Of a stretch of DNA of 64,000 bases, positions 1 to 64,000 are shown piece by piece. Every line of letters starts with the position of its first letter. Position 1 is the first letter of the stretch. The notes beneath the pieces were generated by a model that did no database searches, was not told the DNA's origin, and was given only the letters and a program-made list of their open reading frames with translations. The position numbers were made by a program, and so were the translations under genes. Origin of the DNA: Mycoplasmoides fastidiosum (GTDB taxonomy: Bacteria > Bacillota_I > Bacilli_A > Mycoplasmatales > Mycoplasmoidaceae); assembly GCF_024498275.1 (NCBI RefSeq), contig NZ_CP101809.1, forward strand, positions 310,001 through 374,000, given 5' to 3'.

Positions 1-529
1 AGCTTTACAACTGAAAAAACTAGCTTCAGAAGTCCAAGTGAGTGATCTACAAAATTTAGTAACAATTGGTACTGGACTGCAACAGCAGTTTCCAAGCTTT
101 AGGCTAAATGCGACAAACACCACTTTAACAGCTAATGATGTATCGGGTCAATTAAGTGTTGTGATTAATTTAGCTAAAGAAAATACTGCTTTAGCCAATC
201 AAGCTCCAGTCAATTTGCCAAGTCTTTATCACCATACTTTTAATGATTTTGCTAGAAAAGATGGCGCAACTAGAAGCTTTCAACCATTTTCCCAATTTCA
301 ATTATCCAAAGAAATTAATTTACAAAATTTAACTAATCAGTATATTTTTGATCACCAAAAAGACTTTATTCTAAGAAATAGGGGCTATGATCTAGTTTCA
401 CCTAACCAAATTGAAGTGATTCATTCTAAAGCATTAAACGCAGTTTTTATTACTTATAACTTTTATAACCAGACTGAAACCCCAAATGATAATACCAATC
501 ATTTTTCTGTTGTTTATCGTATTTCTTAG
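1..529 (+). CDS. Family A surface protein, 3' fragment
   Basis: Partial gene: the frame is open from base 2 and ends at TAG 527-529, with the 5' part outside the window. The 175 or so residues align by eye with the C-terminal end of the paralogues ending at 4083, 7938, 11966 and 15379. Shared landmarks are a segment like LLQLQRQKNASEV at the start, then GQLSVVINL, LPSLYHHTF, FILRNRGYDL and a final Y-rich strand ending VVYRIS. The last module has the GxLxVxxxL...YxxTFxxF pattern seen in mycoplasma lipoprotein-associated repeats. Function is unknown; a secreted or membrane-anchored surface protein is inferred from the complete copies. A hairpin terminator follows at 561-590. Confidence 0.8.
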   Translation, partial: ALQLKKLASEVQVSDLQNLVTIGTGLQQQFPSFRLNATNTTLTANDVSGQLSVVINLAKENTALANQAPVNLPSLYHHTFNDFARKDGATRSFQPFSQFQLSKEINLQNLTNQYIFDHQKDFILRNRGYDLVSPNQIEVIHSKALNAVFITYNFYNQTETPNDNTNHFSVVYRIS

Positions 530-560
530 TTGATAAAATTTAAAAAAGTGTTATAAATGA

Positions 561-590
561 CTAGAGCGCAAGTGCTCTAGTTCTTTTTTT
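561..590 (+). terminator. Rho-independent terminator of first family A gene
   Basis: A 7-bp perfect stem (CTAGAGC/GCTCTAG, 561-567 and 574-580) with a 6-nt loop is followed by a T-rich run at 581-590. It lies 32 bases past the stop of the upstream fragment. Confidence 0.8.
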
Positions 591-622
591 GAAAGGTCAA
601 CAAATTTCTAAAAAAAGAAGTT

Positions 623-680
623 ATTTATTCATAAATTTAATTATTAAATTTTTCCAATTTATTTTTCATTTATGAATAAA
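623..680. repeat. Inverted repeat, 13-bp arms
   Basis: TTTATTCATAAAT at 623-635 and its exact reverse complement at 668-680 flank a 32-base AT-only spacer. It lies between two family A genes and next to a second hairpin. No protein-binding family is recognised; it could be an operator or simply AT-rich palindrome. Confidence 0.5.
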
Positions 681-721
681 AAAAGATGTTTTGTTTGCCC
701 AAAACATCTTTTTTTTATAAT
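681..721 (+). terminator. Hairpin with T-run directly before a GTG start
   Basis: Stem AAAAGATGTTTT (681-692) and AAAACATCTTTT (701-712) with an 8-nt loop, then T's and a TATAAT at 716-721. Structurally a strong terminator, yet it ends only about 10 bases before the GTG at 727. TATAAT used as a -10 would make the next gene leaderless or move its start downstream; alternatively the hairpin is an attenuator in a longer leader. Confidence 0.6.
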
Positions 722-726
722 TTGGG

Positions 727-3700
727 GTGAAGAAATTGAAGAAGGTTTCTTTTTTCTTACTTTTAGCAATTGGTTCTTTTTCAAGTAGTAGTTTTTTGTT
801 GGCTAACCAAATTAATCAAGTTAGCACTGAATACGATCAATCATTAAAAATTCACCGCCAAACTGACAAAAGTGATCTAATTCACTTTAATAACAGCACT
901 CGTCTGCCAACGATTATTTCTGATCTAGGTCCAGTTTTAATGAATGGTAATACCATTTTCCAATTGGACTGATTTGGTAAAAAAGTTTGAAGTACTAATG
1001 TTTTTGAACAACTAAAAAATTCAGGACATATCGCACCCGATGGCACTAATGAAGAAATTTTTGGATTTCCTGTAGGAACTGCAGTTATTGGATGAAAATT
1101 TTCTAAAATTACTCACAAAATTTATTTGCATATTCCTGCTACTCGTATAGGAAACGATAATAATGCCAACGATGACTGAAAATATCAATACATCATCCCT
1201 TTAGATCCTGAAAACGGCAAATTAGAAATAGTAGAACCAAAATATACGCCCAGAATAAATGTTAGCGGATCTACATGAAATGGTACTTATAAAGGATTAA
1301 GATTCCAATTTGGAATTATTAGTGAATTAGACAATGGTTCAATTTTAGTTTATGGCTTATTGGGAACTACTGGATTGGCAAATGGTGGATTTAGATATCA
1401 TGTTTTCAATCCTGCAGTGAACAAAATAATTTTCTCAGGAAATATTTTGGGGATGCAACCTAGAGATTATGGTTTTCAAGTGAATAATCTTCTATTACAT
1501 ACAGTTCAGCCAATTACAACTATTCCAATAGGTAATAATAAAACTTTGTTTTTAACTCGTCAAGGTTTACATCCTGATACAGAATGGAATCATGAACTTT
1601 GAAATGAAGGTCAATATAACAGTAATATTTTTACCTTTTTGGTAAACAATAATTTTCTTTTGGAAAATAACTTATGAAAAGAAAGTCCTTTGTGATGACA
1701 ACCGTCTTCATCATCTTCATTTATTCACCCTCATAGAAACTCAGTTTTGGTCACTAACAATAATTATGGTTTGAATAACAGTTATTATCAAAATTTAGTT
1801 GCAGATGAAATTTGAATTCCTTTTTTGAACAAAATATTTTTTGTAAAACCCAATAATTCAACTTTAGGTTATAAAGCAACTTCACTTGAATTACCTAAAT
1901 TAGTAACTAATATATCTCCTTGATATTCAGGAATTTTATATAGTAGTTATCTAGATTTACGTGGTAATTTGTTTTTTAATATGGCAATTTGAAATGATAC
2001 TGTTAATGATTGAAAAATTGATACCACAGTTTTTAAATTAGATGTTACTACAAAAAAAAATTAGTGTTTATGTCGATTTATCTAATTCAGATAATCCTGA
2101 TATTTTAAAAGATCGTGAGCATTTTAAAATTTTTGCTGTACCTACTCAAGTAGGTAAAATTATGTTGATTAACAATAAAACAGGAATTGCAGTTGCTATT
2201 GATGAAAATCCAAAAATTTCAGAAGTAGGTCGCATTCTTGGAACTTTAAATGGTAAACATTCTTTTGTGCAAAGTCCGAATTTTAATTTAAATTTAGGGG
2301 CAAATTTTTTATTACCATCACAATTGTCAACCGAAAATTTCAAAGCTAATGGCAACGGTACAATTAGCAATTATGACGTGCTTAGTGTTGATGATAATAA
2401 GGGCACAATAACTTTAAAAGCAACCATTAATTATTTGCCATGATTTGAAAATGAAACAAGTAATAATGTAACAACAACTCAAATTATCAAAACATTCAGT
2501 GGATTAAAAACTATTAAAGATTTACAATTTGAAAAATTAAACTATCAATTAGCTAATGCACAAGTTGATTTTATTGATGCTAATGTTTTAGAAAGTATGA
2601 AATTATTTAATTTGAAAGATAATCAGATTAGCAACCATTTAAAACCTAATCTTAAATATTCCATTGAAAATATGTCTAATTCAACTGGTAAATTTACTGT
2701 TAAAGTTAACTTAAATAAATATAGAACTGAAATTGATCCAAGAAGTCCTGAACAAACTTATAATTTGACTTATAAATATAAGGCTTTACCAGTTTTCAAA
2801 AATAAAAATGATTATCAAATTGGATTATTAAATGGTTGCAGTTTGAAGGCTGGCTTAGTTAATAAAATTGAGGTAACGAATTTAAATGAGTTACCTGAAA
2901 TTCAAAGAACCATTTTAACTAAAATTTATCCTTCATACTTAGCTAAGAGAAAAAACGAAGTTTTGGATTTATTAATTGATCGAACTAAATTGAAAGGTTA
3001 TCCATTATTTCTAGTAAAAACAAGAGTGATTGCTAATGATCAAGCAGGCACTTTAAAAGTAGAACTAACAATTCCAGCTGATGTGAATAAAAGATTAGGT
3101 TTTAAAAATCTTAAAGAACAAACTTTTAGTACAACTTACACTGGCTTTCCAATTCCTAATTCAAAAATTAGTCCCCAATTTTCTTTAAATAAATTTAATA
3201 AAATAGCAACACAAAATCATTTAATTAATGTAAATTTATCTAATTTAAAAGATCGGGATAATCGTTCGAAGTTGGGAAATAGTTTATCTAGTCAAATTAA
3301 AATAGAAGATTTATGAGAAAATATTTTTGAACATGACCACTTTAATTATAGTGATGAATTTGATATTGCTTTAATTCCTGATGATATCAAAGGAAAATTA
3401 AAAATTTTTTATCTAAAAAGAGCAATAACAATTTTGTACTTTTTGGAAATAACAAATTTTTAGTGATTGAAATTGAAGGATTTCAAAAAATTATTCCATC
3501 AAAATATGAGGAAAAATTTTTCAATTTTGCCAGACCCCAAGACCAAGAATTAATTAGTTTACAGCGCATTAAATATGCTTCTGAATTAAATTTAACTGAT
3601 TTAAAATCACTAATTAAGATGGAATCAGAAATTAAAAATCAATTCTCTAATTTTGTTTTAAATGAAAATAATACTAAATGAATTGGAAATGATCAAACTG

Positions 3701-4083
3701 GAGAAGTTAGTGTGACAATAGAACTGCCAAAAAATCCAATAAGTCACAATCAAACTCAATTGCCAAAAGTTTATCAACATACTTTTAGAGGTTTTACTCT
3801 TAACACTAATTCCAATTTTAATTTTCAACCAATGAAAATGGAACAATTGAATACCAAAGTTGATTTAACTAAAATTACAAGCGATTATATTTTTGCAAAT
3901 CAAGATGAATTTATTCTTAGAAGTAAAGGATATGATTTAAGAAATAAAAATCAAATTCATGTTAATTATTCTGAGATATTAAATATTGTTTTTATTAGTT
4001 ATCACTTTGATCAACAAAAGAATTTACCAAAAAATATAACTAAGCATTTTTCTTTTGTTTATCATGTAGAACCAAATAATTAA
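727..4083 (+). pseudogene. Family A surface protein, broken by two frameshifts
   Basis: Full-length homologue of the intact copies at 4633, 8670 and 12071. Reading starts at GTG 727 with a signal-like segment (MKKLKKVSFFLLLAIG), no cysteine nearby, then NNSTRLPTIISDLGPVL and FQLDWFGKKVW as in the paralogues. The frame breaks at an A9 run (2052-2060), where TAG at 2062-2064 ends a 445-residue product. Homology resumes one frame over (VYVDLSNSDNPDI, VGKIMLINNKTGIAVA) and runs to about 3415. A second break follows in an A5 run (3415-3419), where the paralogue frame would need A6; homology then resumes in the first frame (LVIEIEGF) to TAA 4081-4083. TGA is read as Trp throughout. The copy is visibly more AT-rich than its neighbours and its sequence has drifted further, as expected of a decaying copy. 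Sequencing error or reversible slippage at the two A runs is not excluded. Confidence 0.8.
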
Positions 4084-4102
4084 TTTTTGTTTAAAATAAA
4101 TC

Positions 4103-4141
4103 AAAAAAGATCTAGTCGGAATTTACTGCTAGATCTTTTTT
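4103..4141 (+). terminator. Terminator after broken family A gene
   Basis: Perfect 13-bp stem, AAAAAAGATCTAG (4103-4115) with CTAGATCTTTTTT (4129-4141), 13-nt loop, U-rich 3' arm. It is symmetric enough to work on both strands. Confidence 0.85.
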
Positions 4142-4632
4142 TATGATTTATTTAACATGAAACAAAATACTTCAAGTCATATCGGTTATTGTTTTAAAAT
4201 GTTTAATTTCTAAGCAATGTAACTGTTTTATAATTTCTAAATTAATTAAATAAAACTTAAACAAAAAAAAAAAAAAAGATTTAAAATCAATAGTTAATTT
4301 AGAGCTTAGATAAAAACTTTAATTTTTTATTCCAATTAGAAATAAATAAATTTGTATAGCAAATTAAAGTAATTATTAAAAATAATCTAACTTTATTTTT
4401 TCATTTAATAAATTATTTTTAATAATTTATTATCCAATTATGTCAATAAGCTAATTTTTTGTAAAACCTAATTATCTAAAAATGAATTAGGTTTACATTT
4501 GATCCAATTGTTTTTGATTACTTGATTAATTCAAACAAGTAAATAACAATTCAATTGATAAACAAGCACTAAATTCAAATTGAATTATTGATTCAATTTG
4601 AATTTTCCAGTAATTTGAGTTAAATGAACTTT
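4142..4632. other. Non-coding leader region of family A gene
   Basis: About 490 bases without a supported gene. It holds an A15 run (4263-4277), an 11-bp AT hairpin (4407-4417 with 4421-4431) and a hairpin around GTAAAACCTAATT/AATTAGGTTTAC (4461-4473, 4485-4496) with one bulged A. The last part, from about 4555 onward, is similar to the sequence before the next paralogue at 8670, so it is likely the shared 5' leader. No clear -35/-10 pair was assigned. Confidence 0.5.
4571..4605 (+). promoter_or_regulatory. Leader hairpin, 15-bp perfect stem
   Basis: AAATTCAAATTGAAT (4571-4585) pairs perfectly with 4591-4605 over a 5-nt loop, ending 27 bases before the ATG at 4633. A related but imperfect hairpin occupies the same place before the paralogue at 8670 (about 8608-8642). 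The sequence between hairpin and start (AGTAATTTGAGTT...GAACTTTATG) is nearly identical in both. A role in transcription or translation control is inferred, not shown. Confidence 0.5.
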
Positions 4633-7600
4633 ATGTCCAAAAAATTGTCCAAATTTTGGTTTTATTTTTTAATTGGAAGTATTTCTGTTAGCAGTTTGCT
4701 ACTACCAACTTTCATTAATGAAATTAAAACTTTTGATGCTACTATTTCTAAAAAACAATTGCAACAAGATAGTGCTGAAGTCATTAATTTTAACGCTAGC
4801 ACCCGTTTACCAACGATCATCTCTAATGTTGGTCCGGTGTTAATGGATGCTAATAATACTATTTTTCAATTAGATTGATTTGGAAAACGCGTTTGAAGCA
4901 CTAATGTTAAACAACAATTAATCGATAAAGGTCATATTGCTCCAACTGGAACCAATGCGGCCATTTTAGGCTTTCCCCAAGGGGCTGCAGTCATTGGCTG
5001 AACTTATTCAAGTATTACCAGCAAAATTTATTTACATATTCCTGCTACGATCAAGGGGAATGACCAAGGTGATAATAATTGAAAATACCAATACATTGTT
5101 CCCTTAGATCCGGTAACTGGTAGATTAGAACTAGAGGCCCCTGAAAAAACACCCCGCATTAATGTGAGTAGTTCAACTTGAAATGGTAGAGGTGGAAGTT
5201 TAGGATTCCAATATGGCATTATTAGTCAGTTAGGCGATGGCTCGATTGTAATTTATGGATTATTAGATTTAAGCGGTATTTCTAATGGCGGAGCTGGTTA
5301 TTTAGTCTTCTCACCTGGAACAAATACCTTACGTCAAGGTGGTCAAATTTTTGGAATTAGTCCCACTGATTATTACCACAGAATAGAAGGCTTAAATTTC
5401 TTTAATGTCCTACCAATTAATACTGTCCCCATTAGTCGTACTAACTCCTTATTTATCACTCATAATGCAAGAACAAATAATATTTATGTGCATTTAACTG
5501 ATAATAATTTTGGCGTGGCCAATAAACTTTGAAAAGACAGCCCTTTACTTTGAAATCCTCCAGCAGCCAATACAGGATTTAGACCAATACCTAAAAATAA
5601 CCCATTAAACATTAATAATAATTATGGCATTACTAACAACTATTATTACAATACGGTTAATAACGAAACTTGATTGCCTTATTTAGATAAAATCTTTTTT
5701 ATTCGTCCTAACGGTTCTGCTTTGGGTTATGAGGCTAGTTCAATTGAGTTACCTAAACTTAGATCAGGAATTGTGCCCTGAGATAGCGGAGTTATTTACA
5801 GTAGCTATTTAGATTTACGGGGCGATCTGTTTTTCAACATGGCAACTTGGGATGGGAATAAAAATGATTGAACAATTGGTTCAACCATCTATAAATTATC
5901 TGCAACTACTAAACGCTATACTCCTTATGTTGATTTAGCTACATCAGATAATCCTGATATTTCCCGAAACACCAGCGGATTTAAAATTTTTGCAGTTCCG
6001 GTACAAGTGGGGAAAATCATGTTAATTAACAAGGAAACTGGGATTGCGGTTGCAGTTGATGAAGACCCTGCTGCACCTGGATCAGGCCGAATTATTGGTA
6101 CTTTAAATGGGGCCCATTCATTCTTACGTAGTCCTGATTTTAGTTTAAACTTAGGCGCCCAATTTTTACTACCATCCCAATTACAACCCCAAAATTTTCG
6201 GGCTAGTGGCACTGGATCCATCATTAATTATGAAGTTGTAAATGCCGATGATACAAAGGGCACAATTGAAGTTAAAGCAACAATTAATTATGTGCCTTGA
6301 TTTGAAACAGCAACTAGCACAAATGTCACTTCCACCCAAGTAACCCGTACTTTTACGGGTTTAAAAACTACTCAAGCTTTAAAATTTGATGTTCTTGATT
6401 ATCAACTAAGCAACACTCGGGTTGATTTTATTGATGATGAAGCTTTGAAAAAACGTAATTTATTTAATTTAGCCAATAACGATATTGATTCAAGCCTTCA
6501 AACTAAACTAAGTTATAGTGTTCAAAATGTTAATCGGGATACTGGAGAATTCCAAGTTAAAGCAAGTTTAGCTAATTACACTCCAGTAATTGATGCTAAT
6601 GGTCCTGAACAATCATTCGAAGTTAGTCAAACTTATCAAGCTTTAGCTGCAACGACTGTTACATCTGAATACCAAATTGGTTTAGTAAGTGGTTCATCAA
6701 TTACTGGTGGACACTTAAATCAAGTAGCTAGTGTGGCTTTAACTAATTTACCACCAGTTCTTCAATTTTTATTAAGTGGTTCTCGTCCTTCAAGTTTGAT
6801 TCAACAAAAAGATCATCTTTTAGATTTATTAATTGATCACAATAAATTTAAAGCCTATCCTTTGTTTAAATTAGATATCGATTTTACAACTAACCCACAA
6901 AATAATCAGTTGACTGCTAAAATCATTATTCCAGCAGCAATTAATCAACAATTAGGTTTGGGCGAACAACAACAAATCATTCAAACTACTTACACAGGTT
7001 TTAGTACAACTGGGGCTCGGGAAAAACCATTTGTCAATTTTGAAACCTTTAACAACCCGATTATTGATGGGGATGTGGTTCAATTAAACTTGAACGACTT
7101 AAAAAATAGCTCAGAAAGAAGAAGTTTACTGAACTTGTTACCATCTGATATTCGTATTAATCATTTGTGAAATTACTTTTTTAAGCATAATGATTTTAAT
7201 GTCGAAGAAAATTTGGGAATGACTTTATTACCCGATAATGTTCAGGGAACATTAGATGTGGTTTTAACCAAACGCAATCATTCTGCTTTAGCTTTGTTCC
7301 AAAATTATGAAGTAATTCATGTCAAAATTGAAGGCTTCAGACAAGCTACACCCCAAAATTACCAACAACATGGGATTAGTTTTGTAAACCCTAACAGCGA
7401 AACTTTATTGCAATTACAACGCCAAAAAAATGCTTCTGAAGTTACTTACCAAGATGTGAATCGATTGGTTATTTTTGGTACTGATTTGTTAAAACAAAGT
7501 CCGAATTTCAGCTTAACTAACCAAAATACTAAATTGTTTGCAAATAATAATTTGGGTGAATTAAGTGTGGTCATTACTTTGCCATTTACTAATCGTTTAC

Positions 7601-7938
7601 AAACTCCAACTAACCAAATTAGCCTACCCAATATTTATCAATACACCTTTCGCAATTTTTCTCGAACCCAGGCCAATACTTCATTGTTCCAAACCCTTTC
7701 TCAAGAACAGTTAACAACCCAATTGGATTTAACTCAACTAACACCCGAACAAATTTTTGCCAACAGCAGTAGTTTTGTTTTACGGTCTGAAGGGTATAAA
7801 TTAACAAGTGCTAATCAAATTAGTGTTCAATATTCTAAAACTTTAGATGTAGTCTATATTACTTATGATTTTAGTGGTCAACGTGATTTAGAACCTGATG
7901 TTCCCCTTTATTACACTGCGGTGTACAAACTGAATTAA
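4633..7938 (+). CDS. Family A large surface protein, intact
   Basis: 1,101 residues when TGA is Trp. The start was set at ATG 4633 because the paralogue at 8670 begins at the equivalent MSKKLSKF; an in-frame ATG at 4624 adds three residues. Residues about 8-27 form a hydrophobic signal or anchor segment with no lipobox cysteine, so Lgt processing is unlikely. Residues about 50-450 are aromatic-rich with WFGKRVW, VIGWTYSS and LGDGSIVIYGLLDLSG, perhaps a beta-propeller-like head. From about 505 on come five or six beta modules with a G-x-(L/I)-x-V core and a closing T(F/Y)xG(F/L), for instance GTIEVKATI...TRTFTGL and GTLDVVLTK...VKIEGF. These resemble the mycoplasma Lipoprotein_17 repeat. Transcribed alone behind its own leader and followed by a terminator. 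Surface or adhesin role is inferred; the molecular function is unknown. Confidence 0.85.
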
Positions 7939-7970
7939 ATTTCTGTTTTTCAGTTTTAAAAACCAAAAGG

Positions 7971-8000
7971 CTCTAACCAAGTATTTGGTTAGAGTTTTTT
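7971..8000 (+). terminator. Terminator of family A gene
   Basis: Perfect 10-bp stem CTCTAACCAA/TTGGTTAGAG (7971-7980, 7985-7994), 4-nt loop, then T6 at 7995-8000, 33 bases after the stop. Confidence 0.9.
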
Positions 8001-8669
8001 GGTGAACTTGGCCATTAAACTCCAAGTAGAATATAATTTTCTGGAGATTTATTTCAAAAAAAATTTAATACCATTTTCATATCAAAATAATACCATTATT
8101 GTATTATTTTCCCACCATTTTAATATAACTTTCATTGCAAAAATCCTAAAAAAGCTTTAAAATCATTACTAAGATTAAGGTTGGTCAAGCCTGCAATATT
8201 GTGGGAATATTCCTGTAACTACAACTTAAAAAGTTCATAATGAGCGGTTTTGATCATAGCATTAACTTGATTTATCAGAAAACTGAATTAAATTTCTAAA
8301 AATTTTAACCCAAAAACAGATTTATGGTTCTGAATTTGGTTTTGGGCGCAATGAAGCAAAAAAAATTATTTTATGGAATAAACTTATTTTTATTTCTTGA
8401 AGAAAATTTTTAAGCGTATTGAATCAATAATTTTTTGTAATTATTAATTTTCAATTGCCTTTTTTGATTTGTTTTTGTCCCTTCTTGTTTCCATGAGAAG
8501 AATAAGTAAAAATTTGAAAAAACCTGATTATTTGTAACCTAACTGGGTTTAAATTCGATCCAATTATTTTGCATTATTAATGCAAATTCAATTGTTAAAC
8601 AAGCACTAAATTCATTTTGAATTACTCTTTCAATTTGAATTTTCTAGTAATTTGAGTTGAACGAACTTT
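8001..8669. other. Non-coding region and family A leader
   Basis: No gene supported over 669 bases. The distal half (about 8520-8669) repeats the leader seen before 4633: an AACCTGATT-type element, GATCCAATT, AAACAAGCACTAAATTC, an imperfect hairpin near 8608-8642, and AGTAATTTGAGTTGAACGAAC before ATG 8670. A small palindrome TTTGCATTATTAATGCAAA sits near 8568-8586. The proximal part (8040-8510) is AT-rich with nothing recognisable. Confidence 0.5.
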
Positions 8670-11600
8670 ATGTCTAAAAAATTATCCAAGTTTTTGTTTT
8701 ATTTCCTAATTGGCAGTGTTTCTGTTACGAGTTTATTATTACCCACTTTTGTGAATAAAGTAAGAACTTCTGATGCAACTGTTACAAAGAAACATTTACA
8801 ACAAGATAGTGCTGAAATCATCAATTTCAATGCTAGCACCCGTTTGCCAACAATTATTTCTAACATTGGTCCGGTGTTATTAGATGGCAATACCATTTTT
8901 CAATTGGACTGGTTTGGCAAGCGGGTTTGGAGTACTGATGTTAAACAACAACTAGTGGATATGGGTCATATTGCCCCAGAGGGGGCTAATGCACCCATTT
9001 TTGGTTTTCCCAAAGGCACAGCAGTGATTGGTTGAACTTATTCAAGTATTACCAATAAAATTTATTTACACGTTCCCGCAACGATCAAAGGGAATGATTC
9101 CGGAAATCGAAACTGAAAATTCCAATACATTGTGCCACTGGATCCAGTAACTGGTAGATTGGAATTAGTTGCCCCTGAAGAAACACCCCGGTTTGATGTA
9201 AGTGGTTCCACTTGAAACGGTCAAGGGGGCGGATTAGGGTTCCAATACGGCATTATTAGCCAGTTAGGTGATGGTTCGATTGTTGTTTATGGGTTATTAG
9301 ACTTAAGTGGGATTGCTAATGGTGGTTCGGGTTATTTAGTTTTTTCTCCAGGCACTAATACCTTACGACCAGCTGGACGAATTTTTGGAATTAATGATTA
9401 TCACTTCAAAGTTGATAATCTGGATTTCTTCTATGTACTACCAATTAACACCGTTCCGATCAGTCGCACTAATTCCTTATTCATCACTCACAATGCTGTC
9501 AGCAATAATATTTATGTGCATTTAACTGATAATCATTTTGGGGTTGCTAACAACCTTTGACGAACCAGTCCTTTACGTTGGGCTCCCCCATCAACTAGTA
9601 CAGGATTTCGACCATTAAGAAAAAATGATCCGTTAAACATTAATAATAACTACGGAATCACAAATAATTATTATTACAACGCGGTTAATGATGAAACTTG
9701 ATTACCTTATCTTAATAAGGTTTTCTTCATTCGTCCGAATGGCTCTCCGCTTGGTTATGAAGCTAATTCAATTGAATTACCCAAACTTAAATCGGGAATT
9801 GCGCCTTGAGACAGTGGCATTATTTACAGTAGTTATTTGGATTTGCGGGGTGATTTATTTTTTAACATGGCAACTTGGGATGCTAATAAACGCGACTGAA
9901 CAATTGGCTCCACGATTTATAAATTATCAGCTACCACTAAACGCTACACCCCTTATGTTGATTTAGCAACATCTGATAATCCTGATATTTTCAAAAACAC
10001 GAGTGGATTTAAAATCTTTGCGGTTCCGGTTCAAGTGGGCAAAATCATGCTGATCAACAAAGAAACCGGGATTGCGGTTGCGGTCGATGAAGACCCAGCT
10101 GCGCCTGGGTCAGGTCGGATTATCGGAACTTTAAACGGAACCCATTCATTTTTACGTAGTCCTGATTTTAGTTTAAACTTAGGCGCCCAATTTTTATTAC
10201 CATCCCAATTGCAACCCCAAAATTTCCGAGCCAGTGGGACTGGGTCAATTGTGAATTATGAAGTTTTAAAAGTCAATGACACAGAAGGTAGCATTGAAGT
10301 TAAAGCAACAATTAATTATGTGCCCTGATTTGAAACCGCAACTAGCACAAATGTCACTTCCACCCAAGTGACCCGTACCTTCACGGGGTTAAAAACTACT
10401 AAAGATTTAAAATTTGATGTTTTAGATTATCAATTATTGAATGCACGGGTTGATTTCATTGATGATGAAGCCGTGAAAAAACGTAACTTATTTAATTTAG
10501 CCAACAATGACATTGATCCTGGTTTACAATCCCAATTAAGTTATGCGGTTCAAAATACCAATAATGATACGGGTGAATTTGATGTTAAAGCTGGTTTAAC
10601 TAATTACAGACCAATTATTGATACTAATGGTCCTGAACAATCTTTAGAAGTCAGTGAAACATACAGGGCTTTACCCGTAACGACTGATTCAGCAACATAC
10701 CAAATTGGTTTAATCAATGGTTCATCAATTACGGGAGGAACTTTAAACCAAGTAAGTAGTGTGGACGTGTCAACTCTATCCCCAGTTTTACAACTTTTAC
10801 TAACTGGATCCCGTCCCTCAACTTTAATTCAACGGAAAGATCATTTGCTAGATTTATTAATTGATCGCACTAAATTAAAGGGTTATCCATTATTTAAACT
10901 TGATGTTGATTTTGTCACTAATGTTCAAGATGATCAGTTAATTGTCACCATTACAATTCCTGCTGCAATTAATCAGCAATTAGGTTTTGCTAATCAGCAA
11001 CAAGTGATTAAAACAACTTATACTGGTTTTAGTGATCCCCGAATTCGGGAACAACCCTTCATTAATTTTGAGACTTTTAATAAACCAATCATAAATGAAG
11101 ATGTGGTGCGATTAGATTTAAATGATTTAAAAAATGCTGCTGAAAGAACCAGTTTGCTCAACTTATTACCATCTGAGATTCGCATTAATCACTTATGAAA
11201 TTATTTGTTTAAACATAATGATTTCAATGTTGAAGAACATTTGGGAATGACTTTATTACCCGATAATGTTCAGGGCACATTGGATGTGGTATTAACCAAA
11301 CGCAATCATTCTGTTTTAGCTTTATTCAATAATCATGAAGTAATTCATGTTCAAATTAGCGGGTTTAAACAAGCTGCTCCAGAACAGTATTACCAAAATA
11401 CAATTAGTTTTGTAGGCGCAAGCAGTGAGGCTTTATTACAACTCCAACGCCAGAAAAATGCTTCAGAAGTTACTTATCAAGATGTTAGTAAACTAATTAA
11501 TTTGGGAGCTGATTTATTAAAACAAAGCCCGGGATTTAGTTTAACCGAACAAAACACACAATTATTTGCTAACAATAATTTGGGTGAGTTAAGTGTGGTT

Positions 11601-11966
11601 ATTAGATTACCCTTTAGTAATCGTGCGCAAACCCGCACCAATCAAATTAGTTTACCGAACATTTACCAACATACTTTTCGGAATTTCTCTCGCACCCAAG
11701 CTAACACCTCATTGTTCCAAACACTAACCCAAGAACAACTAACCACCCAATTGGATTTGCACCACTTGACTCCCGAGCAAATTTTTGCCAACCTTGATCA
11801 TTTTGTCTTGCGGTCTAAAGGTTATCAACTCACAAGTGCAAACCAGATTAATGTGACCTATTCGAACACATTAGATGTGGTTTATATTACTTATGACTTT
11901 AGCCACCAGCGGGGCTTAGAACCTGATTTACCCCTTTATTACACTGCGGTGTATCAGTTGAATTAA
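8670..11966 (+). CDS. Family A large surface protein, intact
   Basis: 1,098 residues in one uninterrupted frame with TGA as Trp. N-terminus MSKKLSKFLFYFLIGSVSV is a hydrophobic signal or anchor with no lipobox cysteine. It is the closest relative of the copy at 4633: same head (GPVLLDGNTIFQLDWFGKRV, GDGSIVVYGLLDLSGIANG, YLDLRGDLFFNMATWD), then the strongly conserved block VGKIMLINKETGIAVAVDED through GAQFLLPSQLQPQNF at about residues 455-520. C-terminal beta modules follow (GSIEVKATINYVP, YTGFSDP, GTLDVVLTKRNHS, LGELSVVIRLP). It ends LYYTAVYQLN. Own leader upstream, hairpin downstream. Family assignment is by internal similarity; exact function unknown. Confidence 0.85.
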
Positions 11967-11985
11967 GATTTTGCATAATTGTTTC

Positions 11986-12016
11986 ATCCGTGTTTAATCC
12001 TAGATTAAACACGGAT
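11986..12016 (+). terminator. Terminator-like hairpin after family A gene
   Basis: Perfect 14-bp stem ATCCGTGTTTAATC/GATTAAACACGGAT (11986-11999, 12003-12016) with a 3-nt loop. The T-rich tract comes a little late (12020-12042), so termination is likely but not textbook. Confidence 0.7.
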
Positions 12017-12070
12017 TAGTATTCTTGTTATTTTTTCTTTTAGTAATTTCTCCTTTTTGTATTTTTAATA

Positions 12071-15000
12071 ATGAAACGCTTTTCTAAATTTTGACTTTTA
12101 TTTGCTTTATCTACGTTAGTAGCTACGAGTGGGGTAGCAAGTTTGCACACTAATTATGCCCCCCAAACTTTTGTTTTAAATGAATCAATTAAACACACTG
12201 CAGCTAATGAACGAATTAATTTCAACGCCACGACCCGGTTGTCAACCATTATTTCTGATATTGGTCCGGTGTTAATGGATGATAATAACACAATTTTCCA
12301 GTTGGACTGGTTTGGGAACCGGGTTTGAAGCACTAATGTGTTCCAAAGTTTAGTTGATGCGGACTACATCGCTCCTGAAGGAACGGCTTATCCCATTTTT
12401 GGTTTTCCCAAAGGCGTAGCAGTGATTGGTTGAACTTATTCTAGTTTGACCAAGAAAATCTATTTACTAATTCCCGCAACCCGCACTTCTAATGAGAATG
12501 TTAGTGAAAACTGAAAATTCCAATATGTTGTGCCAATTGATCCTAAAACGGGGATTTTAGAAATTACTACACCCGAAACAACCCCACGGATCGATGTGCG
12601 CGATTCAACTTGAAACGGTACACATGCGGGGTTAGGTTTTCAGTTTGCGATTATCAGCCAGTTAGGTGATGGTTCGATTGTGATTTATGGTTTATTGGAT
12701 TTGAGCGGGATTGCTAACGGCGCAGCTGGTTTTGCCGTGTTTTCTCCTGGGACCAATACAATCAGACGGGATCGACAAATTTTTGGCATCCGGCCCAGAG
12801 AATATAACTATACAGTGGATGGGTTAAATTTCTTTTATGTTTCACCGATTACCACAGTTCCGATTAGTCCAACCCATGCTTTATTTTTTACTCATAACCA
12901 AGTAACTAATAATATTTATGTTCACTTGACTGATAATAATTTTGCTTTAAGTAACAAATTGTGACGAACTAGTCCGTTACGTTGGGTTCCCCCAGAAATT
13001 AGGGATGGGTTTAAAAGAATTCCTGGTCGGGATCCACTCGTGTTAAACAACAATTATGGTTTTACTAACAACTATTATTTCAATACGGTAAACAATGAGA
13101 CTTGGTTACCGTATTTGGACAAAATTTTCTTTATTCGTCCCAATGGTTCAGAAATAGGCTATGAGACAAGTTCAATTGAATTACCGAAATTACGTTCAGC
13201 TTTAGCTCCGTGGGATAGCGGAATTATTTACAGTAGTTACTTGGATCTACGGGGTGATTTATTCTTTAACATGGCAACTTGGGATGCAGTGAAAAAAGAC
13301 TGAAACATTGGTTCAACTATTTATAAATTATCAGCTACGACTAAACGCTACACTCCTTATGCGGACTTAGCAACATCTGATAATCCCGATATTTCTAAAA
13401 ACACCAGTGGCTTTAAAATTTTTGCCATTCCGGTTCAAGTTGGCAAAATCATGTTGATCAACAAGGATACTGGGGTGGCTGTTGCAGTTGATGAAGACCC
13501 GGCTGCTCCAGGGACAGGTCGGATTATTGGAACTTTAAACGGAGCCCATTCATTTTTACGCAGCCCTGATTTTAGTTTAAACTTAGGGGCCCAATTTTTA
13601 TTACCTTCCCAATTACAACCCCAAAATTTCCGGGCCAGTGGGACGGGGTCAATTGTGAATTATGAAGTTTTAAATGTTGATGATAGTGCGGGCACCATTG
13701 AAGTGAAAGCAACGATTAATTATGTACCGTGGTTTGAAAATGCGACCAGTACTAATGTGAACTCGACCCAAGTGACCAAAATTTTTAATGGTTTAAAAAC
13801 CACAAGCAGTTTAAGACTGGAACAACTGGATTACCAATTAGCGCGGAGTCGAATTGATTTCATTGACGATGAAGCAATTAAACGCCGTAACTTATTTAAC
13901 TTAACAAATAACCACATTGATTTAAGTGTCTTAAAACAACTCAGTTATGAAGTTAATAACCCGAATTTTGCGACTGGCGAATTCCAAGTTATCGCCCGAT
14001 TAAAAAAATATCACCCAGTGATTGATCCTCATGGTCCGGTGCAAAATTTAGCAATTAATAAAACTTATCAAGCCTTGCCGGTTGATGGTAATAACACTGA
14101 TTATCGCATTGATTTAATTGGCGGTTCTTCTTTAGTCGGGGGGCAATTACACCAAGTAAGATCAGTCAATATTAATAGTTTGCCAGCAATTGTGCAATTT
14201 TTACTAGCTAATTCTCATCCTACTGCATTAGCTCAAAAGAAAGAACAAACTTTAGATCTATTAATTGACCGGTTAAAACTGAAGGGTTATCCGTTATTTA
14301 AACTTGATACTCAAATTACAGCTAATGCCCAAAATAACCAGTTAACTATAAGCATTACTGTTCCGGCTGCAATTAATGAAAAACTGGGGTTTGGCACAAC
14401 CGCCCAAACAATTACAACAGTTTATACTGGGTTTAATAATAAGATTGCTCGAACACAGCCAAATCTAACATTCGATAAATTCGATCAACCCCAAATTGAT
14501 CAAGATCAGGTGATAGTTAATGTTAATAATTTAAAAAATAGAGCTGACCAGAAGAAATTAAGTAGCTTCTTACCATCAGAAGTTAACATTAGTCATCTAT
14601 GAAATTACTTTTTCGCCCATAATGATTTCAATTTAGAAGCGAACTTAGGAATTAATTTATTTCCCGATAATGTGCGGGGAACTTTAGGTGTCACTTTGAC
14701 TAAACAAAACCATTCCACTTTGGATTTATTCAAAAACCACGAAGTGATTAATGTAACAATTCAGGGGTTTAAACGAACCGCACCCGAACACTACCAACAA
14801 AACGGTATTAGCTTTGCTAATGCTAATGATGAGCGTTTATTACAACTCCAACGGAGTAAAAATGCTTCAGAAGTTAGTTATCAAGACATTAATCAATTGG
14901 TTAGTTTGGGCGCTGATTTGTCCGGACAAATGCCTAACTTTCAATTAACCGCTCAAAATACCCGGTTATTAGCTAATAATAATTTGGGTGAATTGAGCGT

Positions 15001-15379
15001 TATTATTACTCTTCCCTTTGAAAACCGTTCACCAGCCCGTTCGAACCAAATTGGCTTGCCCAATGTTTATCAGCATACTTTCCGAAATTTCTCCCGAACT
15101 CAGGCGAATACTTCATTATTTCAGGTTTTAAACCAGGAACAACTAACCACCCAATTGGATTTAAGCCAACTAACTAAAGAACAAGTTTTCGCTAATCTAA
15201 ACAGTTTTATTCTACGTTCTAAAGGCTATCGTATAACTAGTGTTGATCAAATTACAGTGAGTTATTCTAAAACATTAGATGTAGTTTATATTACTTATGA
15301 TTTTAGTAACCAACGTGATTTAGAACCAGATTCACCCGTTTATTTCACTGCGGTGTATAAATTGAGTCAACCCAAGTAG
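12071..15379 (+). CDS. Family A large surface protein, intact
   Basis: 1,102 residues from ATG 12071 to TAG 15377-15379, with TGA read as Trp. The signal segment MKRFSKFWLLFALSTLVATS differs from the MSKKLSKF type, and the leader is short and unlike those of the two preceding copies. The head domain is similar (TRLSTIISDIGPVL, FQLDWFGNRVW, SYLDLRGDLFFNMATWD). The block VGKIMLINKDTGVAVAVDED to QNFRASGTGSIVNYEVL is nearly identical to the other copies. Beta modules with closing GL/GF motifs follow to the C-terminus (VYFTAVYKLSQPK). No lipobox cysteine. It is the last copy of the tandem array; surface location is inferred and function unknown. Confidence 0.85.
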
Positions 15380-15431
15380 TGAGTGGTTAACTATTAAATG
15401 AATTCCTAGTTTTTACTTAGCTGTATAAAAG

Positions 15432-15470
15432 AAAAAACAAAATGAAAGCCCACTTTCATTTTGTTTTTTT
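15432..15470 (+). terminator. Terminator closing the family A array
   Basis: 17-bp stem AAAAAACAAAATGAAAG (15432-15448) with CTTTCATTTTGTTTTTT starting at 15453, 4-nt loop CCCA, ending in T7. It can work on both strands. Confidence 0.9.
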
Positions 15471-15534
15471 GTTGTGATAACAATTAGATGAGCGCACTTA
15501 GTTGGAATTGCTTTGGGTTTGGTCGGATAATTTG

Positions 15535-15562
15535 TTGCAAGTCTCTGAATTTTTGCTATAAT
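15535..15562 (+). promoter_or_regulatory. Promoter of tRNA-Leu
   Basis: TTGCAA at 15535-15540, 16-base spacer, TATAAT at 15557-15562, preceded by TG (extended -10: TGCTATAAT). The tRNA begins 50 bases downstream. The bases after the -10 (TTAGCGAAT) recur after the TATAAT before hprK. Confidence 0.75.
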
Positions 15563-15612
15563 ATTAGCGAATCGCTCCGTCTTGTTTATGATGGGTGCAA
15601 AACCAATCCTTT

Positions 15613-15699
15613 GCCTAAGTGGCGAAACTGGCATACGCAGCAGACTCAAGATCTGCCGGTAGCAATACCGTGGGGGTTCGAGTCCCTTCTTAGGCACCA
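15613..15699 (+). tRNA. tRNA-Leu (anticodon CAA)
   Basis: 87 bases including an encoded CCA at 15697-15699. Acceptor stem GCCTAAG (15613-15619) pairs with CTTAGGC (15689-15695). The anticodon arm GCAGA-CTCAAGA-TCTGC gives anticodon CAA, reading UUG. A long variable arm CCGGTAGCAATACCG and GTTCGAGTC in the T arm make it a class II tRNA, as expected for Leu. Own extended -10 promoter upstream; no other tRNA in the window was seen. Confidence 0.95.
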
Positions 15700-15881
15700 T
15701 AATTTTGGGATTAAAATCCCGATTTATCTATTAATTTAGAATTGGGTTCCCAAATTTTGAACTAGTTGCATCAAATGATTGTCTAGCTACTTTCATTTGC
15801 CGGTCTACTTATTTAAGATATCCAATCCTTCAACTAAACTAAATAAAAATACGATAAATTAAATCAAATCAAAATTGTTTC

Positions 15882-15916
15882 AAAAAAAGCTATGGTCAAA
15901 AACCATAGCTTTTTTT
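15882..15916. terminator. Bidirectional terminator (tRNA / rpoE)
   Basis: 15-bp perfect stem AAAAAAAGCTATGGT (15882-15896) and ACCATAGCTTTTTTT (15902-15916) around a 5-nt loop. It lies between the tRNA on plus and the rpoE stop on minus, so it can serve both converging transcripts. Confidence 0.85.
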
Positions 15917-15983
15917 GATTTTAAAAAGCCGAACATTAATTCATAATTTGTTTGTTCGGTTGGGTTAAAGCAAGCAGAACGAA

Positions 15984-16385
15984 TTATTCGTCAATAATTT
16001 CGTCTTCACTCACTTGGATTTCTTCATCGACTTCAAACGAATCAGCAACTTCAATTTCATCGGTGTAATCTTCATAGCCTTCTTCAAACAGATCATCTTT
16101 TTCGTATAAAAACATGGTGTTAGCAATTTTTTCGGCTTTTTCAACTGTGATGCATTCTTTTAAACATCAAGTGGTGGGACCACAAACCAAAAAGCGTTTG
16201 TCTTGGCATAAGTCAACATAAAAATCGCCAATTCAGTCTTCAACTTTTTCTTGTTTGAAATCAGTTGCCTGACTCCAAACTAAAGATCATAAGTTTTGGA
16301 AACTGAAATTTTGGTTATGAAATTGGGTTAGTGCAATTTCATAAGCTAAATCAGTTAACATGCGGGGGTTTAAGTGTTTGGTCAT
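15984..16385 (-). CDS. rpoE: RNA polymerase delta subunit
   Basis: 133 residues from ATG (16383-16385) to TAA (15984-15986), read with TGA as Trp. The N-terminal ~90 residues fit the HARE-HTH fold of RNA polymerase delta: LTDLAYEIALTQF, FQNLWSLVW, WIGDFYVDLCQDKRFLVCG. The tail is strongly acidic (about residues 95-133, rich in D and E, ending DEIIDE), as in the family, where it competes with nucleic acid for core polymerase and speeds recycling. It is the last gene of a minus-strand operon after the HD hydrolase: its start codon lies 16 bases inside that gene's 3' end, so translational coupling is likely. Identification rests on size, fold pattern and acidic tail. Confidence 0.85.
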
Positions 16386-17809
16386 AAGGGGTTTGCTTCT
16401 TTCTTATTAATTGCTTGAATTTTGGATCATAATTTTTTCTGAATCACAATCACAGTGTATTTTTTACTGGTTGGGTTAAAAGTGAGTAATTTTTCCAGAT
16501 CTAACGGGGTTTGATCTAAAAAACTGTCATAAGCAACGACTTGGCTTGTTTCATTATTGTAATTCAAAATTGGGTTTTCTTTATCATAAATTACTGGTCG
16601 TCATTGTTGTTGGTGCTGGGGCAGAATCAATTGGTCAGTATAAGTTATTTCGGGATTTTGGGTTTGTAAAATCTGGAAACTAGTTTGCAATTGCTGGTAT
16701 TCTTCTAGACTTAGAGCCAAAAACTGGTGTTGGGTTAAACTGATGTTGCCTTTTAATAAATTAGCTAAAGATGCTAAAACCGGATCTGCTGCTTCACAGA
16801 AGGATTCAAGAATTAAATCAAAGCTTTGATCAGTTAGTTTAATAAATTTGGCATAATCAAATTGTTTAGCAGTTTCTGGTTGCAAATAAGGTTGAATTAA
16901 ATCATATAAGAAATGATAAGTTTGCAACTGCGGATCCTGGCGAATTTGGTGGTAGTTTTGACGGAAATAATCAATGATTTTCCCAATTAGTAATTCATAA
17001 GTGACACTGTAAATATTGGCATACAATTCCGCATACATGGTGTAACGATTGATTAAGAAGTTGGTGATTAAATGATTCGCTTTGTCATAAAATGCAATTT
17101 TGTTAACGTATTTAGCTTGTGCAGGATAATTGATTAAATCCAGTTGTTCAGCCCGGACAATAACAGATCATTTAATCAACAAATGAATGTTCCGACTACC
17201 ATAACTTAATCCTGAAAAATGCGAATCGCGCAACAAATAGTCCAACCGATCCGCATCAATTTGTGAAGAAATTAAATCTTGCACCCAATTTAATTCGGGC
17301 GCTTTATTTTGTTTAGTAATAATTTGAGCAACCTTTTGCACATAATATAGCGGATCAATTTTATCCTTGAGTGCTTGGTTAACCAAAATTTGGTGTACTC
17401 GGGTTTCGGGTGAACTTAAGATTTGGGTGGCATAAGCTTCGTGCGAAAAATGCATGTATTCTTCAAACGCATGCGAATGCGGACCATGCCCCACATCATG
17501 TAATAATGCAGCTGCTAAAGCCACATTAATCGCCACCCGGTCTTTATCAGGTTGTAAACAACCCTTACGAATTCATTCATCAATGAAATTGGCCGCAACT
17601 TGATACACTCCCAAACAATGGGATAAACGAGTATGGGTTGCAGTGGGGAAATTATTATAAGATAAGCTAAGCTGTAAGATTTTACTTAACCGCTGCATTT
17701 CTGGGGTGTTAACCAATTGGTACAACCACCGGCGGGAGCGGTCAAAATTAATTTCATTATGAATCGGGTCTTTAATGAAATAACTTTTCTTTTTTTCTTT
17801 AATTTCCAA
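16370..17809 (-). CDS. HD-domain phosphohydrolase (dNTPase-like)
   Basis: 479 residues when TGA is Trp. Starts at TTG 17807-17809: no in-frame ATG or GTG lies between there and the gltX stop, and IKDPIHNEI follows about 12 residues later as in the family. Metal and catalytic motifs of the HD superfamily are visible: RLSHCLGVYQVA near residue 60, LLHDVGHGPHSHAFE at about 102-116, and DADRLDYLLRD near 185. This is the dGTPase/YwfO-like arrangement, homologous in type to M. genitalium MG461, which is also next to gltX. Likely role: removal of phosphate from (d)NTPs or related nucleotides; the substrate is not deducible. Second gene of gltX-HD-rpoE, 22 bases after gltX and overlapping rpoE by 16 bases. 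Confidence 0.85.
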
Positions 17810-17831
17810 GTGAAACCGGGAGTATCACGGT

Positions 17832-19313
17832 TTAGTTTTGTGGGGTGAATTCATCTAAGAATTTTAAGACCTCAAGCAAACGGGTTCGGCATAATTGATA
17901 ACCCATTAATTTAATGATTTTAAATAATTCTGGACCATGTTCAGAATAAGTTAATCCTAAACGTAATGGAATAAAAAAGTCCATACCTTTTTTATTGGTT
18001 TGGGCCATAATTTGTTTTAAATACGCCCGCACATTAGCATGATTTCACTCTTCAGTGGAATCAGGTAAAAGTTTTAGCCCGATTTCTAATACATCGCGAT
18101 TATCAGCTAAAACTTGATGATGGTCTTGGAAAATGGTTTGCGCATTAGAAGGCGAATTAAAAATGTTATTAGCTAATTCGTTTAATTGCGCAGCATAAGA
18201 AATTTGGTTTTTAAATAATAGGGCAATTTCTTCTTTGCTTTCGTTTAGTTGGTTTAAATCAATCACAAAAAAGGGATTAACAAAGTTTCAATAAACTTTG
18301 TCATTTAACCGGCGGAAGTGTTGCCCAGAAATTCATAATAATTTTTTATAATCAAAAAAAGCCGGCGCTTTAGAAAGGTGAGCAAGATCAAAATTATTAA
18401 TCATCTCCTCTAAAGTCATAATTTCTTGTTCAGGAATTCCTGGTCAACCTAATAAAGCTAAGAAGTTAACAACAGCTTCGGGTAAAAACCCATCCTTACG
18501 GTAGTTTTCAATGAACTGTTTAGTTGTTTTATCGCGTTTAGAAAGTTTTTTTCCATCAGCCCCAATAATGATGGATAAATGGGCAAACTGGGGCATTTTA
18601 GTATAACCTAAAGCTTGGTAAGTAGCAATTTGGTATGGAGTATTAGAAATGTGTTCTTCGCCCCGTAAAACATGACTAATTTTCATGTCATGATCATCAA
18701 TTACTACTGCAAAATTATAGGTGGGAATTTTATTGGAACGTAAAATGATGTAATCACTTAAAGCAGTACCTGGAACACTAATGTTACCCCGAATCAAATC
18801 ATCCCAGGCATATGTAGCTTCATCGCTTAGTTTCAACCGAATTGCAAACTCTTTCCCGGCATTAACTTTAGCAGTGATTTCTTCAGGGCTTAAGTTTAAA
18901 CAAGTGCGATCATACCGTGGGGTTTGGCCGTTATCTAATGCTTGTTGACGTTTTTGATCCAGTTCTGCTGGAGTACAAAAACAACGGTAAGCTAAATCTT
19001 GTTCTAATAATTGGACCGCAATTTTTTGGTAAGTTAATAACTTTTGGGACTGCAAATACGGCCCCGAATCACCAGGATTATTAAATGATTCATCGGGGAA
19101 AATATTCAATCATTTTAAATTATCAAATTGGGAAGCTAATCCTTCTTCGATGTTACGTTCAACATCGGTATCTTCGATCCGGAGAATGAAATTGCCTAAA
19201 TGCCGCTTGGCAAATAAATAATTAAAGATCGCGGTCCTAGCTCCGCCGATGTGTAATTCTCCAGTGGGAGAAGGAGCGTAGCGGGTCCGGACCGTTTTAA
19301 TTTGTGAATTCAT
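17832..19313 (-). CDS. gltX: Glutamate-tRNA ligase
   Basis: 493 residues, class I aminoacyl-tRNA synthetase that charges tRNA with glutamate. [20 protein letters not shown] at about 9-28 carries the HIGH signature (here HIGG), and KKLSKRD near residue 260 is the KMSKS-equivalent loop. [23 protein letters not shown] and [17 protein letters not shown] are family landmarks. The anticodon-binding C-terminal half is more variable and ends [14 protein letters not shown]. Several TGA codons stand at Trp positions such as LLGWPG. First gene of the gltX-HD-rpoE set. Mollicutes without a Gln synthetase use this enzyme to mischarge tRNA-Gln before amidation; whether that holds here cannot be seen in this window. 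Confidence 0.95.
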
Positions 19314-19427
19314 GACATTAATTCCTTGACTTGGATATTCTAGTAGACACTAATGAAATATTTCAACATGAACCATGGTGAAATCTGTTTTTATGGGTTA
19401 ACAACCAGAATAAAAGGAGACAGGCGA

Positions 19428-20210
19428 TTAGTGGTTTTCTTCAGTGAAATGTGGATCGTTTAATTCAATTAAAGTTGATCCAGTTCCACATGTAAAAATT
19501 TGGTTAAAAGGGGTTTTTAATTTGGCCTGCATTAAAAATAATTCAGGTGAAATTTGAAATACCGCGGATTGGTATTCGTTAAACACTTCAAAGGGTTGGT
19601 TATTGGTTAGAGCACTCACTAATTTAGACACGTAGTTATTAGCTAAAAATTTAGGTTGAATTTTGAAAACTTCACGAACTTGGGTTTCATCAAGCGCAAT
19701 GTTTGTGAAGTGAAGTTTCATTTTTGGCAATTGAATGTGGGTATAACCAACCACCTCATCACCAAAGTTTTGCACTCGGCCAACTTTGAATCCAGTTAAA
19801 AAGAAAGGAATATCAGGGCTAACACTTGTTGCAATGTGTCGGAAATTAATTGGCAAATCAAATCGGTCTGCATAATATTTAATTAACGCTGCAGCACATG
19901 CAGCTACAGAGCCTAAACCAGAACCTAGTGGAATGTTCTTTTTAATGTCAATTCGTAAATTGACATTAATGGAATGATGGGCGCTTAAATAAAAAGCCGC
20001 TTTGGTGACTAAGTCGTTTTGCACGTGTAACAAATTACCTGCTGGATCAAAATAACGGACTTCTAAAGTCGGATTTTTAGTTAAATGTAGTTCATCATAA
20101 AGTTCAGGTACTAAAACAAATACGCTATCAAACGGTGTTTTTTTGTAGCTTGGTGCGTATTTGAAAGTTTTTAATCCGAAAGTAATGCGGGGATGAGCTT
20201 GTAAAATCAT
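19428..20210 (-). CDS. ispE: GHMP kinase, IspE-like (CDP-ME kinase)
   Basis: 260 residues from ATG 20208-20210 to TAA 19428-19430. GHMP-kinase features: an N-terminal substrate strand (HPRITFGLKTF, compare AxAKINLxL), the glycine-rich ATP loop NIPLGSGLGSVAACAAALIK at about 91-110, SPDIPFFLTG near 130, and the C-terminal GTGSTLIEL loop. The SPDIPFFL box and overall length favour 4-diphosphocytidyl-2-C-methyl-D-erythritol kinase of the MEP pathway over homoserine or mevalonate kinases. Some mycoplasmas keep this pathway and others lack it. A double TATAAT lies about 45-55 bases upstream on the minus strand. It is 114 bases from gltX, so it may share transcription with it. Another GHMP member remains possible. 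Confidence 0.72.
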   Translation of the reverse strand: MILQAHPRITFGLKTFKYAPSYKKTPFDSVFVLVPELYDELHLTKNPTLEVRYFDPAGNLLHVQNDLVTKAAFYLSAHHSINVNLRIDIKKNIPLGSGLGSVAACAAALIKYYADRFDLPINFRHIATSVSPDIPFFLTGFKVGRVQNFGDEVVGYTHIQLPKMKLHFTNIALDETQVREVFKIQPKFLANNYVSKLVSALTNNQPFEVFNEYQSAVFQISPELFLMQAKLKTPFNQIFTCGTGSTLIELNDPHFTEENH

Positions 20211-20254
20211 TTTTAGTCTAAGTTAGTTCTTCTTCTCACTAGTTAATAGAGTAT

Positions 20255-20265
20255 ATTATATTATA
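20255..20265 (-). promoter_or_regulatory. Minus-strand -10 region before ispE-like gene
   Basis: Read on the minus strand, GGGTATAATATAATATAC holds two overlapping TATAAT hexamers (20260-20265 and 20255-20260), about 45-55 bases before the ATG. A GAGAAGAAGAA purine tract lies in between. No clear -35 was assigned. Confidence 0.6.
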
Positions 20266-20300
20266 CCCACGCTATTTTAGTCGTGTTTTTATGGGCTGGC

Positions 20301-20306
20301 TTGACA
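20301..20306 (+). promoter_or_regulatory. Perfect -35 hexamer upstream of dnaJ
   Basis: TTGACA at 20301-20306, with only a weak GATTAA at 20325-20330 as its -10. It may be a second, upstream promoter for dnaJ or a chance match; it lies 72 bases before the CIRCE-like element. Confidence 0.35.
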
Positions 20307-20372
20307 AGTTTAGCCACTTTTGTGGATTAATATGGGGATTAATGCCTAAAAGCCACCAACAGCGGTTTTGTA

Positions 20373-20399
20373 TTAGCAGTTATTAACCTTAACTGCTAA
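20373..20399 (+). promoter_or_regulatory. CIRCE-like operator (HrcA site) of dnaJ
   Basis: TTAGCAGTT (20373-20381), exactly 9 bases, then AACTGCTAA (20391-20399): a perfect 9-N9-9 inverted repeat. The bacterial CIRCE consensus is TTAGCACTC-N9-GAGTGCTAA, and six or seven positions per arm match with the outer TTAGCA kept. It overlaps the expected -35 of the TATAAT at 20408, so a bound repressor would block polymerase. HrcA is not in the window; heat-shock control is inferred from site geometry and the dnaJ context. Confidence 0.8.
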
Positions 20400-20404
20400 T
20401 CTTA

Positions 20405-20413
20405 TGGTATAAT
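20405..20413 (+). promoter_or_regulatory. Extended -10 promoter of dnaJ-grpE
   Basis: TGG followed by TATAAT at 20408-20413 forms an extended -10, about 100 bases before the dnaJ ATG. The -35 position falls inside the CIRCE-like repeat and is weak, which is common with extended -10 promoters. Confidence 0.75.
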
Positions 20414-20513
20414 TTTGGAATAAATCACTCTTAACTGCTTTAATGGGCGTTTCATTATCCCATTAAATACCCGACATTAATTTAAAAGAATTGATCATGA
20501 AAGGATCTCTTTA

Positions 20514-21674
20514 ATGAGTAAACGAGACTATTATGAAGTTTTAGGAGTTAGTCGTAATGCGTCTGAAGCTGATATCAAGCGCGCATTTCGCACTTTAGCT
20601 CGCAAATATCACCCCGATATTAATAAAGAAAAGGGCGCTGAAGATCAATTTAAAGAAATTAATGAGGCCTATGAAGTCTTAAGTGATGCTCAAAAACGCA
20701 AAACTTATGATGATTTTGGTCATGCTGGTTTAGAAAATACCGGATTTCACGACCAAGGCTTTAACCCGTTTGATATTTTTAACCAGTTTTTTAACCAACA
20801 AGGCGAAACTTTTTTTGGCAACGAGGACGGATCAGGCGATATTGATGATCTGTTTGGCCGGGTGTTTCGTAATAATTTTGGTAACCAACGTTCTCCGAAT
20901 CAGAATCCTAATGAAATCGAACAAGGCATTGAAATTAGTTTTGTCGAATCCATTCGGGGAACAAAACAAAACTTCCGCTATTCTTATCAAGCTAAATGTG
21001 ACCCATGTCGGGGCACAGGAGCTTTAGATGGGGATGCTAAAAACATTACCATTTGTAAAAAATGTAATGGTTTAGGCGAAGAAATTGTTAAACGCAAAAG
21101 TCTGTTTGGAGTTGTTTCAACTCGTTCTCGCTGTTACACTTGTCATGGTTCAGGAAAAGTTCCAATTAAAAAGTGTAAAAGTTGTAACGGAAACGGGTTT
21201 AACCAAGTGACCACCACTTTGGATTTAACCATCCCCGCAGGAGTTCGTGCTGGTCAATTTTTAATCTTTAAAAACCAGCATGGTTCCACTGAAGTAACTT
21301 TAAAAATTCAGATCTTTGTCACCCACTCCAATGTTTTTGAACGCCACGGCATGAACATTTACACTAAGTTAGTTGTTAATCCTCTACAAGCAATGATAGG
21401 GGGAGATTTGAAAATTCCTTCGCCTTGAGGGATTAAAACCATCCGGGTAAAACCCGGAATTAAAAATGGCGAACACTTAAAAATTGTTGGGGCTGGTTGT
21501 CGAATTAGTCGCAATAATAAATTAACTAGTGGTGATTTAATTGGTGTTGTCGAATATGCTAGTCCCCAAAAATTATCTGATGCAGAAATTAAAATTTTAA
21601 GTGGGATTAAAATCGAAGAACCCAAAGAAGCAGTTAATTGGATCAATAAAGCTTTAAGTGAATTAAAGGAGTAA
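20514..21674 (+). CDS. dnaJ: Chaperone protein DnaJ
   Basis: 386 residues with one TGA as Trp (21426-21428). An AAAGGA ribosome site lies about 9 bases before the ATG. The J domain covers residues 4-70 with the HPD motif at 33-35 that stimulates DnaK ATPase. A Gly/Phe-rich linker follows to about 135. Four zinc-binding CxxCxGxG repeats begin near residue 162 ([32 protein letters not shown]). The C-terminal substrate-binding domain ends [13 protein letters not shown]. This is a complete type I DnaJ co-chaperone. It is followed 7 bases later by grpE, so the two DnaK partners are one operon behind a CIRCE-like operator. Confidence 0.97.
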
Positions 21675-21681
21675 TTGCTGT

Positions 21682-22623
21682 ATGAATGAGCTAAACCCAA
21701 AAAGAAAAGCTAAACATAATAATAAGACCTTCTATACTAAAGCATCCGCTTCCAAACTTAATCAAGAAAACCGAGCTCTAAAAGCCGAAATTACCCGCTT
21801 AAAAGCCGAGCTAGCAAACACTGGGTCCAATTTCGGCTCCCAAGCCCAACAACCTAAAACCCAAGGAACAGGAAACGGATCAGTTAATCCATTACCAAAT
21901 CCGGATTTTAAAAAAATTTTAAATGACCACCGCAACAAAATTCAGGAACTAGAACAAATTAATCGCGAATTAACCAAAAAATTACACCATTTACAACCAA
22001 GTCAAAAAAATCCAATTCCAACCCCAACCAATTCCAAAAAAACTCATGGTGATTTGGTAGCAGAATTAGAACGATTAAAACACCGCATTGATGAAACTGA
22101 AAAACGGCATAAAAAGGAATTAGAAGCGCACGAAATTGAAGTACGCCGCAAACTTCAGGGTGAAACTAATGATGCTTTTTTAGCTAAAGTGCAAGAAAAA
22201 GCTGAACAAGCAGAAAAAGTTTTAAACCAAAAAATTATTGCTTACCAACAAAAATTTGAAGCGGAATTAAATCACGCTAAAAAGTATGCTTTAGAAAAAC
22301 AAGCAATTGAACTGGTAACAATTATTGGTCAGTTTGAAAGTGTTTTAAGCATGAACCCAACTGATCCGGTTTTAAAAAATTATGTTTCTGGTTTTATGAT
22401 GTTTTTAAACATGTTTAACCAGTTATTAGAAAACTTAAACATTCGAAAAATTCCGGTGCAATTAGGGGATGAATATAATTCTGAAATTATGGAAGCCTTC
22501 GAAACCGTTCCAGCTCAACCTGGTCAAGAAAATAAAGTCGTTGTCATTGTTGCTCCTGGTTATCAATTACACGAACGCATCATTAAACCAACTTTAGTCA
22601 AAGTTGGAGCAGCCCAAAATTAA
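21682..22623 (+). CDS. grpE: Nucleotide exchange factor GrpE, long N-terminus
   Basis: 313 residues, well above the usual ~190-220. The C-terminal part (about 145-313) matches GrpE: a long helix with ALEKQAIELVTIIGQFESVL, FMMFLNMFNQLLENLNIRKI, then the beta-wing segment MEAFETVPAQPGQENKVVVI and a terminal YQLHERIIKPTLVKV. It acts as ADP/ATP exchange factor for DnaK. The first ~140 residues are low-complexity, rich in K, N, Q and E, with two predicted coiled-coil stretches (residues ~22-40 and ~75-105) split by a Pro/Asn/Gln linker. Acidic or coiled extensions occur in other mollicute GrpE proteins, but their role is not established. Second gene of dnaJ-grpE; the terminator overlaps its stop codon. 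Confidence 0.93.
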   Translation: MNELNPKRKAKHNNKTFYTKASASKLNQENRALKAEITRLKAELANTGSNFGSQAQQPKTQGTGNGSVNPLPNPDFKKILNDHRNKIQELEQINRELTKKLHHLQPSQKNPIPTPTNSKKTHGDLVAELERLKHRIDETEKRHKKELEAHEIEVRRKLQGETNDAFLAKVQEKAEQAEKVLNQKIIAYQQKFEAELNHAKKYALEKQAIELVTIIGQFESVLSMNPTDPVLKNYVSGFMMFLNMFNQLLENLNIRKIPVQLGDEYNSEIMEAFETVPAQPGQENKVVVIVAPGYQLHERIIKPTLVKVGAAQN

Positions 22624-22652
22624 TTGAGCAATCAATTAATTTTTTGTTTTTT
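22616..22652 (+). terminator. Terminator of dnaJ-grpE
   Basis: Stem AAAATTAATTGA (22616-22627) and TCAATTAATTTT (22632-22643), GCAA loop, then a T-rich run. The grpE TAA lies inside the left arm. Confidence 0.8.
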
Positions 22653-22813
22653 ACCAACCTGTCTGACCAATTTTTTTGCACGAAATTATCAAGTGCACAA
22701 CAACAGAAAAAACCAAGTTAATAATTTTATTATCAACAAATAATTCCCAAAATTAAAAATAAAAAAATTCTAATTAAGCTGATTTAAAAAGCAAAAACCA
22801 CTAATTATTGCTC

Positions 22814-22819
22814 TATAAT
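22814..22819 (+). promoter_or_regulatory. -10 promoter element of hprK operon
   Basis: TATAAT at 22814-22819, 70 bases before the hprK ATG; the downstream bases TAGCGAAT match those after the tRNA-Leu -10. No good -35. Confidence 0.6.
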
Positions 22820-22888
22820 TAGCGAATACGGTTTTTTGCAAAAACCAAAACCAACAAACTGGATGGTGATGAATTTTCAGCAACATTT

Positions 22889-23839
22889 ATGGCACAAAAA
22901 TACATTCGGGTTGCCCAATTATTTACCAAATTGGGCGGCAATTTTTTAAACCTAACCCAACATAATCAACAGCTGAAAATTACTAGTCCGATTTTGTACC
23001 AAGCGGGATTAGAATTAGCCGAAATTTTTGCTCATCCCAAAATTGAACAAATTATTTCCTGAGGAATAAACGAGGAACGGTTTTTACAAACTTTATCCCC
23101 AGCTGAGCGGCACAAGCGTTTAGAAGCAATTTTATTACGCCAGCCTCCAGCAATTATTTTAAGTCACCAGTTTTTATACCGTGATGAATTGGTTAGCTTG
23201 AGTCAAAAACATGATAATCAAGTTCCGATTATTGAATCAAATTTTGCAGCTGAAACAACAACATCAATTTTAGGAACTTGATTATCCCGTAAATTTGCCC
23301 AAGTTCATACTTTACACGGTGTGTTGGTGAATGTTTTTGGCGAAGGGGTTTTAATTACTGGTGAAGCAGGAATTGGTAAATCCGAATTAGCAATGGAATT
23401 GTTATTAAAAAACCATTTGTTTGTTGGTGATGATTCTATTGATGTGGCCGTGATTGGGAATGAATTGTGAGCTCGAGCTAACCCAGTTGTTGCTGGGTTT
23501 ATTGAACTGCGAGGACTAGGCATTTTAAATGTCAAAAAAATGTATGGAATGCAACGCTTAATTGATCATACCCAAATCCGGATGGTGATTGAACTACGCA
23601 AAGAAAAAGATTTGGATCGGGATGAAATTGATCGCATTGGTTCACACTTAAACATGAAACCCCTACTGGGAATTCATGTCCCCCATTATTTATTACCAGT
23701 GAGTTATGGGAAAAAATTAAGTGATATTGCTGAAGCCGCAGTGATTGATTTTAAATTGAAATACTATGAGCATTATTTTGCTTTTGATGAATTTCAAGAT
23801 CGCATTATTGAATTAACAACAAGAAAGGATGATGATTAG
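22889..23839 (+). CDS. hprK: HPr kinase/phosphorylase
   Basis: 316 residues. The bifunctional enzyme phosphorylates and dephosphorylates Ser-46 of the PTS carrier HPr. The C-terminal catalytic half has the Walker A loop GEAGIGKSE at 158-166, the metal-binding segment FVGDDSIDVAV and the HprK signature ELRGLGILNVK (residues ~208-218). The N-terminal half (to ~130) is the variable domain and includes LSRKFAQVHTLHGVLVNVF leading into the core. TGA serves as Trp at three places. It heads a run hprK-lgt-trxB-whiA; lgt begins 5 bases after its stop, the same pairing known in M. genitalium. A PTS EIICB gene nearby (27197-28957) belongs to the same sugar-uptake network. Confidence 0.93.
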
Positions 23840-23844
23840 TAACA

Positions 23845-25104
23845 ATGTTTCATGGTATTAATGACATCAACTTAGACAACCGCTTTGGCACCTTATTTCA
23901 CATCGGTCGACTTCCGGTTACCTTATATGGTTTTTTAGTAGTTTTAGGTTTTATTATTGCTGTCATCTTTTGTGCAATTAAACTAAGCAAATTTTATAAA
24001 GTTTCTTATGATCCCTTGCTTAAATTTGCTGTAGTTGCTTTTCCAATTGGAATTGTGTTTGCCAGTATTTGATCATACGCGATTGGTAACTCCAATGCGT
24101 GATATGCTGGGTTTACCGGAAACGGTGGTTTAGCGATTCAAGGTGGAGTGGTTGCGTCAACGCTCTTAGGCTTATTTTGGTTTCCGTTATCCATGCGCAA
24201 TCCCAAATACTGGGTTAATGTTCCCTTAGGCAAACAAGCCGAAGCTGAAGCAGTCCGTCGGGTTTCAACTTGAATCTTTTTTGACGCAATTGTTCCCGTG
24301 GTTTTAATTGGTCAAGCTGTGGGTCGATGGGGGAATTTTTTCAACTACGAAGTGTTTGGTCAAGCCGTGGGCAATTTGACTTATGCTCAAGCTTTAGAAG
24401 CAATTAAAACGGGTAATACCGAAATTTTACCGCTGAACTGGTTACGTCATGCGATGCCTGGGGTATGAACTAACATGTGAATTGCTAGTATTCCCAACCC
24501 TGGGGGAGCAGCTAATCCCGATCCAGCATGAATGAATGCGGCTCGGTTCCACCAACCCTTATTTTTATATGAATCCTTCTTTAATGTGATTTTCTTCACT
24601 TTAATTTACAGTGGATTCATTAACATGATTCCCAAATTTAAAGCCGGAATGATTGGGGGGTTAGCAATTACTTACACTGGTTTATTCCGGGTAGCAACTG
24701 AACGGCTACGCTTTTCAGCCGGAGGTACTTCATTTAGTTTTAACCAATCATTTGTCTTATCGATTTTATTGGTCGTTTTGGGGACATTAATTATTAGCTA
24801 TGCGTTTTTAGTGGCGGGTAATCGGAAAATTCGGCACGTACACTGGTTTGGGTATAGTGCGGATTGAATGAAAATCCAAGCTTATCAACTGCCATGGTTC
24901 CGTGATTTAGCTTTAAAATACGGGCATTTCCAAGACAACTTTTTAAAAACCAGTTTAACTACTAAAATTAGTCAGGACATCCAACGCTTAAAAAGTTTAG
25001 ACACCGTCCGGTTAACTGATTATGTGTTAACCCCAAGCCAAACTAAGTTCTATGGTTCACGTTATGTCACTTATTTCAAACATGACATTTGAATTGAAAA
25101 TTAA
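23845..25104 (+). CDS. lgt: Prolipoprotein diacylglyceryl transferase
   Basis: 419 residues with many TGA Trp codons, ending at TAA 25102-25104. Integral membrane enzyme that moves diacylglycerol from phosphatidylglycerol to the lipobox cysteine of prolipoproteins. Visible features: several membrane helices starting at [18 protein letters not shown], the GGLAIQGGV loop, the signature [30 protein letters not shown], and [13 protein letters not shown] hydrophilic C-terminal tail of about 90 residues extends beyond the usual bacterial length (~280), as in other mycoplasmas. The ribosome site AAAGGA lies inside the 3' end of hprK, so translation is probably coupled. The giant surface proteins in this window lack a lipobox and are not expected substrates. 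Confidence 0.93.
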
Positions 25105-25136
25105 TTGAATTTGCACAAGTCAAAGAGTTATTTATT

Positions 25137-26102
25137 ATGGCAATTACTGATGGATTACGCAATAATCCCAATTTATATGATTTTTTAATTATTGGGGGAG
25201 GACCAGCTGGATTAACCGCTGCAGTGTATGGTGCACGTGCGGGTATGAAAGTCGGGTTTTTAGAAAAAGATACACCTGGGGGCAAAATGGTTAAAACGGG
25301 AAGTTTGGAAAACTACCCAGGGTTTGAAACAATTGGGGGAGCTGATTTATCATTAAAAATGATGAATCACGCCTTGGCAAATGAAGTGAGCTACATTTAT
25401 GGGCATGTCACTAAAGTAGTTCATTTAGATCCCTACTGAGCAGTTCACACTGCGGATGAAAAAATTTATTATGCCAAAACCGTTTTTGTTGCTACAGGGA
25501 TGATTGAACGCAAACTTGGCATTCCTAATGAAACCGAATATTATGGTCGGGGTGTTTCTTATTGTGCGGTTTGTGACGCGGCCTTATATAAAAAACGCGA
25601 TGTTGCAGTGATTGGTGGGGGTAATTCCGCGGTTGAAGAAGCGATTTATTTGTCTAATGTGGTAAATAAAGTGCATGTGATCCACCGGCGTAACGAGTTT
25701 CGGGCCGATGCGAAAATTGTGGCCAACATGAAAAAAATTGACAACATCATTTTGCATACTCCCGCAGTTGCTTTAAGTATCGAAGTTGCTGATAATGTGG
25801 TTAATGGAATCACAATTCAAAACACCGAAACCCAAAAAACCGAATTAATTCCGATTGCGTGTGTCTTCCCGTATGTTGGTTTAAACCCGGTGACTGATTT
25901 TGTCAAAGATCTAGCAATTGTGGGTAATGACGGATTTATCATGGTTAATGATAAAATGGAAACCAAATATAAAGGCTTGTACGCGGGTGGGGATGTAATT
26001 CAAAAGGATTTACGCCAAGTGGCCACTGCGATTAATGATGGAGCAATTGCGGCCATTGAAGCCAAAAACTACATCGCTAACCACTTCGTTGATCGGGACT
26101 AG
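25137..26102 (+). CDS. trxB: Thioredoxin reductase
   Basis: 321 residues. FAD/NADPH flavoenzyme that reduces thioredoxin. The N-terminal FAD-binding GGGPAGLTAAVYGARAG begins near residue 20, followed by GGKMVKTGSLENYPGF. The redox-active pair is in CAVCD (Cys143, Cys146). The NADPH-binding GGGNSAVEEA comes next with HRRNEFRA. The C-terminal FAD motif GLYAGGDVIQKDLRQVATAINDGAIAA closes the fold. Size and motif order are standard for low-molecular-weight TrxB. One TGA Trp codon (25438-25440). It lies 32 bases after lgt in the same orientation and is followed by a hairpin before whiA. Confidence 0.96.
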
Positions 26103-26109
26103 AGTTTTT

Positions 26110-26140
26110 CATGCTTGTTGATAATCGATCAACAAGCATG
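26110..26140 (+). terminator. Stem-loop between trxB and whiA
   Basis: Perfect 13-bp stem CATGCTTGTTGAT/ATCAACAAGCATG (26110-26122, 26128-26140), 5-nt loop. Only a weak T-rich tail follows, so it may be a partial terminator or an mRNA-processing or stability element within the operon. Confidence 0.55.
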
Positions 26141-26198
26141 CTTTATGTTTGTAGGGTTGTGGGGTTGAAATAACAAAAACCGATCAGAAAGGTGGGGT

Positions 26199-27107
26199 AT
26201 GACTTTTAACGAAAAAATTAAGCGCGAAATCATTGATTGAGAATACACGAAAAATGATTTCATGGTGATTATGGCTTTTTATTGTTACAACAATTACAGC
26301 CTATTAGAAGATCCAGAAACCAAGCAACAGTTTTGAGAAATCAAAAACTATTCCCAACACCAGTTACAATTTTTTCAAAAGTATTTACAAAAATACTTTG
26401 AACTACCAACCAAACTCGTTGTTCCTGATCAGCCAACCAAAATTTATCGGTTACAAATTCCTGATTTTCACACGATCCCGTTTCTAGAAGATCTAGAAAC
26501 TAGTTGCCGGATTTTCAGTCAAAATAAAATGAACCACCAAGCAATTTTAACAGGGATCTTTTTAGCCCATGGGGTAGTTTTAGATATTGAAAAAAATGTT
26601 TATCACGCAGAGATTGGGGTTAGTGACTGGTTCATTCAACAACTGATTAGCAAAATCTTGAAAAAACTGAAAATCCAATCCAAAGTTTTCAATTACAAAA
26701 ACAAAACCAAGATTTATGTGAAACGGGCTGAAAGCTTATCTGATTTATTAAAATCAGTGAACGCGGTTAACCAAATGCTTGAACTTGAAGATCATAAAAT
26801 CTTAAAGGATTATTTAAACCAACAACAGCGTTTGAATAATTTGGATGTGGCCAATTTATCTAAAGTCACCAAAGCTGCCACTGAACAAGTAGCAGCAATC
26901 AAAACCATTATTGATCAACGCAATATTTATAAGTGAAATGATGAAGAACAAATCATCATGGAAGAACGGTTAAAAAATCCCTATTTAAGCTTGCACGAAC
27001 TGGCGGTTTTCATTCATGATAAATACAGTATCGCGGTCACTAAATCAGGGGTGAATTACTTATTACGTAAAACCAAAAAATGAGCAAAACAAAACCAACC
27101 TAACTAA
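26199..27107 (+). CDS. whiA: DNA-binding protein WhiA
   Basis: 302 residues from ATG 26199 behind a good AAAGGTGG ribosome site. The N-terminal part is the degenerate LAGLIDADG-like fold of WhiA (TFNEKIKREI..., AILTGIFLAHGVVLDIEKNVYHAEI). The C-terminal part is the helix-turn-helix: MEERLKNPYLSLHELAVFI...TKSGVNYLLRKTKKWA at about 250-298. In other bacteria WhiA is a DNA-binding regulator linked to cell division and chromosome segregation; in mollicutes it is conserved, with proposed roles in ribosomal-protein gene control. The trxB-whiA pairing is known from M. genitalium (MG102-MG103). The stop codon sits in the loop of the downstream terminator. Confidence 0.9.
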
Positions 27108-27123
27108 TTAGGTTGGTTTTTTA
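27091..27123 (+). terminator. Terminator overlapping whiA stop
   Basis: Stem AAAACCAACCTAA (27091-27103) with TTAGGTTGGTTTT (27108-27120), loop CTAA, T-run to 27122. The TAA stop is in the loop. Confidence 0.9.
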
Positions 27124-27196
27124 TTATTAATTATTGGCTTTAACTAACTGCTGAATGTAGTTGGATCATTATTTTACAGTAGCAGTTGAAACCACA

Positions 27197-28957
27197 TTAG
27201 TTGGGGGGTGTAACTTGTTTTCGATACTGCTCCATTTGGTTGGCTAAAATTTGGGCACGTCCGCCAAAAATTGCTTGGGTGGAACTGCCTTTGACTAAGA
27301 CTGCAACCGCACCTTGCTGCTTGATTGTTTCTGTATCGAGTTGATTCAGATCAATGACAACAATGCGTAACCGGGTGGCACACGCGGTAATGCTTTGGAT
27401 ATTACTAAAGCCCCCATAAGCCTTAACTAAAGTGGGAATGGCTTCGGTTGGCTCGGTTTTTTTCAGCTCAGTTCAAGTTTTTTTATCAATTAAGCTTAGT
27501 TGTTCATCCGTGGAATAAGGAATTTTTCAACCAAATTTTTTAGCGCCAAAATACATGGTGACAAAACTGAATACTCCCATTGCTAAAGCAATCACAATCG
27601 CTCAATAAAACTGGGTCCCTTTTTGCACGGGCACTGCGCCATAAATAATGTAATCAATGAATCCTCGGGCAAACCCAACCCCGACATGTGCTCCTGCTAG
27701 TTTCATGAACATGTAAGCTAATCCGGATAAAGGCACATAAATCACATAATAAAATAATGGGGCAACAAACAAGAAAGAAAATTCTAGTGGTTCAGTAATG
27801 CCGGTTAAAAAAGCGACAACCATGGATGAACCAATAATGGCCACTGCTTTTTTTCGGTAGGTTTTTTTCGCTGCTAAAATCATGGCTAAACCAATACCCT
27901 GAATCGCACCCAAATAAATCGGATAATCTTGGGTAAACCGGCCCGCATAAACATTTAGTTGGGTTTGAAACCAATTAAATACGGGTAGAGATTGGCCTGT
28001 AGCATTGGTTGGTAAATGGTTAAATGGTAAACCATTAATAAAGTTTCAAATGTTCTGGTCGCCAATAATTAGCCCATTGCGAGCTTGTAATTCAGCTACT
28101 AGAGTTTGAAATTCGGGGATTTCAGTAATTTGTAAACGCTCACCCGCCTCAACAACACTAGCTAGGGTTAAACGTCCGCCCAATTCGGTTTGAAACGCGA
28201 TGGCAATCAAAATGTGGTGTAATCCTAAAGGCATTAATGACCGAGCTACCATCCCATAAACCAAACCATCCACACCCCCAGGTGCGGTTGCTAACCGATC
28301 ACCAATGATGCCGATTAACTGACCCACATAAGGTCAGATAACTAAAAACAACATGGTTAATCCAGTAATCAGTGGCATTAATAAAATGGGGACTAACCGA
28401 ATCCCAGAAAAGAAGTTTAAGTATTTAACTTCAATTTCACTTCACCGGTTTAAAACAAACGCAACAATCCCGCCAATAATAATCGAACCAAAAATCGAAG
28501 TTTGCATCGAAGTAATCCCTAAATTACTGCCGACTAGATACCTGATGTTCGAGTCTTTATGGAACCATAAAATATCTTGAAACTGGTTTTGGTGATCGAA
28601 GTGAATGAACGCACTTTGTAATGAATTAAAAACCAAATAGCCAATGACCATCATAAACCCAGCATAAATTTTGTTGGTCTGAGCAAACGCAATGGCAACA
28701 GAAATACCAAATAGAATGGCGATATTAGCAAAGATTACTTCGGAAATACTTTTAAAAAAAGCAGCAAAACCATTAGCTGTAGCAGTATGAACATTTGCGC
28801 CAATAGCCCCACCGATTCCTAATAATAAACCCGCAATGGGTAAAACCGCAATTGGCAGCATTAAAGCTTGGGACAATTGGGTCAGAAATGAACGAGTGAC
28901 ATCAACAACCCTTTTTCACTGGGGGTTGTCAAACCACTTCACGGATGAGATACGCAT
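27197..28957 (-). CDS. ptsG: PTS transporter EIICB, glucose family
   Basis: 586 residues from ATG 28955-28957 to TAA 27197-27199, several TGA Trp codons. The EIIC channel comes first: ALMLPIAVLPIAGLLLGIGGAI near residue 30, multiple membrane helices, LMPLGLHHILIAI, and the sugar-site signature GITEPLEFSFLFVAP. The soluble EIIB domain ends the protein, with the phosphorylated cysteine in SITACATRLRIVV. No EIIA domain is fused, so a separate EIIA is expected; the glucose protein of M. genitalium is an EIIABC type by comparison. Substrate is glucose or N-acetylglucosamine, not distinguishable here. Convergent with whiA, and controlled in activity by the HPr/HprK system whose kinase gene is 4 kb away. 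Confidence 0.85.
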
Positions 28958-29839
28958 AAAAATAACTTAATAATTCTTAAAATTATTATCTACTAATAAT
29001 TTTACCCAAAAAAATCCTTGCTGGTTATTAATTCATTTTTGAGTTATTTTGATGCGAAATGATTTTTTATTATGAACTCTATATGGCAGGGGACAGTTGA
29101 AATTACCACTGATTTATAATTAGAAGTTCAATAAAAATTCAGTCCATCAATAATGGGAAAATTAGTTATTTTTTTCTGATAAATTAAATGATTTTCTCAA
29201 GGTAAATTACACGAATTTTTCATGAATTTTCACTTCCCAAAAAATAAGACAAATGGAATGAAAAAAGGAGGTAAATTAAGGAAAAAACAACTGTTTTTTC
29301 TAGATAAAACAATGACTGTAAAAAGGTTAAAAATTTATCTTTTTTCTCAGAAAACCCCAAACTTTAAACTTCTAATTTTGGTTTAATTTTTCTTATTGGT
29401 TCTAAAAAAAAAAAAAAAAGCCCGTATTTTTCAGGAAAATACGGGCTTTTTTGTAGATTCTGCGCTTCGTTTTTTTGGGGTCACTTTGACCCCATTTTGG
29501 TATTAGAATACCACCATTATGGTATTAATTTATTTATAATAAAAACAAATTTATCCCGCTGCTGTTTCATTAACAATTTTTCAAAATTTAGTGAACTGTT
29601 ATTAAGGCATTAAATTACTGATTTTGGCAGCATTTTTTTAGATTTTTAACCCACTGTTTTTCATGAGAAATATTGTGGGTTTTTTGATGAAGAAAACCGT
29701 TGTTTTCTTTGGCATTTTTTAGCGGTAACTGAAAAAAATCAAAATTAAGTTAATTTTGACTTTTTCCATTGCTTATTGATCGAATTATTTGAGCAGTTCA
29801 TTTTTTGTATAAAAAATGAATTTAAGTTTTTTTGAGTTT
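28958..29839. other. Gene-free region before family B array
   Basis: About 880 bases with no supported gene. It contains TATAAT at 29115-29120, a perfect AAGGAGGT at 29265-29272 without a following ORF, a GAAAAAAC/GTTTTTTC hairpin at 29281-29300, a strong orphan terminator at 29420-29452, a GGGGTCA/TGACCCC palindrome at 29477-29493, nested GGTATT/AATACC repeats at 29499-29526, and a CCCAC/GTGGG hairpin with T6 at 29648-29686. It may hold a small RNA or the remains of a lost gene. Confidence 0.45.
29420..29452. terminator. Orphan strong terminator
   Basis: Stem GCCCGTATTTT (29420-29430) and AAAATACGGGC (29436-29446), 5-nt loop, A16 before (29404-29419) and T6 after. Nothing coding ends near it on either strand. 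Confidence 0.85.
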
Positions 29840-32800
29840 ATGAATTCTTCTCCTAAGCGTAATTGACGTGGTAATTTTGCAAAACTACGGCTTAATTCAG
29901 CAACCAGTTTTTTAATTGGTTTAGCAATTTTAACTTCTAGTACTGTTGCACTAACGGCTTCTCTGTATTTTGTTTCCCAAGCTTATCAAAAACAAGTCGC
30001 ACTAGAACAACAAGATCCAGTTCAAACCCGACTAGCCCGGTTTCAAGCAACGGGCATGGGAGATACTAATCCGGTTGATTCCAGTCAGAATAATCATGAT
30101 GATGTGAATTTATCCGCTTTTGTTGGTCGGGATTTAGCTGATCTAGAAAATTTTGTTATTGAAAATACCCATCGTTCAATTTCCTTTCAAGGTGATCTAC
30201 CTAAAACGGGAATTAAGGTTGTTTCAACTAATGTTAGTTTAACGCAAACTAATGGGGTTATAACTGTTGCGAATGCTTATGACTATGTCAATCTTAAATA
30301 TGTGCAATACAACCCGAAAACAAAAGAAATTAAAAATGTCAAATATGCACCACCATTAGGATTATTTAGTAACAATGAAACCGAAAATGTTTGACCAACT
30401 TTAGAAACAAGCGGAAATGAACTAGAAAAATTCTTTCCAACCCGAACAATTCGAACTACTATTGCGGCACTACTTAATAAAAGCCCCGATGGTAGTTTCA
30501 CCAAACAAGAATGATTCGATGCATTCGATAAACCCAATATGACATTGGATTTATCGAATTTAGGCTTGAGTTCAATTGCTGAAATTTTTAACCCCAATCT
30601 ACGCTGGGGTTTGGGAATTTATGATTTAAAAGCAAGTATAACTACTAATCCTAATTTTGAAATTCGTTACAGTGGAATTGGCACCATTAATGTTGATGAT
30701 AACTTTTTAACCCACTTTCCCAACCCGAATTACAAAAACTTTCCTGGCTTAAAAACAATTCAAGCCAGCCGCAACCAAATTGAAGCGATTGGCGACTTCA
30801 ATACTTTTAGTAACAACCACTATTCCACTGAATTTATTAGTGATGAAGAACTAAAAAGTCCGGTTTGAACCGCTCCAGATAACCAAAACTATTACCAATA
30901 CTTAAGTGGTTTGTGAGCTGATAATGAAGTGAAAGATTTAGCTGCAGTTCAAGGAATTAAAACTTGAATTACCCAAACTTTAGCAGGAGTTAGTTATGCT
31001 GGACCAACCGCTAGTTCTAGTACTAAAACAGGAACTAAAACGGTTAATGACTACACCAGTTTTCTAGATGCTGTTTCAGCTGATCCGTTGTATTTCAAAA
31101 ATAAAGATGGCACTAAATTTGTTAACCAAACTAATCCTACTACCACTAATAACAATAATAATGGGTTAGTGGCAGGAACTGATGGGCTTGTTCGCTTCGA
31201 TCCGAACGCGGGTATTCGTACCAATTCAGATGGTATAGTTGTTATGAATATCAGAAATGAAATTACTTTTGATAAAGGAACTAATTTTGGTGCGGTTCGT
31301 TTAGATATCAATAAAGACATTGCGCGGATTGATTTTTCAAGCAACCGGATTGAACGCATTCCTTTATCAAAAAACATGTTTACTCATGTGAAGTTCAACA
31401 ACAATCGCTTGCGTTATATTACCCCCATTGCTGCAAAACCCCTACCATGGTTTAATCACGCTGCTTATTTCAACAATATTTTAACTAATGAAGTTTACAC
31501 GCAATACTTCAACCCAACTAATTGAGCCAAATATTACGATCAAACCACAGAAAACTTACCAAGAGGTTGAAACCGTGGTTCAACTGATAGTAATGATAAT
31601 TTGCACATTACCCGGCTAAAAATTGGAAATGAAAACTTTACTTTACCAACTTTTTCTTTTTATGATAACCAATTACTAGATTTCTGACCCCAACAAGACA
31701 CAGAAAGCAGTTGGTACACCTGACCTAAGTTAACCATTCCGACCAGCAACCGAGTCCAAGGTGCAGGCGCTAATGTTAATTCTAATGTGAATGGTTATCC
31801 CATTGGACCATGAAACCACAAAATTGGTGATGATGCTAATCCATACTATCCCTGGTTCCACCGCACTGCATTTGGCCCAACGAGTGCAATTAATCGAAAT
31901 ACCACGGCTCAATTTAGTACTTATTTAGGCGTTTTTGGCGCAGGAAGTTTTCTGTTTGATATTGCTGCTAATGAAACAACCCGCACGGCTTCACAGAACT
32001 TATATGGTATTTTCTTTAACCAGTTAAATGATAATAAGGCTTTAACTTATCTACAACGTTATAACAAGTCCATTGATTATAATGTGACTTTAGCCCAACA
32101 ATATAGTGATCCATTCATTCTGCCAGGGTTTAATTCTGGCTCAGATGTGAGAAAAATTGGGACTACTAGTGATAGTGGAACAGTTGTTAATAACGAACCA
32201 AGTCGCAAAATTTTTGATGACCGCATTTTAAGTAATGCTTCAGACGCGTATAAATCATATAACTCCCAAGTCCCTTACATTCTGACTCGTACGCTTCCCC
32301 AAAATCATTCAGTAGCTAATTCTTGGGGGAAACAAGACGGCAGAAGTGGCAACGGGCAAACAATCCAAGCCAGTTTAGTAAATGACCAGGGTGAAGATGT
32401 TACCCCAACCGAATTTAAAAACATCGATTGGGTTAGTTTTTATGCGCAAGCTAATGGTTTAAATCATGATTTAGCATTTCAAGATTTACCAACCAATTAC
32501 GAACCAAGCACCATAAGTGGCACACCAACTGGAGCTAATGCTGCAGATACTAATAATGGTAACCGGTTCTTATTAAGTGTGCTTGGTCAGATGCCATATC
32601 TAAACGGGCGCAAAAACGCTCGACCATGAACTTCGGGTTCATCCAACATCGCCCAAGGTTTGGGTAATGAATTTTTTTACACTAATGATAACGGGACTGT
32701 CACTCCCAAAACATCAACCCTGACCTTAAACATTAGTGCTCCATTACAGCAGTGAAACTATACTTACACCATTAATGTTTTAACTGACACCACTTATTTC

Positions 32801-35800
32801 TTAAACCCGATTAATCCCAGTCAACCAAGTGCACCAAGTTTAGGTCGAAGCCAACAAATAAATGACAACAGTGGCAACCGAACCCTAGATATTTCCCAAA
32901 CCAATTTCAACAAGAAACACTATTTTGTTTCGTCAATTACCGCATCTGATTTGATTAATGGTTTTGATGAATGAGCTGTAGCTGATCGGTATGTTTCCAG
33001 TTATATTGCCAATGATAACACTTCGGTTTTCATTCGGTCGTTTGATCAAAACCGCAACCAGTTAGTGGTTGGGTTTAATGTCTTTGACCCGTTGAACAAC
33101 CAAATTAAAATTGCAGATATTACATTAACTAATTTTGCAGTACAAGAAGCATTTTTAATTAGTGATAGTAATGAAATTGTCACTGATTTTGATGATCGTA
33201 ATCGTGCGCCGAATACGTTTGCTCCCAAAGACACCACTGCAGCTTTAGCTTGGATTAAAAACCATCTGGGTGTGCGTTGAATTGGCTTAGCTAAAAATAG
33301 TGCAAACAACGGGGGGAATACTACGGTTCCCACAACTACAACCGGAGCAAATGCGGTTTTAAATAACCAAAATATTTACAAACTAGATCAATTAGATCAC
33401 CATGAAAATTATTTAACCGGAATCTTTTTCGATAAGATCCGGGGAACTTTGTCCTTCACTTTACAAATTGGGGCTACTGCGGCAAATGGGGGGATTAATT
33501 TAGTTAGAAACTACACCATTAATTCCTTTAAAAAATTGGAATATTCCATTGATTCTACCAATGTGGCAAATGATTTATCCGCATTAGATTATACTGATGA
33601 CAAACTAAAAGAATTTGTTACTTTAAAAACCTTTCAAACCATTAATGGCACTGAAGAAAATGTTCAAACTAAAAAATGGAGTGAAGCAATTAGTGATAAT
33701 CAATTAGACACATATTTACCACCTGAAACCGAGTTAGGACTAGTTGATGTTAACCGCAATGGGGAAATTGGTAGTGTCGATTTTGCGGTTGTTTTACGCG
33801 AACAAAATAATTCGGGACGGGATAATTTTATTGATTTCAAACAAACTAATTTCTTTAATTTATCCAACTTTAATTCCACGTTTGCTTGAAAACAAAATAA
33901 TGATAATCTTTCAGGAATTGCCTTCATTCCTTACAACCAGTATCAAGACCAACAAGTAAGTGCATTTAAAGCAGCTTTATTAGCAGCTGCAGACCAAGCT
34001 GCTTTTAGTCAACTGATTTTGCCATTGCTGGATTTAAGTGCAACTGCACCAACTTTTGGAACTGATAAACACTTAACAGCAACGACCCAAGAATTAAGTA
34101 TGGCCCAGAAAAACCAATTACTAATTGGTTTTCATGCTGGGGCAAACTGGAGTCAAAATGACATTAATAATAATATCACCACCATTGCTGATGCGAATTT
34201 AGTGAGCATTAATTCCCTAACGATTAAAGGCGGTTACCGGTACGGGAAATTTTATGCGGGAACCGACCAAGCTGCACCAATCACTACTTTACCTTCGTTA
34301 CTAGTTGCTTTAAAGCCCAATCTAACAACCACCCAAGCCATTTCAGATGCTTATAAGGCTTCAGCAACCCCAACGAATCAAAGTCCAACAAGTGGTTATA
34401 CTGGTGGGGGTAGTTTATTCCACCATGCTTTAAGTCAAGAATGAAAAGATTTGTTACCAAGTGAATGATTAACCCAATTACGGGTGTTAAAAAACTTGCA
34501 ACTTAGTCAATCAAGCACAAACCTTGATTACACCGCATATGATAATTTAACGGGGTTTTTAAACCATGTTTTAACCACTTCAACTTCTAACCCTAGTTAT
34601 GGCACAACAGTTGACATCAATAATTTAGGTGGAATTTCGGTCAATAATTCCACTGGTGAAGTCGTGATTAGTGCTAACACCTTATTGATTAACAACAGTT
34701 ATACTAACAACGATCGGGCCGAACGTAATTTAGTGGTGCAACCATACCAACAAGAAATTCGGTTCTTCTTAGACAACTACTTCAACCGCATTAGTGGGTT
34801 AGTTCATACAGAAGTGAAATTACCATTTACCCAAAACGCGCTTGTTAACCGCAGCTTTGGGAATGAGAGTGTGATTGGGATTATGGACTTGTTAAATGAA
34901 TTACTAACTAAAGCCCAAAAATTATATGATGCATTAGATAATAACCAGCAATTAACTGTTTCAGAGCAACTAGCTGCTACCGATGCAATTAACATTCTGA
35001 AATTCCGGTTTATTGATCCGCTTTATTATGCTAACCCCGATGCGGATCAGTTCTTTGTAACCAAATTTGGAACTAATGATGTACCAAATAATCAAGTTGG
35101 TAAAATGACCCAGTTTAAAACAATTAGTTTTACTAACCAAGATCATAGTAAGGGTCAAGTTGACATTAAAGTGGTAATCGAAAACTACATTCAAGGTTTA
35201 GATGGCACGCACTTTCGACTGGGTGATCAAGAACAAACATTCCACATCACTAATGCTTTAAGTTCTTTCTTGTTACCAACTTGGAAAAACTACAACGAAA
35301 ACAGCATTGTGATTGCAACTGATGATCCTAGTCTAACCTCATTAGAAGGCCAAAATGTTGCTGGGACAATCGTGAATGATGGGTTTAAAAAATATGCAGT
35401 AAAAGAATATTATGACCAACTGATAACTAAAACCAATCCGGATCATGCTGATTACATTAGTTTAACTAACCAAGATCAATTGTTTGATCTGGTCACATGA
35501 AGTTTAGTGGATAATTCAGGCATTAACATTAATCCTAACAGTGTTTATTATCAAACCGTTTTCAATAATTTAAAAGCCAGTTTAACCAATTTGAACTTGA
35601 GTTTTAACGTTCGGAAATCTGATATTCAATACAGCGAGAAAAACGAACAAATTTATTTATTCAATCCGTTCTTGAGTTTTAATCCTAAGGAAATGAACCT
35701 TAGCCAAGTTCAATTACTGAGCGTTATTTTTGATCCCAATAAAACAAAACCTAATTTAATTGATCCCCAAGGTAATTACCAAAACGTGAATTTAAATAGC

Positions 35801-36769
35801 GTCATCTTACAAGGCTTTAAACGCCAACCATTACTAATTACGCGTAAAGATGATCAAGCTTCTGACTTTTTAATCAACTTTGATAACGAATGGAAAAGGG
35901 CTAATCAGCTAACTGGTTCAGAAATTTTAAGTTGGTTAAAAGCCAATTCCAACCAACGAACCAAGATCAATAATTTTTTACAATCATTCTTTAATGTGCA
36001 AGGATTTTCCCGGGCGGATAATCCGTTATTACTAGTTTTAAATCCTGCACTTCTTGCATTATTAGCTCAAGATGTTCCAGCTGCAGCGCTAAATCAATTT
36101 TTAGAAATTAATGAAGGTTTAGGTGAATTTAGTTTTTTAGCAAACAGTATTCAAGTGGTTAATAGTTACCAGTTACCTGATCTTAATATTCATGCTGAAC
36201 CAATTAATATTACCACTTTCTTAGCTAACCAGCAAACTGCTCCAGTAACCTTAACTAATTTGCAACTAGTTAACACCCAAGTTTTAGCTAATGATCAGTC
36301 AGCAGTAACTAATGGGTTAATTAGTGCGGGAGTGAACCAAGATATTCGGGCGGCAACAAATTCATTAGCATCGGATAATTTTGCTTTAGCTTACCGGTAC
36401 TTACAATTAAGCCAAGCCATAACTTCAGATACCACTAACCAACGTTTAGTGATCACGGGAATTCATTCGGATTTAGCAGCCGGACAAATCATTATTGATT
36501 ATGAAATCCAGAATGCCTTTGTTAATGGCAAAATTATGAACTTACAAAAACAGTATGTGATTACCGGATTTAATTCTAATTCCAATAATTTCTTAACCAC
36601 CCATCTGCCCTGAATTATTGTACTAATTCTAATTGCAGGATTGGGTTTATACTACGGGATTTGACGCCATCAACGCACCACTAACAGCATTAAATATGCG
36701 GGTCAAAAACGCACTAAAGTGCGTTTATTCAGAACAACAACTACTAAATTAAGCAAGAAGAACAAATAA
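29840..36769 (+). CDS. Family B giant LRR surface protein (copy 1)
   Basis: 2,309 residues from ATG 29840 to TAA 36767-36769, one open frame with TGA as Trp. Short basic N-terminus, one membrane anchor at about 21-45 and no lipobox cysteine. LRR-like segments include LDLSNLGLSSIAEIFNPNL, FPGLKTIQASRNQIEAIG and IDFSSNRIERIPL...NNNRLRYITP at about 500-535. The rest is a long chain of beta-rich modules with GSVDFAV-, NSTGEVVI- and GQIIIDYEIQNAFVNGK-type cores and GFNSN ends, resembling Lipoprotein_17 repeats. It ends with a membrane helix LPWIIVLILIAGLGLYYGIW near 2256 and a Lys/Arg-rich tail inside the cell. Unlike copies 2-4 it has no poly-G tract. Followed after 17 bases by the next gene with a strong ribosome site, so a two-gene operon. 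Surface or adhesion function is inferred. Confidence 0.85.
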
Positions 36770-36771
36770 TC

Positions 36772-36776
36772 AGGAG
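36772..36776 (+). promoter_or_regulatory. Strong ribosome site between family B genes
   Basis: AGGAG lies 2 bases after the upstream stop and 10 bases before ATG 36787. It shows that the two giant genes are translated from one transcript. Confidence 0.75.
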
Positions 36777-36786
36777 CGAAAAAAAC

Positions 36787-39700
36787 ATGACTAAAAAATT
36801 AAAATTTTTCGCTGGTAAATGACTTTATTCCAGCCTAATTATTTTGGGTTTAAGTACCATTACCACTTTCAGTTTGACTTGAAATGAAGTGGGCAAAATG
36901 CACCAGCATTTCACCAATTCAATAATTCGCCAACAAGCTGAAGCAACTAGTGGACCAACTGTTGATTACATTAGCTGGGATGATGATACTCCCCGTCGGA
37001 TTATTGATCTTTTTCCTTCTTCCCGATTAGCTAATCGGGTGTTAATTGCTTTACGAGCCACTAATACGAATGGTCAAGATCCCTATAGTTTAGGGGTGAA
37101 TTCCAACTTCACTAAAGAGGCAATTAAACAAGTTAAATTACTGAATTTAAACGGGTTAAATTTAACCGAAATTGATGCCATTTTAAACCCTGCTTTAAGT
37201 TGGGATAATTTGTGAAGTATTGATTTATCGAACAATCATTTTGGGAATTATGAGATCAAATTCAATAAAACCAAAATGCCTAAGTTGTACAAAATTTTAG
37301 CAACAGGATCCCACTTAGAAAAAATGATTGATGTTTCTTCTTATGTGGAAGATCCGTTTGATAAAACTACTGCTGACCAAACTGATGCACGCGCTAAAGC
37401 CCAAGCCCAGTATGATAACCCAATTCGTACCAACGTGCCCCGTTATTTTGATGTCGCATCCAATAATATTCGCGAAATTCCGAAATACTTTTTAAAGATT
37501 AATTTAGCTTATTTAAACATTAGTAACAACAAACTCGGAGCAGGAAGTACCACTGATCCGATGGGGGTTTATGCAACCCCGTGATACTCTTTAAAAACAA
37601 CTAAAAATACTGCGGGATTATTGAGTATTCAAGACCCTAGCATCCGTGGGCCATACGGCATTGATATTTATAATTCCGGAGCGAAACAAGCTGATAATCC
37701 CAGTGAATACAAATACACTGATGAACAAGTTGCCCGCTGACGCCAATCCCCCTGGCCAATTCGGGGCTTAACTTTTGGGAACTATAACGACCAACCCGCA
37801 GCCGATGGTAGTTTAGACAGTGGGGTAACTACTGGCACTGGCACGACAAAAGATAGCGGGCAAAAACTCCCGTTCTTTAGTTTTTCAAACAACAATTTAG
37901 TTGCCCCAATGGTGTTTCGAAATGGTAATGTTGATTTTGATCCAACTTCTGCAGTTTCCCCCCAGCAAAAAAGTGTTAATGTTTATGCGGGATTAAATGA
38001 TTATCAAAAGTCTAGTTATAAAACAGCTCAAGACACAATTATTGCTGAAGCCAAAACCAGAAATGATGCTAATAATCCGAATGCTAACGCCGAATTATTA
38101 GTGCCCCAGCCCGATTCAATTTTTCCGTTCATGACGTTAAACACTTGATCCCGCGCCTTTGATCGGGGTGGTTATTTATACTCCCGATCGCTTCTAGGGG
38201 TTTATGCGTTCCGCTCTTTTAATGGTTATGGTTTGTTTGAACAAACCCAAGATTCCCGACCTAATAATCAAGAGGGAAATGACTGGGATAATACTGCAGA
38301 AAACAACACCAATCCCGAACAAGAATATGCGGGTACAACGGCATTAACTGGGGGCACAGGCATTCAGTGAAAAGTACCGAAAGCTTCTGATTTTGGCAAA
38401 ACTGATGCCAGTGGAGCTTGAACTAATTTATTTGGCAGTGCAACAACTAGTTTTAAAGATTTTTTAGACGGAACTAATAACGGCAAAAAAACCGGGTTCT
38501 GGGGTACGAAACAAGTAAACACTGCTGCAGCGACCAAAATGAGTTTTACTGATCCAAATGACCAAACTTATTTTGGGCGATACAAACCCTTCCGTACGTT
38601 TTTAGTAACAGCCAAATCGTTTGCTAAATCAGCACGTGATAGTGCCTTATCTGGCAACATTTATGATAGTAATTTATTTTATGATGCCCAAAATTATGAA
38701 AACTATAATGCCCAAATTAGTTTAACTCCTTCAGGAAACAATCGCTCTGCTTTAGCAGCTAATTACAGTGAGCTTTATGTGCCTTTTACCACAACTAATA
38801 CTTCAGCAACAGTGAAACATTTTGCAGACTACTTTGGTAACCGCGCTTTACAAGTAACGGGGTTAGCTCCAGAAACTTGGTTATCTAATATTGACCGCTC
38901 CAGTAGTTTTGGAATTCCCACAACAGCTGCATTACCTTACAATTCTTCATTAGTACTAAACAATGGGTTATACACATATGCAAGTAATTTTAATGTTGTG
39001 GATTCAGTTCAAACTGCTTTTAGTGATACCAATAATTTTGCAACTTCAACTAGTGCAACTACGGGATTAGATTTATCTGAGTACCAAAATAAATTTCCGC
39101 AAAATGTCGAAGTGAGCGACATTCTTAATGGCAATGCTAAATTCTGAAAATCTAATAACCAGTTTGATCAAGTCTACATGTTGCGACTAAATCCCCAAGA
39201 TGTTGTTTTAAGTTATGATCCAGAGGCTGGATCATTAACTTATCAATTCCGGATTTACTCACCTGGATACTCCCGACAAGGCCGGTTGCTACAAGCGAAT
39301 GATGCTAATGCAACCCCAGAAAAGAATGCAACCCCAACCATTGATATTCAAGTTAATCAAACCGTAACTGGGTTTGCCCAAGCTGAAATTCAGAAGGAAA
39401 ATAATGCTGGTAATTTTGAAACATTCAGTTCTAGTGCAATTACTGATCCAACCAATACTTTGGAGTACCAAGTGCCCAAAAGTATTGCGGATCGGGTAAC
39501 TAACATTGAAAATTATAGTTTGATTGATGCTACTAGTATTGCTAAAACGTTTAAAACCAATTATTTAGGTAATAAAGCCAAACCGAATGTAACTAAAGCA
39601 GAAATTGAAAATAACCAAAGTAGTTTGGTTGAAGTTGATCCCCAATGAATTAGTGAAATCACTAAAAACCAGGTTGATGGAACAATTCAGTTTAAAATGG

Positions 39701-42700
39701 CAATTCCCGATTACACCTTTGAAAACGGGATTAATTTTGCTTATCCTGAAAAACTGAAAACAACAGTTTATAAATGAACCGGTTTACCTAAAACTAATAC
39801 GACAGTGATTGGTAAAAATATTGCTGATCCAAACGGAGTCCAAACCTTTGTTGCAGATAGTTTTACAACTGCTGATAAACGCAATTTATTTAACCAAATC
39901 ATTCGCAAACCACCAAGTCAAATTACAGCAGCAGAAATCTTTCAATTAGGCGCAGTTGAAACTGATGTTGCAACTTGAAATGTAGTTAATGCCACTAATG
40001 CAGCGAATTATTTTGAATTGTTTCCCAATAATGCCAATGGTTCTTTATTGTGACAAGTGAAAATTCCGGGTGATCCAACTAACGGGATTCCCGAACAACG
40101 GATTAGTGTCTTATGAGAACACTTGTTTGATCAAAGCACCACCATTACTTGAAAACCCCAAGCAGTTTTACAAAACTTCTTTTTAGGAAAAACTCCTGAA
40201 GAAATTAAAATTGAATTTAAAACTGATCCCGAAAGATTCATTACCGTTGTTAACAAGCCAACTACTGCTAAAATCACTGCCAATGATTTGGTCTTTGCTA
40301 GTGACCAGTCGCAAAATTTTGTCATTAATGTTAACAATGGTCAAATTCGGTTCGCTAATTTACAACTGAAAAACTACTATTTAAACGGGAATAAATATAT
40401 TAACGGATTGATTGAAAATCACAGCAATAGTACTCCAACTTACCTGACGATTCCCGTGTCCCCCAACTATCAAGGCCAACGTCCAGTTGCAACAGTAACT
40501 TGAAAACCTGATGCACAAATTTTACAAGCAATTAAGGATTATTTGAAAACTAATAATTTAGTCCAAGTTGATCCAAACCATCCCGATCTAACTACAGTTG
40601 ATCAAGTGTTAGATGCCATGAATGTTTATGATTACAAACAAGCTTTAGTGAATCATAATATCAACCTAATTGACCTTGACTTATTTACTTTAGCCCACAT
40701 TAGTAAAAGTGATTACCAACAAACTGGTAATCTGAACCAAAACATTGATGTTGATAATCGTACAGGGAATCTAACTTTTAAAAACCTAAGATTCATTAAC
40801 TGGCAAAACGATAATAGTTTCACCACTACAGAACACACTTTAGCACCTAAAGTGGTTCAAGCTAATCCGGTTGTGAACAGTTTTGTTTGGGCGAATAATG
40901 TAAGTCCAGGGTTAATTAATAAAACCGTATTAGAAGTCGCAACGATTTTACAATCACCAACCCAAGCTCCAGCTTATATTGATGCTTTAAATGTGGGGGT
41001 TAAAACGTTTGATGCTAACAACATCATGCAAAATGGTTACCGAGTTGATCCCACTAAAATTGAGATTGATATCCAAAAGGGAACGGTGCGGTTTAACAGT
41101 GGTGCAGTAACCGTAACTAATTTCATTACAGCAGCAGGTCAAACAGGCAGTGATCATGTTGTGACTGAAGCAAAAACTTATAGTTTACCCAACAAACTTT
41201 CGACTAGTTATTTAGTTAACAACAACATCAGTTCACCAAACGGCTTTAAAGATGATTATGCCAACTTCTATTATGGATTTCGGTACAATGCAGCCCCAAC
41301 TACAACCGAACATAAAGCGTTAATCGATCAAGAAGTGGCTGCTTTAAATGCCCCTAATTTAGTTAACCAAACTGCAGAAGCAGGCGCAAATATTTTACGC
41401 CGGTGGTTAATCGATAATAACACAGCCCGAATTAGTCCAGTCGATCTAGCCCACATTAACAGTTTAAAAAATCAAGCAACTGATGCAACAGTTCGGGCTG
41501 CTGTCTTCAATAATTTCTTTTATGTGCCCAATTTTTTAGGGTTTGTTAATTCTCCCGTGGCATCTGGAGTGAACCGCACTTATTTGATTGCTGAACGAAT
41601 TGAAAACTCTAGTTTAGATTCAGCAATTTTAATTATTCGGAATCCGTTCATTGTTAATTATTTAAACAACGGAATAACTTCGATTCATCCAATTAGTAAC
41701 CTAATTTTCAGTGGTTTTTTACGGAATGGTACCACAATTAGGTTTCACAAATACCAAAACCAAACCGTGCCCGAACAATTAAGTAGTGGGGAATTTAGTG
41801 CCAACTTCTTACCTAATTTATGAGCTAATGCTGATGCGGCTGCAGTGAAAGCTGATTTAGATTTCTTCACAGCTAACCGGAATAATCCAACAGTAAAAAC
41901 CACTGACCGGTGACGCGATATTCAAGCGGCCTGAATTAGTACTTTTACCCCAACTAATGTCCCTTATGGTGGGGCTTATGATACAAGTGTTGTTTATCCA
42001 TTAGATATTACCATTTCTAATGGGGAACGCACTTTAAAAGTGAATAAACTCCTGTTCCCATTATTTGCAAGCACCTTAGATCGAACCAATCCAGTTCTTA
42101 GTGACTATGAAACTCCAGCTTCTGAAATTTGGTATTTAAATGCGGGAGCAAACACCCAGTTAGTTGTCAACCCAGTAGCTACTTATGAAGAATTGCTAAA
42201 CCAATCTCCGCTTGTATTATTGCAACAATTAGGTTTAGTTCCTGGAGTCCAAACTGATTCAGCTAAAGCGTTCCAACAGTTTTTAGCTTTAAAAGTTTAC
42301 TCATTATTAAATGGCGCTCATTCGGTGTTAACTAATAATGTCAATGGGACTAATTTATTAGGTCCAGTGGGCCATATTGGTAAAATTGAAATTACCAAAA
42401 GCGATTTAGTTTTAAGGGAGATCCAAATCAGCACCCCATGAATTGCGGGTCAGATTGGGGCCACTTTAACTTTTGATGATATTCATTTAAGCTTTCGCAC
42501 TTATTCAACTGAACTTTATCCGAATAACACAGTAACAATTGTGCAGTGGTTAGCAAAAACTTTTGGTGGACAAAAATCAGTGGCCGAATTATTATTTGAA
42601 TTTAGCCAAGCCATTGCTGATGGGCGGTTTGATGAAGTTGCATTTAACCAAATGCTACAACAAGGTGATGGCTTCTTCTTTATTCATTCAATCTTTAATG

Positions 42701-43314
42701 ATCCATTAACCCAAGCTCGTTTAAACCCGGCTGTGAAACTTAAAGATGCAGTTCAAATTGATGTAATAAATGGGATAGTGAGTTTTAAAGATTTACAAAT
42801 TCTCAACGGGTATTTAGATAATCTGCCCCAAAAAGACCAAATCATTAATGTACCCCCAATTCAGTTAACTGTTAGTTCTAATTTCAATACCGAATTTCGT
42901 TTTGATGTTGAACAATTACGCAGTGATCCGGATTTAATCCAATTAAAACCATCAGAAATTCAAACTTGATTACTGGCTCATCCCGAACGCTTACAAGCCT
43001 TAGTTCATTTTCCTGAAGCATCCCAACAACTAGAACAACCTGATATTAGTGTTCAAGCTAATGACATTTTGGGCCGGGTTTATATTGAACTAAGTTTCCA
43101 AAACTTTTATGAAAATGGTCAAAATTTAGGCCATAAAAACTTCACTTATACTTTAGACTCGTTAAAAAACGAACTAGGTTTAGTCCTTGGTCCAGTTTTA
43201 GGGGGCAGTGGTGCTGTTGGTTTAGCTGGTTTAGCTTATTATTTCTGAAGACGCAAACACTTGGGTGGGAAGAAGTTTTATATGGCCCAAACAATTGTGA
43301 ACGAGAAAAAATAG
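36787..43314 (+). CDS. Family B-like giant surface protein, divergent partner
   Basis: 2,175 residues, ATG 36787 to TAG 43312-43314, TGA as Trp throughout. Same plan as its neighbours but clearly divergent in sequence: membrane anchor at about 12-31 (KWLYSSLIILGLSTITTF), LRR-like segments (KLLNLNGLNLTEIDAILNP, IDLSNNHFG, DVASNNIREIPKYFLKINL with LNISNNKLG at about 220-250), then roughly 1,800 residues of beta modules such as NGQIRFANLQLKNYYLNG and TGNLTFKNLRFINW. The C-terminal helix LGLVLGPVLGGSGAVGLAGLAYYFW near 2129 is followed by RRKH and a basic tail. It is the only copy of this type in the window and forms an operon with the 29840 gene, so the pair may work as one complex. Function unknown; a surface role is inferred from topology. 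Confidence 0.82.
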
Positions 43315-43362
43315 CACAATTCAATGTCAAACCATTTAATTGATTAATTCTGAATTAAAAAC

Positions 43363-43391
43363 AACCACTTGCATCAAGCAAGTGGTTTTTT
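43363..43391 (+). terminator. Terminator of two-gene family B operon
   Basis: 10-bp stem AACCACTTGC/GCAAGTGGTT (43363-43372, 43378-43387), 5-nt loop, T6 tail, about 50 bases past the stop. Confidence 0.9.
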
Positions 43392-43510
43392 GTTCTTTCA
43401 ACCAGAGTAAAACCCATTCAATCACGTTTTTTAAATTCTTGTTATATGCAATGCCAATTTAAGTGCCAAAAGCGATTTAATTCGTTTAAAAAGGCCATTA
43501 AATTTGGTTA

Positions 43511-43519
43511 TGGTAAAAT
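43511..43519 (+). promoter_or_regulatory. Extended -10 promoter of family B copy 2
   Basis: TGG-TAAAAT (TAAAAT at 43514-43519) in the context TTATGGTAAAATT. The two later copies have TATGATAAAATC at the equivalent place, about 170-180 bases before each ATG. Confidence 0.6.
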
Positions 43520-43580
43520 TGGGGCAATATCACCGATATTTTTTACATTCTCACTAAATGTTGTAACTTTTTTTAATCAA

Positions 43581-43610
43581 TGCGTGTTCAATGGGGTAAT
43601 TGAACATGCG
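43581..43610 (+). promoter_or_regulatory. Leader stem-loop, copy 2
   Basis: A 12-bp stem (43581-43592 with 43599-43610), including two G-U pairs, loop GGGGTA. It sits after the shared GTTGTAACT motif, 80 bases before the ATG, at the place of the 15-bp hairpins in copies 3 and 4. The sequence differs but pairing is kept. Confidence 0.6.
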
Positions 43611-43691
43611 CTTTGTGACATTAACTTCTCTTTTTTTGTTTTTTAAGGTTACAAGTCGTTATCGTTTTTTATTTATCATCTGCATTTATTT

Positions 43692-46600
43692 ATGAATCGA
43701 AAATTCAAAAAAATGCTGTTGGGATTCGCTGATCAATACCGCTTTTCTTTATCAGCGAATTGATTAATTAGTTTCGCTACTCTAACATCTAGCATTACTG
43801 CTTTTGTTAGCTCTGCTTATTGAGTCGAGCAAGCATACCAAGCTCAGTTAGCAGCTGAGCAATTTGACCCAGTGCAGGCTCGGGTTGCTCGTATTACTCA
43901 GTCTGGTCAAGCAACTGTGCCGGGGGGGGGGTCATCTACCACTAATCCAGCCGTAGATACTGATTTAAGCGGGTTTTTAGGTCGCGATTTAGCTGACATT
44001 GAAAATATCATTATTGAAAATGATTCTAAAGCCATTTCGTTTCGTGGCGATTTACCTAAAACCGGCATTCGGGCGGTGGCAACTAATGTTAGTTTGACCA
44101 AAAGTGGTCAAACAATCACTGCTAACGCTTATGATTATGTCAATCTAAAATACGTTCAATACAACAAAAAAACAAAAGCTGTAACTAATGTTAAATTTGC
44201 TCCACCACCAGGTTTGTTTAATTTGAACGAAGCACAAAATAACTGACCCACACTTGCAGAAACTGATAACCAGTTATCTAATTTTTTTCCAACCCGGGGA
44301 ATTCGCAGTGCAGTTGCCACTATTTTAGGGAAAAGTCCAACTGATACTTTTACTAAAGCAGAATGATTTAATGCTTTTGATAAAACCAATATTACCCTTG
44401 ATTTATCGAACCGCGCATTAAGTTCCATTGCTGAAATTTTTAACCCCAACCTGCGTTGGGGTTTGGGGATTTATGATTTATTAGGCACGGCTAATTTTCA
44501 ACCTTTAGAAGGTAGTAATGTTAATTTAGAAATTCGTTACACGGGCTTAAGTACATTAATTGTTGATGACAACATTTTGACTCATTTTCCCAATCCGAAT
44601 TACAAAAATTTTCCGGCCTTAAAAACAATTCGGGCCAGTAAAAACGCCATCCAAGCAATTGGAAATTTCAATACTTTTAGCAATAATCATTACTCTACTG
44701 AATACCAGAGTGATACTGATTTGCAAGCGACTTCATCACCCGCTAAGAGTTCAGAAAATTACTACCAATACTTAATGAGTTTATGGGCTGAAAGTTCAGA
44801 TGTTAAAGACTTACAATCTGTTAAAGGAATTAAGAAGTGATTAACAACTACTTTACCTAGTGTTAATTATGCAGGAAGTAGCAATAGTTCAGTGAGTAAA
44901 TCTGGTGCTAAAACTATTACTGATTATGCTAGTTTTTTAGATGCAGTTTCAGCCGATCCGTTTTATTTTAAAACAAGGGATGGTGATAAATATGTCAATC
45001 AAAAAAGTCCCAATACTTCCAACAATAATAACAATGGAATGACTGCTACAAGTGATAGTGTTATTCCCCATGATCCTAACAGTAACATCACCACTAATGC
45101 CAACGGTACTATTGTTGCAACCCATCGAGCTAGTACCAACACTGATGTCACTTTAGATAAAGGGATCAATTTTGGGGGAGTAAAACTAGATCTTTCCAAA
45201 GATATTTACCGACTTGATTTTTCTAACAACCAAATTGAACGCATTCCGTTATCTAAAAACATGTTTACTAATGTTGATTTTAGTAATAATCGGTTACGCT
45301 ACATCACCCCAATTGCGGCTAAACCTTTACCATGATTTTATGGTTTGATTTACATAATTGCTAATTTCGATTCAACTGCTTACAACTTATTGAATCCAAC
45401 TAAATGAACTAATTATTACAATCAAGAAAATGACAATAAACCAAATGGTTTTGATAAAGGCAATGACACGCGGGCGTTTGACAGTTTCCGACTTGGTAAT
45501 GCAACATACACCCTGCCAACTTTTTCTTTTTATGGTAATCAATTACTAGATTTCTGACCCCAACAAGATACGGATAGTAGTTGATACACTTGACCGAAAA
45601 TAACAATTCCTAATTCCAAACGAATTGGGAACACTGGAGCAACTGTTAACTCTAATGTTAATGGTTATCCAATTAGTCCGTGAAACCGACAAATTGGTGG
45701 TACTACTGAATTTTATCCCTGATTTCACAAAGTTTGAATTGGACCTAATGACGGGGAACGTTTATTTGCTACTTATTTAGGGGTTTTTGATGGTAATTTC
45801 ATTCATAATATTGTGCCATCAAGTATTTCAACGCGTGCTAGTGGTAATAATTTATACGGTATTTTCTTTAACCAGCTAAACGATAATAAAATTTTGACTT
45901 ATCTGCAAAGTTATAGTAAGACAATTAATTACAATGTAACCTTAGCTAAAAACAACAGCAACGAAAAGTTTATTTTACCTGGGTTTAATACTACGGAATT
46001 AAAGCAAATTGGAACAACAAATTCGCCAACTACAAGTTCTAGTTCTGGAAGTGATATGAATCCAGAACGAAAAGCTTTTGCTGATGATATTTTAAGTACG
46101 AGTTCAGATGCTTACAAATCTTATAATTCCCAAGTCCCTTACATCTTAACCCGCACCTTACCCCAAAACCATTCGGTTACTAATTCTTGAGGCAGACAAG
46201 ACGGGCGAACCGGAACCGGCCAAAAAATTAATGTGCAATTAATCAACCAAAACAAGGAAGATGTAGCTGATGCTAACTTTAAAAACATTGATTGGGTTAG
46301 TTTGTATGCTAATGCAAATGGCTTACAAAATAATTTGGCTTTTCAAGAACTGAATGGTAGTTATCAACCATCAGCAAGTAATGGTTTGCCTACTACCACT
46401 CCTCAAGGACAAACTGCAATAACCAATAATGGCTATAAATTTCTAACTGAAGTTTTAGGGCAATTGCCTTATTACAATGGTCGGAAAAATGCTTCTCAAT
46501 GAACTGGTGCAACAGGAAATAAATCAACCGGTTTAGACTTAACCCAGTTTGCCACTATTACTGGTGAAAATGCGGTACCACTTTCACCATCATATAACTT

Positions 46601-49600
46601 AATTATTTCCGCACCTAATCAAGAATGAACTTATCGGTACACCATTAATGTGTTAACTGATACTAGTTATGTTTTAAATCCAAAAGATGCAAATGCAAGT
46701 GATAGTGCCAGAAGATATGATGTTTCTTCTAATGTCAATTTTCCTCACCGGTTTAAGTTTGCTTCAACCGTTACCACAACTGATTTAGCCAATAATATTG
46801 ACCAGTGAACTTCTGGGACAGCATACATTCAAAACTACATTCGTAATGACGCTAAATCATTGATCATTAAAAGGGTTGATTTAATCAATAACGAAATTGT
46901 AGTTGGTTTCAATGTGAATGATCCAAACAATAATAAAATTGCAATTAACGATATTACATTAACTGGTTTTGCCACTCAACAAGCATTTTTAATTAATAAC
47001 GATAAACAAATTAATTCCTTTGATGATCAAGATAATGCTCCAAATGAATTTGCGCCTAAAAATCGTGAAGCAGCAATTACTTGAATTAAAAATCACGTAG
47101 GAATTCGGTGAATTGGTTTGACTAAAACAGATAATAGTTTAACCACTAATCTGAGTACGACTGCTACTAGTGGCAGTTTAAGTAGGCAAAACATTTATAA
47201 ATTAAATGAATTAAGCAATCCAGAAAATTATATTAGCAGTGTCTTCTTTAACAAAAATGATGGAACTTTATCATTTACCCTCCAAGTGAATGCTAACGCA
47301 AGTAATGGGGGAATTAACTTAGTTGAAAATCACACTATTACCACTTTTAAAAAATTCACTTATTCAATTGATACTTCAACAGCAGCAAAAAACTTAAGTG
47401 CATCAGAATACACTGATGAAAAATTAAAAACATTCGTTACTCTAAAAACTTTTCAAACCATTGGTGGTCAAGAAATGAATGCTTCATCCAAAGTTTGACC
47501 AACAGATGAAAGTGAATTAAAACAATTCTTACCCCCAGAAACCCAATTAACATTAACCGATATTAACCGGAATGCTGAAGTCGGCAGTGTTGATTTTGCA
47601 GTTAGTTTATTTGAAAAAAATGCTGATGGCACTAATGGTGATTTAATTGATGTAAAAACAGCCAGTTTTTTTGGTTTATCCAATTTCAATTCTGCATTTA
47701 ATTGAAAACAAAACAATGATCGAATATCGGGGATTGCTTTCATTACCCATAGTGAATATCAAAATAAACCAGTAGCTGAATTTAAAAAAGCACTAGTAGA
47801 AAGTGTTATGAATGCAACTAAATTTAATGAATTAATTCTGCCATTATTAGATTTAACTGCAAGTGCACCAACTTTTGATACTAATAATAATTTATCAGGT
47901 GCCTCATCACTAACTGAAGAACAGAAAAAACAATTAATGATTGGGTTTCATGGCACAACTAGTTTAAGTGCTGCAGATGTTAATACCAATGTTACAACTA
48001 GAGATGATGCGAATTTAGTTGGCATTAACTTTTTAACAATTAAAGGGGGTTATTTACACGGTAAATTTTATGCCGGATCTGAAGCTGGCGCACCGGTTAA
48101 TAATTTACCATCATTATTAGTGGCTTTAAAACCAAATACAACCCAAAATCAAGCGATCAATAATACTTATAAAACATCTGCTAGTCCAACAACTACTACC
48201 CCAAGTGCTCAACCAAATTCGGGTTATACTGGTGGGAATAATTTATTCCATGATGCATTAAGTCGGGAATGAAAAGATTTATTACCCAGTGAGTGATTAG
48301 CCCAACTAAGAACTTTAAAAAACCGCCAAGCCAGCCAATTAATCAGTCAAGTTAACTACCAGAAATATGATACTCTCACTGGCTTTTTAAATCATGTTTT
48401 AACAACTTCTACTTCGAATACTAGTTATCAAACCCATGTTGATATTAATAACTTCAGTGGGATTGAAATTAATAATTCCACGGGTGAAGTGAAAATTGCG
48501 GCTAACACTTTAGTTATTCATAATGTTTATAATGATATGACTAAAGCTGAGCGCAGCTTAACTCCCCAACCTTATGCCCAGGAAATTAGTTTCTTTTTAA
48601 GCAACTACTTCTTCCGGATTGATGCAAAAACTAAAGAACAATTACCATTTGCTGATAATGAGGCCGTGAATCGTACTTTTGCTAATGAAAGTGTGTTAGG
48701 GATCATTAACCAATTAGATGATTTATTAACCAAAGCTCAAAAACTTTACAATAATTCGATAACTTTATCTGGGGCTGATTTATTAGCTGCTGAAGATGCG
48801 ATTAACATTTTAAAATTCAAATTCATCAACCCGATTTATTACACTAACCCCGATGCCGAACGTTTCTTTACCACCCAATTTAGAACCCAAGACGTGGCAT
48901 CAACTTATGTAAATCAAATGACTAAATTCACTAAATTAGACATTAGTAATCCTGATTATAATGGGGGTAGTTTAAATGTTACAGTCACTGTGGAAAATTA
49001 CATTGAAGGATTTGATGGAACTCATTTCACTTTAAAAAACAAAACAACTACTTTTCAAATTACTAATACTTTAGGAGTATTTTTATTACCCAACTGAAAC
49101 AACTTTAGTGAAAGTAATTTAAAAATTCGTACCGATGATCCAACCCTAACTAGTTTAGATGGCGAACAAAGTACGGGTACAGTAACTAATAACCAATTCC
49201 AAACTTGATCAGTTAAAGATTATTATGATCAACTGATGACTAAAACTAATCCCAATAATGCAGACTACATCACATTAAATAATTCTGATCCGTTATTTGA
49301 TTTAGTGACTTGACGTTTGGTCGATAACACCGGAATTGAAATTAATAACCAGAATTCAAAATACCAAGAAGCTTTTCAAATTTTGAAAAGCCAGTTGAAT
49401 CCGTTTGCACCAACATTTAATGTACGAAAACAAGATGTTTATTACAGTGCGAAGAATGAACAAATTTATTTACTTAACCCCTTCTTACATTTCAATGTAG
49501 TCGATGCTAATCAACGACAAATCGAAATTTTAAAAAATATTTTTGACCCAAATAAAACCACTGAAGAACTAATTGATAATTTCAATAATTATCAAACCGT

Positions 49601-50579
49601 CGGTTTGGGCAATGTGATCTTACAAGGGTTTAAACGCCAAACCATTGTGATTCAGCCCCAAGATTACAATCAGGATAATTATCAACTAAATTTAAATGGT
49701 ACTTTGGTAGCAGTAAACCAACTTTCAGGTGCAGATATTTTAGGCTGATTAAAAACTAACTTAAATGAACCAGCCGCAATTAATACGTTTTTACAATCCT
49801 TCTTACAAGTTCAAGGTTTTTCCCGCCCAACTAATCCCCTATCTTTAGTTTTAAACCCCCAATTTGCTCAATTGTTAGCTGTGGATACTCCCGTGGAACA
49901 ATTGACTGATTACATCCTAATTAATGATGGTTTGGGTGAATTAACTTTTTTAACCAATAGTATTCAATTAGTCAATAGTTATCAAACTAATCTTGATGAT
50001 GTTAATCCTCACCCAGTTAATTTAACAACCTTTTTAGCTGATCCTAACCAAGCAGAGATTAAGTTGACCAAACTAAAATTAGTTAATTCTCAAGTCCTAA
50101 CTGAATCAACTGAACAAATTACAAATGATTTAGTTCGTCAAGGTTTTCAAGCTAATATTCGCGACGTAACCAAAGCTTTAGAAAATGATGATTTTTCTTT
50201 AGCCTATCGGTATTTACAATTGGGCCAAATTTTAGTGAGCGATGATAACCAACAACAATTAATTATTCGTCAAATCCATTCGGATTTAGTGAATAACCGA
50301 ATCGTTATTGATTATGAAATTAAAAATGCGTTTGTCAATGGTCGCATTCAGAATTTACAAAACCAATTAATTTTGACGGGGTTTAATTCTAATTCCCAAC
50401 TATTCTTAAAAATCCATTTACCATGAATTATGGTTTTACTAGTTGTTTTAACTATGGGAATCTATTATGGCATCTGACGTTATCGTCATGCAACTAATAG
50501 CATTAAATTCATGCAAAAAACAACTCACCAATCCCGTTCACGAACGACTAAATTACAGAACAATAAAACCAAAAAATAG
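43692..50579 (+). CDS. Family B giant LRR surface protein (copy 2), phase ON
   Basis: 2,295 residues, ATG 43692 to TAG 50577-50579, uninterrupted with TGA as Trp. Basic start MNRKFKKMLLGFADQYRF, anchor helix at about 24-44, then residues 77-80 (PGGG) encoded by the G10 tract at 43922-43931, here in frame. LRR-like parts: LDLSNRALSSIAEIF (~237), FPALKTIRASKNAIQAIGNF (~305), and LDFSNNQIERIPLSKNMFTN with VDFSNNRLRYITP (~505-540). Many beta modules follow, e.g. VGSVDFAVSLF, NSTGEVKIAANTLVIHN, GSLNVTVTVENYIEGFDGTH and NRIVIDYEIKNAFVNGR, then the helix LPWIMVLLVVLTMGIYYGIW near 2243 and a basic tail. Transcribed singly behind a long leader. Topology fits a cell-surface protein anchored at both ends; ligand unknown. 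Confidence 0.87.
43922..43931 (+). repeat. Poly-G tract, G10 (ON frame)
   Basis: Ten consecutive G's inside the coding region, codons CCG GGG GGG GGG TCA, just after the membrane anchor. G tracts this long are rare in such an AT-rich genome and are classic slippage sites. Confidence 0.9.
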
Positions 50580-50745
50580 GCACCAGTTGGGGTTTTAAAC
50601 TCAAATCTAAATAATCTTTTCGAAATCATTATGCTTAATTATGACTAAGACGCAAAGAGGTTGTTATGTCGGGTTCTTGTTATATCCAAGCTGGATTATT
50701 GCTTCAAACCCCGCAGCATATTTCCAAAAAGCACAAATTGGAATA

Positions 50746-50754
50746 TGATAAAAT
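50746..50754 (+). promoter_or_regulatory. Extended -10 promoter of family B copy 3
   Basis: TGA-TAAAAT (TAAAAT at 50749-50754) within AATATGATAAAATC, identical in core to that of copy 4. It predicts a leader of about 165 bases. An upstream block TTCTTGTTATATCCAA (near 50674) is shared with copy 4 and largely with copy 2. Confidence 0.6.
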
Positions 50755-50786
50755 CAAGCTAACTTATAGATATTTTTTATCTCATC

Positions 50787-50926
50787 ATTAAATTGTTGTA
50801 ACTCTGTTTAATGACAATCTGTTCAATTATGAAATTGAACAGATTGTTTGTCTCATTAATTTTTTTGTTTTTCGATCTTTGAAGTTACAAGTTGTTATTG
50901 TTCATATTTATCACTTGTTTTTCTTC
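50787..50926 (+). repeat. Direct leader repeat, unit 1 (copy 3)
   Basis: About 140 bases before the copy 3 ATG, from around AAATTGTTGTAACTCTG, recur almost letter for letter before copy 4 at 58005-58143, including the 15-bp hairpin and the GTTACAAGTTGTTATTG block. The match continues into the start of the coding sequence. Confidence 0.85.
50814..50847 (+). promoter_or_regulatory. Leader stem-loop, copy 3
   Basis: Perfect 15-bp stem ACAATCTGTTCAATT (50814-50828) with 50833-50847, loop ATGA, 79 bases before the ATG. The T-rich stretch after it is delayed, so an attenuator or a protein or RNA binding element is as likely as a terminator of the upstream gene. Confidence 0.65.
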
Positions 50927-53900
50927 ATGAATCCAAAATTCAAAAAGATCTTATTTGGATCTACTGATAAATATCGATTTTCTGCACCAACAAATTGGTT
51001 AATTAGTTTTGCAATCCTACTTTCTAGTACTACTGCATTTATCAGCTCAGCTTATTTAGTTCACCAAGAACACCAAGCTCAACAAGCAGCTGAGCAAATT
51101 GATCCTGTTCAAGATCGGTTAGCCCGAATTACCCAGTCAGGCCAAGTAAATGCGCCGGGGGGGGGGTCATCTGCTACTAATTCCGCAGATGACACAAATT
51201 TAAACGCGTTTTTAGGCCGTGATTTAGCGGACATTGAAAACATTATTATTGAAGACACCAATCGGGTAATTTCTTATCAAGGAGATTTACCGAAAACTGG
51301 AATTCGGGTTGTAGCAACATCTGTTAGTTTGACTAAAGGATCAGTCACAATTAGCGCTAATGCTTATGATTATGTCAATTTAAAATACGTTCAGTACAAC
51401 AAGAAAACTAAAGCTGTAACTGATGTTAAATTTGCCCCACCACCAGGTTTATTCAATTTAGACGAAACAAAAAATAATTGACCCACACTTGCAGAAACTG
51501 ATAATCAACTAGTTGATTTTTTCCCAACTCGGGCAATTCGTGCTGCAGTTGCAACTATTTTAGGTAAGGAAGTAACTGACACTTTTTCTAAAACGGAATG
51601 ATTTGATGCATTTGATAAAACAAGTGTCACCCTTGATTTATCGAATCGAGCCCTAACTTCTATTGCTGAAATTTTTAATCCAAACCTGCGTTGGGGTTTG
51701 GGAATTTATGATTTATTAGGCACAGCTAATTCCTCTGCTCGGATTACTGGTAATGGAAATTTTGAAATTCGTTATCAGGGTTTGAGCACCATTAATGTGG
51801 AAGATAATATCATTACCCATTTTCCCAATCCCAACTACAAGAATTTTCCAGCATTAAAAACGATTCGCGCAAGTCGTAATGCGATTCAAGCAATTGGTAA
51901 CTTTAACACTTTTAGCAATAATCACTACTCTACTGAATACCAAAGTGAGAGCGATTTACAAAGTACTTCAACAGTTACAAAAAAACCAGAAAACTATTAT
52001 GAATATTTAAAAAGTTTATGAGCAACAGGTTCGGGTGTTGAAGATTTACCATCTGTCAAAGGAATTAAGAAGTGGCTAGAAACCACTTTATCTGGCATTA
52101 GTTATGCAAATTCCAATGCAAGCTCAGTAAATAAAACGGGTAATAAAACTATTACTGATTATGCTAGTTTTTTAGATGCAGTTTCAGCCGATCCAGTTTA
52201 CTTTAAAACAAGAGATGGTGACAAATATATCAATCAACAAAATCCTTCTACCTCAAACAAAAATAATAATGGTTTGTCTGCTGGAGATGATGGTGTTGTG
52301 CCTTATGATCCAAAAAGTAACATCACAACAACCAACGATGGTACACCAGTTAACACAAGCAGCAGTGCAAATTTTAATTTAGATAAAGGCATCAACTTTG
52401 GTGGAGTTAAATTAGATATTTGTAAAGATATTTATCGCATCGATTTTTCGAACAACCAAATTGAACGGATTCCGTTATCGAAAAACATGTTTACCAATGT
52501 TGATTTTGGTAATAACCGGTTGCGTTATATTACCCCAATTGCTGCCAAGCCATTGCCATGGTTTCAAGGTTTGATTTTTTTCATTGCCAATCTTAATTCG
52601 GCTTTTTATAACGTAGTAAATCCAAGTAATTGAAGTAAGTATTATAGTCAAGAGAACGAAACTCAACCTAGTGGTTGAAATGCTCAAACTCAAAGTGTAT
52701 TAGATTCGTTGAGAATGGGTAATTATAATTTTACTTTACCCACTTTTTCATTTTATGGCAACCAATTATTAGATTTCTGACCCCAGCAAGATACAGATAG
52801 TAGTTGGTATACGTGACCGAAATTAACGATTCCAACAGAAAAACGAATTAAAGGTGAAGGTGCAACCGTTAATTCGAATGTTAATGGGTATCCGGTTGGT
52901 CCTTGAAATCGGCAAATTGGTAATGATTCAGCTGAATTTTATCCATGATTTCACCGAGTATGAATTGGAACCCAAAATTCAGGAACTTTTTCCACTTATT
53001 TAGGTAATTTTGACGGAAATTTCATTCACAATATTGCTGCTAACGATAATATTCGTGCTCGATCTTCTAATTTATATTCCATTTTTTCAATCAATTTAAC
53101 GATAATAAAATTCTAACTTTTTCACAAAGTTATAGCAAAACAATTAACTACAATGTCACAGTAGCTCAAACTCATTCAATGCAAAATTTTGTTCTACCAG
53201 GTTTTGAAACAACAGAATTAAAACAAATTGGAACCACCGATTCAACCAGTTCTTCAACTTCTTCTTCCCAAACCGCAAGAACCTCTGAACCTGAACGAAA
53301 AATGTTTGCTGACAATGTTTTAGATCCAAATTCTGATGCTTACAAATCTTATAATTCCCAAGTCCCTTACATCTTAACTCGGACTCTACCCCAAAATCAT
53401 TCAGTTACTAATTCTTGAGGGAAACGAGATGGTCGAGTTGGTCCAGAACAATTAATTAGTGTTCAACTTCTAAATCAAAATAACGAGGATGTAACTAAAG
53501 CAGAATTTAAGGGCATTGACTGGGTAAGTTTGTACGCAAATGCGAATGGTTTAAATAATGATTTAGCATTTCAAGAATTGAGCGCTGATTATCAGCCATC
53601 AACAACAAATGGTGTGCCAGCATCTCCAGCTGGAGTCTCATCGCCTGCTAATAACAATGGTAATAAACTTTTAACTGAAGTTTTAGGTCAGCTCCCATAT
53701 TTCAATGGTCGCAAAAACGCCAAAGCATGAACTGGTAGAACGGGAAATAAAGCAGAGGGATTAGAGTTTAATCAGTTTGCTATTGCTACTGGAACAAATG
53801 TTGTGCCAATTTCACCATCTTATAATTTAATTATTTCTGCACCAGTTCAAGAATGAGTTTATCGTTACACCATTAATGTATTAACCGATACTAGTTATGT

Positions 53901-56900
53901 ACTAAATCCCAAAGATGCAATGGGAAAAGAGAGAACATTTGATGTTTCTAAAAATACAAGTTTTACTAATCGTTTCAAATTTGCATCAAGCATTACAGTA
54001 ACTGATTTATCAAATAATATTGAACAGTGAACTTCAGGCACTGCTTACATTCAAAACTACATTAAAAATGATTCGAGTTCAATTCGGATTAAATCAGTTG
54101 ATTTAATTAAAAACCAAATTGTGGTTGGTTTTGATGTTAAAGATCCAAACAATAATAAACTTGAAATTGCGGATATCACTTTAACTGGATTTCCCAACCA
54201 AAGAGCTTTTTTGATTAGTAACGACAAACAAGTTGACTCATTTAATGACAAAACAAACGCTCCAACAACCTTTGCTCCTAAAGATCGTGAAGCTGCGATT
54301 AATTGAATTAAAGAACATGTTGGCGTGCGCTGAATTGGGCTAACTAAAACCGATAATAGTTCAACTACTGATCTTGTTACTACTGCTGGCAGTAATGGTT
54401 TAGGAAGTGAAAATATTTATAAGTTAAGCGAACTAAAAGATCCTGAAAACTACATTAGTGGCTTATTCTTTGATCAAAATGATGGGACATTATCATTCAC
54501 ATTACAAATTAATGCTAATGCGGTAAATGGGGGCATTAATTTAGTCGAAAATCATACCATTATCACATTTAAAAAATTCACTTATTCAGTTAATACCACA
54601 TCAGTTGAAAAAAATTTAAGTGCATTAGATTATACTGATGACAAATTAAAAGAATTTGTGACCCTAAAAACCTTTCAAACTATTAATGGGCGCGAAGAAA
54701 ATTCTAAATCCAAAAAATGATCAGATGCAACTAATGAACTAAATGATTTTGTACCACCAGAAACTGAATTAGCATTAACTGATATTAACCGCAATCCTGA
54801 AGTGGGAAGTGTTGATTTTGCAGTGACATTATTTAACAAAAAAACTGATCAAACCCGCGGCAGTGTGATTGCGGTTAAACCGGGTAGTTTTTTTGAACTA
54901 TCAAATTTTAATTCCGTTTTTGGATGAAAACAAAATAATGATCGCACTTCAGGAATTGCTTTTATTGATTATAGTGCTTATAAAGATCAACCAATTGCTG
55001 CATTTAAACAAGCTTTAAAAGATGCCAAAGATCAAATGGCTTTTAGCCAGTTGTTAACTCCGTTATTAGACTTGACTAAAGCTGGACCAACTTTTGATTC
55101 CACGACTAAAAAATTAAGTGGTAGTAGCACATTAGAAACTAATAAACAAAACCAATTAACAATTGGTTTTGGAGCAAATGTCACAGCAACTGCGAGTGAA
55201 ATTGATACTTATATTACAACTAAAGATGATGCTAATTTATTAGCTATTAACGGTTTGATCATTAAGGGTGGATATTTAAATGGTAAATTCTACCAGGGAA
55301 CCGCAGCGAATGCGCCCATCACTCGTTTACCCAATTTATTAGTGGCTTTAAAACCCAATACGACTCAAATTCAAGTCATTGATAACAGTTATAAAACACC
55401 AGCTAATCCGCCTGCAACTAATCCCCAATCAAGCTCAGGTTATACTGGGGGAAATCAGTTATTTCATGATGCACTAAATCGTGAATGAAAAGATTTATTA
55501 CCAAGTGAGTGATTAGCAGAATTAAGACGGTTGAAAAACCGTCAAGCCAGTCAGTTAATCAGTCAAGTTGATTATCAAAAATATGACACATTAACTGGGT
55601 TTTTAAACCATATTCTAACGGCTTCAACTTCGAATACCAGTTATCAAACTCACGTTGATATTAACAACTTCAGCGGAATTGAAATTAATAATTCCACTGG
55701 GGAAGTGAAAATTGGTGCCAATACTTTAATCATTCATAATATTTATAGTAATGCAACTAAAGCTGAGCGCACTTTAATTCCCCAAGTGCACAATCAACCA
55801 ATTAGTTTCTTTTTAAGCAATTACTTCTTCCGGATTGATGAAACAACTAAAAAAACAACTACCATTTGCGGATAAAACAGCAGTCAACCGCACGTTTGCG
55901 AATGAAAGTGTGTTAGGGATTATTAATCAACTAGATGATTTATTGCAGAAAGCCCATCGCTTTTATAATGCTTCAACAACTTTAACTGGAGTTGATTTAT
56001 TAGCGGCTCAAGATGCCATTAACATTTTAAAATTCAAATTTATTCACCCGATTTACTACACCAATCCGGATGCGGAACGTTTCTTTACTGAGAAGTTTAC
56101 TGATCAAGATGTCGATAAGAACCATGTTGGTCAAATGACTAAATTTAGTAAATTAGAATTTAGCGAGACCGATTATAATGCGGGAACCTTGACGGTCACA
56201 GTCACCATAGATAATTACATTGAAGGATTTGATGGAACTCATTTCACAGTTAAAAACAAGACAGCAACATTTCAAATTACTAATGCACTAGGGGTGTTCT
56301 TATTACCGAACTGAAAAGAATTTACTGAAAGCAATTTAAGAATTCGTACCGATGATCCCAAACTAACGGCTTTAGATGGACAACAAAGTACAGGCACAGT
56401 AACTAATAACCAATTCCAAACTTGATCAGTGAAAGCATATTATGATCAATTAATGACCCAAAGAAATCCTAATAATGATGAATACATCACACTAAACAAT
56501 ACTGACCCATTATTTGATTTAGTGACTTGACGTTTAGTGGATGATACTGGGATTGAAATTAATAATCAAAACCCCAAATACAGTGAAGCATTTGGTATTT
56601 TACAAAGTCAATTAAACCAATTTGCCTGAACTTTTAACATTCGTAAAACGGATTTATATTACAGTGCAAAAAACGAACAAATTTATTTATTTAATCCGTT
56701 TTTACACTTTAACATCCGACATGCAAACACCCAACAAATTGAGATCTTAAAAAATATTTTTGATCTTAACAAAAATACTGCAGAACTAATTGATAATCAA
56801 GGTAATTACCAAAACGTTGGTTTGGGTAATGTGATTTTACAAGGCTTTAAACGACAACCAATTTTGATTCGTCCTCAAGATTATGATCAAGAAAATTACC

Positions 56901-57796
56901 AGTTGAATTTCAATGGGAATTTAATGAGTGTAAACCAAGTTTCAGGTGGGGACATTTTAGAGTGATTAAAAACTAATTTAAATGAACCAGCCGCAATCAA
57001 TACTTTCTTACAATCCTTCTTACAAGTGCAAGGTTTTTCCCGACCTGATAACCCGTTATCTTTAGTATTAAATCCCCAATTTGCTCAATTGTTAGAAACT
57101 GATACTCCAGTGGAACAATTAATTGATTACATCCTGATTAATGATGGGTTCGGGGAATTAACCTTCTTGACTGATAGTATTCAATTAGTCAATAGTTATC
57201 AAACTAATCTGGATGATGTTAATCCTCATCCTGTCAGTTTGACAGCTTTTTTAACTAATCCAAATCAAGCCACAATTAAATTAACTCAACTAAAATTAGT
57301 GAATTCTCACGTATTAGCCGAAGCTACTGAAAAAATTACGACTAATTTAGTTCATGAAGGCATTCAAGATAATATTCGCGATGTAACTAAAGCTTTAGAA
57401 GATGATGATTTTTCTTTAGCTTATCGGTATTTACAATTAAACCAAGTATTAACTAGTGAGACTGATCAACAAGAATTAGTGATTCACCAAATCCAATCGG
57501 ATTTAGTGAATAATCAAATCCTTATTGATTATGAAATCAAAAATGCATTTGTGAATGGTCAAGTGCGTAATTTACAAAGTCAATTAGTTTTAACGGGGTT
57601 TAATTCTAATTCTCAAGTTTTTTTAAAAACCCATTTACCATGAGTATTAGTGCTATTAACTGTTATCACAGCCGGAATTTATTATGCAGTTTGGCGTCAC
57701 CGTTATACCACTAACAGCATTAAATACATGCAAAAAACTGCTCATCAATCCCGGTTACCAAAAACTAAAACGGGTCGTGATAAAACAAAAAAATAA
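50927..57796 (+). pseudogene. Family B giant LRR surface protein (copy 3), frameshifted twice
   Basis: Spans 6,870 bases from ATG 50927 to TAA 57794-57796 and would code for about 2,290 residues. Anchor helix at about 24-45 and the G10 tract (51157-51166) are in frame, so the copy is ON at poly-G. The frame then breaks at a T6 run (53082-53087) where copy 4 has T7; TAA at 53114-53116 ends a 729-residue product that keeps anchor and LRR-like segments (LDLSNRALTSIAEIF, IDFSNNQIERIPL, NNRLRYITP). Homology continues one frame over from about 53088 and breaks again at an A7 run near 55849-55855 where six A's would restore the paralogue frame (TKKQLPFADK). The C-terminal helix and basic tail are present. 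Either genuine decay, further slippage sites, or homopolymer miscalls. Closest relative is copy 4. Confidence 0.82.
51157..51166 (+). repeat. Poly-G tract, G10 (ON frame)
   Basis: Ten G's in codons GCG CCG GGG GGG GGG TCA, at the same codon position as in copies 2 and 4. Confidence 0.9.
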
Positions 57797-57960
57797 GAAC
57801 AGGAGGTTTTTAAATTTCAATTTAAATAATTTTTTAGAAGTCATGAAACAGAGTTATTAGTCATACACAAAGAATTTGCTATGTTGGATTCTTGTTATAT
57901 CCAAGTGGGATTATTAGGTAAAACTCAACATTAGATTTTCAAAAGTGGTAAATTTGAATA

Positions 57961-57969
57961 TGATAAAAT
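57961..57969 (+). promoter_or_regulatory. Extended -10 promoter of family B copy 4
   Basis: TGA-TAAAAT (TAAAAT at 57964-57969) in AATATGATAAAATC, matching copy 3. Leader of about 165-170 bases predicted. Confidence 0.6.
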
Positions 57970-58004
57970 CAGGTTAACATATTAAATATTTTTTTTATCC
58001 TATC

Positions 58005-58143
58005 ATCAAATTGTTGTAACTCTGTTTAATGACAATCTGTTCAATTATGAAATTGAACAGATTGTTTGTCTCATTAATTTTTTTGTTTTTCGATCTTTGA
58101 AGTTACAAGTTGTTATTGTTCATATTTATCACTTGTTTTTTTC
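58005..58143 (+). repeat. Direct leader repeat, unit 2 (copy 4)
   Basis: Near-identical partner of 50787-50926; only a few bases differ, such as a short indel in the TTCTTC/TTTTTC just before the ATG. Confidence 0.85.
58032..58065 (+). promoter_or_regulatory. Leader stem-loop, copy 4
   Basis: Same perfect 15-bp hairpin as copy 3 (arms 58032-58046 and 58051-58065, loop ATGA), 78 bases before the ATG. Confidence 0.65.
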
Positions 58144-61100
58144 ATGAATTCAAAATTCAAAAAAATCCTGTTTGGATCTTCTGATAAATATCGATTTTTT
58201 TGACCAACAAAATGGTTAATTAGTTTTGCAATCTTAGTTTCTAGTACTACTACGTTTATCAGCTCAGTTTATCTAGTACATCAAGAACATCAAGCTCAAC
58301 AGGCTGCTGAACAATTTGATCCAGTTCAAGAACGAATTGCTCGGATTAGCCAATCTGGTTTAACAACTACGTCGGGGGGGGGTCATCTACTACTGATTCA
58401 ACCGATGACACAAATTTAAGTGCGTTTTTAGGTCGTGATTTAGCTGACATTGAAAATATCATTATCGAAGATACCAATAAGGTAATTTCTTATCAGGGGG
58501 ATTTACCTAAAACCGGCATTCGGGTTGTTGCAACATCTGTTAGTTTGACCAAATCAGGACAAGCAGCAATCACAGCTAATGCTTATGATTATGTCAATCT
58601 AAAATACGTTCAGTATAACAAAAAGACTAAAGCTGTTACTGATATTAAATTTGCTCCGCCACCAGGCTTATTCAACTTAGACGAAACAAAAAATAATTGA
58701 CCTACACTTGCAGCAACTGCTAATAAACTAGTTGATTTTTTTCCAACTCGAGCAATTCGTGCTGCGGTTGCTAGTCTTTTAGGTAAAGCAGCAACTGACA
58801 CTTTTTCGAAAGAAGAATGATTTAATGCCTTTGATAAAACAAATATAACCCTTGATTTATCAAACCGTGCTTTGAATTCTATTGCTGAAATTTTTAACCC
58901 AAATCTGCGTTGAGGTTTGGGTATATATGATTTGTTAGGAACAGCTAATTCTGCTTCTCGTATTACTGGTAATGGTAATTTTGAAATTCGTTATCAAGGT
59001 TTGAGTACCATTAATGTTGAAGACAACATTATTACTCATTTTCCCAATCCTAACTACAAAAATTTTCCGGCTTTAAAAACGATTCGAGCAAGTCGTAATG
59101 CAATTCAAGCAATTGGAAATTTTAATACCTTTAGTAATAATCATTATTCAACTGAATACCGAACAGATAGTGAATTACAGAGTAGTTCAACAACTACAAA
59201 GAATAATGAAGACTATTATGAATATTTAAAAAGTTTATGAGCATCGGGTTCAGATGTTAAAGATTTAAGATCTGTTAAAGGAATTAAGAAGTGGTTAGAA
59301 ACTACTTTATCTAGTATCAGTTATGCAACCTTAACTGCAAGTTCAGTAAATAAAACTGGTAAAAAAACTATTACTGATTATGCTAGTTTTTTAGATGCAG
59401 TCTCAGCCGATCCAGTTTATTTTAAAACAAGAGATGGCGAAAAATATATCAATCAACAAAATCCGTCTACTTCAAACAAAAATAATAATGACTTGTCTGC
59501 TGGAAATGATGACGTTATTCCTCATGATCCAAAAAGTAACATCACAACAACAAATGATGGCATACCAGTTCACACAAGCAGCAATACAAATTTTAATTTA
59601 GATAAAGGCATTAATTTTGGTGGAGTACGTTTAGATATTTCTAAAGATATTTATCGCATTGATTTTTCTAATAACCAAATTGAACGAATTCCGTTGTCTA
59701 AAAACATGTTTACTAATGTTGATTTTGGTAATAATCGATTGCGGTATATTACTCCAATTGCTGCCAAGCCATTACCATGATTTCAAGGATTAATTTTTTT
59801 CATTGCTAATTTTAATTCAGAATTTTATAATGTGGTAAATCCTAGTAATTGGAGCAAATATTATAACCAAAGTGATGAAAATCGACCAACTGGTTGAAAT
59901 GCCCAAAAACAAAGTGTGTTAGACTCATTAAAAATGGGTAATTATAATTTTGCTCTACCTACTTTTTCATTTTATGGTAATCAATTATTAGATTTCTGGC
60001 CACAACAAGATACAAACAGTAGTTGGTATACTTGACCCAAATTAACCATTCCAGCAGAGAAACGCATTAAAGGTGAAGGCGCAACTGTTAATTCTAATGT
60101 TAATGGATATCCGGTTGATCCTTGAAATCGCCAAATTGGAAATGATTCAGCTGAATTTTATCCATGATTTCACCGGGTATGAATTGGAACCCAAAATGGA
60201 GGAACTTTTTCCACTTATTTAGGTAATTTTGACGGAAATTTCATTCACAATATTGCTGCTAACGATAATATTCGTAGTAGATCTAGTAATTTATATTCGA
60301 TTTTTTTCAATCAATTTAACGATAATAAAATTCTAACTTTCTCACAAAGTTACACCAAAACCATCAACTATAACGTAACAGTTGCTAAAACTCATTCCAT
60401 GCAAAATTTTATTTTGCCAGGTTTTGAAACAACAGAATTGAAACAGATTGGAACAACAGATTCAACAGCCACAACTAGTAGTCAAGGTAGTGGCAACGGA
60501 ACGGATAGTGAACCTGATCGTAAAAAATTTGATGATGAAATTTTAAAAACTTCATCTGATGCATACAAATCCTATAACTCCCAAGTCCCTTACATCTTAA
60601 CTCGGACTCTACCCCAAAATCATTCAGTTACTAATTCTTGAGGGAAACGAGATGGTCGAGTTGGTCCAGAACAATTAATTAGTGTTCAACTTTTAAATCA
60701 AAATAACGAAGATGTAACTAAAGCAAATTTTAAAGGGATTGATTGGGTAAGTTTGTATGCGAATGCGAACGGACTCCAAAATAATTTAGCATTTCAAGAT
60801 TTACCAGATGATTATTCACCATCAGAAAATAATGGTGTGCCAGCATCTCCAGAAGGAGTCTCATCGCCTGCTAATAACAACGGTACTAAATTCCTAACTG
60901 AAGTTTTAGGTCAACTTCCGTATTTTAATGGACGTAAAAAGGCTAAGGCTTGAAATGGTGCAACAGGTAATAAAGCAACCGGATTAGAATTTACTCAGTT
61001 TGCCACTGATAATGTAACAAACGTTATACCAAATTCACCATCTTACAATTTGATCATTTCTGCACCAGTTCAGGAATGGACTTATCGTTACACCATTAAT

Positions 61101-64000
61101 GTGTTAACTGATACTAGTTATGTGCTGAATCCTAAAAATGCGAAAGGAAAAGAAAGAACATTTGATGTTTCTAAAGATTCAAGTTTTACTAACCGTTTTA
61201 AATTTGCATCCAGTATTACAACAACTGAATTATCCAATAATATTGAACAATGAACTGCAGGAACAGCTTACATTCAAAACTACATTAAAAACGATTCTAG
61301 TTCAATTCGGATTAAATCAGTTGATTTAATTAACAACCAAATTGTGGTGGAATTTAATGTTAAAGATCCAAACAATAATAAAATTGATATTCAAGATATT
61401 ACTTTAACTGGGTTCCCCAACCAAAGAGCTTTTTTAATTAATAATGGTAAACAAGTTGATTCATTTAGTGATAAAACAAACGCTCCAACAACCTTTGCTC
61501 CTAAAGATCGTAATGAAGCAATCGATTGAATTAAAGAACATGTTGCTGTGCGTTGAATTGGGTTAACTAAAAAGGATAATAGTTTAACTACTGATCTTGT
61601 TACCACTGCTACTGGTAGCAGTGGTTTAGGCAGTAAAAATATTTATAAATTAAGCGAACTAAAAGATCCCGAAAATTATATTAGTGGTTTATTTTTTGAT
61701 AAAAATGATGGCACCTTATCATTTACATTACAAATTAATGCTAATGCGGTAAATGGGGGCATTAATTTAGTTGAAAACCACACCATTACCACTTTTAAAA
61801 AATTCACATATTCAGTTAACACCACATCAGCTGATAAAAATTTAAGTGCATTAGATTACACTGATGAAAAATTAAAAGAATTTGTGACTCTAAAAACCTT
61901 TCAAACGATTAATAATCAAGAAACAAATTCCCAGTCCAAAAAATGATCTGAAGCAGTAACTGAAAATAAATTGAATGATTTTTTACCGCCTGAAACTGAA
62001 TTAGCATTAACCGATGTTAACCGTAATGCTGAAGTGGGGAGTGTTGATTTTGCAGTAACATTATTTAACCAAAATAGTAATCAGACTCGGGGTAGTGTGA
62101 TTGCGGTTAAACCTGCTAGTTTTTTTGAACTGTCGAATTTTAATTCAGTTTTCGAATGGAAACAAAATAATGATCGCACTTCAGGAATTGCTTTTATCAC
62201 TTATGATGCTTACAAAGATCAACCAATTACTGCGTTTAAAAAAGCTTTAAAAGATGCTAAAGATCAAATAGCTTTTGGTCAATTGTTAACTCCATTATTA
62301 GACTTGACTAAAGCTGGACCAACTTTTGATTCTAGTACTAAAAAACTAAATGGTAGTAGCACATTAGACATGAATAAACAAAACCAATTAACAATTGGTT
62401 TTGGAACAAATGTCACAGCAACTGCAAAGGACATTGATGCTCATATCACAACTAAAGATGATGCTAATTTATTAGCTATCAATGGTTTGGTTATTAAGGG
62501 TGGGTACTTAAATGGTAAATTTTATCAGGGAACTGAAGCAGATGCTCCCATCACTCGTTTATCAAATTTATTAGTAGCATTCAAACCCAATACAACCCAA
62601 ATTCAAGTCATTAATAACAGTTATAAAACATCAGCTAGCCCAGTTGCAACTAATACTCAATCAAGTCCAGGTTACATTGGTGGAGGAAAATTATTTCATG
62701 ATGCTTTAGATAAACAATGAAAAGATTTATTACCAAGTGAGTGATTAGCTGAATTAAGAAGACTCAAAAATCGTCAAGCCAGTCAATTAATTAGTCAGGT
62801 TGATTATCAAAAATATGACACACTAACTGGATTTTTAAATCATATTCTTACCACCTCAACTTCGAATACCAGTTATCAAACTTATGTTGATATTAATAAC
62901 TTTAGTGGCATTGAAATTAATAATTCTACTGGTGAAGTAAAAATTGGTCCTAATACTTTAATCATTCACAACATTTATAAGAATTCAACTAAAGCTGAAC
63001 GAACTTTAATTCCTCAAGTTCATGACCAAGCAATTAGTTTTTTCTTAAGTAATTATTTCTTCCGAATTGATGCAGCAACCAAACAACAATTACCATTTGC
63101 TGACAAAGCAGTGATCAATCGTACTTTTGCGAATGAAAGTGTTTTAGGCATTATTAATCAGTTAGATGATTTATTGAAAAAAGCTCAGCGTTTTTATAAT
63201 AATCCCACTGGTTTAACTGGAGTTGATTTATTAGCAGCTGAAGATGCAATTAATATTTTGAAGTTCAAATTTATTCATCCGATTTATTATACTAATCCGG
63301 ATGCAGAACGTTTCTTTACTGAAAAATTTAGTGCTCAAGATGTGGAAAATACATATGTTGGGCAAATGACCAAATTCAGTAAATTAGAATTTAGTGACAC
63401 TGATTATAATGCGGGGACTGTGACCGTCACAGTAACTGTAGATAATTACATTGAAGGATTTGATGGCACTCATTTTACGATTAAAGACAAAACAGCAACA
63501 TTTCAAATCAGTAATGCATTAGGCGTATTTTTATTGCCAAACTGGAAAAAATTTACTGAAAGTAATTTAAGAATTCGCACGGATGATCCGAAATTAACTG
63601 ATTTAGACGGGCAACAAACTACAGGTACAATAACCAATAATCAATTTCAAACTTGATCAGTGAAAGAGTATTATGATCAATTATTAGCACGAACAAATCT
63701 CAATAACGAAGAATACATCACATTAAATAATACTGATCCGTTATTTGATCTAGTTACTTGAGGTTTGGTTGATGATACAGGGATTGAAATTAATAACGGA
63801 AATCCAAAGTATGCTGAAGCTTTTAACATTTTGCAAGGTCAATTAAACCAATTTGCCTGAACTTTTAATCTTCGAAAAACCGATTTATATTACAGTGAGA
63901 AAAACGAACAGATTTATCTTTTTAATCCGTTTTTACATTTCAACATCCTACATGCAAACACCCAACAAATTGAGATCTTAAAAAATATTTTTGATTTGAA
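58144..64000 (+). CDS. Family B giant LRR surface protein (copy 4), phase OFF, 3' end outside window
   Basis: ATG 58144, anchor helix at about 24-45 (W read from TGA), then the poly-G tract at 58374-58382, which has only nine G's. In this frame the protein ends at TAA 58417-58419 after 91 residues. Adding one G puts the ORF into the frame used by the G10 copies. From there the frame stays open to the window edge, about 1,870 codons without any TAA or TAG, with all landmarks present: LDLSNRALNSIAEIF, ALKTIRASRNAIQAIGNF, IDFSNNQIERIPLSKNMFTN, GSVDFAVTLF, NSTGEVKIGPNTLIIHN and NAGTVTVTVTVDNYIEGFDG. The preserved downstream frame argues for a reversible OFF state rather than decay. The T7 run at 60301-60307 is intact here. 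Nearest relative is copy 3. Surface function is inferred. Confidence 0.83.
58374..58382 (+). repeat. Poly-G tract, G9 (OFF frame)
   Basis: Nine G's in TCG GGG GGG GGT; one G fewer than in copies 2 and 3, shifting the frame by -1 and leading to TAA at 58417. Confidence 0.9.

What the first reader, a model, noticed from the sequence alone, without database searches (positions are those of the whole stretch)
43692..64000. Poly-G ON/OFF switches at the same codon in three tandem giant LRR surface genes
Copies 2, 3 and 4 of family B carry a G10, G10 and G9 run directly after the membrane anchor. G10 keeps the frame (PGGGSS); G9 ends translation after 91 residues, yet about 1,870 codons downstream stay open, which is hard to explain if the gene were simply dead. 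Known biology: slipped-strand mispairing at homopolymers switches surface genes in many mycoplasmas, often at poly-A or dinucleotide repeats. A coordinated intragenic poly-G set in ~2,300-residue double-anchored LRR proteins is, to my knowledge, not a described system. With independent switching, the three loci could give up to eight expression patterns.
Basis: partly seen in the sequence, partly recalled or inferred. Interest (0 to 1): 0.92.

Follow-up and report, generated by a model that had tools for sequence, protein, structure and literature searches.

The report
Poly-G switched giant surface gene array
A mycoplasma carries a 145-kb row of giant cell-surface genes, most with a slippery run of G's at the same early spot, so each gene can probably be turned on or off by gaining or losing one letter; the switch type is known, but its scale and this protein family are new.

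Summary
The runs exist as stated (G10, G10, G9 at 43922, 51157, 58374). They are three of 14 such runs, all on one strand, in 14 family B genes or remnants within a 145-kb array (12% of the 1.22-Mb chromosome); in 10 of 14 the run starts exactly 230 nt after the ATG. Eight family B genes have no break other than poly-G: five read through (G10, G10, G9, G9, G8), three are OFF, by -1 or +1. OFF bodies tested have no stops and dN/dS (0.16-0.25) like ON copies. Best explained by reversible slipped-strand phase variation. G10 is in frame only for some copies, LRR character is weak, coordination is unsupported. Intragenic poly-G switching is already described in Mycoplasma (M. bovis P68, M. agalactiae gsmA). 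New here: the giant protein family (absent from 319 other genomes of the order), the scale, an upstream element at every switchable copy, and an always-intact downstream partner gene, C. Unrelated poly-G arrays occur in other genera of the bacterial family. No second strain or reads were available, so slippage itself is inferred.

The parts
43692..50579 (+). Family B copy 2 (B2), 2295 aa, ON
   Evidence: Uninterrupted ORF under TGA=W; basic N-terminus plus hydrophobic stretch near residues 24-43 (read from the sequence), C-terminal TM near 2237 (hydropathy)
43922..43931 (+). G10 tract, in frame (PGGGSS), 230 nt after the ATG
43648..43662 (+). Upstream element GTTACAAGTYRTYAT of B2
   Evidence: Found upstream of all 14 tract-bearing copies; elsewhere only two 1-mismatch hits
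50927..57796 (+). Family B copy 3 (B3): tract in frame, body broken into three frames
   Evidence: ORFs 50879-53116, 53179-55875, 55835-57796; single-base indels near 53085 and 55850
51157..51166 (+). G10 tract of B3, in frame
50884..50898 (+). Upstream element of B3
53082..53087 (+). B3 -1 frameshift in a short T run (approximate position)
   Evidence: alignment with B2, B4, B5
55849..55855 (+). B3 +1 frameshift in an A7 run
   Evidence: alignment with B2, B4, B5
58144..64000 (+). Family B copy 4 (B4), OFF: 91-aa product; body open in the other frame to chromosome 375027 (1,027 bp past the window end)
   Evidence: dN/dS 0.16-0.25 and no stops in 2,214 codons
58374..58382 (+). G9 tract of B4, out of frame by -1
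58102..58116 (+). Upstream element of B4
29816..36769 (+). Family B copy 1 (B1), 2317 aa, no G tract, no upstream element
36787..43314 (+). Family C copy 1 (C1), 2175 aa, starts 17 nt after B1; no tract
   Evidence: ten homologues in the genome, all intact

Best explanation
The array is a set of phase-variable contingency genes. Each family B gene encodes a roughly 2,300-residue membrane-anchored surface protein whose reading frame passes through an 8-10 nt poly-G tract about 77 codons from the start, just after the N-terminal anchor, in a Gly-rich linker that tolerates length change. Gain or loss of one G by slipped-strand mispairing during replication shifts the frame: ON gives the giant protein, OFF gives an anchor peptide of roughly 80-100 residues. 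Each copy switches on its own, so a population shows a changing set of B proteins, probably to vary surface antigens or adhesion. SHOWN: tract, homologous position, in-frame and +1/-1 states among paralogues, intact and selected OFF bodies. INFERRED: that length changes within a clone, that slippage is the cause, surface exposure, and the biological role.
For: 14 tract-bearing B genes or remnants on one strand between 353.9 and 477.5 kb, tract exactly 230 nt after the ATG in 10 of 14. About 0.27 runs of G9 or longer expected by chance in the whole genome. GGG is 15% of Gly codons, so three in a row is about 0.3% per gene by codon choice, yet copies diverged at dS about 0.7-1.2 keep a pure G run. 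Of eight copies interrupted only at poly-G, B2, B5, B7, B8 and B14 are ON; B4 and B9 are OFF by -1 and B6 is OFF by +1. OFF copies B4 and B6 have no stops in about 2,215 codons each; dN/dS 0.16-0.25 equals ON-ON pairs (0.18-0.25), and lineage-specific syn/nonsyn counts match ON sisters. Remnants B11r and B13r are near-identical around the tract but differ by one G, G9 versus G10. Other genera of the family have unrelated tandem arrays with poly-G just after or inside the signal anchor and mixed ON/OFF states. Precedents: PMC2824730, PMC12103780.
Against: No second strain or reads; the order-wide search finds the family only in this genome, so variation within one locus over time is not seen. 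Several copies also carry lesions outside poly-G tracts (B3, B12) or are internal-deletion remnants (B10r, B11r, B13r, B15r), so the array also decays. Two copies (B1, B16) have no tract.
Confidence: 0.82

Rival explanations
1. The out-of-frame tracts are sequencing or assembly length errors at G9-G10 homopolymers; the genes are all ON and the tract is just a Gly linker.
For: Long G runs are the hardest sequence for most platforms; the assembly method is unknown here.
Against: Deviations go both ways (B4 and B9 need one more G, B6 and B12 one fewer). 205 A/T runs of 6 or more in 17 family A and C genes show no broken gene, so small indel errors are rare, although those genes have no G9-G10 runs. 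Even if lengths were miscalled, the pure-G tract kept in 14 diverged copies still needs an explanation.
Confidence: 0.1
2. OFF copies are ordinary pseudogenes that broke recently; the array is a decaying tandem duplication.
For: B3 and B12 have frameshifts outside poly-G tracts and four copies are internal-deletion remnants.
Against: In B4, B6 and B9 the only breaks are at poly-G (B9 has two tracts, both out of frame). OFF bodies B4 and B6 evolve like ON bodies. All ten C genes and eight A genes are intact.
Confidence: 0.07
3. The poly-G run is a transcriptional or ribosomal slippage site, so out-of-frame copies still make some full-length protein constitutively.
For: The M. agalactiae P48-like protein was detected although its G10 is out of frame, and ribosomal shifting was raised there as an option (PMC2824730).
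Against: In-frame copies of different lengths (G8, G9, G10) would gain nothing from a programmed site. Not testable here; could coexist with DNA slippage.
Confidence: 0.06

Closest known systems
M. bovis P68 / M. agalactiae P48-like lipoprotein poly-G switch (PMC2824730)
   Same: Poly-G of 8-10 near the 5' end of a surface protein gene; one length in frame, others truncate
   Different: Single lipoprotein genes; here 14 copies of an unrelated family about 2,300 aa long in one array
M. agalactiae gsmA poly(G) phase variation (PMC12103780)
   Same: ON/OFF switching by change in the length of a poly(G) tract within the gene
   Different: A capsule synthase, one gene; here structural surface proteins in an array
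M. agalactiae spma locus (PMC2824730)
   Same: Multigene surface family with a poly-G tract at each gene
   Different: Tract lies in the 5' untranslated region there; here inside the coding sequence after the anchor
Poly-G tandem arrays in other genera of this family (genomes G023, G040, G043; found here, literature not located)
   Same: N-terminal anchor, then poly-G, then body; tandem paralogues with mixed ON/OFF states
   Different: Unrelated short proteins (about 110-370 aa); tract at codon 10-45

Membership tests
Slipped-strand (homopolymer) phase-variable contingency locus | Homopolymer of 8 or more in the coding sequence with other lengths truncating the protein | tested here: met
Slipped-strand (homopolymer) phase-variable contingency locus | OFF alleles keep an intact, selected downstream frame | tested here: met
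   No stops, dN/dS 0.16-0.25 for B4 and B6
Slipped-strand (homopolymer) phase-variable contingency locus | Tract length differs between otherwise near-identical alleles | tested here: inconclusive
   Shown between paralogues (B11r G9 versus B13r G10), not between strains or clones
Slipped-strand (homopolymer) phase-variable contingency locus | Reversible high-frequency switching in a clone | not testable with these tools
   Needs reads or culture
LRR surface proteins (DUF285/BspA-like) | Significant LRR or DUF285 domain match | tested here: not met
   Only LRR_4 at E 0.9, below cut-off; no DUF285 hit; motif excess modest
Vpma-type site-specific inversion systems | Silent genes brought to one promoter by inversion | tested here: not met
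   All array copies are on one strand, each tract-bearing copy with its own upstream element; a recombinase was not searched for

The most novel reading that the evidence does not exclude
B and C form a two-gene unit for a giant two-subunit surface assembly in which only B is switched: every C gene (10 of 10 intact) follows directly on a B gene or a B remnant that keeps B's upstream element, anchor and G tract, so C may depend on the B promoter while B subunits are swapped by poly-G slippage and, over longer time, reshuffled between copies.
Probability: 0.3. Interest if true: 0.75.

Novelty: new variant of a known kind. Interest (0 to 1): 0.6.

Why it matters
It would be a very large single-mechanism phase-variable surface repertoire for a minimal bacterium (array about 12% of the chromosome). 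The shared tract position and upstream element give a natural replicate set for measuring slippage rate and selection. The unrelated poly-G arrays in sister genera suggest that poly-G switching at or after the anchor is a recurrent design in this bacterial family; no description of that was found in the papers searched.

Tried and rejected
Relatives of family B: none in GTDB contigs by pattern scan, IMG/VR or 319 other genomes of the order by HMM. Structure: AlphaFold model of residues 78-760 failed (pLDDT 32), so no fold search was run; no PDB relatives by sequence. B versus C homology: hhalign weak (E 0.027, probability 1.8%). 'Coordinated' switching rejected: states differ copy by copy. The G9 run at chromosome 911363 (minus strand) lies in no clear long ORF and is treated as unrelated.

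Full report
OBSERVATION. The three runs are present exactly where stated and are the only G runs of 8 or more in the window. The genome uses TGA as Trp (long intact ORFs only under code 4). Copy 2 is one 2295-codon frame through G10. Copy 4 with G9 ends after 91 residues, and its body continues in another frame to chromosome position 375027. Copy 3 is in frame at its G10 but is broken further on: ORFs end at 53116, 55875 and 57796, because of a -1 in a short T run and a +1 in an A7 run relative to copies 2, 4 and 5.

THE ARRAY. The window is chromosome 310001-374000 of a 1,221,951-bp contig. Family B continues downstream: B2-B15r lie at 353.7-477.5 kb, with B1 before them and B16 alone at 777-784 kb on the other strand. 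They alternate, in part, with family C, about 2,200 aa, ten copies, all intact. B1 to C9 spans 339.8-484.5 kb, 11.8% of the contig. Fourteen B genes or remnants carry a G8-G10 run; B1 and B16 do not. The tract begins exactly 230 nt after the ATG in 10 of 14; the others are at 231 (B6), 227 (B14) and 218 (B11r, B13r) (positions).

STATES. ON at the tract: B2 G10, B3 G10 (other lesions), B5 G10, B7 G9, B8 G9, B14 G8, B11r G9 (fragment). OFF needing one more G: B4 G9, B9 G9. OFF needing one fewer: B6 G10, B12 G9 (plus another -1 lesion), B13r G10 (fragment). B10r and B15r are degenerate. B9 has a second internal G9 at 426859, also out of frame; B8 has G7 in frame at the matching place. So eight genes (B2, B4, B5, B6, B7, B8, B9, B14) have no interruption apart from poly-G tracts; five are ON.

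SELECTION. Over the ~2,215 codons after the tract, B4 and B6 contain no stop. Pairwise dN/dS involving B4 or B6 is 0.164-0.247, ON-ON pairs 0.18-0.25, at dS about 0.7-1.2 among tract-bearing copies. Sister-lineage counts do not differ: B4 versus B5 with B2 as outgroup, 182 syn/54 nonsyn against 183/49. A gene dead since its divergence would not look like this. GGG is 14.9% of Gly codons in B bodies, so the pure-G run is kept as nucleotides, not only as Gly residues. Chance gives about 0.27 runs of G9 or more in the genome.

ERROR CONTROL. Nine C and eight A genes contain 205 A/T runs of 6 or more and none is broken, so indel errors are rare in ordinary homopolymers. This does not test G9-G10 runs, but errors there would not by themselves explain shifts in both directions plus retention of the tract.

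CIS ELEMENT. GTTACAAGTYRTYAT occurs about 40 nt before the ATG of all 14 tract-bearing copies (13 exact, one with one mismatch); the only other hits are two one-mismatch sites near 1.18 Mb; the reversed control gave one. A mirrored GTTGTAACT lies further upstream in most copies. It may be a promoter or operator; this is inference. All ten C genes follow directly on a B gene or remnant, and the four remnants keep element, ATG, anchor and tract, which suggests, but does not show, that C relies on the B promoter.

MOSAICS. The nearest relative changes along the gene (B6 is closest to B5 over much of the first ~900 codons, then to B8 or B7; B7 is 92% identical to B14 at codons 750-900), so segments have probably been exchanged between copies.

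PROTEIN. Pfam gives no accepted domain. LRR-like motifs are in modest excess in B2 (12 against 5.8 expected, p 0.02) but not in B1. Calling these LRR proteins is not secure.

RELATIVES. No family B homologue in 319 other genomes of the order. Yet 61 of 94 other genomes of the family have a G9 or longer run, and in G023, G040 and G043 these sit at codons 10-45 of unrelated short-protein arrays with mixed states (the frame calls there are automatic and some contigs are draft).

PRIOR WORK. Coding poly-G switching is described for M. bovis P68 (G9 in frame, 8-10 among strains), proposed for the M. agalactiae P48-like protein, with poly-G in the 5' UTR of each spma gene (PMC2824730), and reported for gsmA (PMC12103780). 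The mechanism is therefore known in mycoplasmas; scale, protein family and the B-C layout were not found in the literature searched (only open-licence papers are held).

VERDICT. Observation confirmed, interpretation partly supported, new variant of a known kind.

Noticed in passing
window 43648-43662, 50884-50898, 58102-58116 and 11 further places in the genome: GTTACAAGTYRTYAT about 40 nt before the ATG of every tract-bearing B gene, almost nowhere else; mirrored GTTGTAACT further upstream.
   Followed up: partly
L068 (G023), L069 (G040), L074 and L075 (G043): Other genera of the bacterial family carry tandem arrays of short unrelated proteins with G8-G10 just after or inside the signal anchor, ON and OFF mixed.
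   Followed up: partly
window 4263-4277 (A15) and 29404-29419 (A16): Long poly-A runs 347 nt before a family A gene and about 400 nt before B1; possible promoter-length switches.
   Followed up: no
chromosome 426859 (L011) and 412972 (L008): Second internal poly-G site in B9 (G9, out of frame) with an in-frame G7 in B8.
   Followed up: partly
chromosome 293150-325379, including window 4624-15379: Tandem family A, about 1,100 aa, all intact; the one copy scanned (window 4624) matches the Lipoprotein_17 domain (PF04200).
   Followed up: no
family B array: Nearest paralogue changes along the gene, a sign of past segment exchange.
   Followed up: partly
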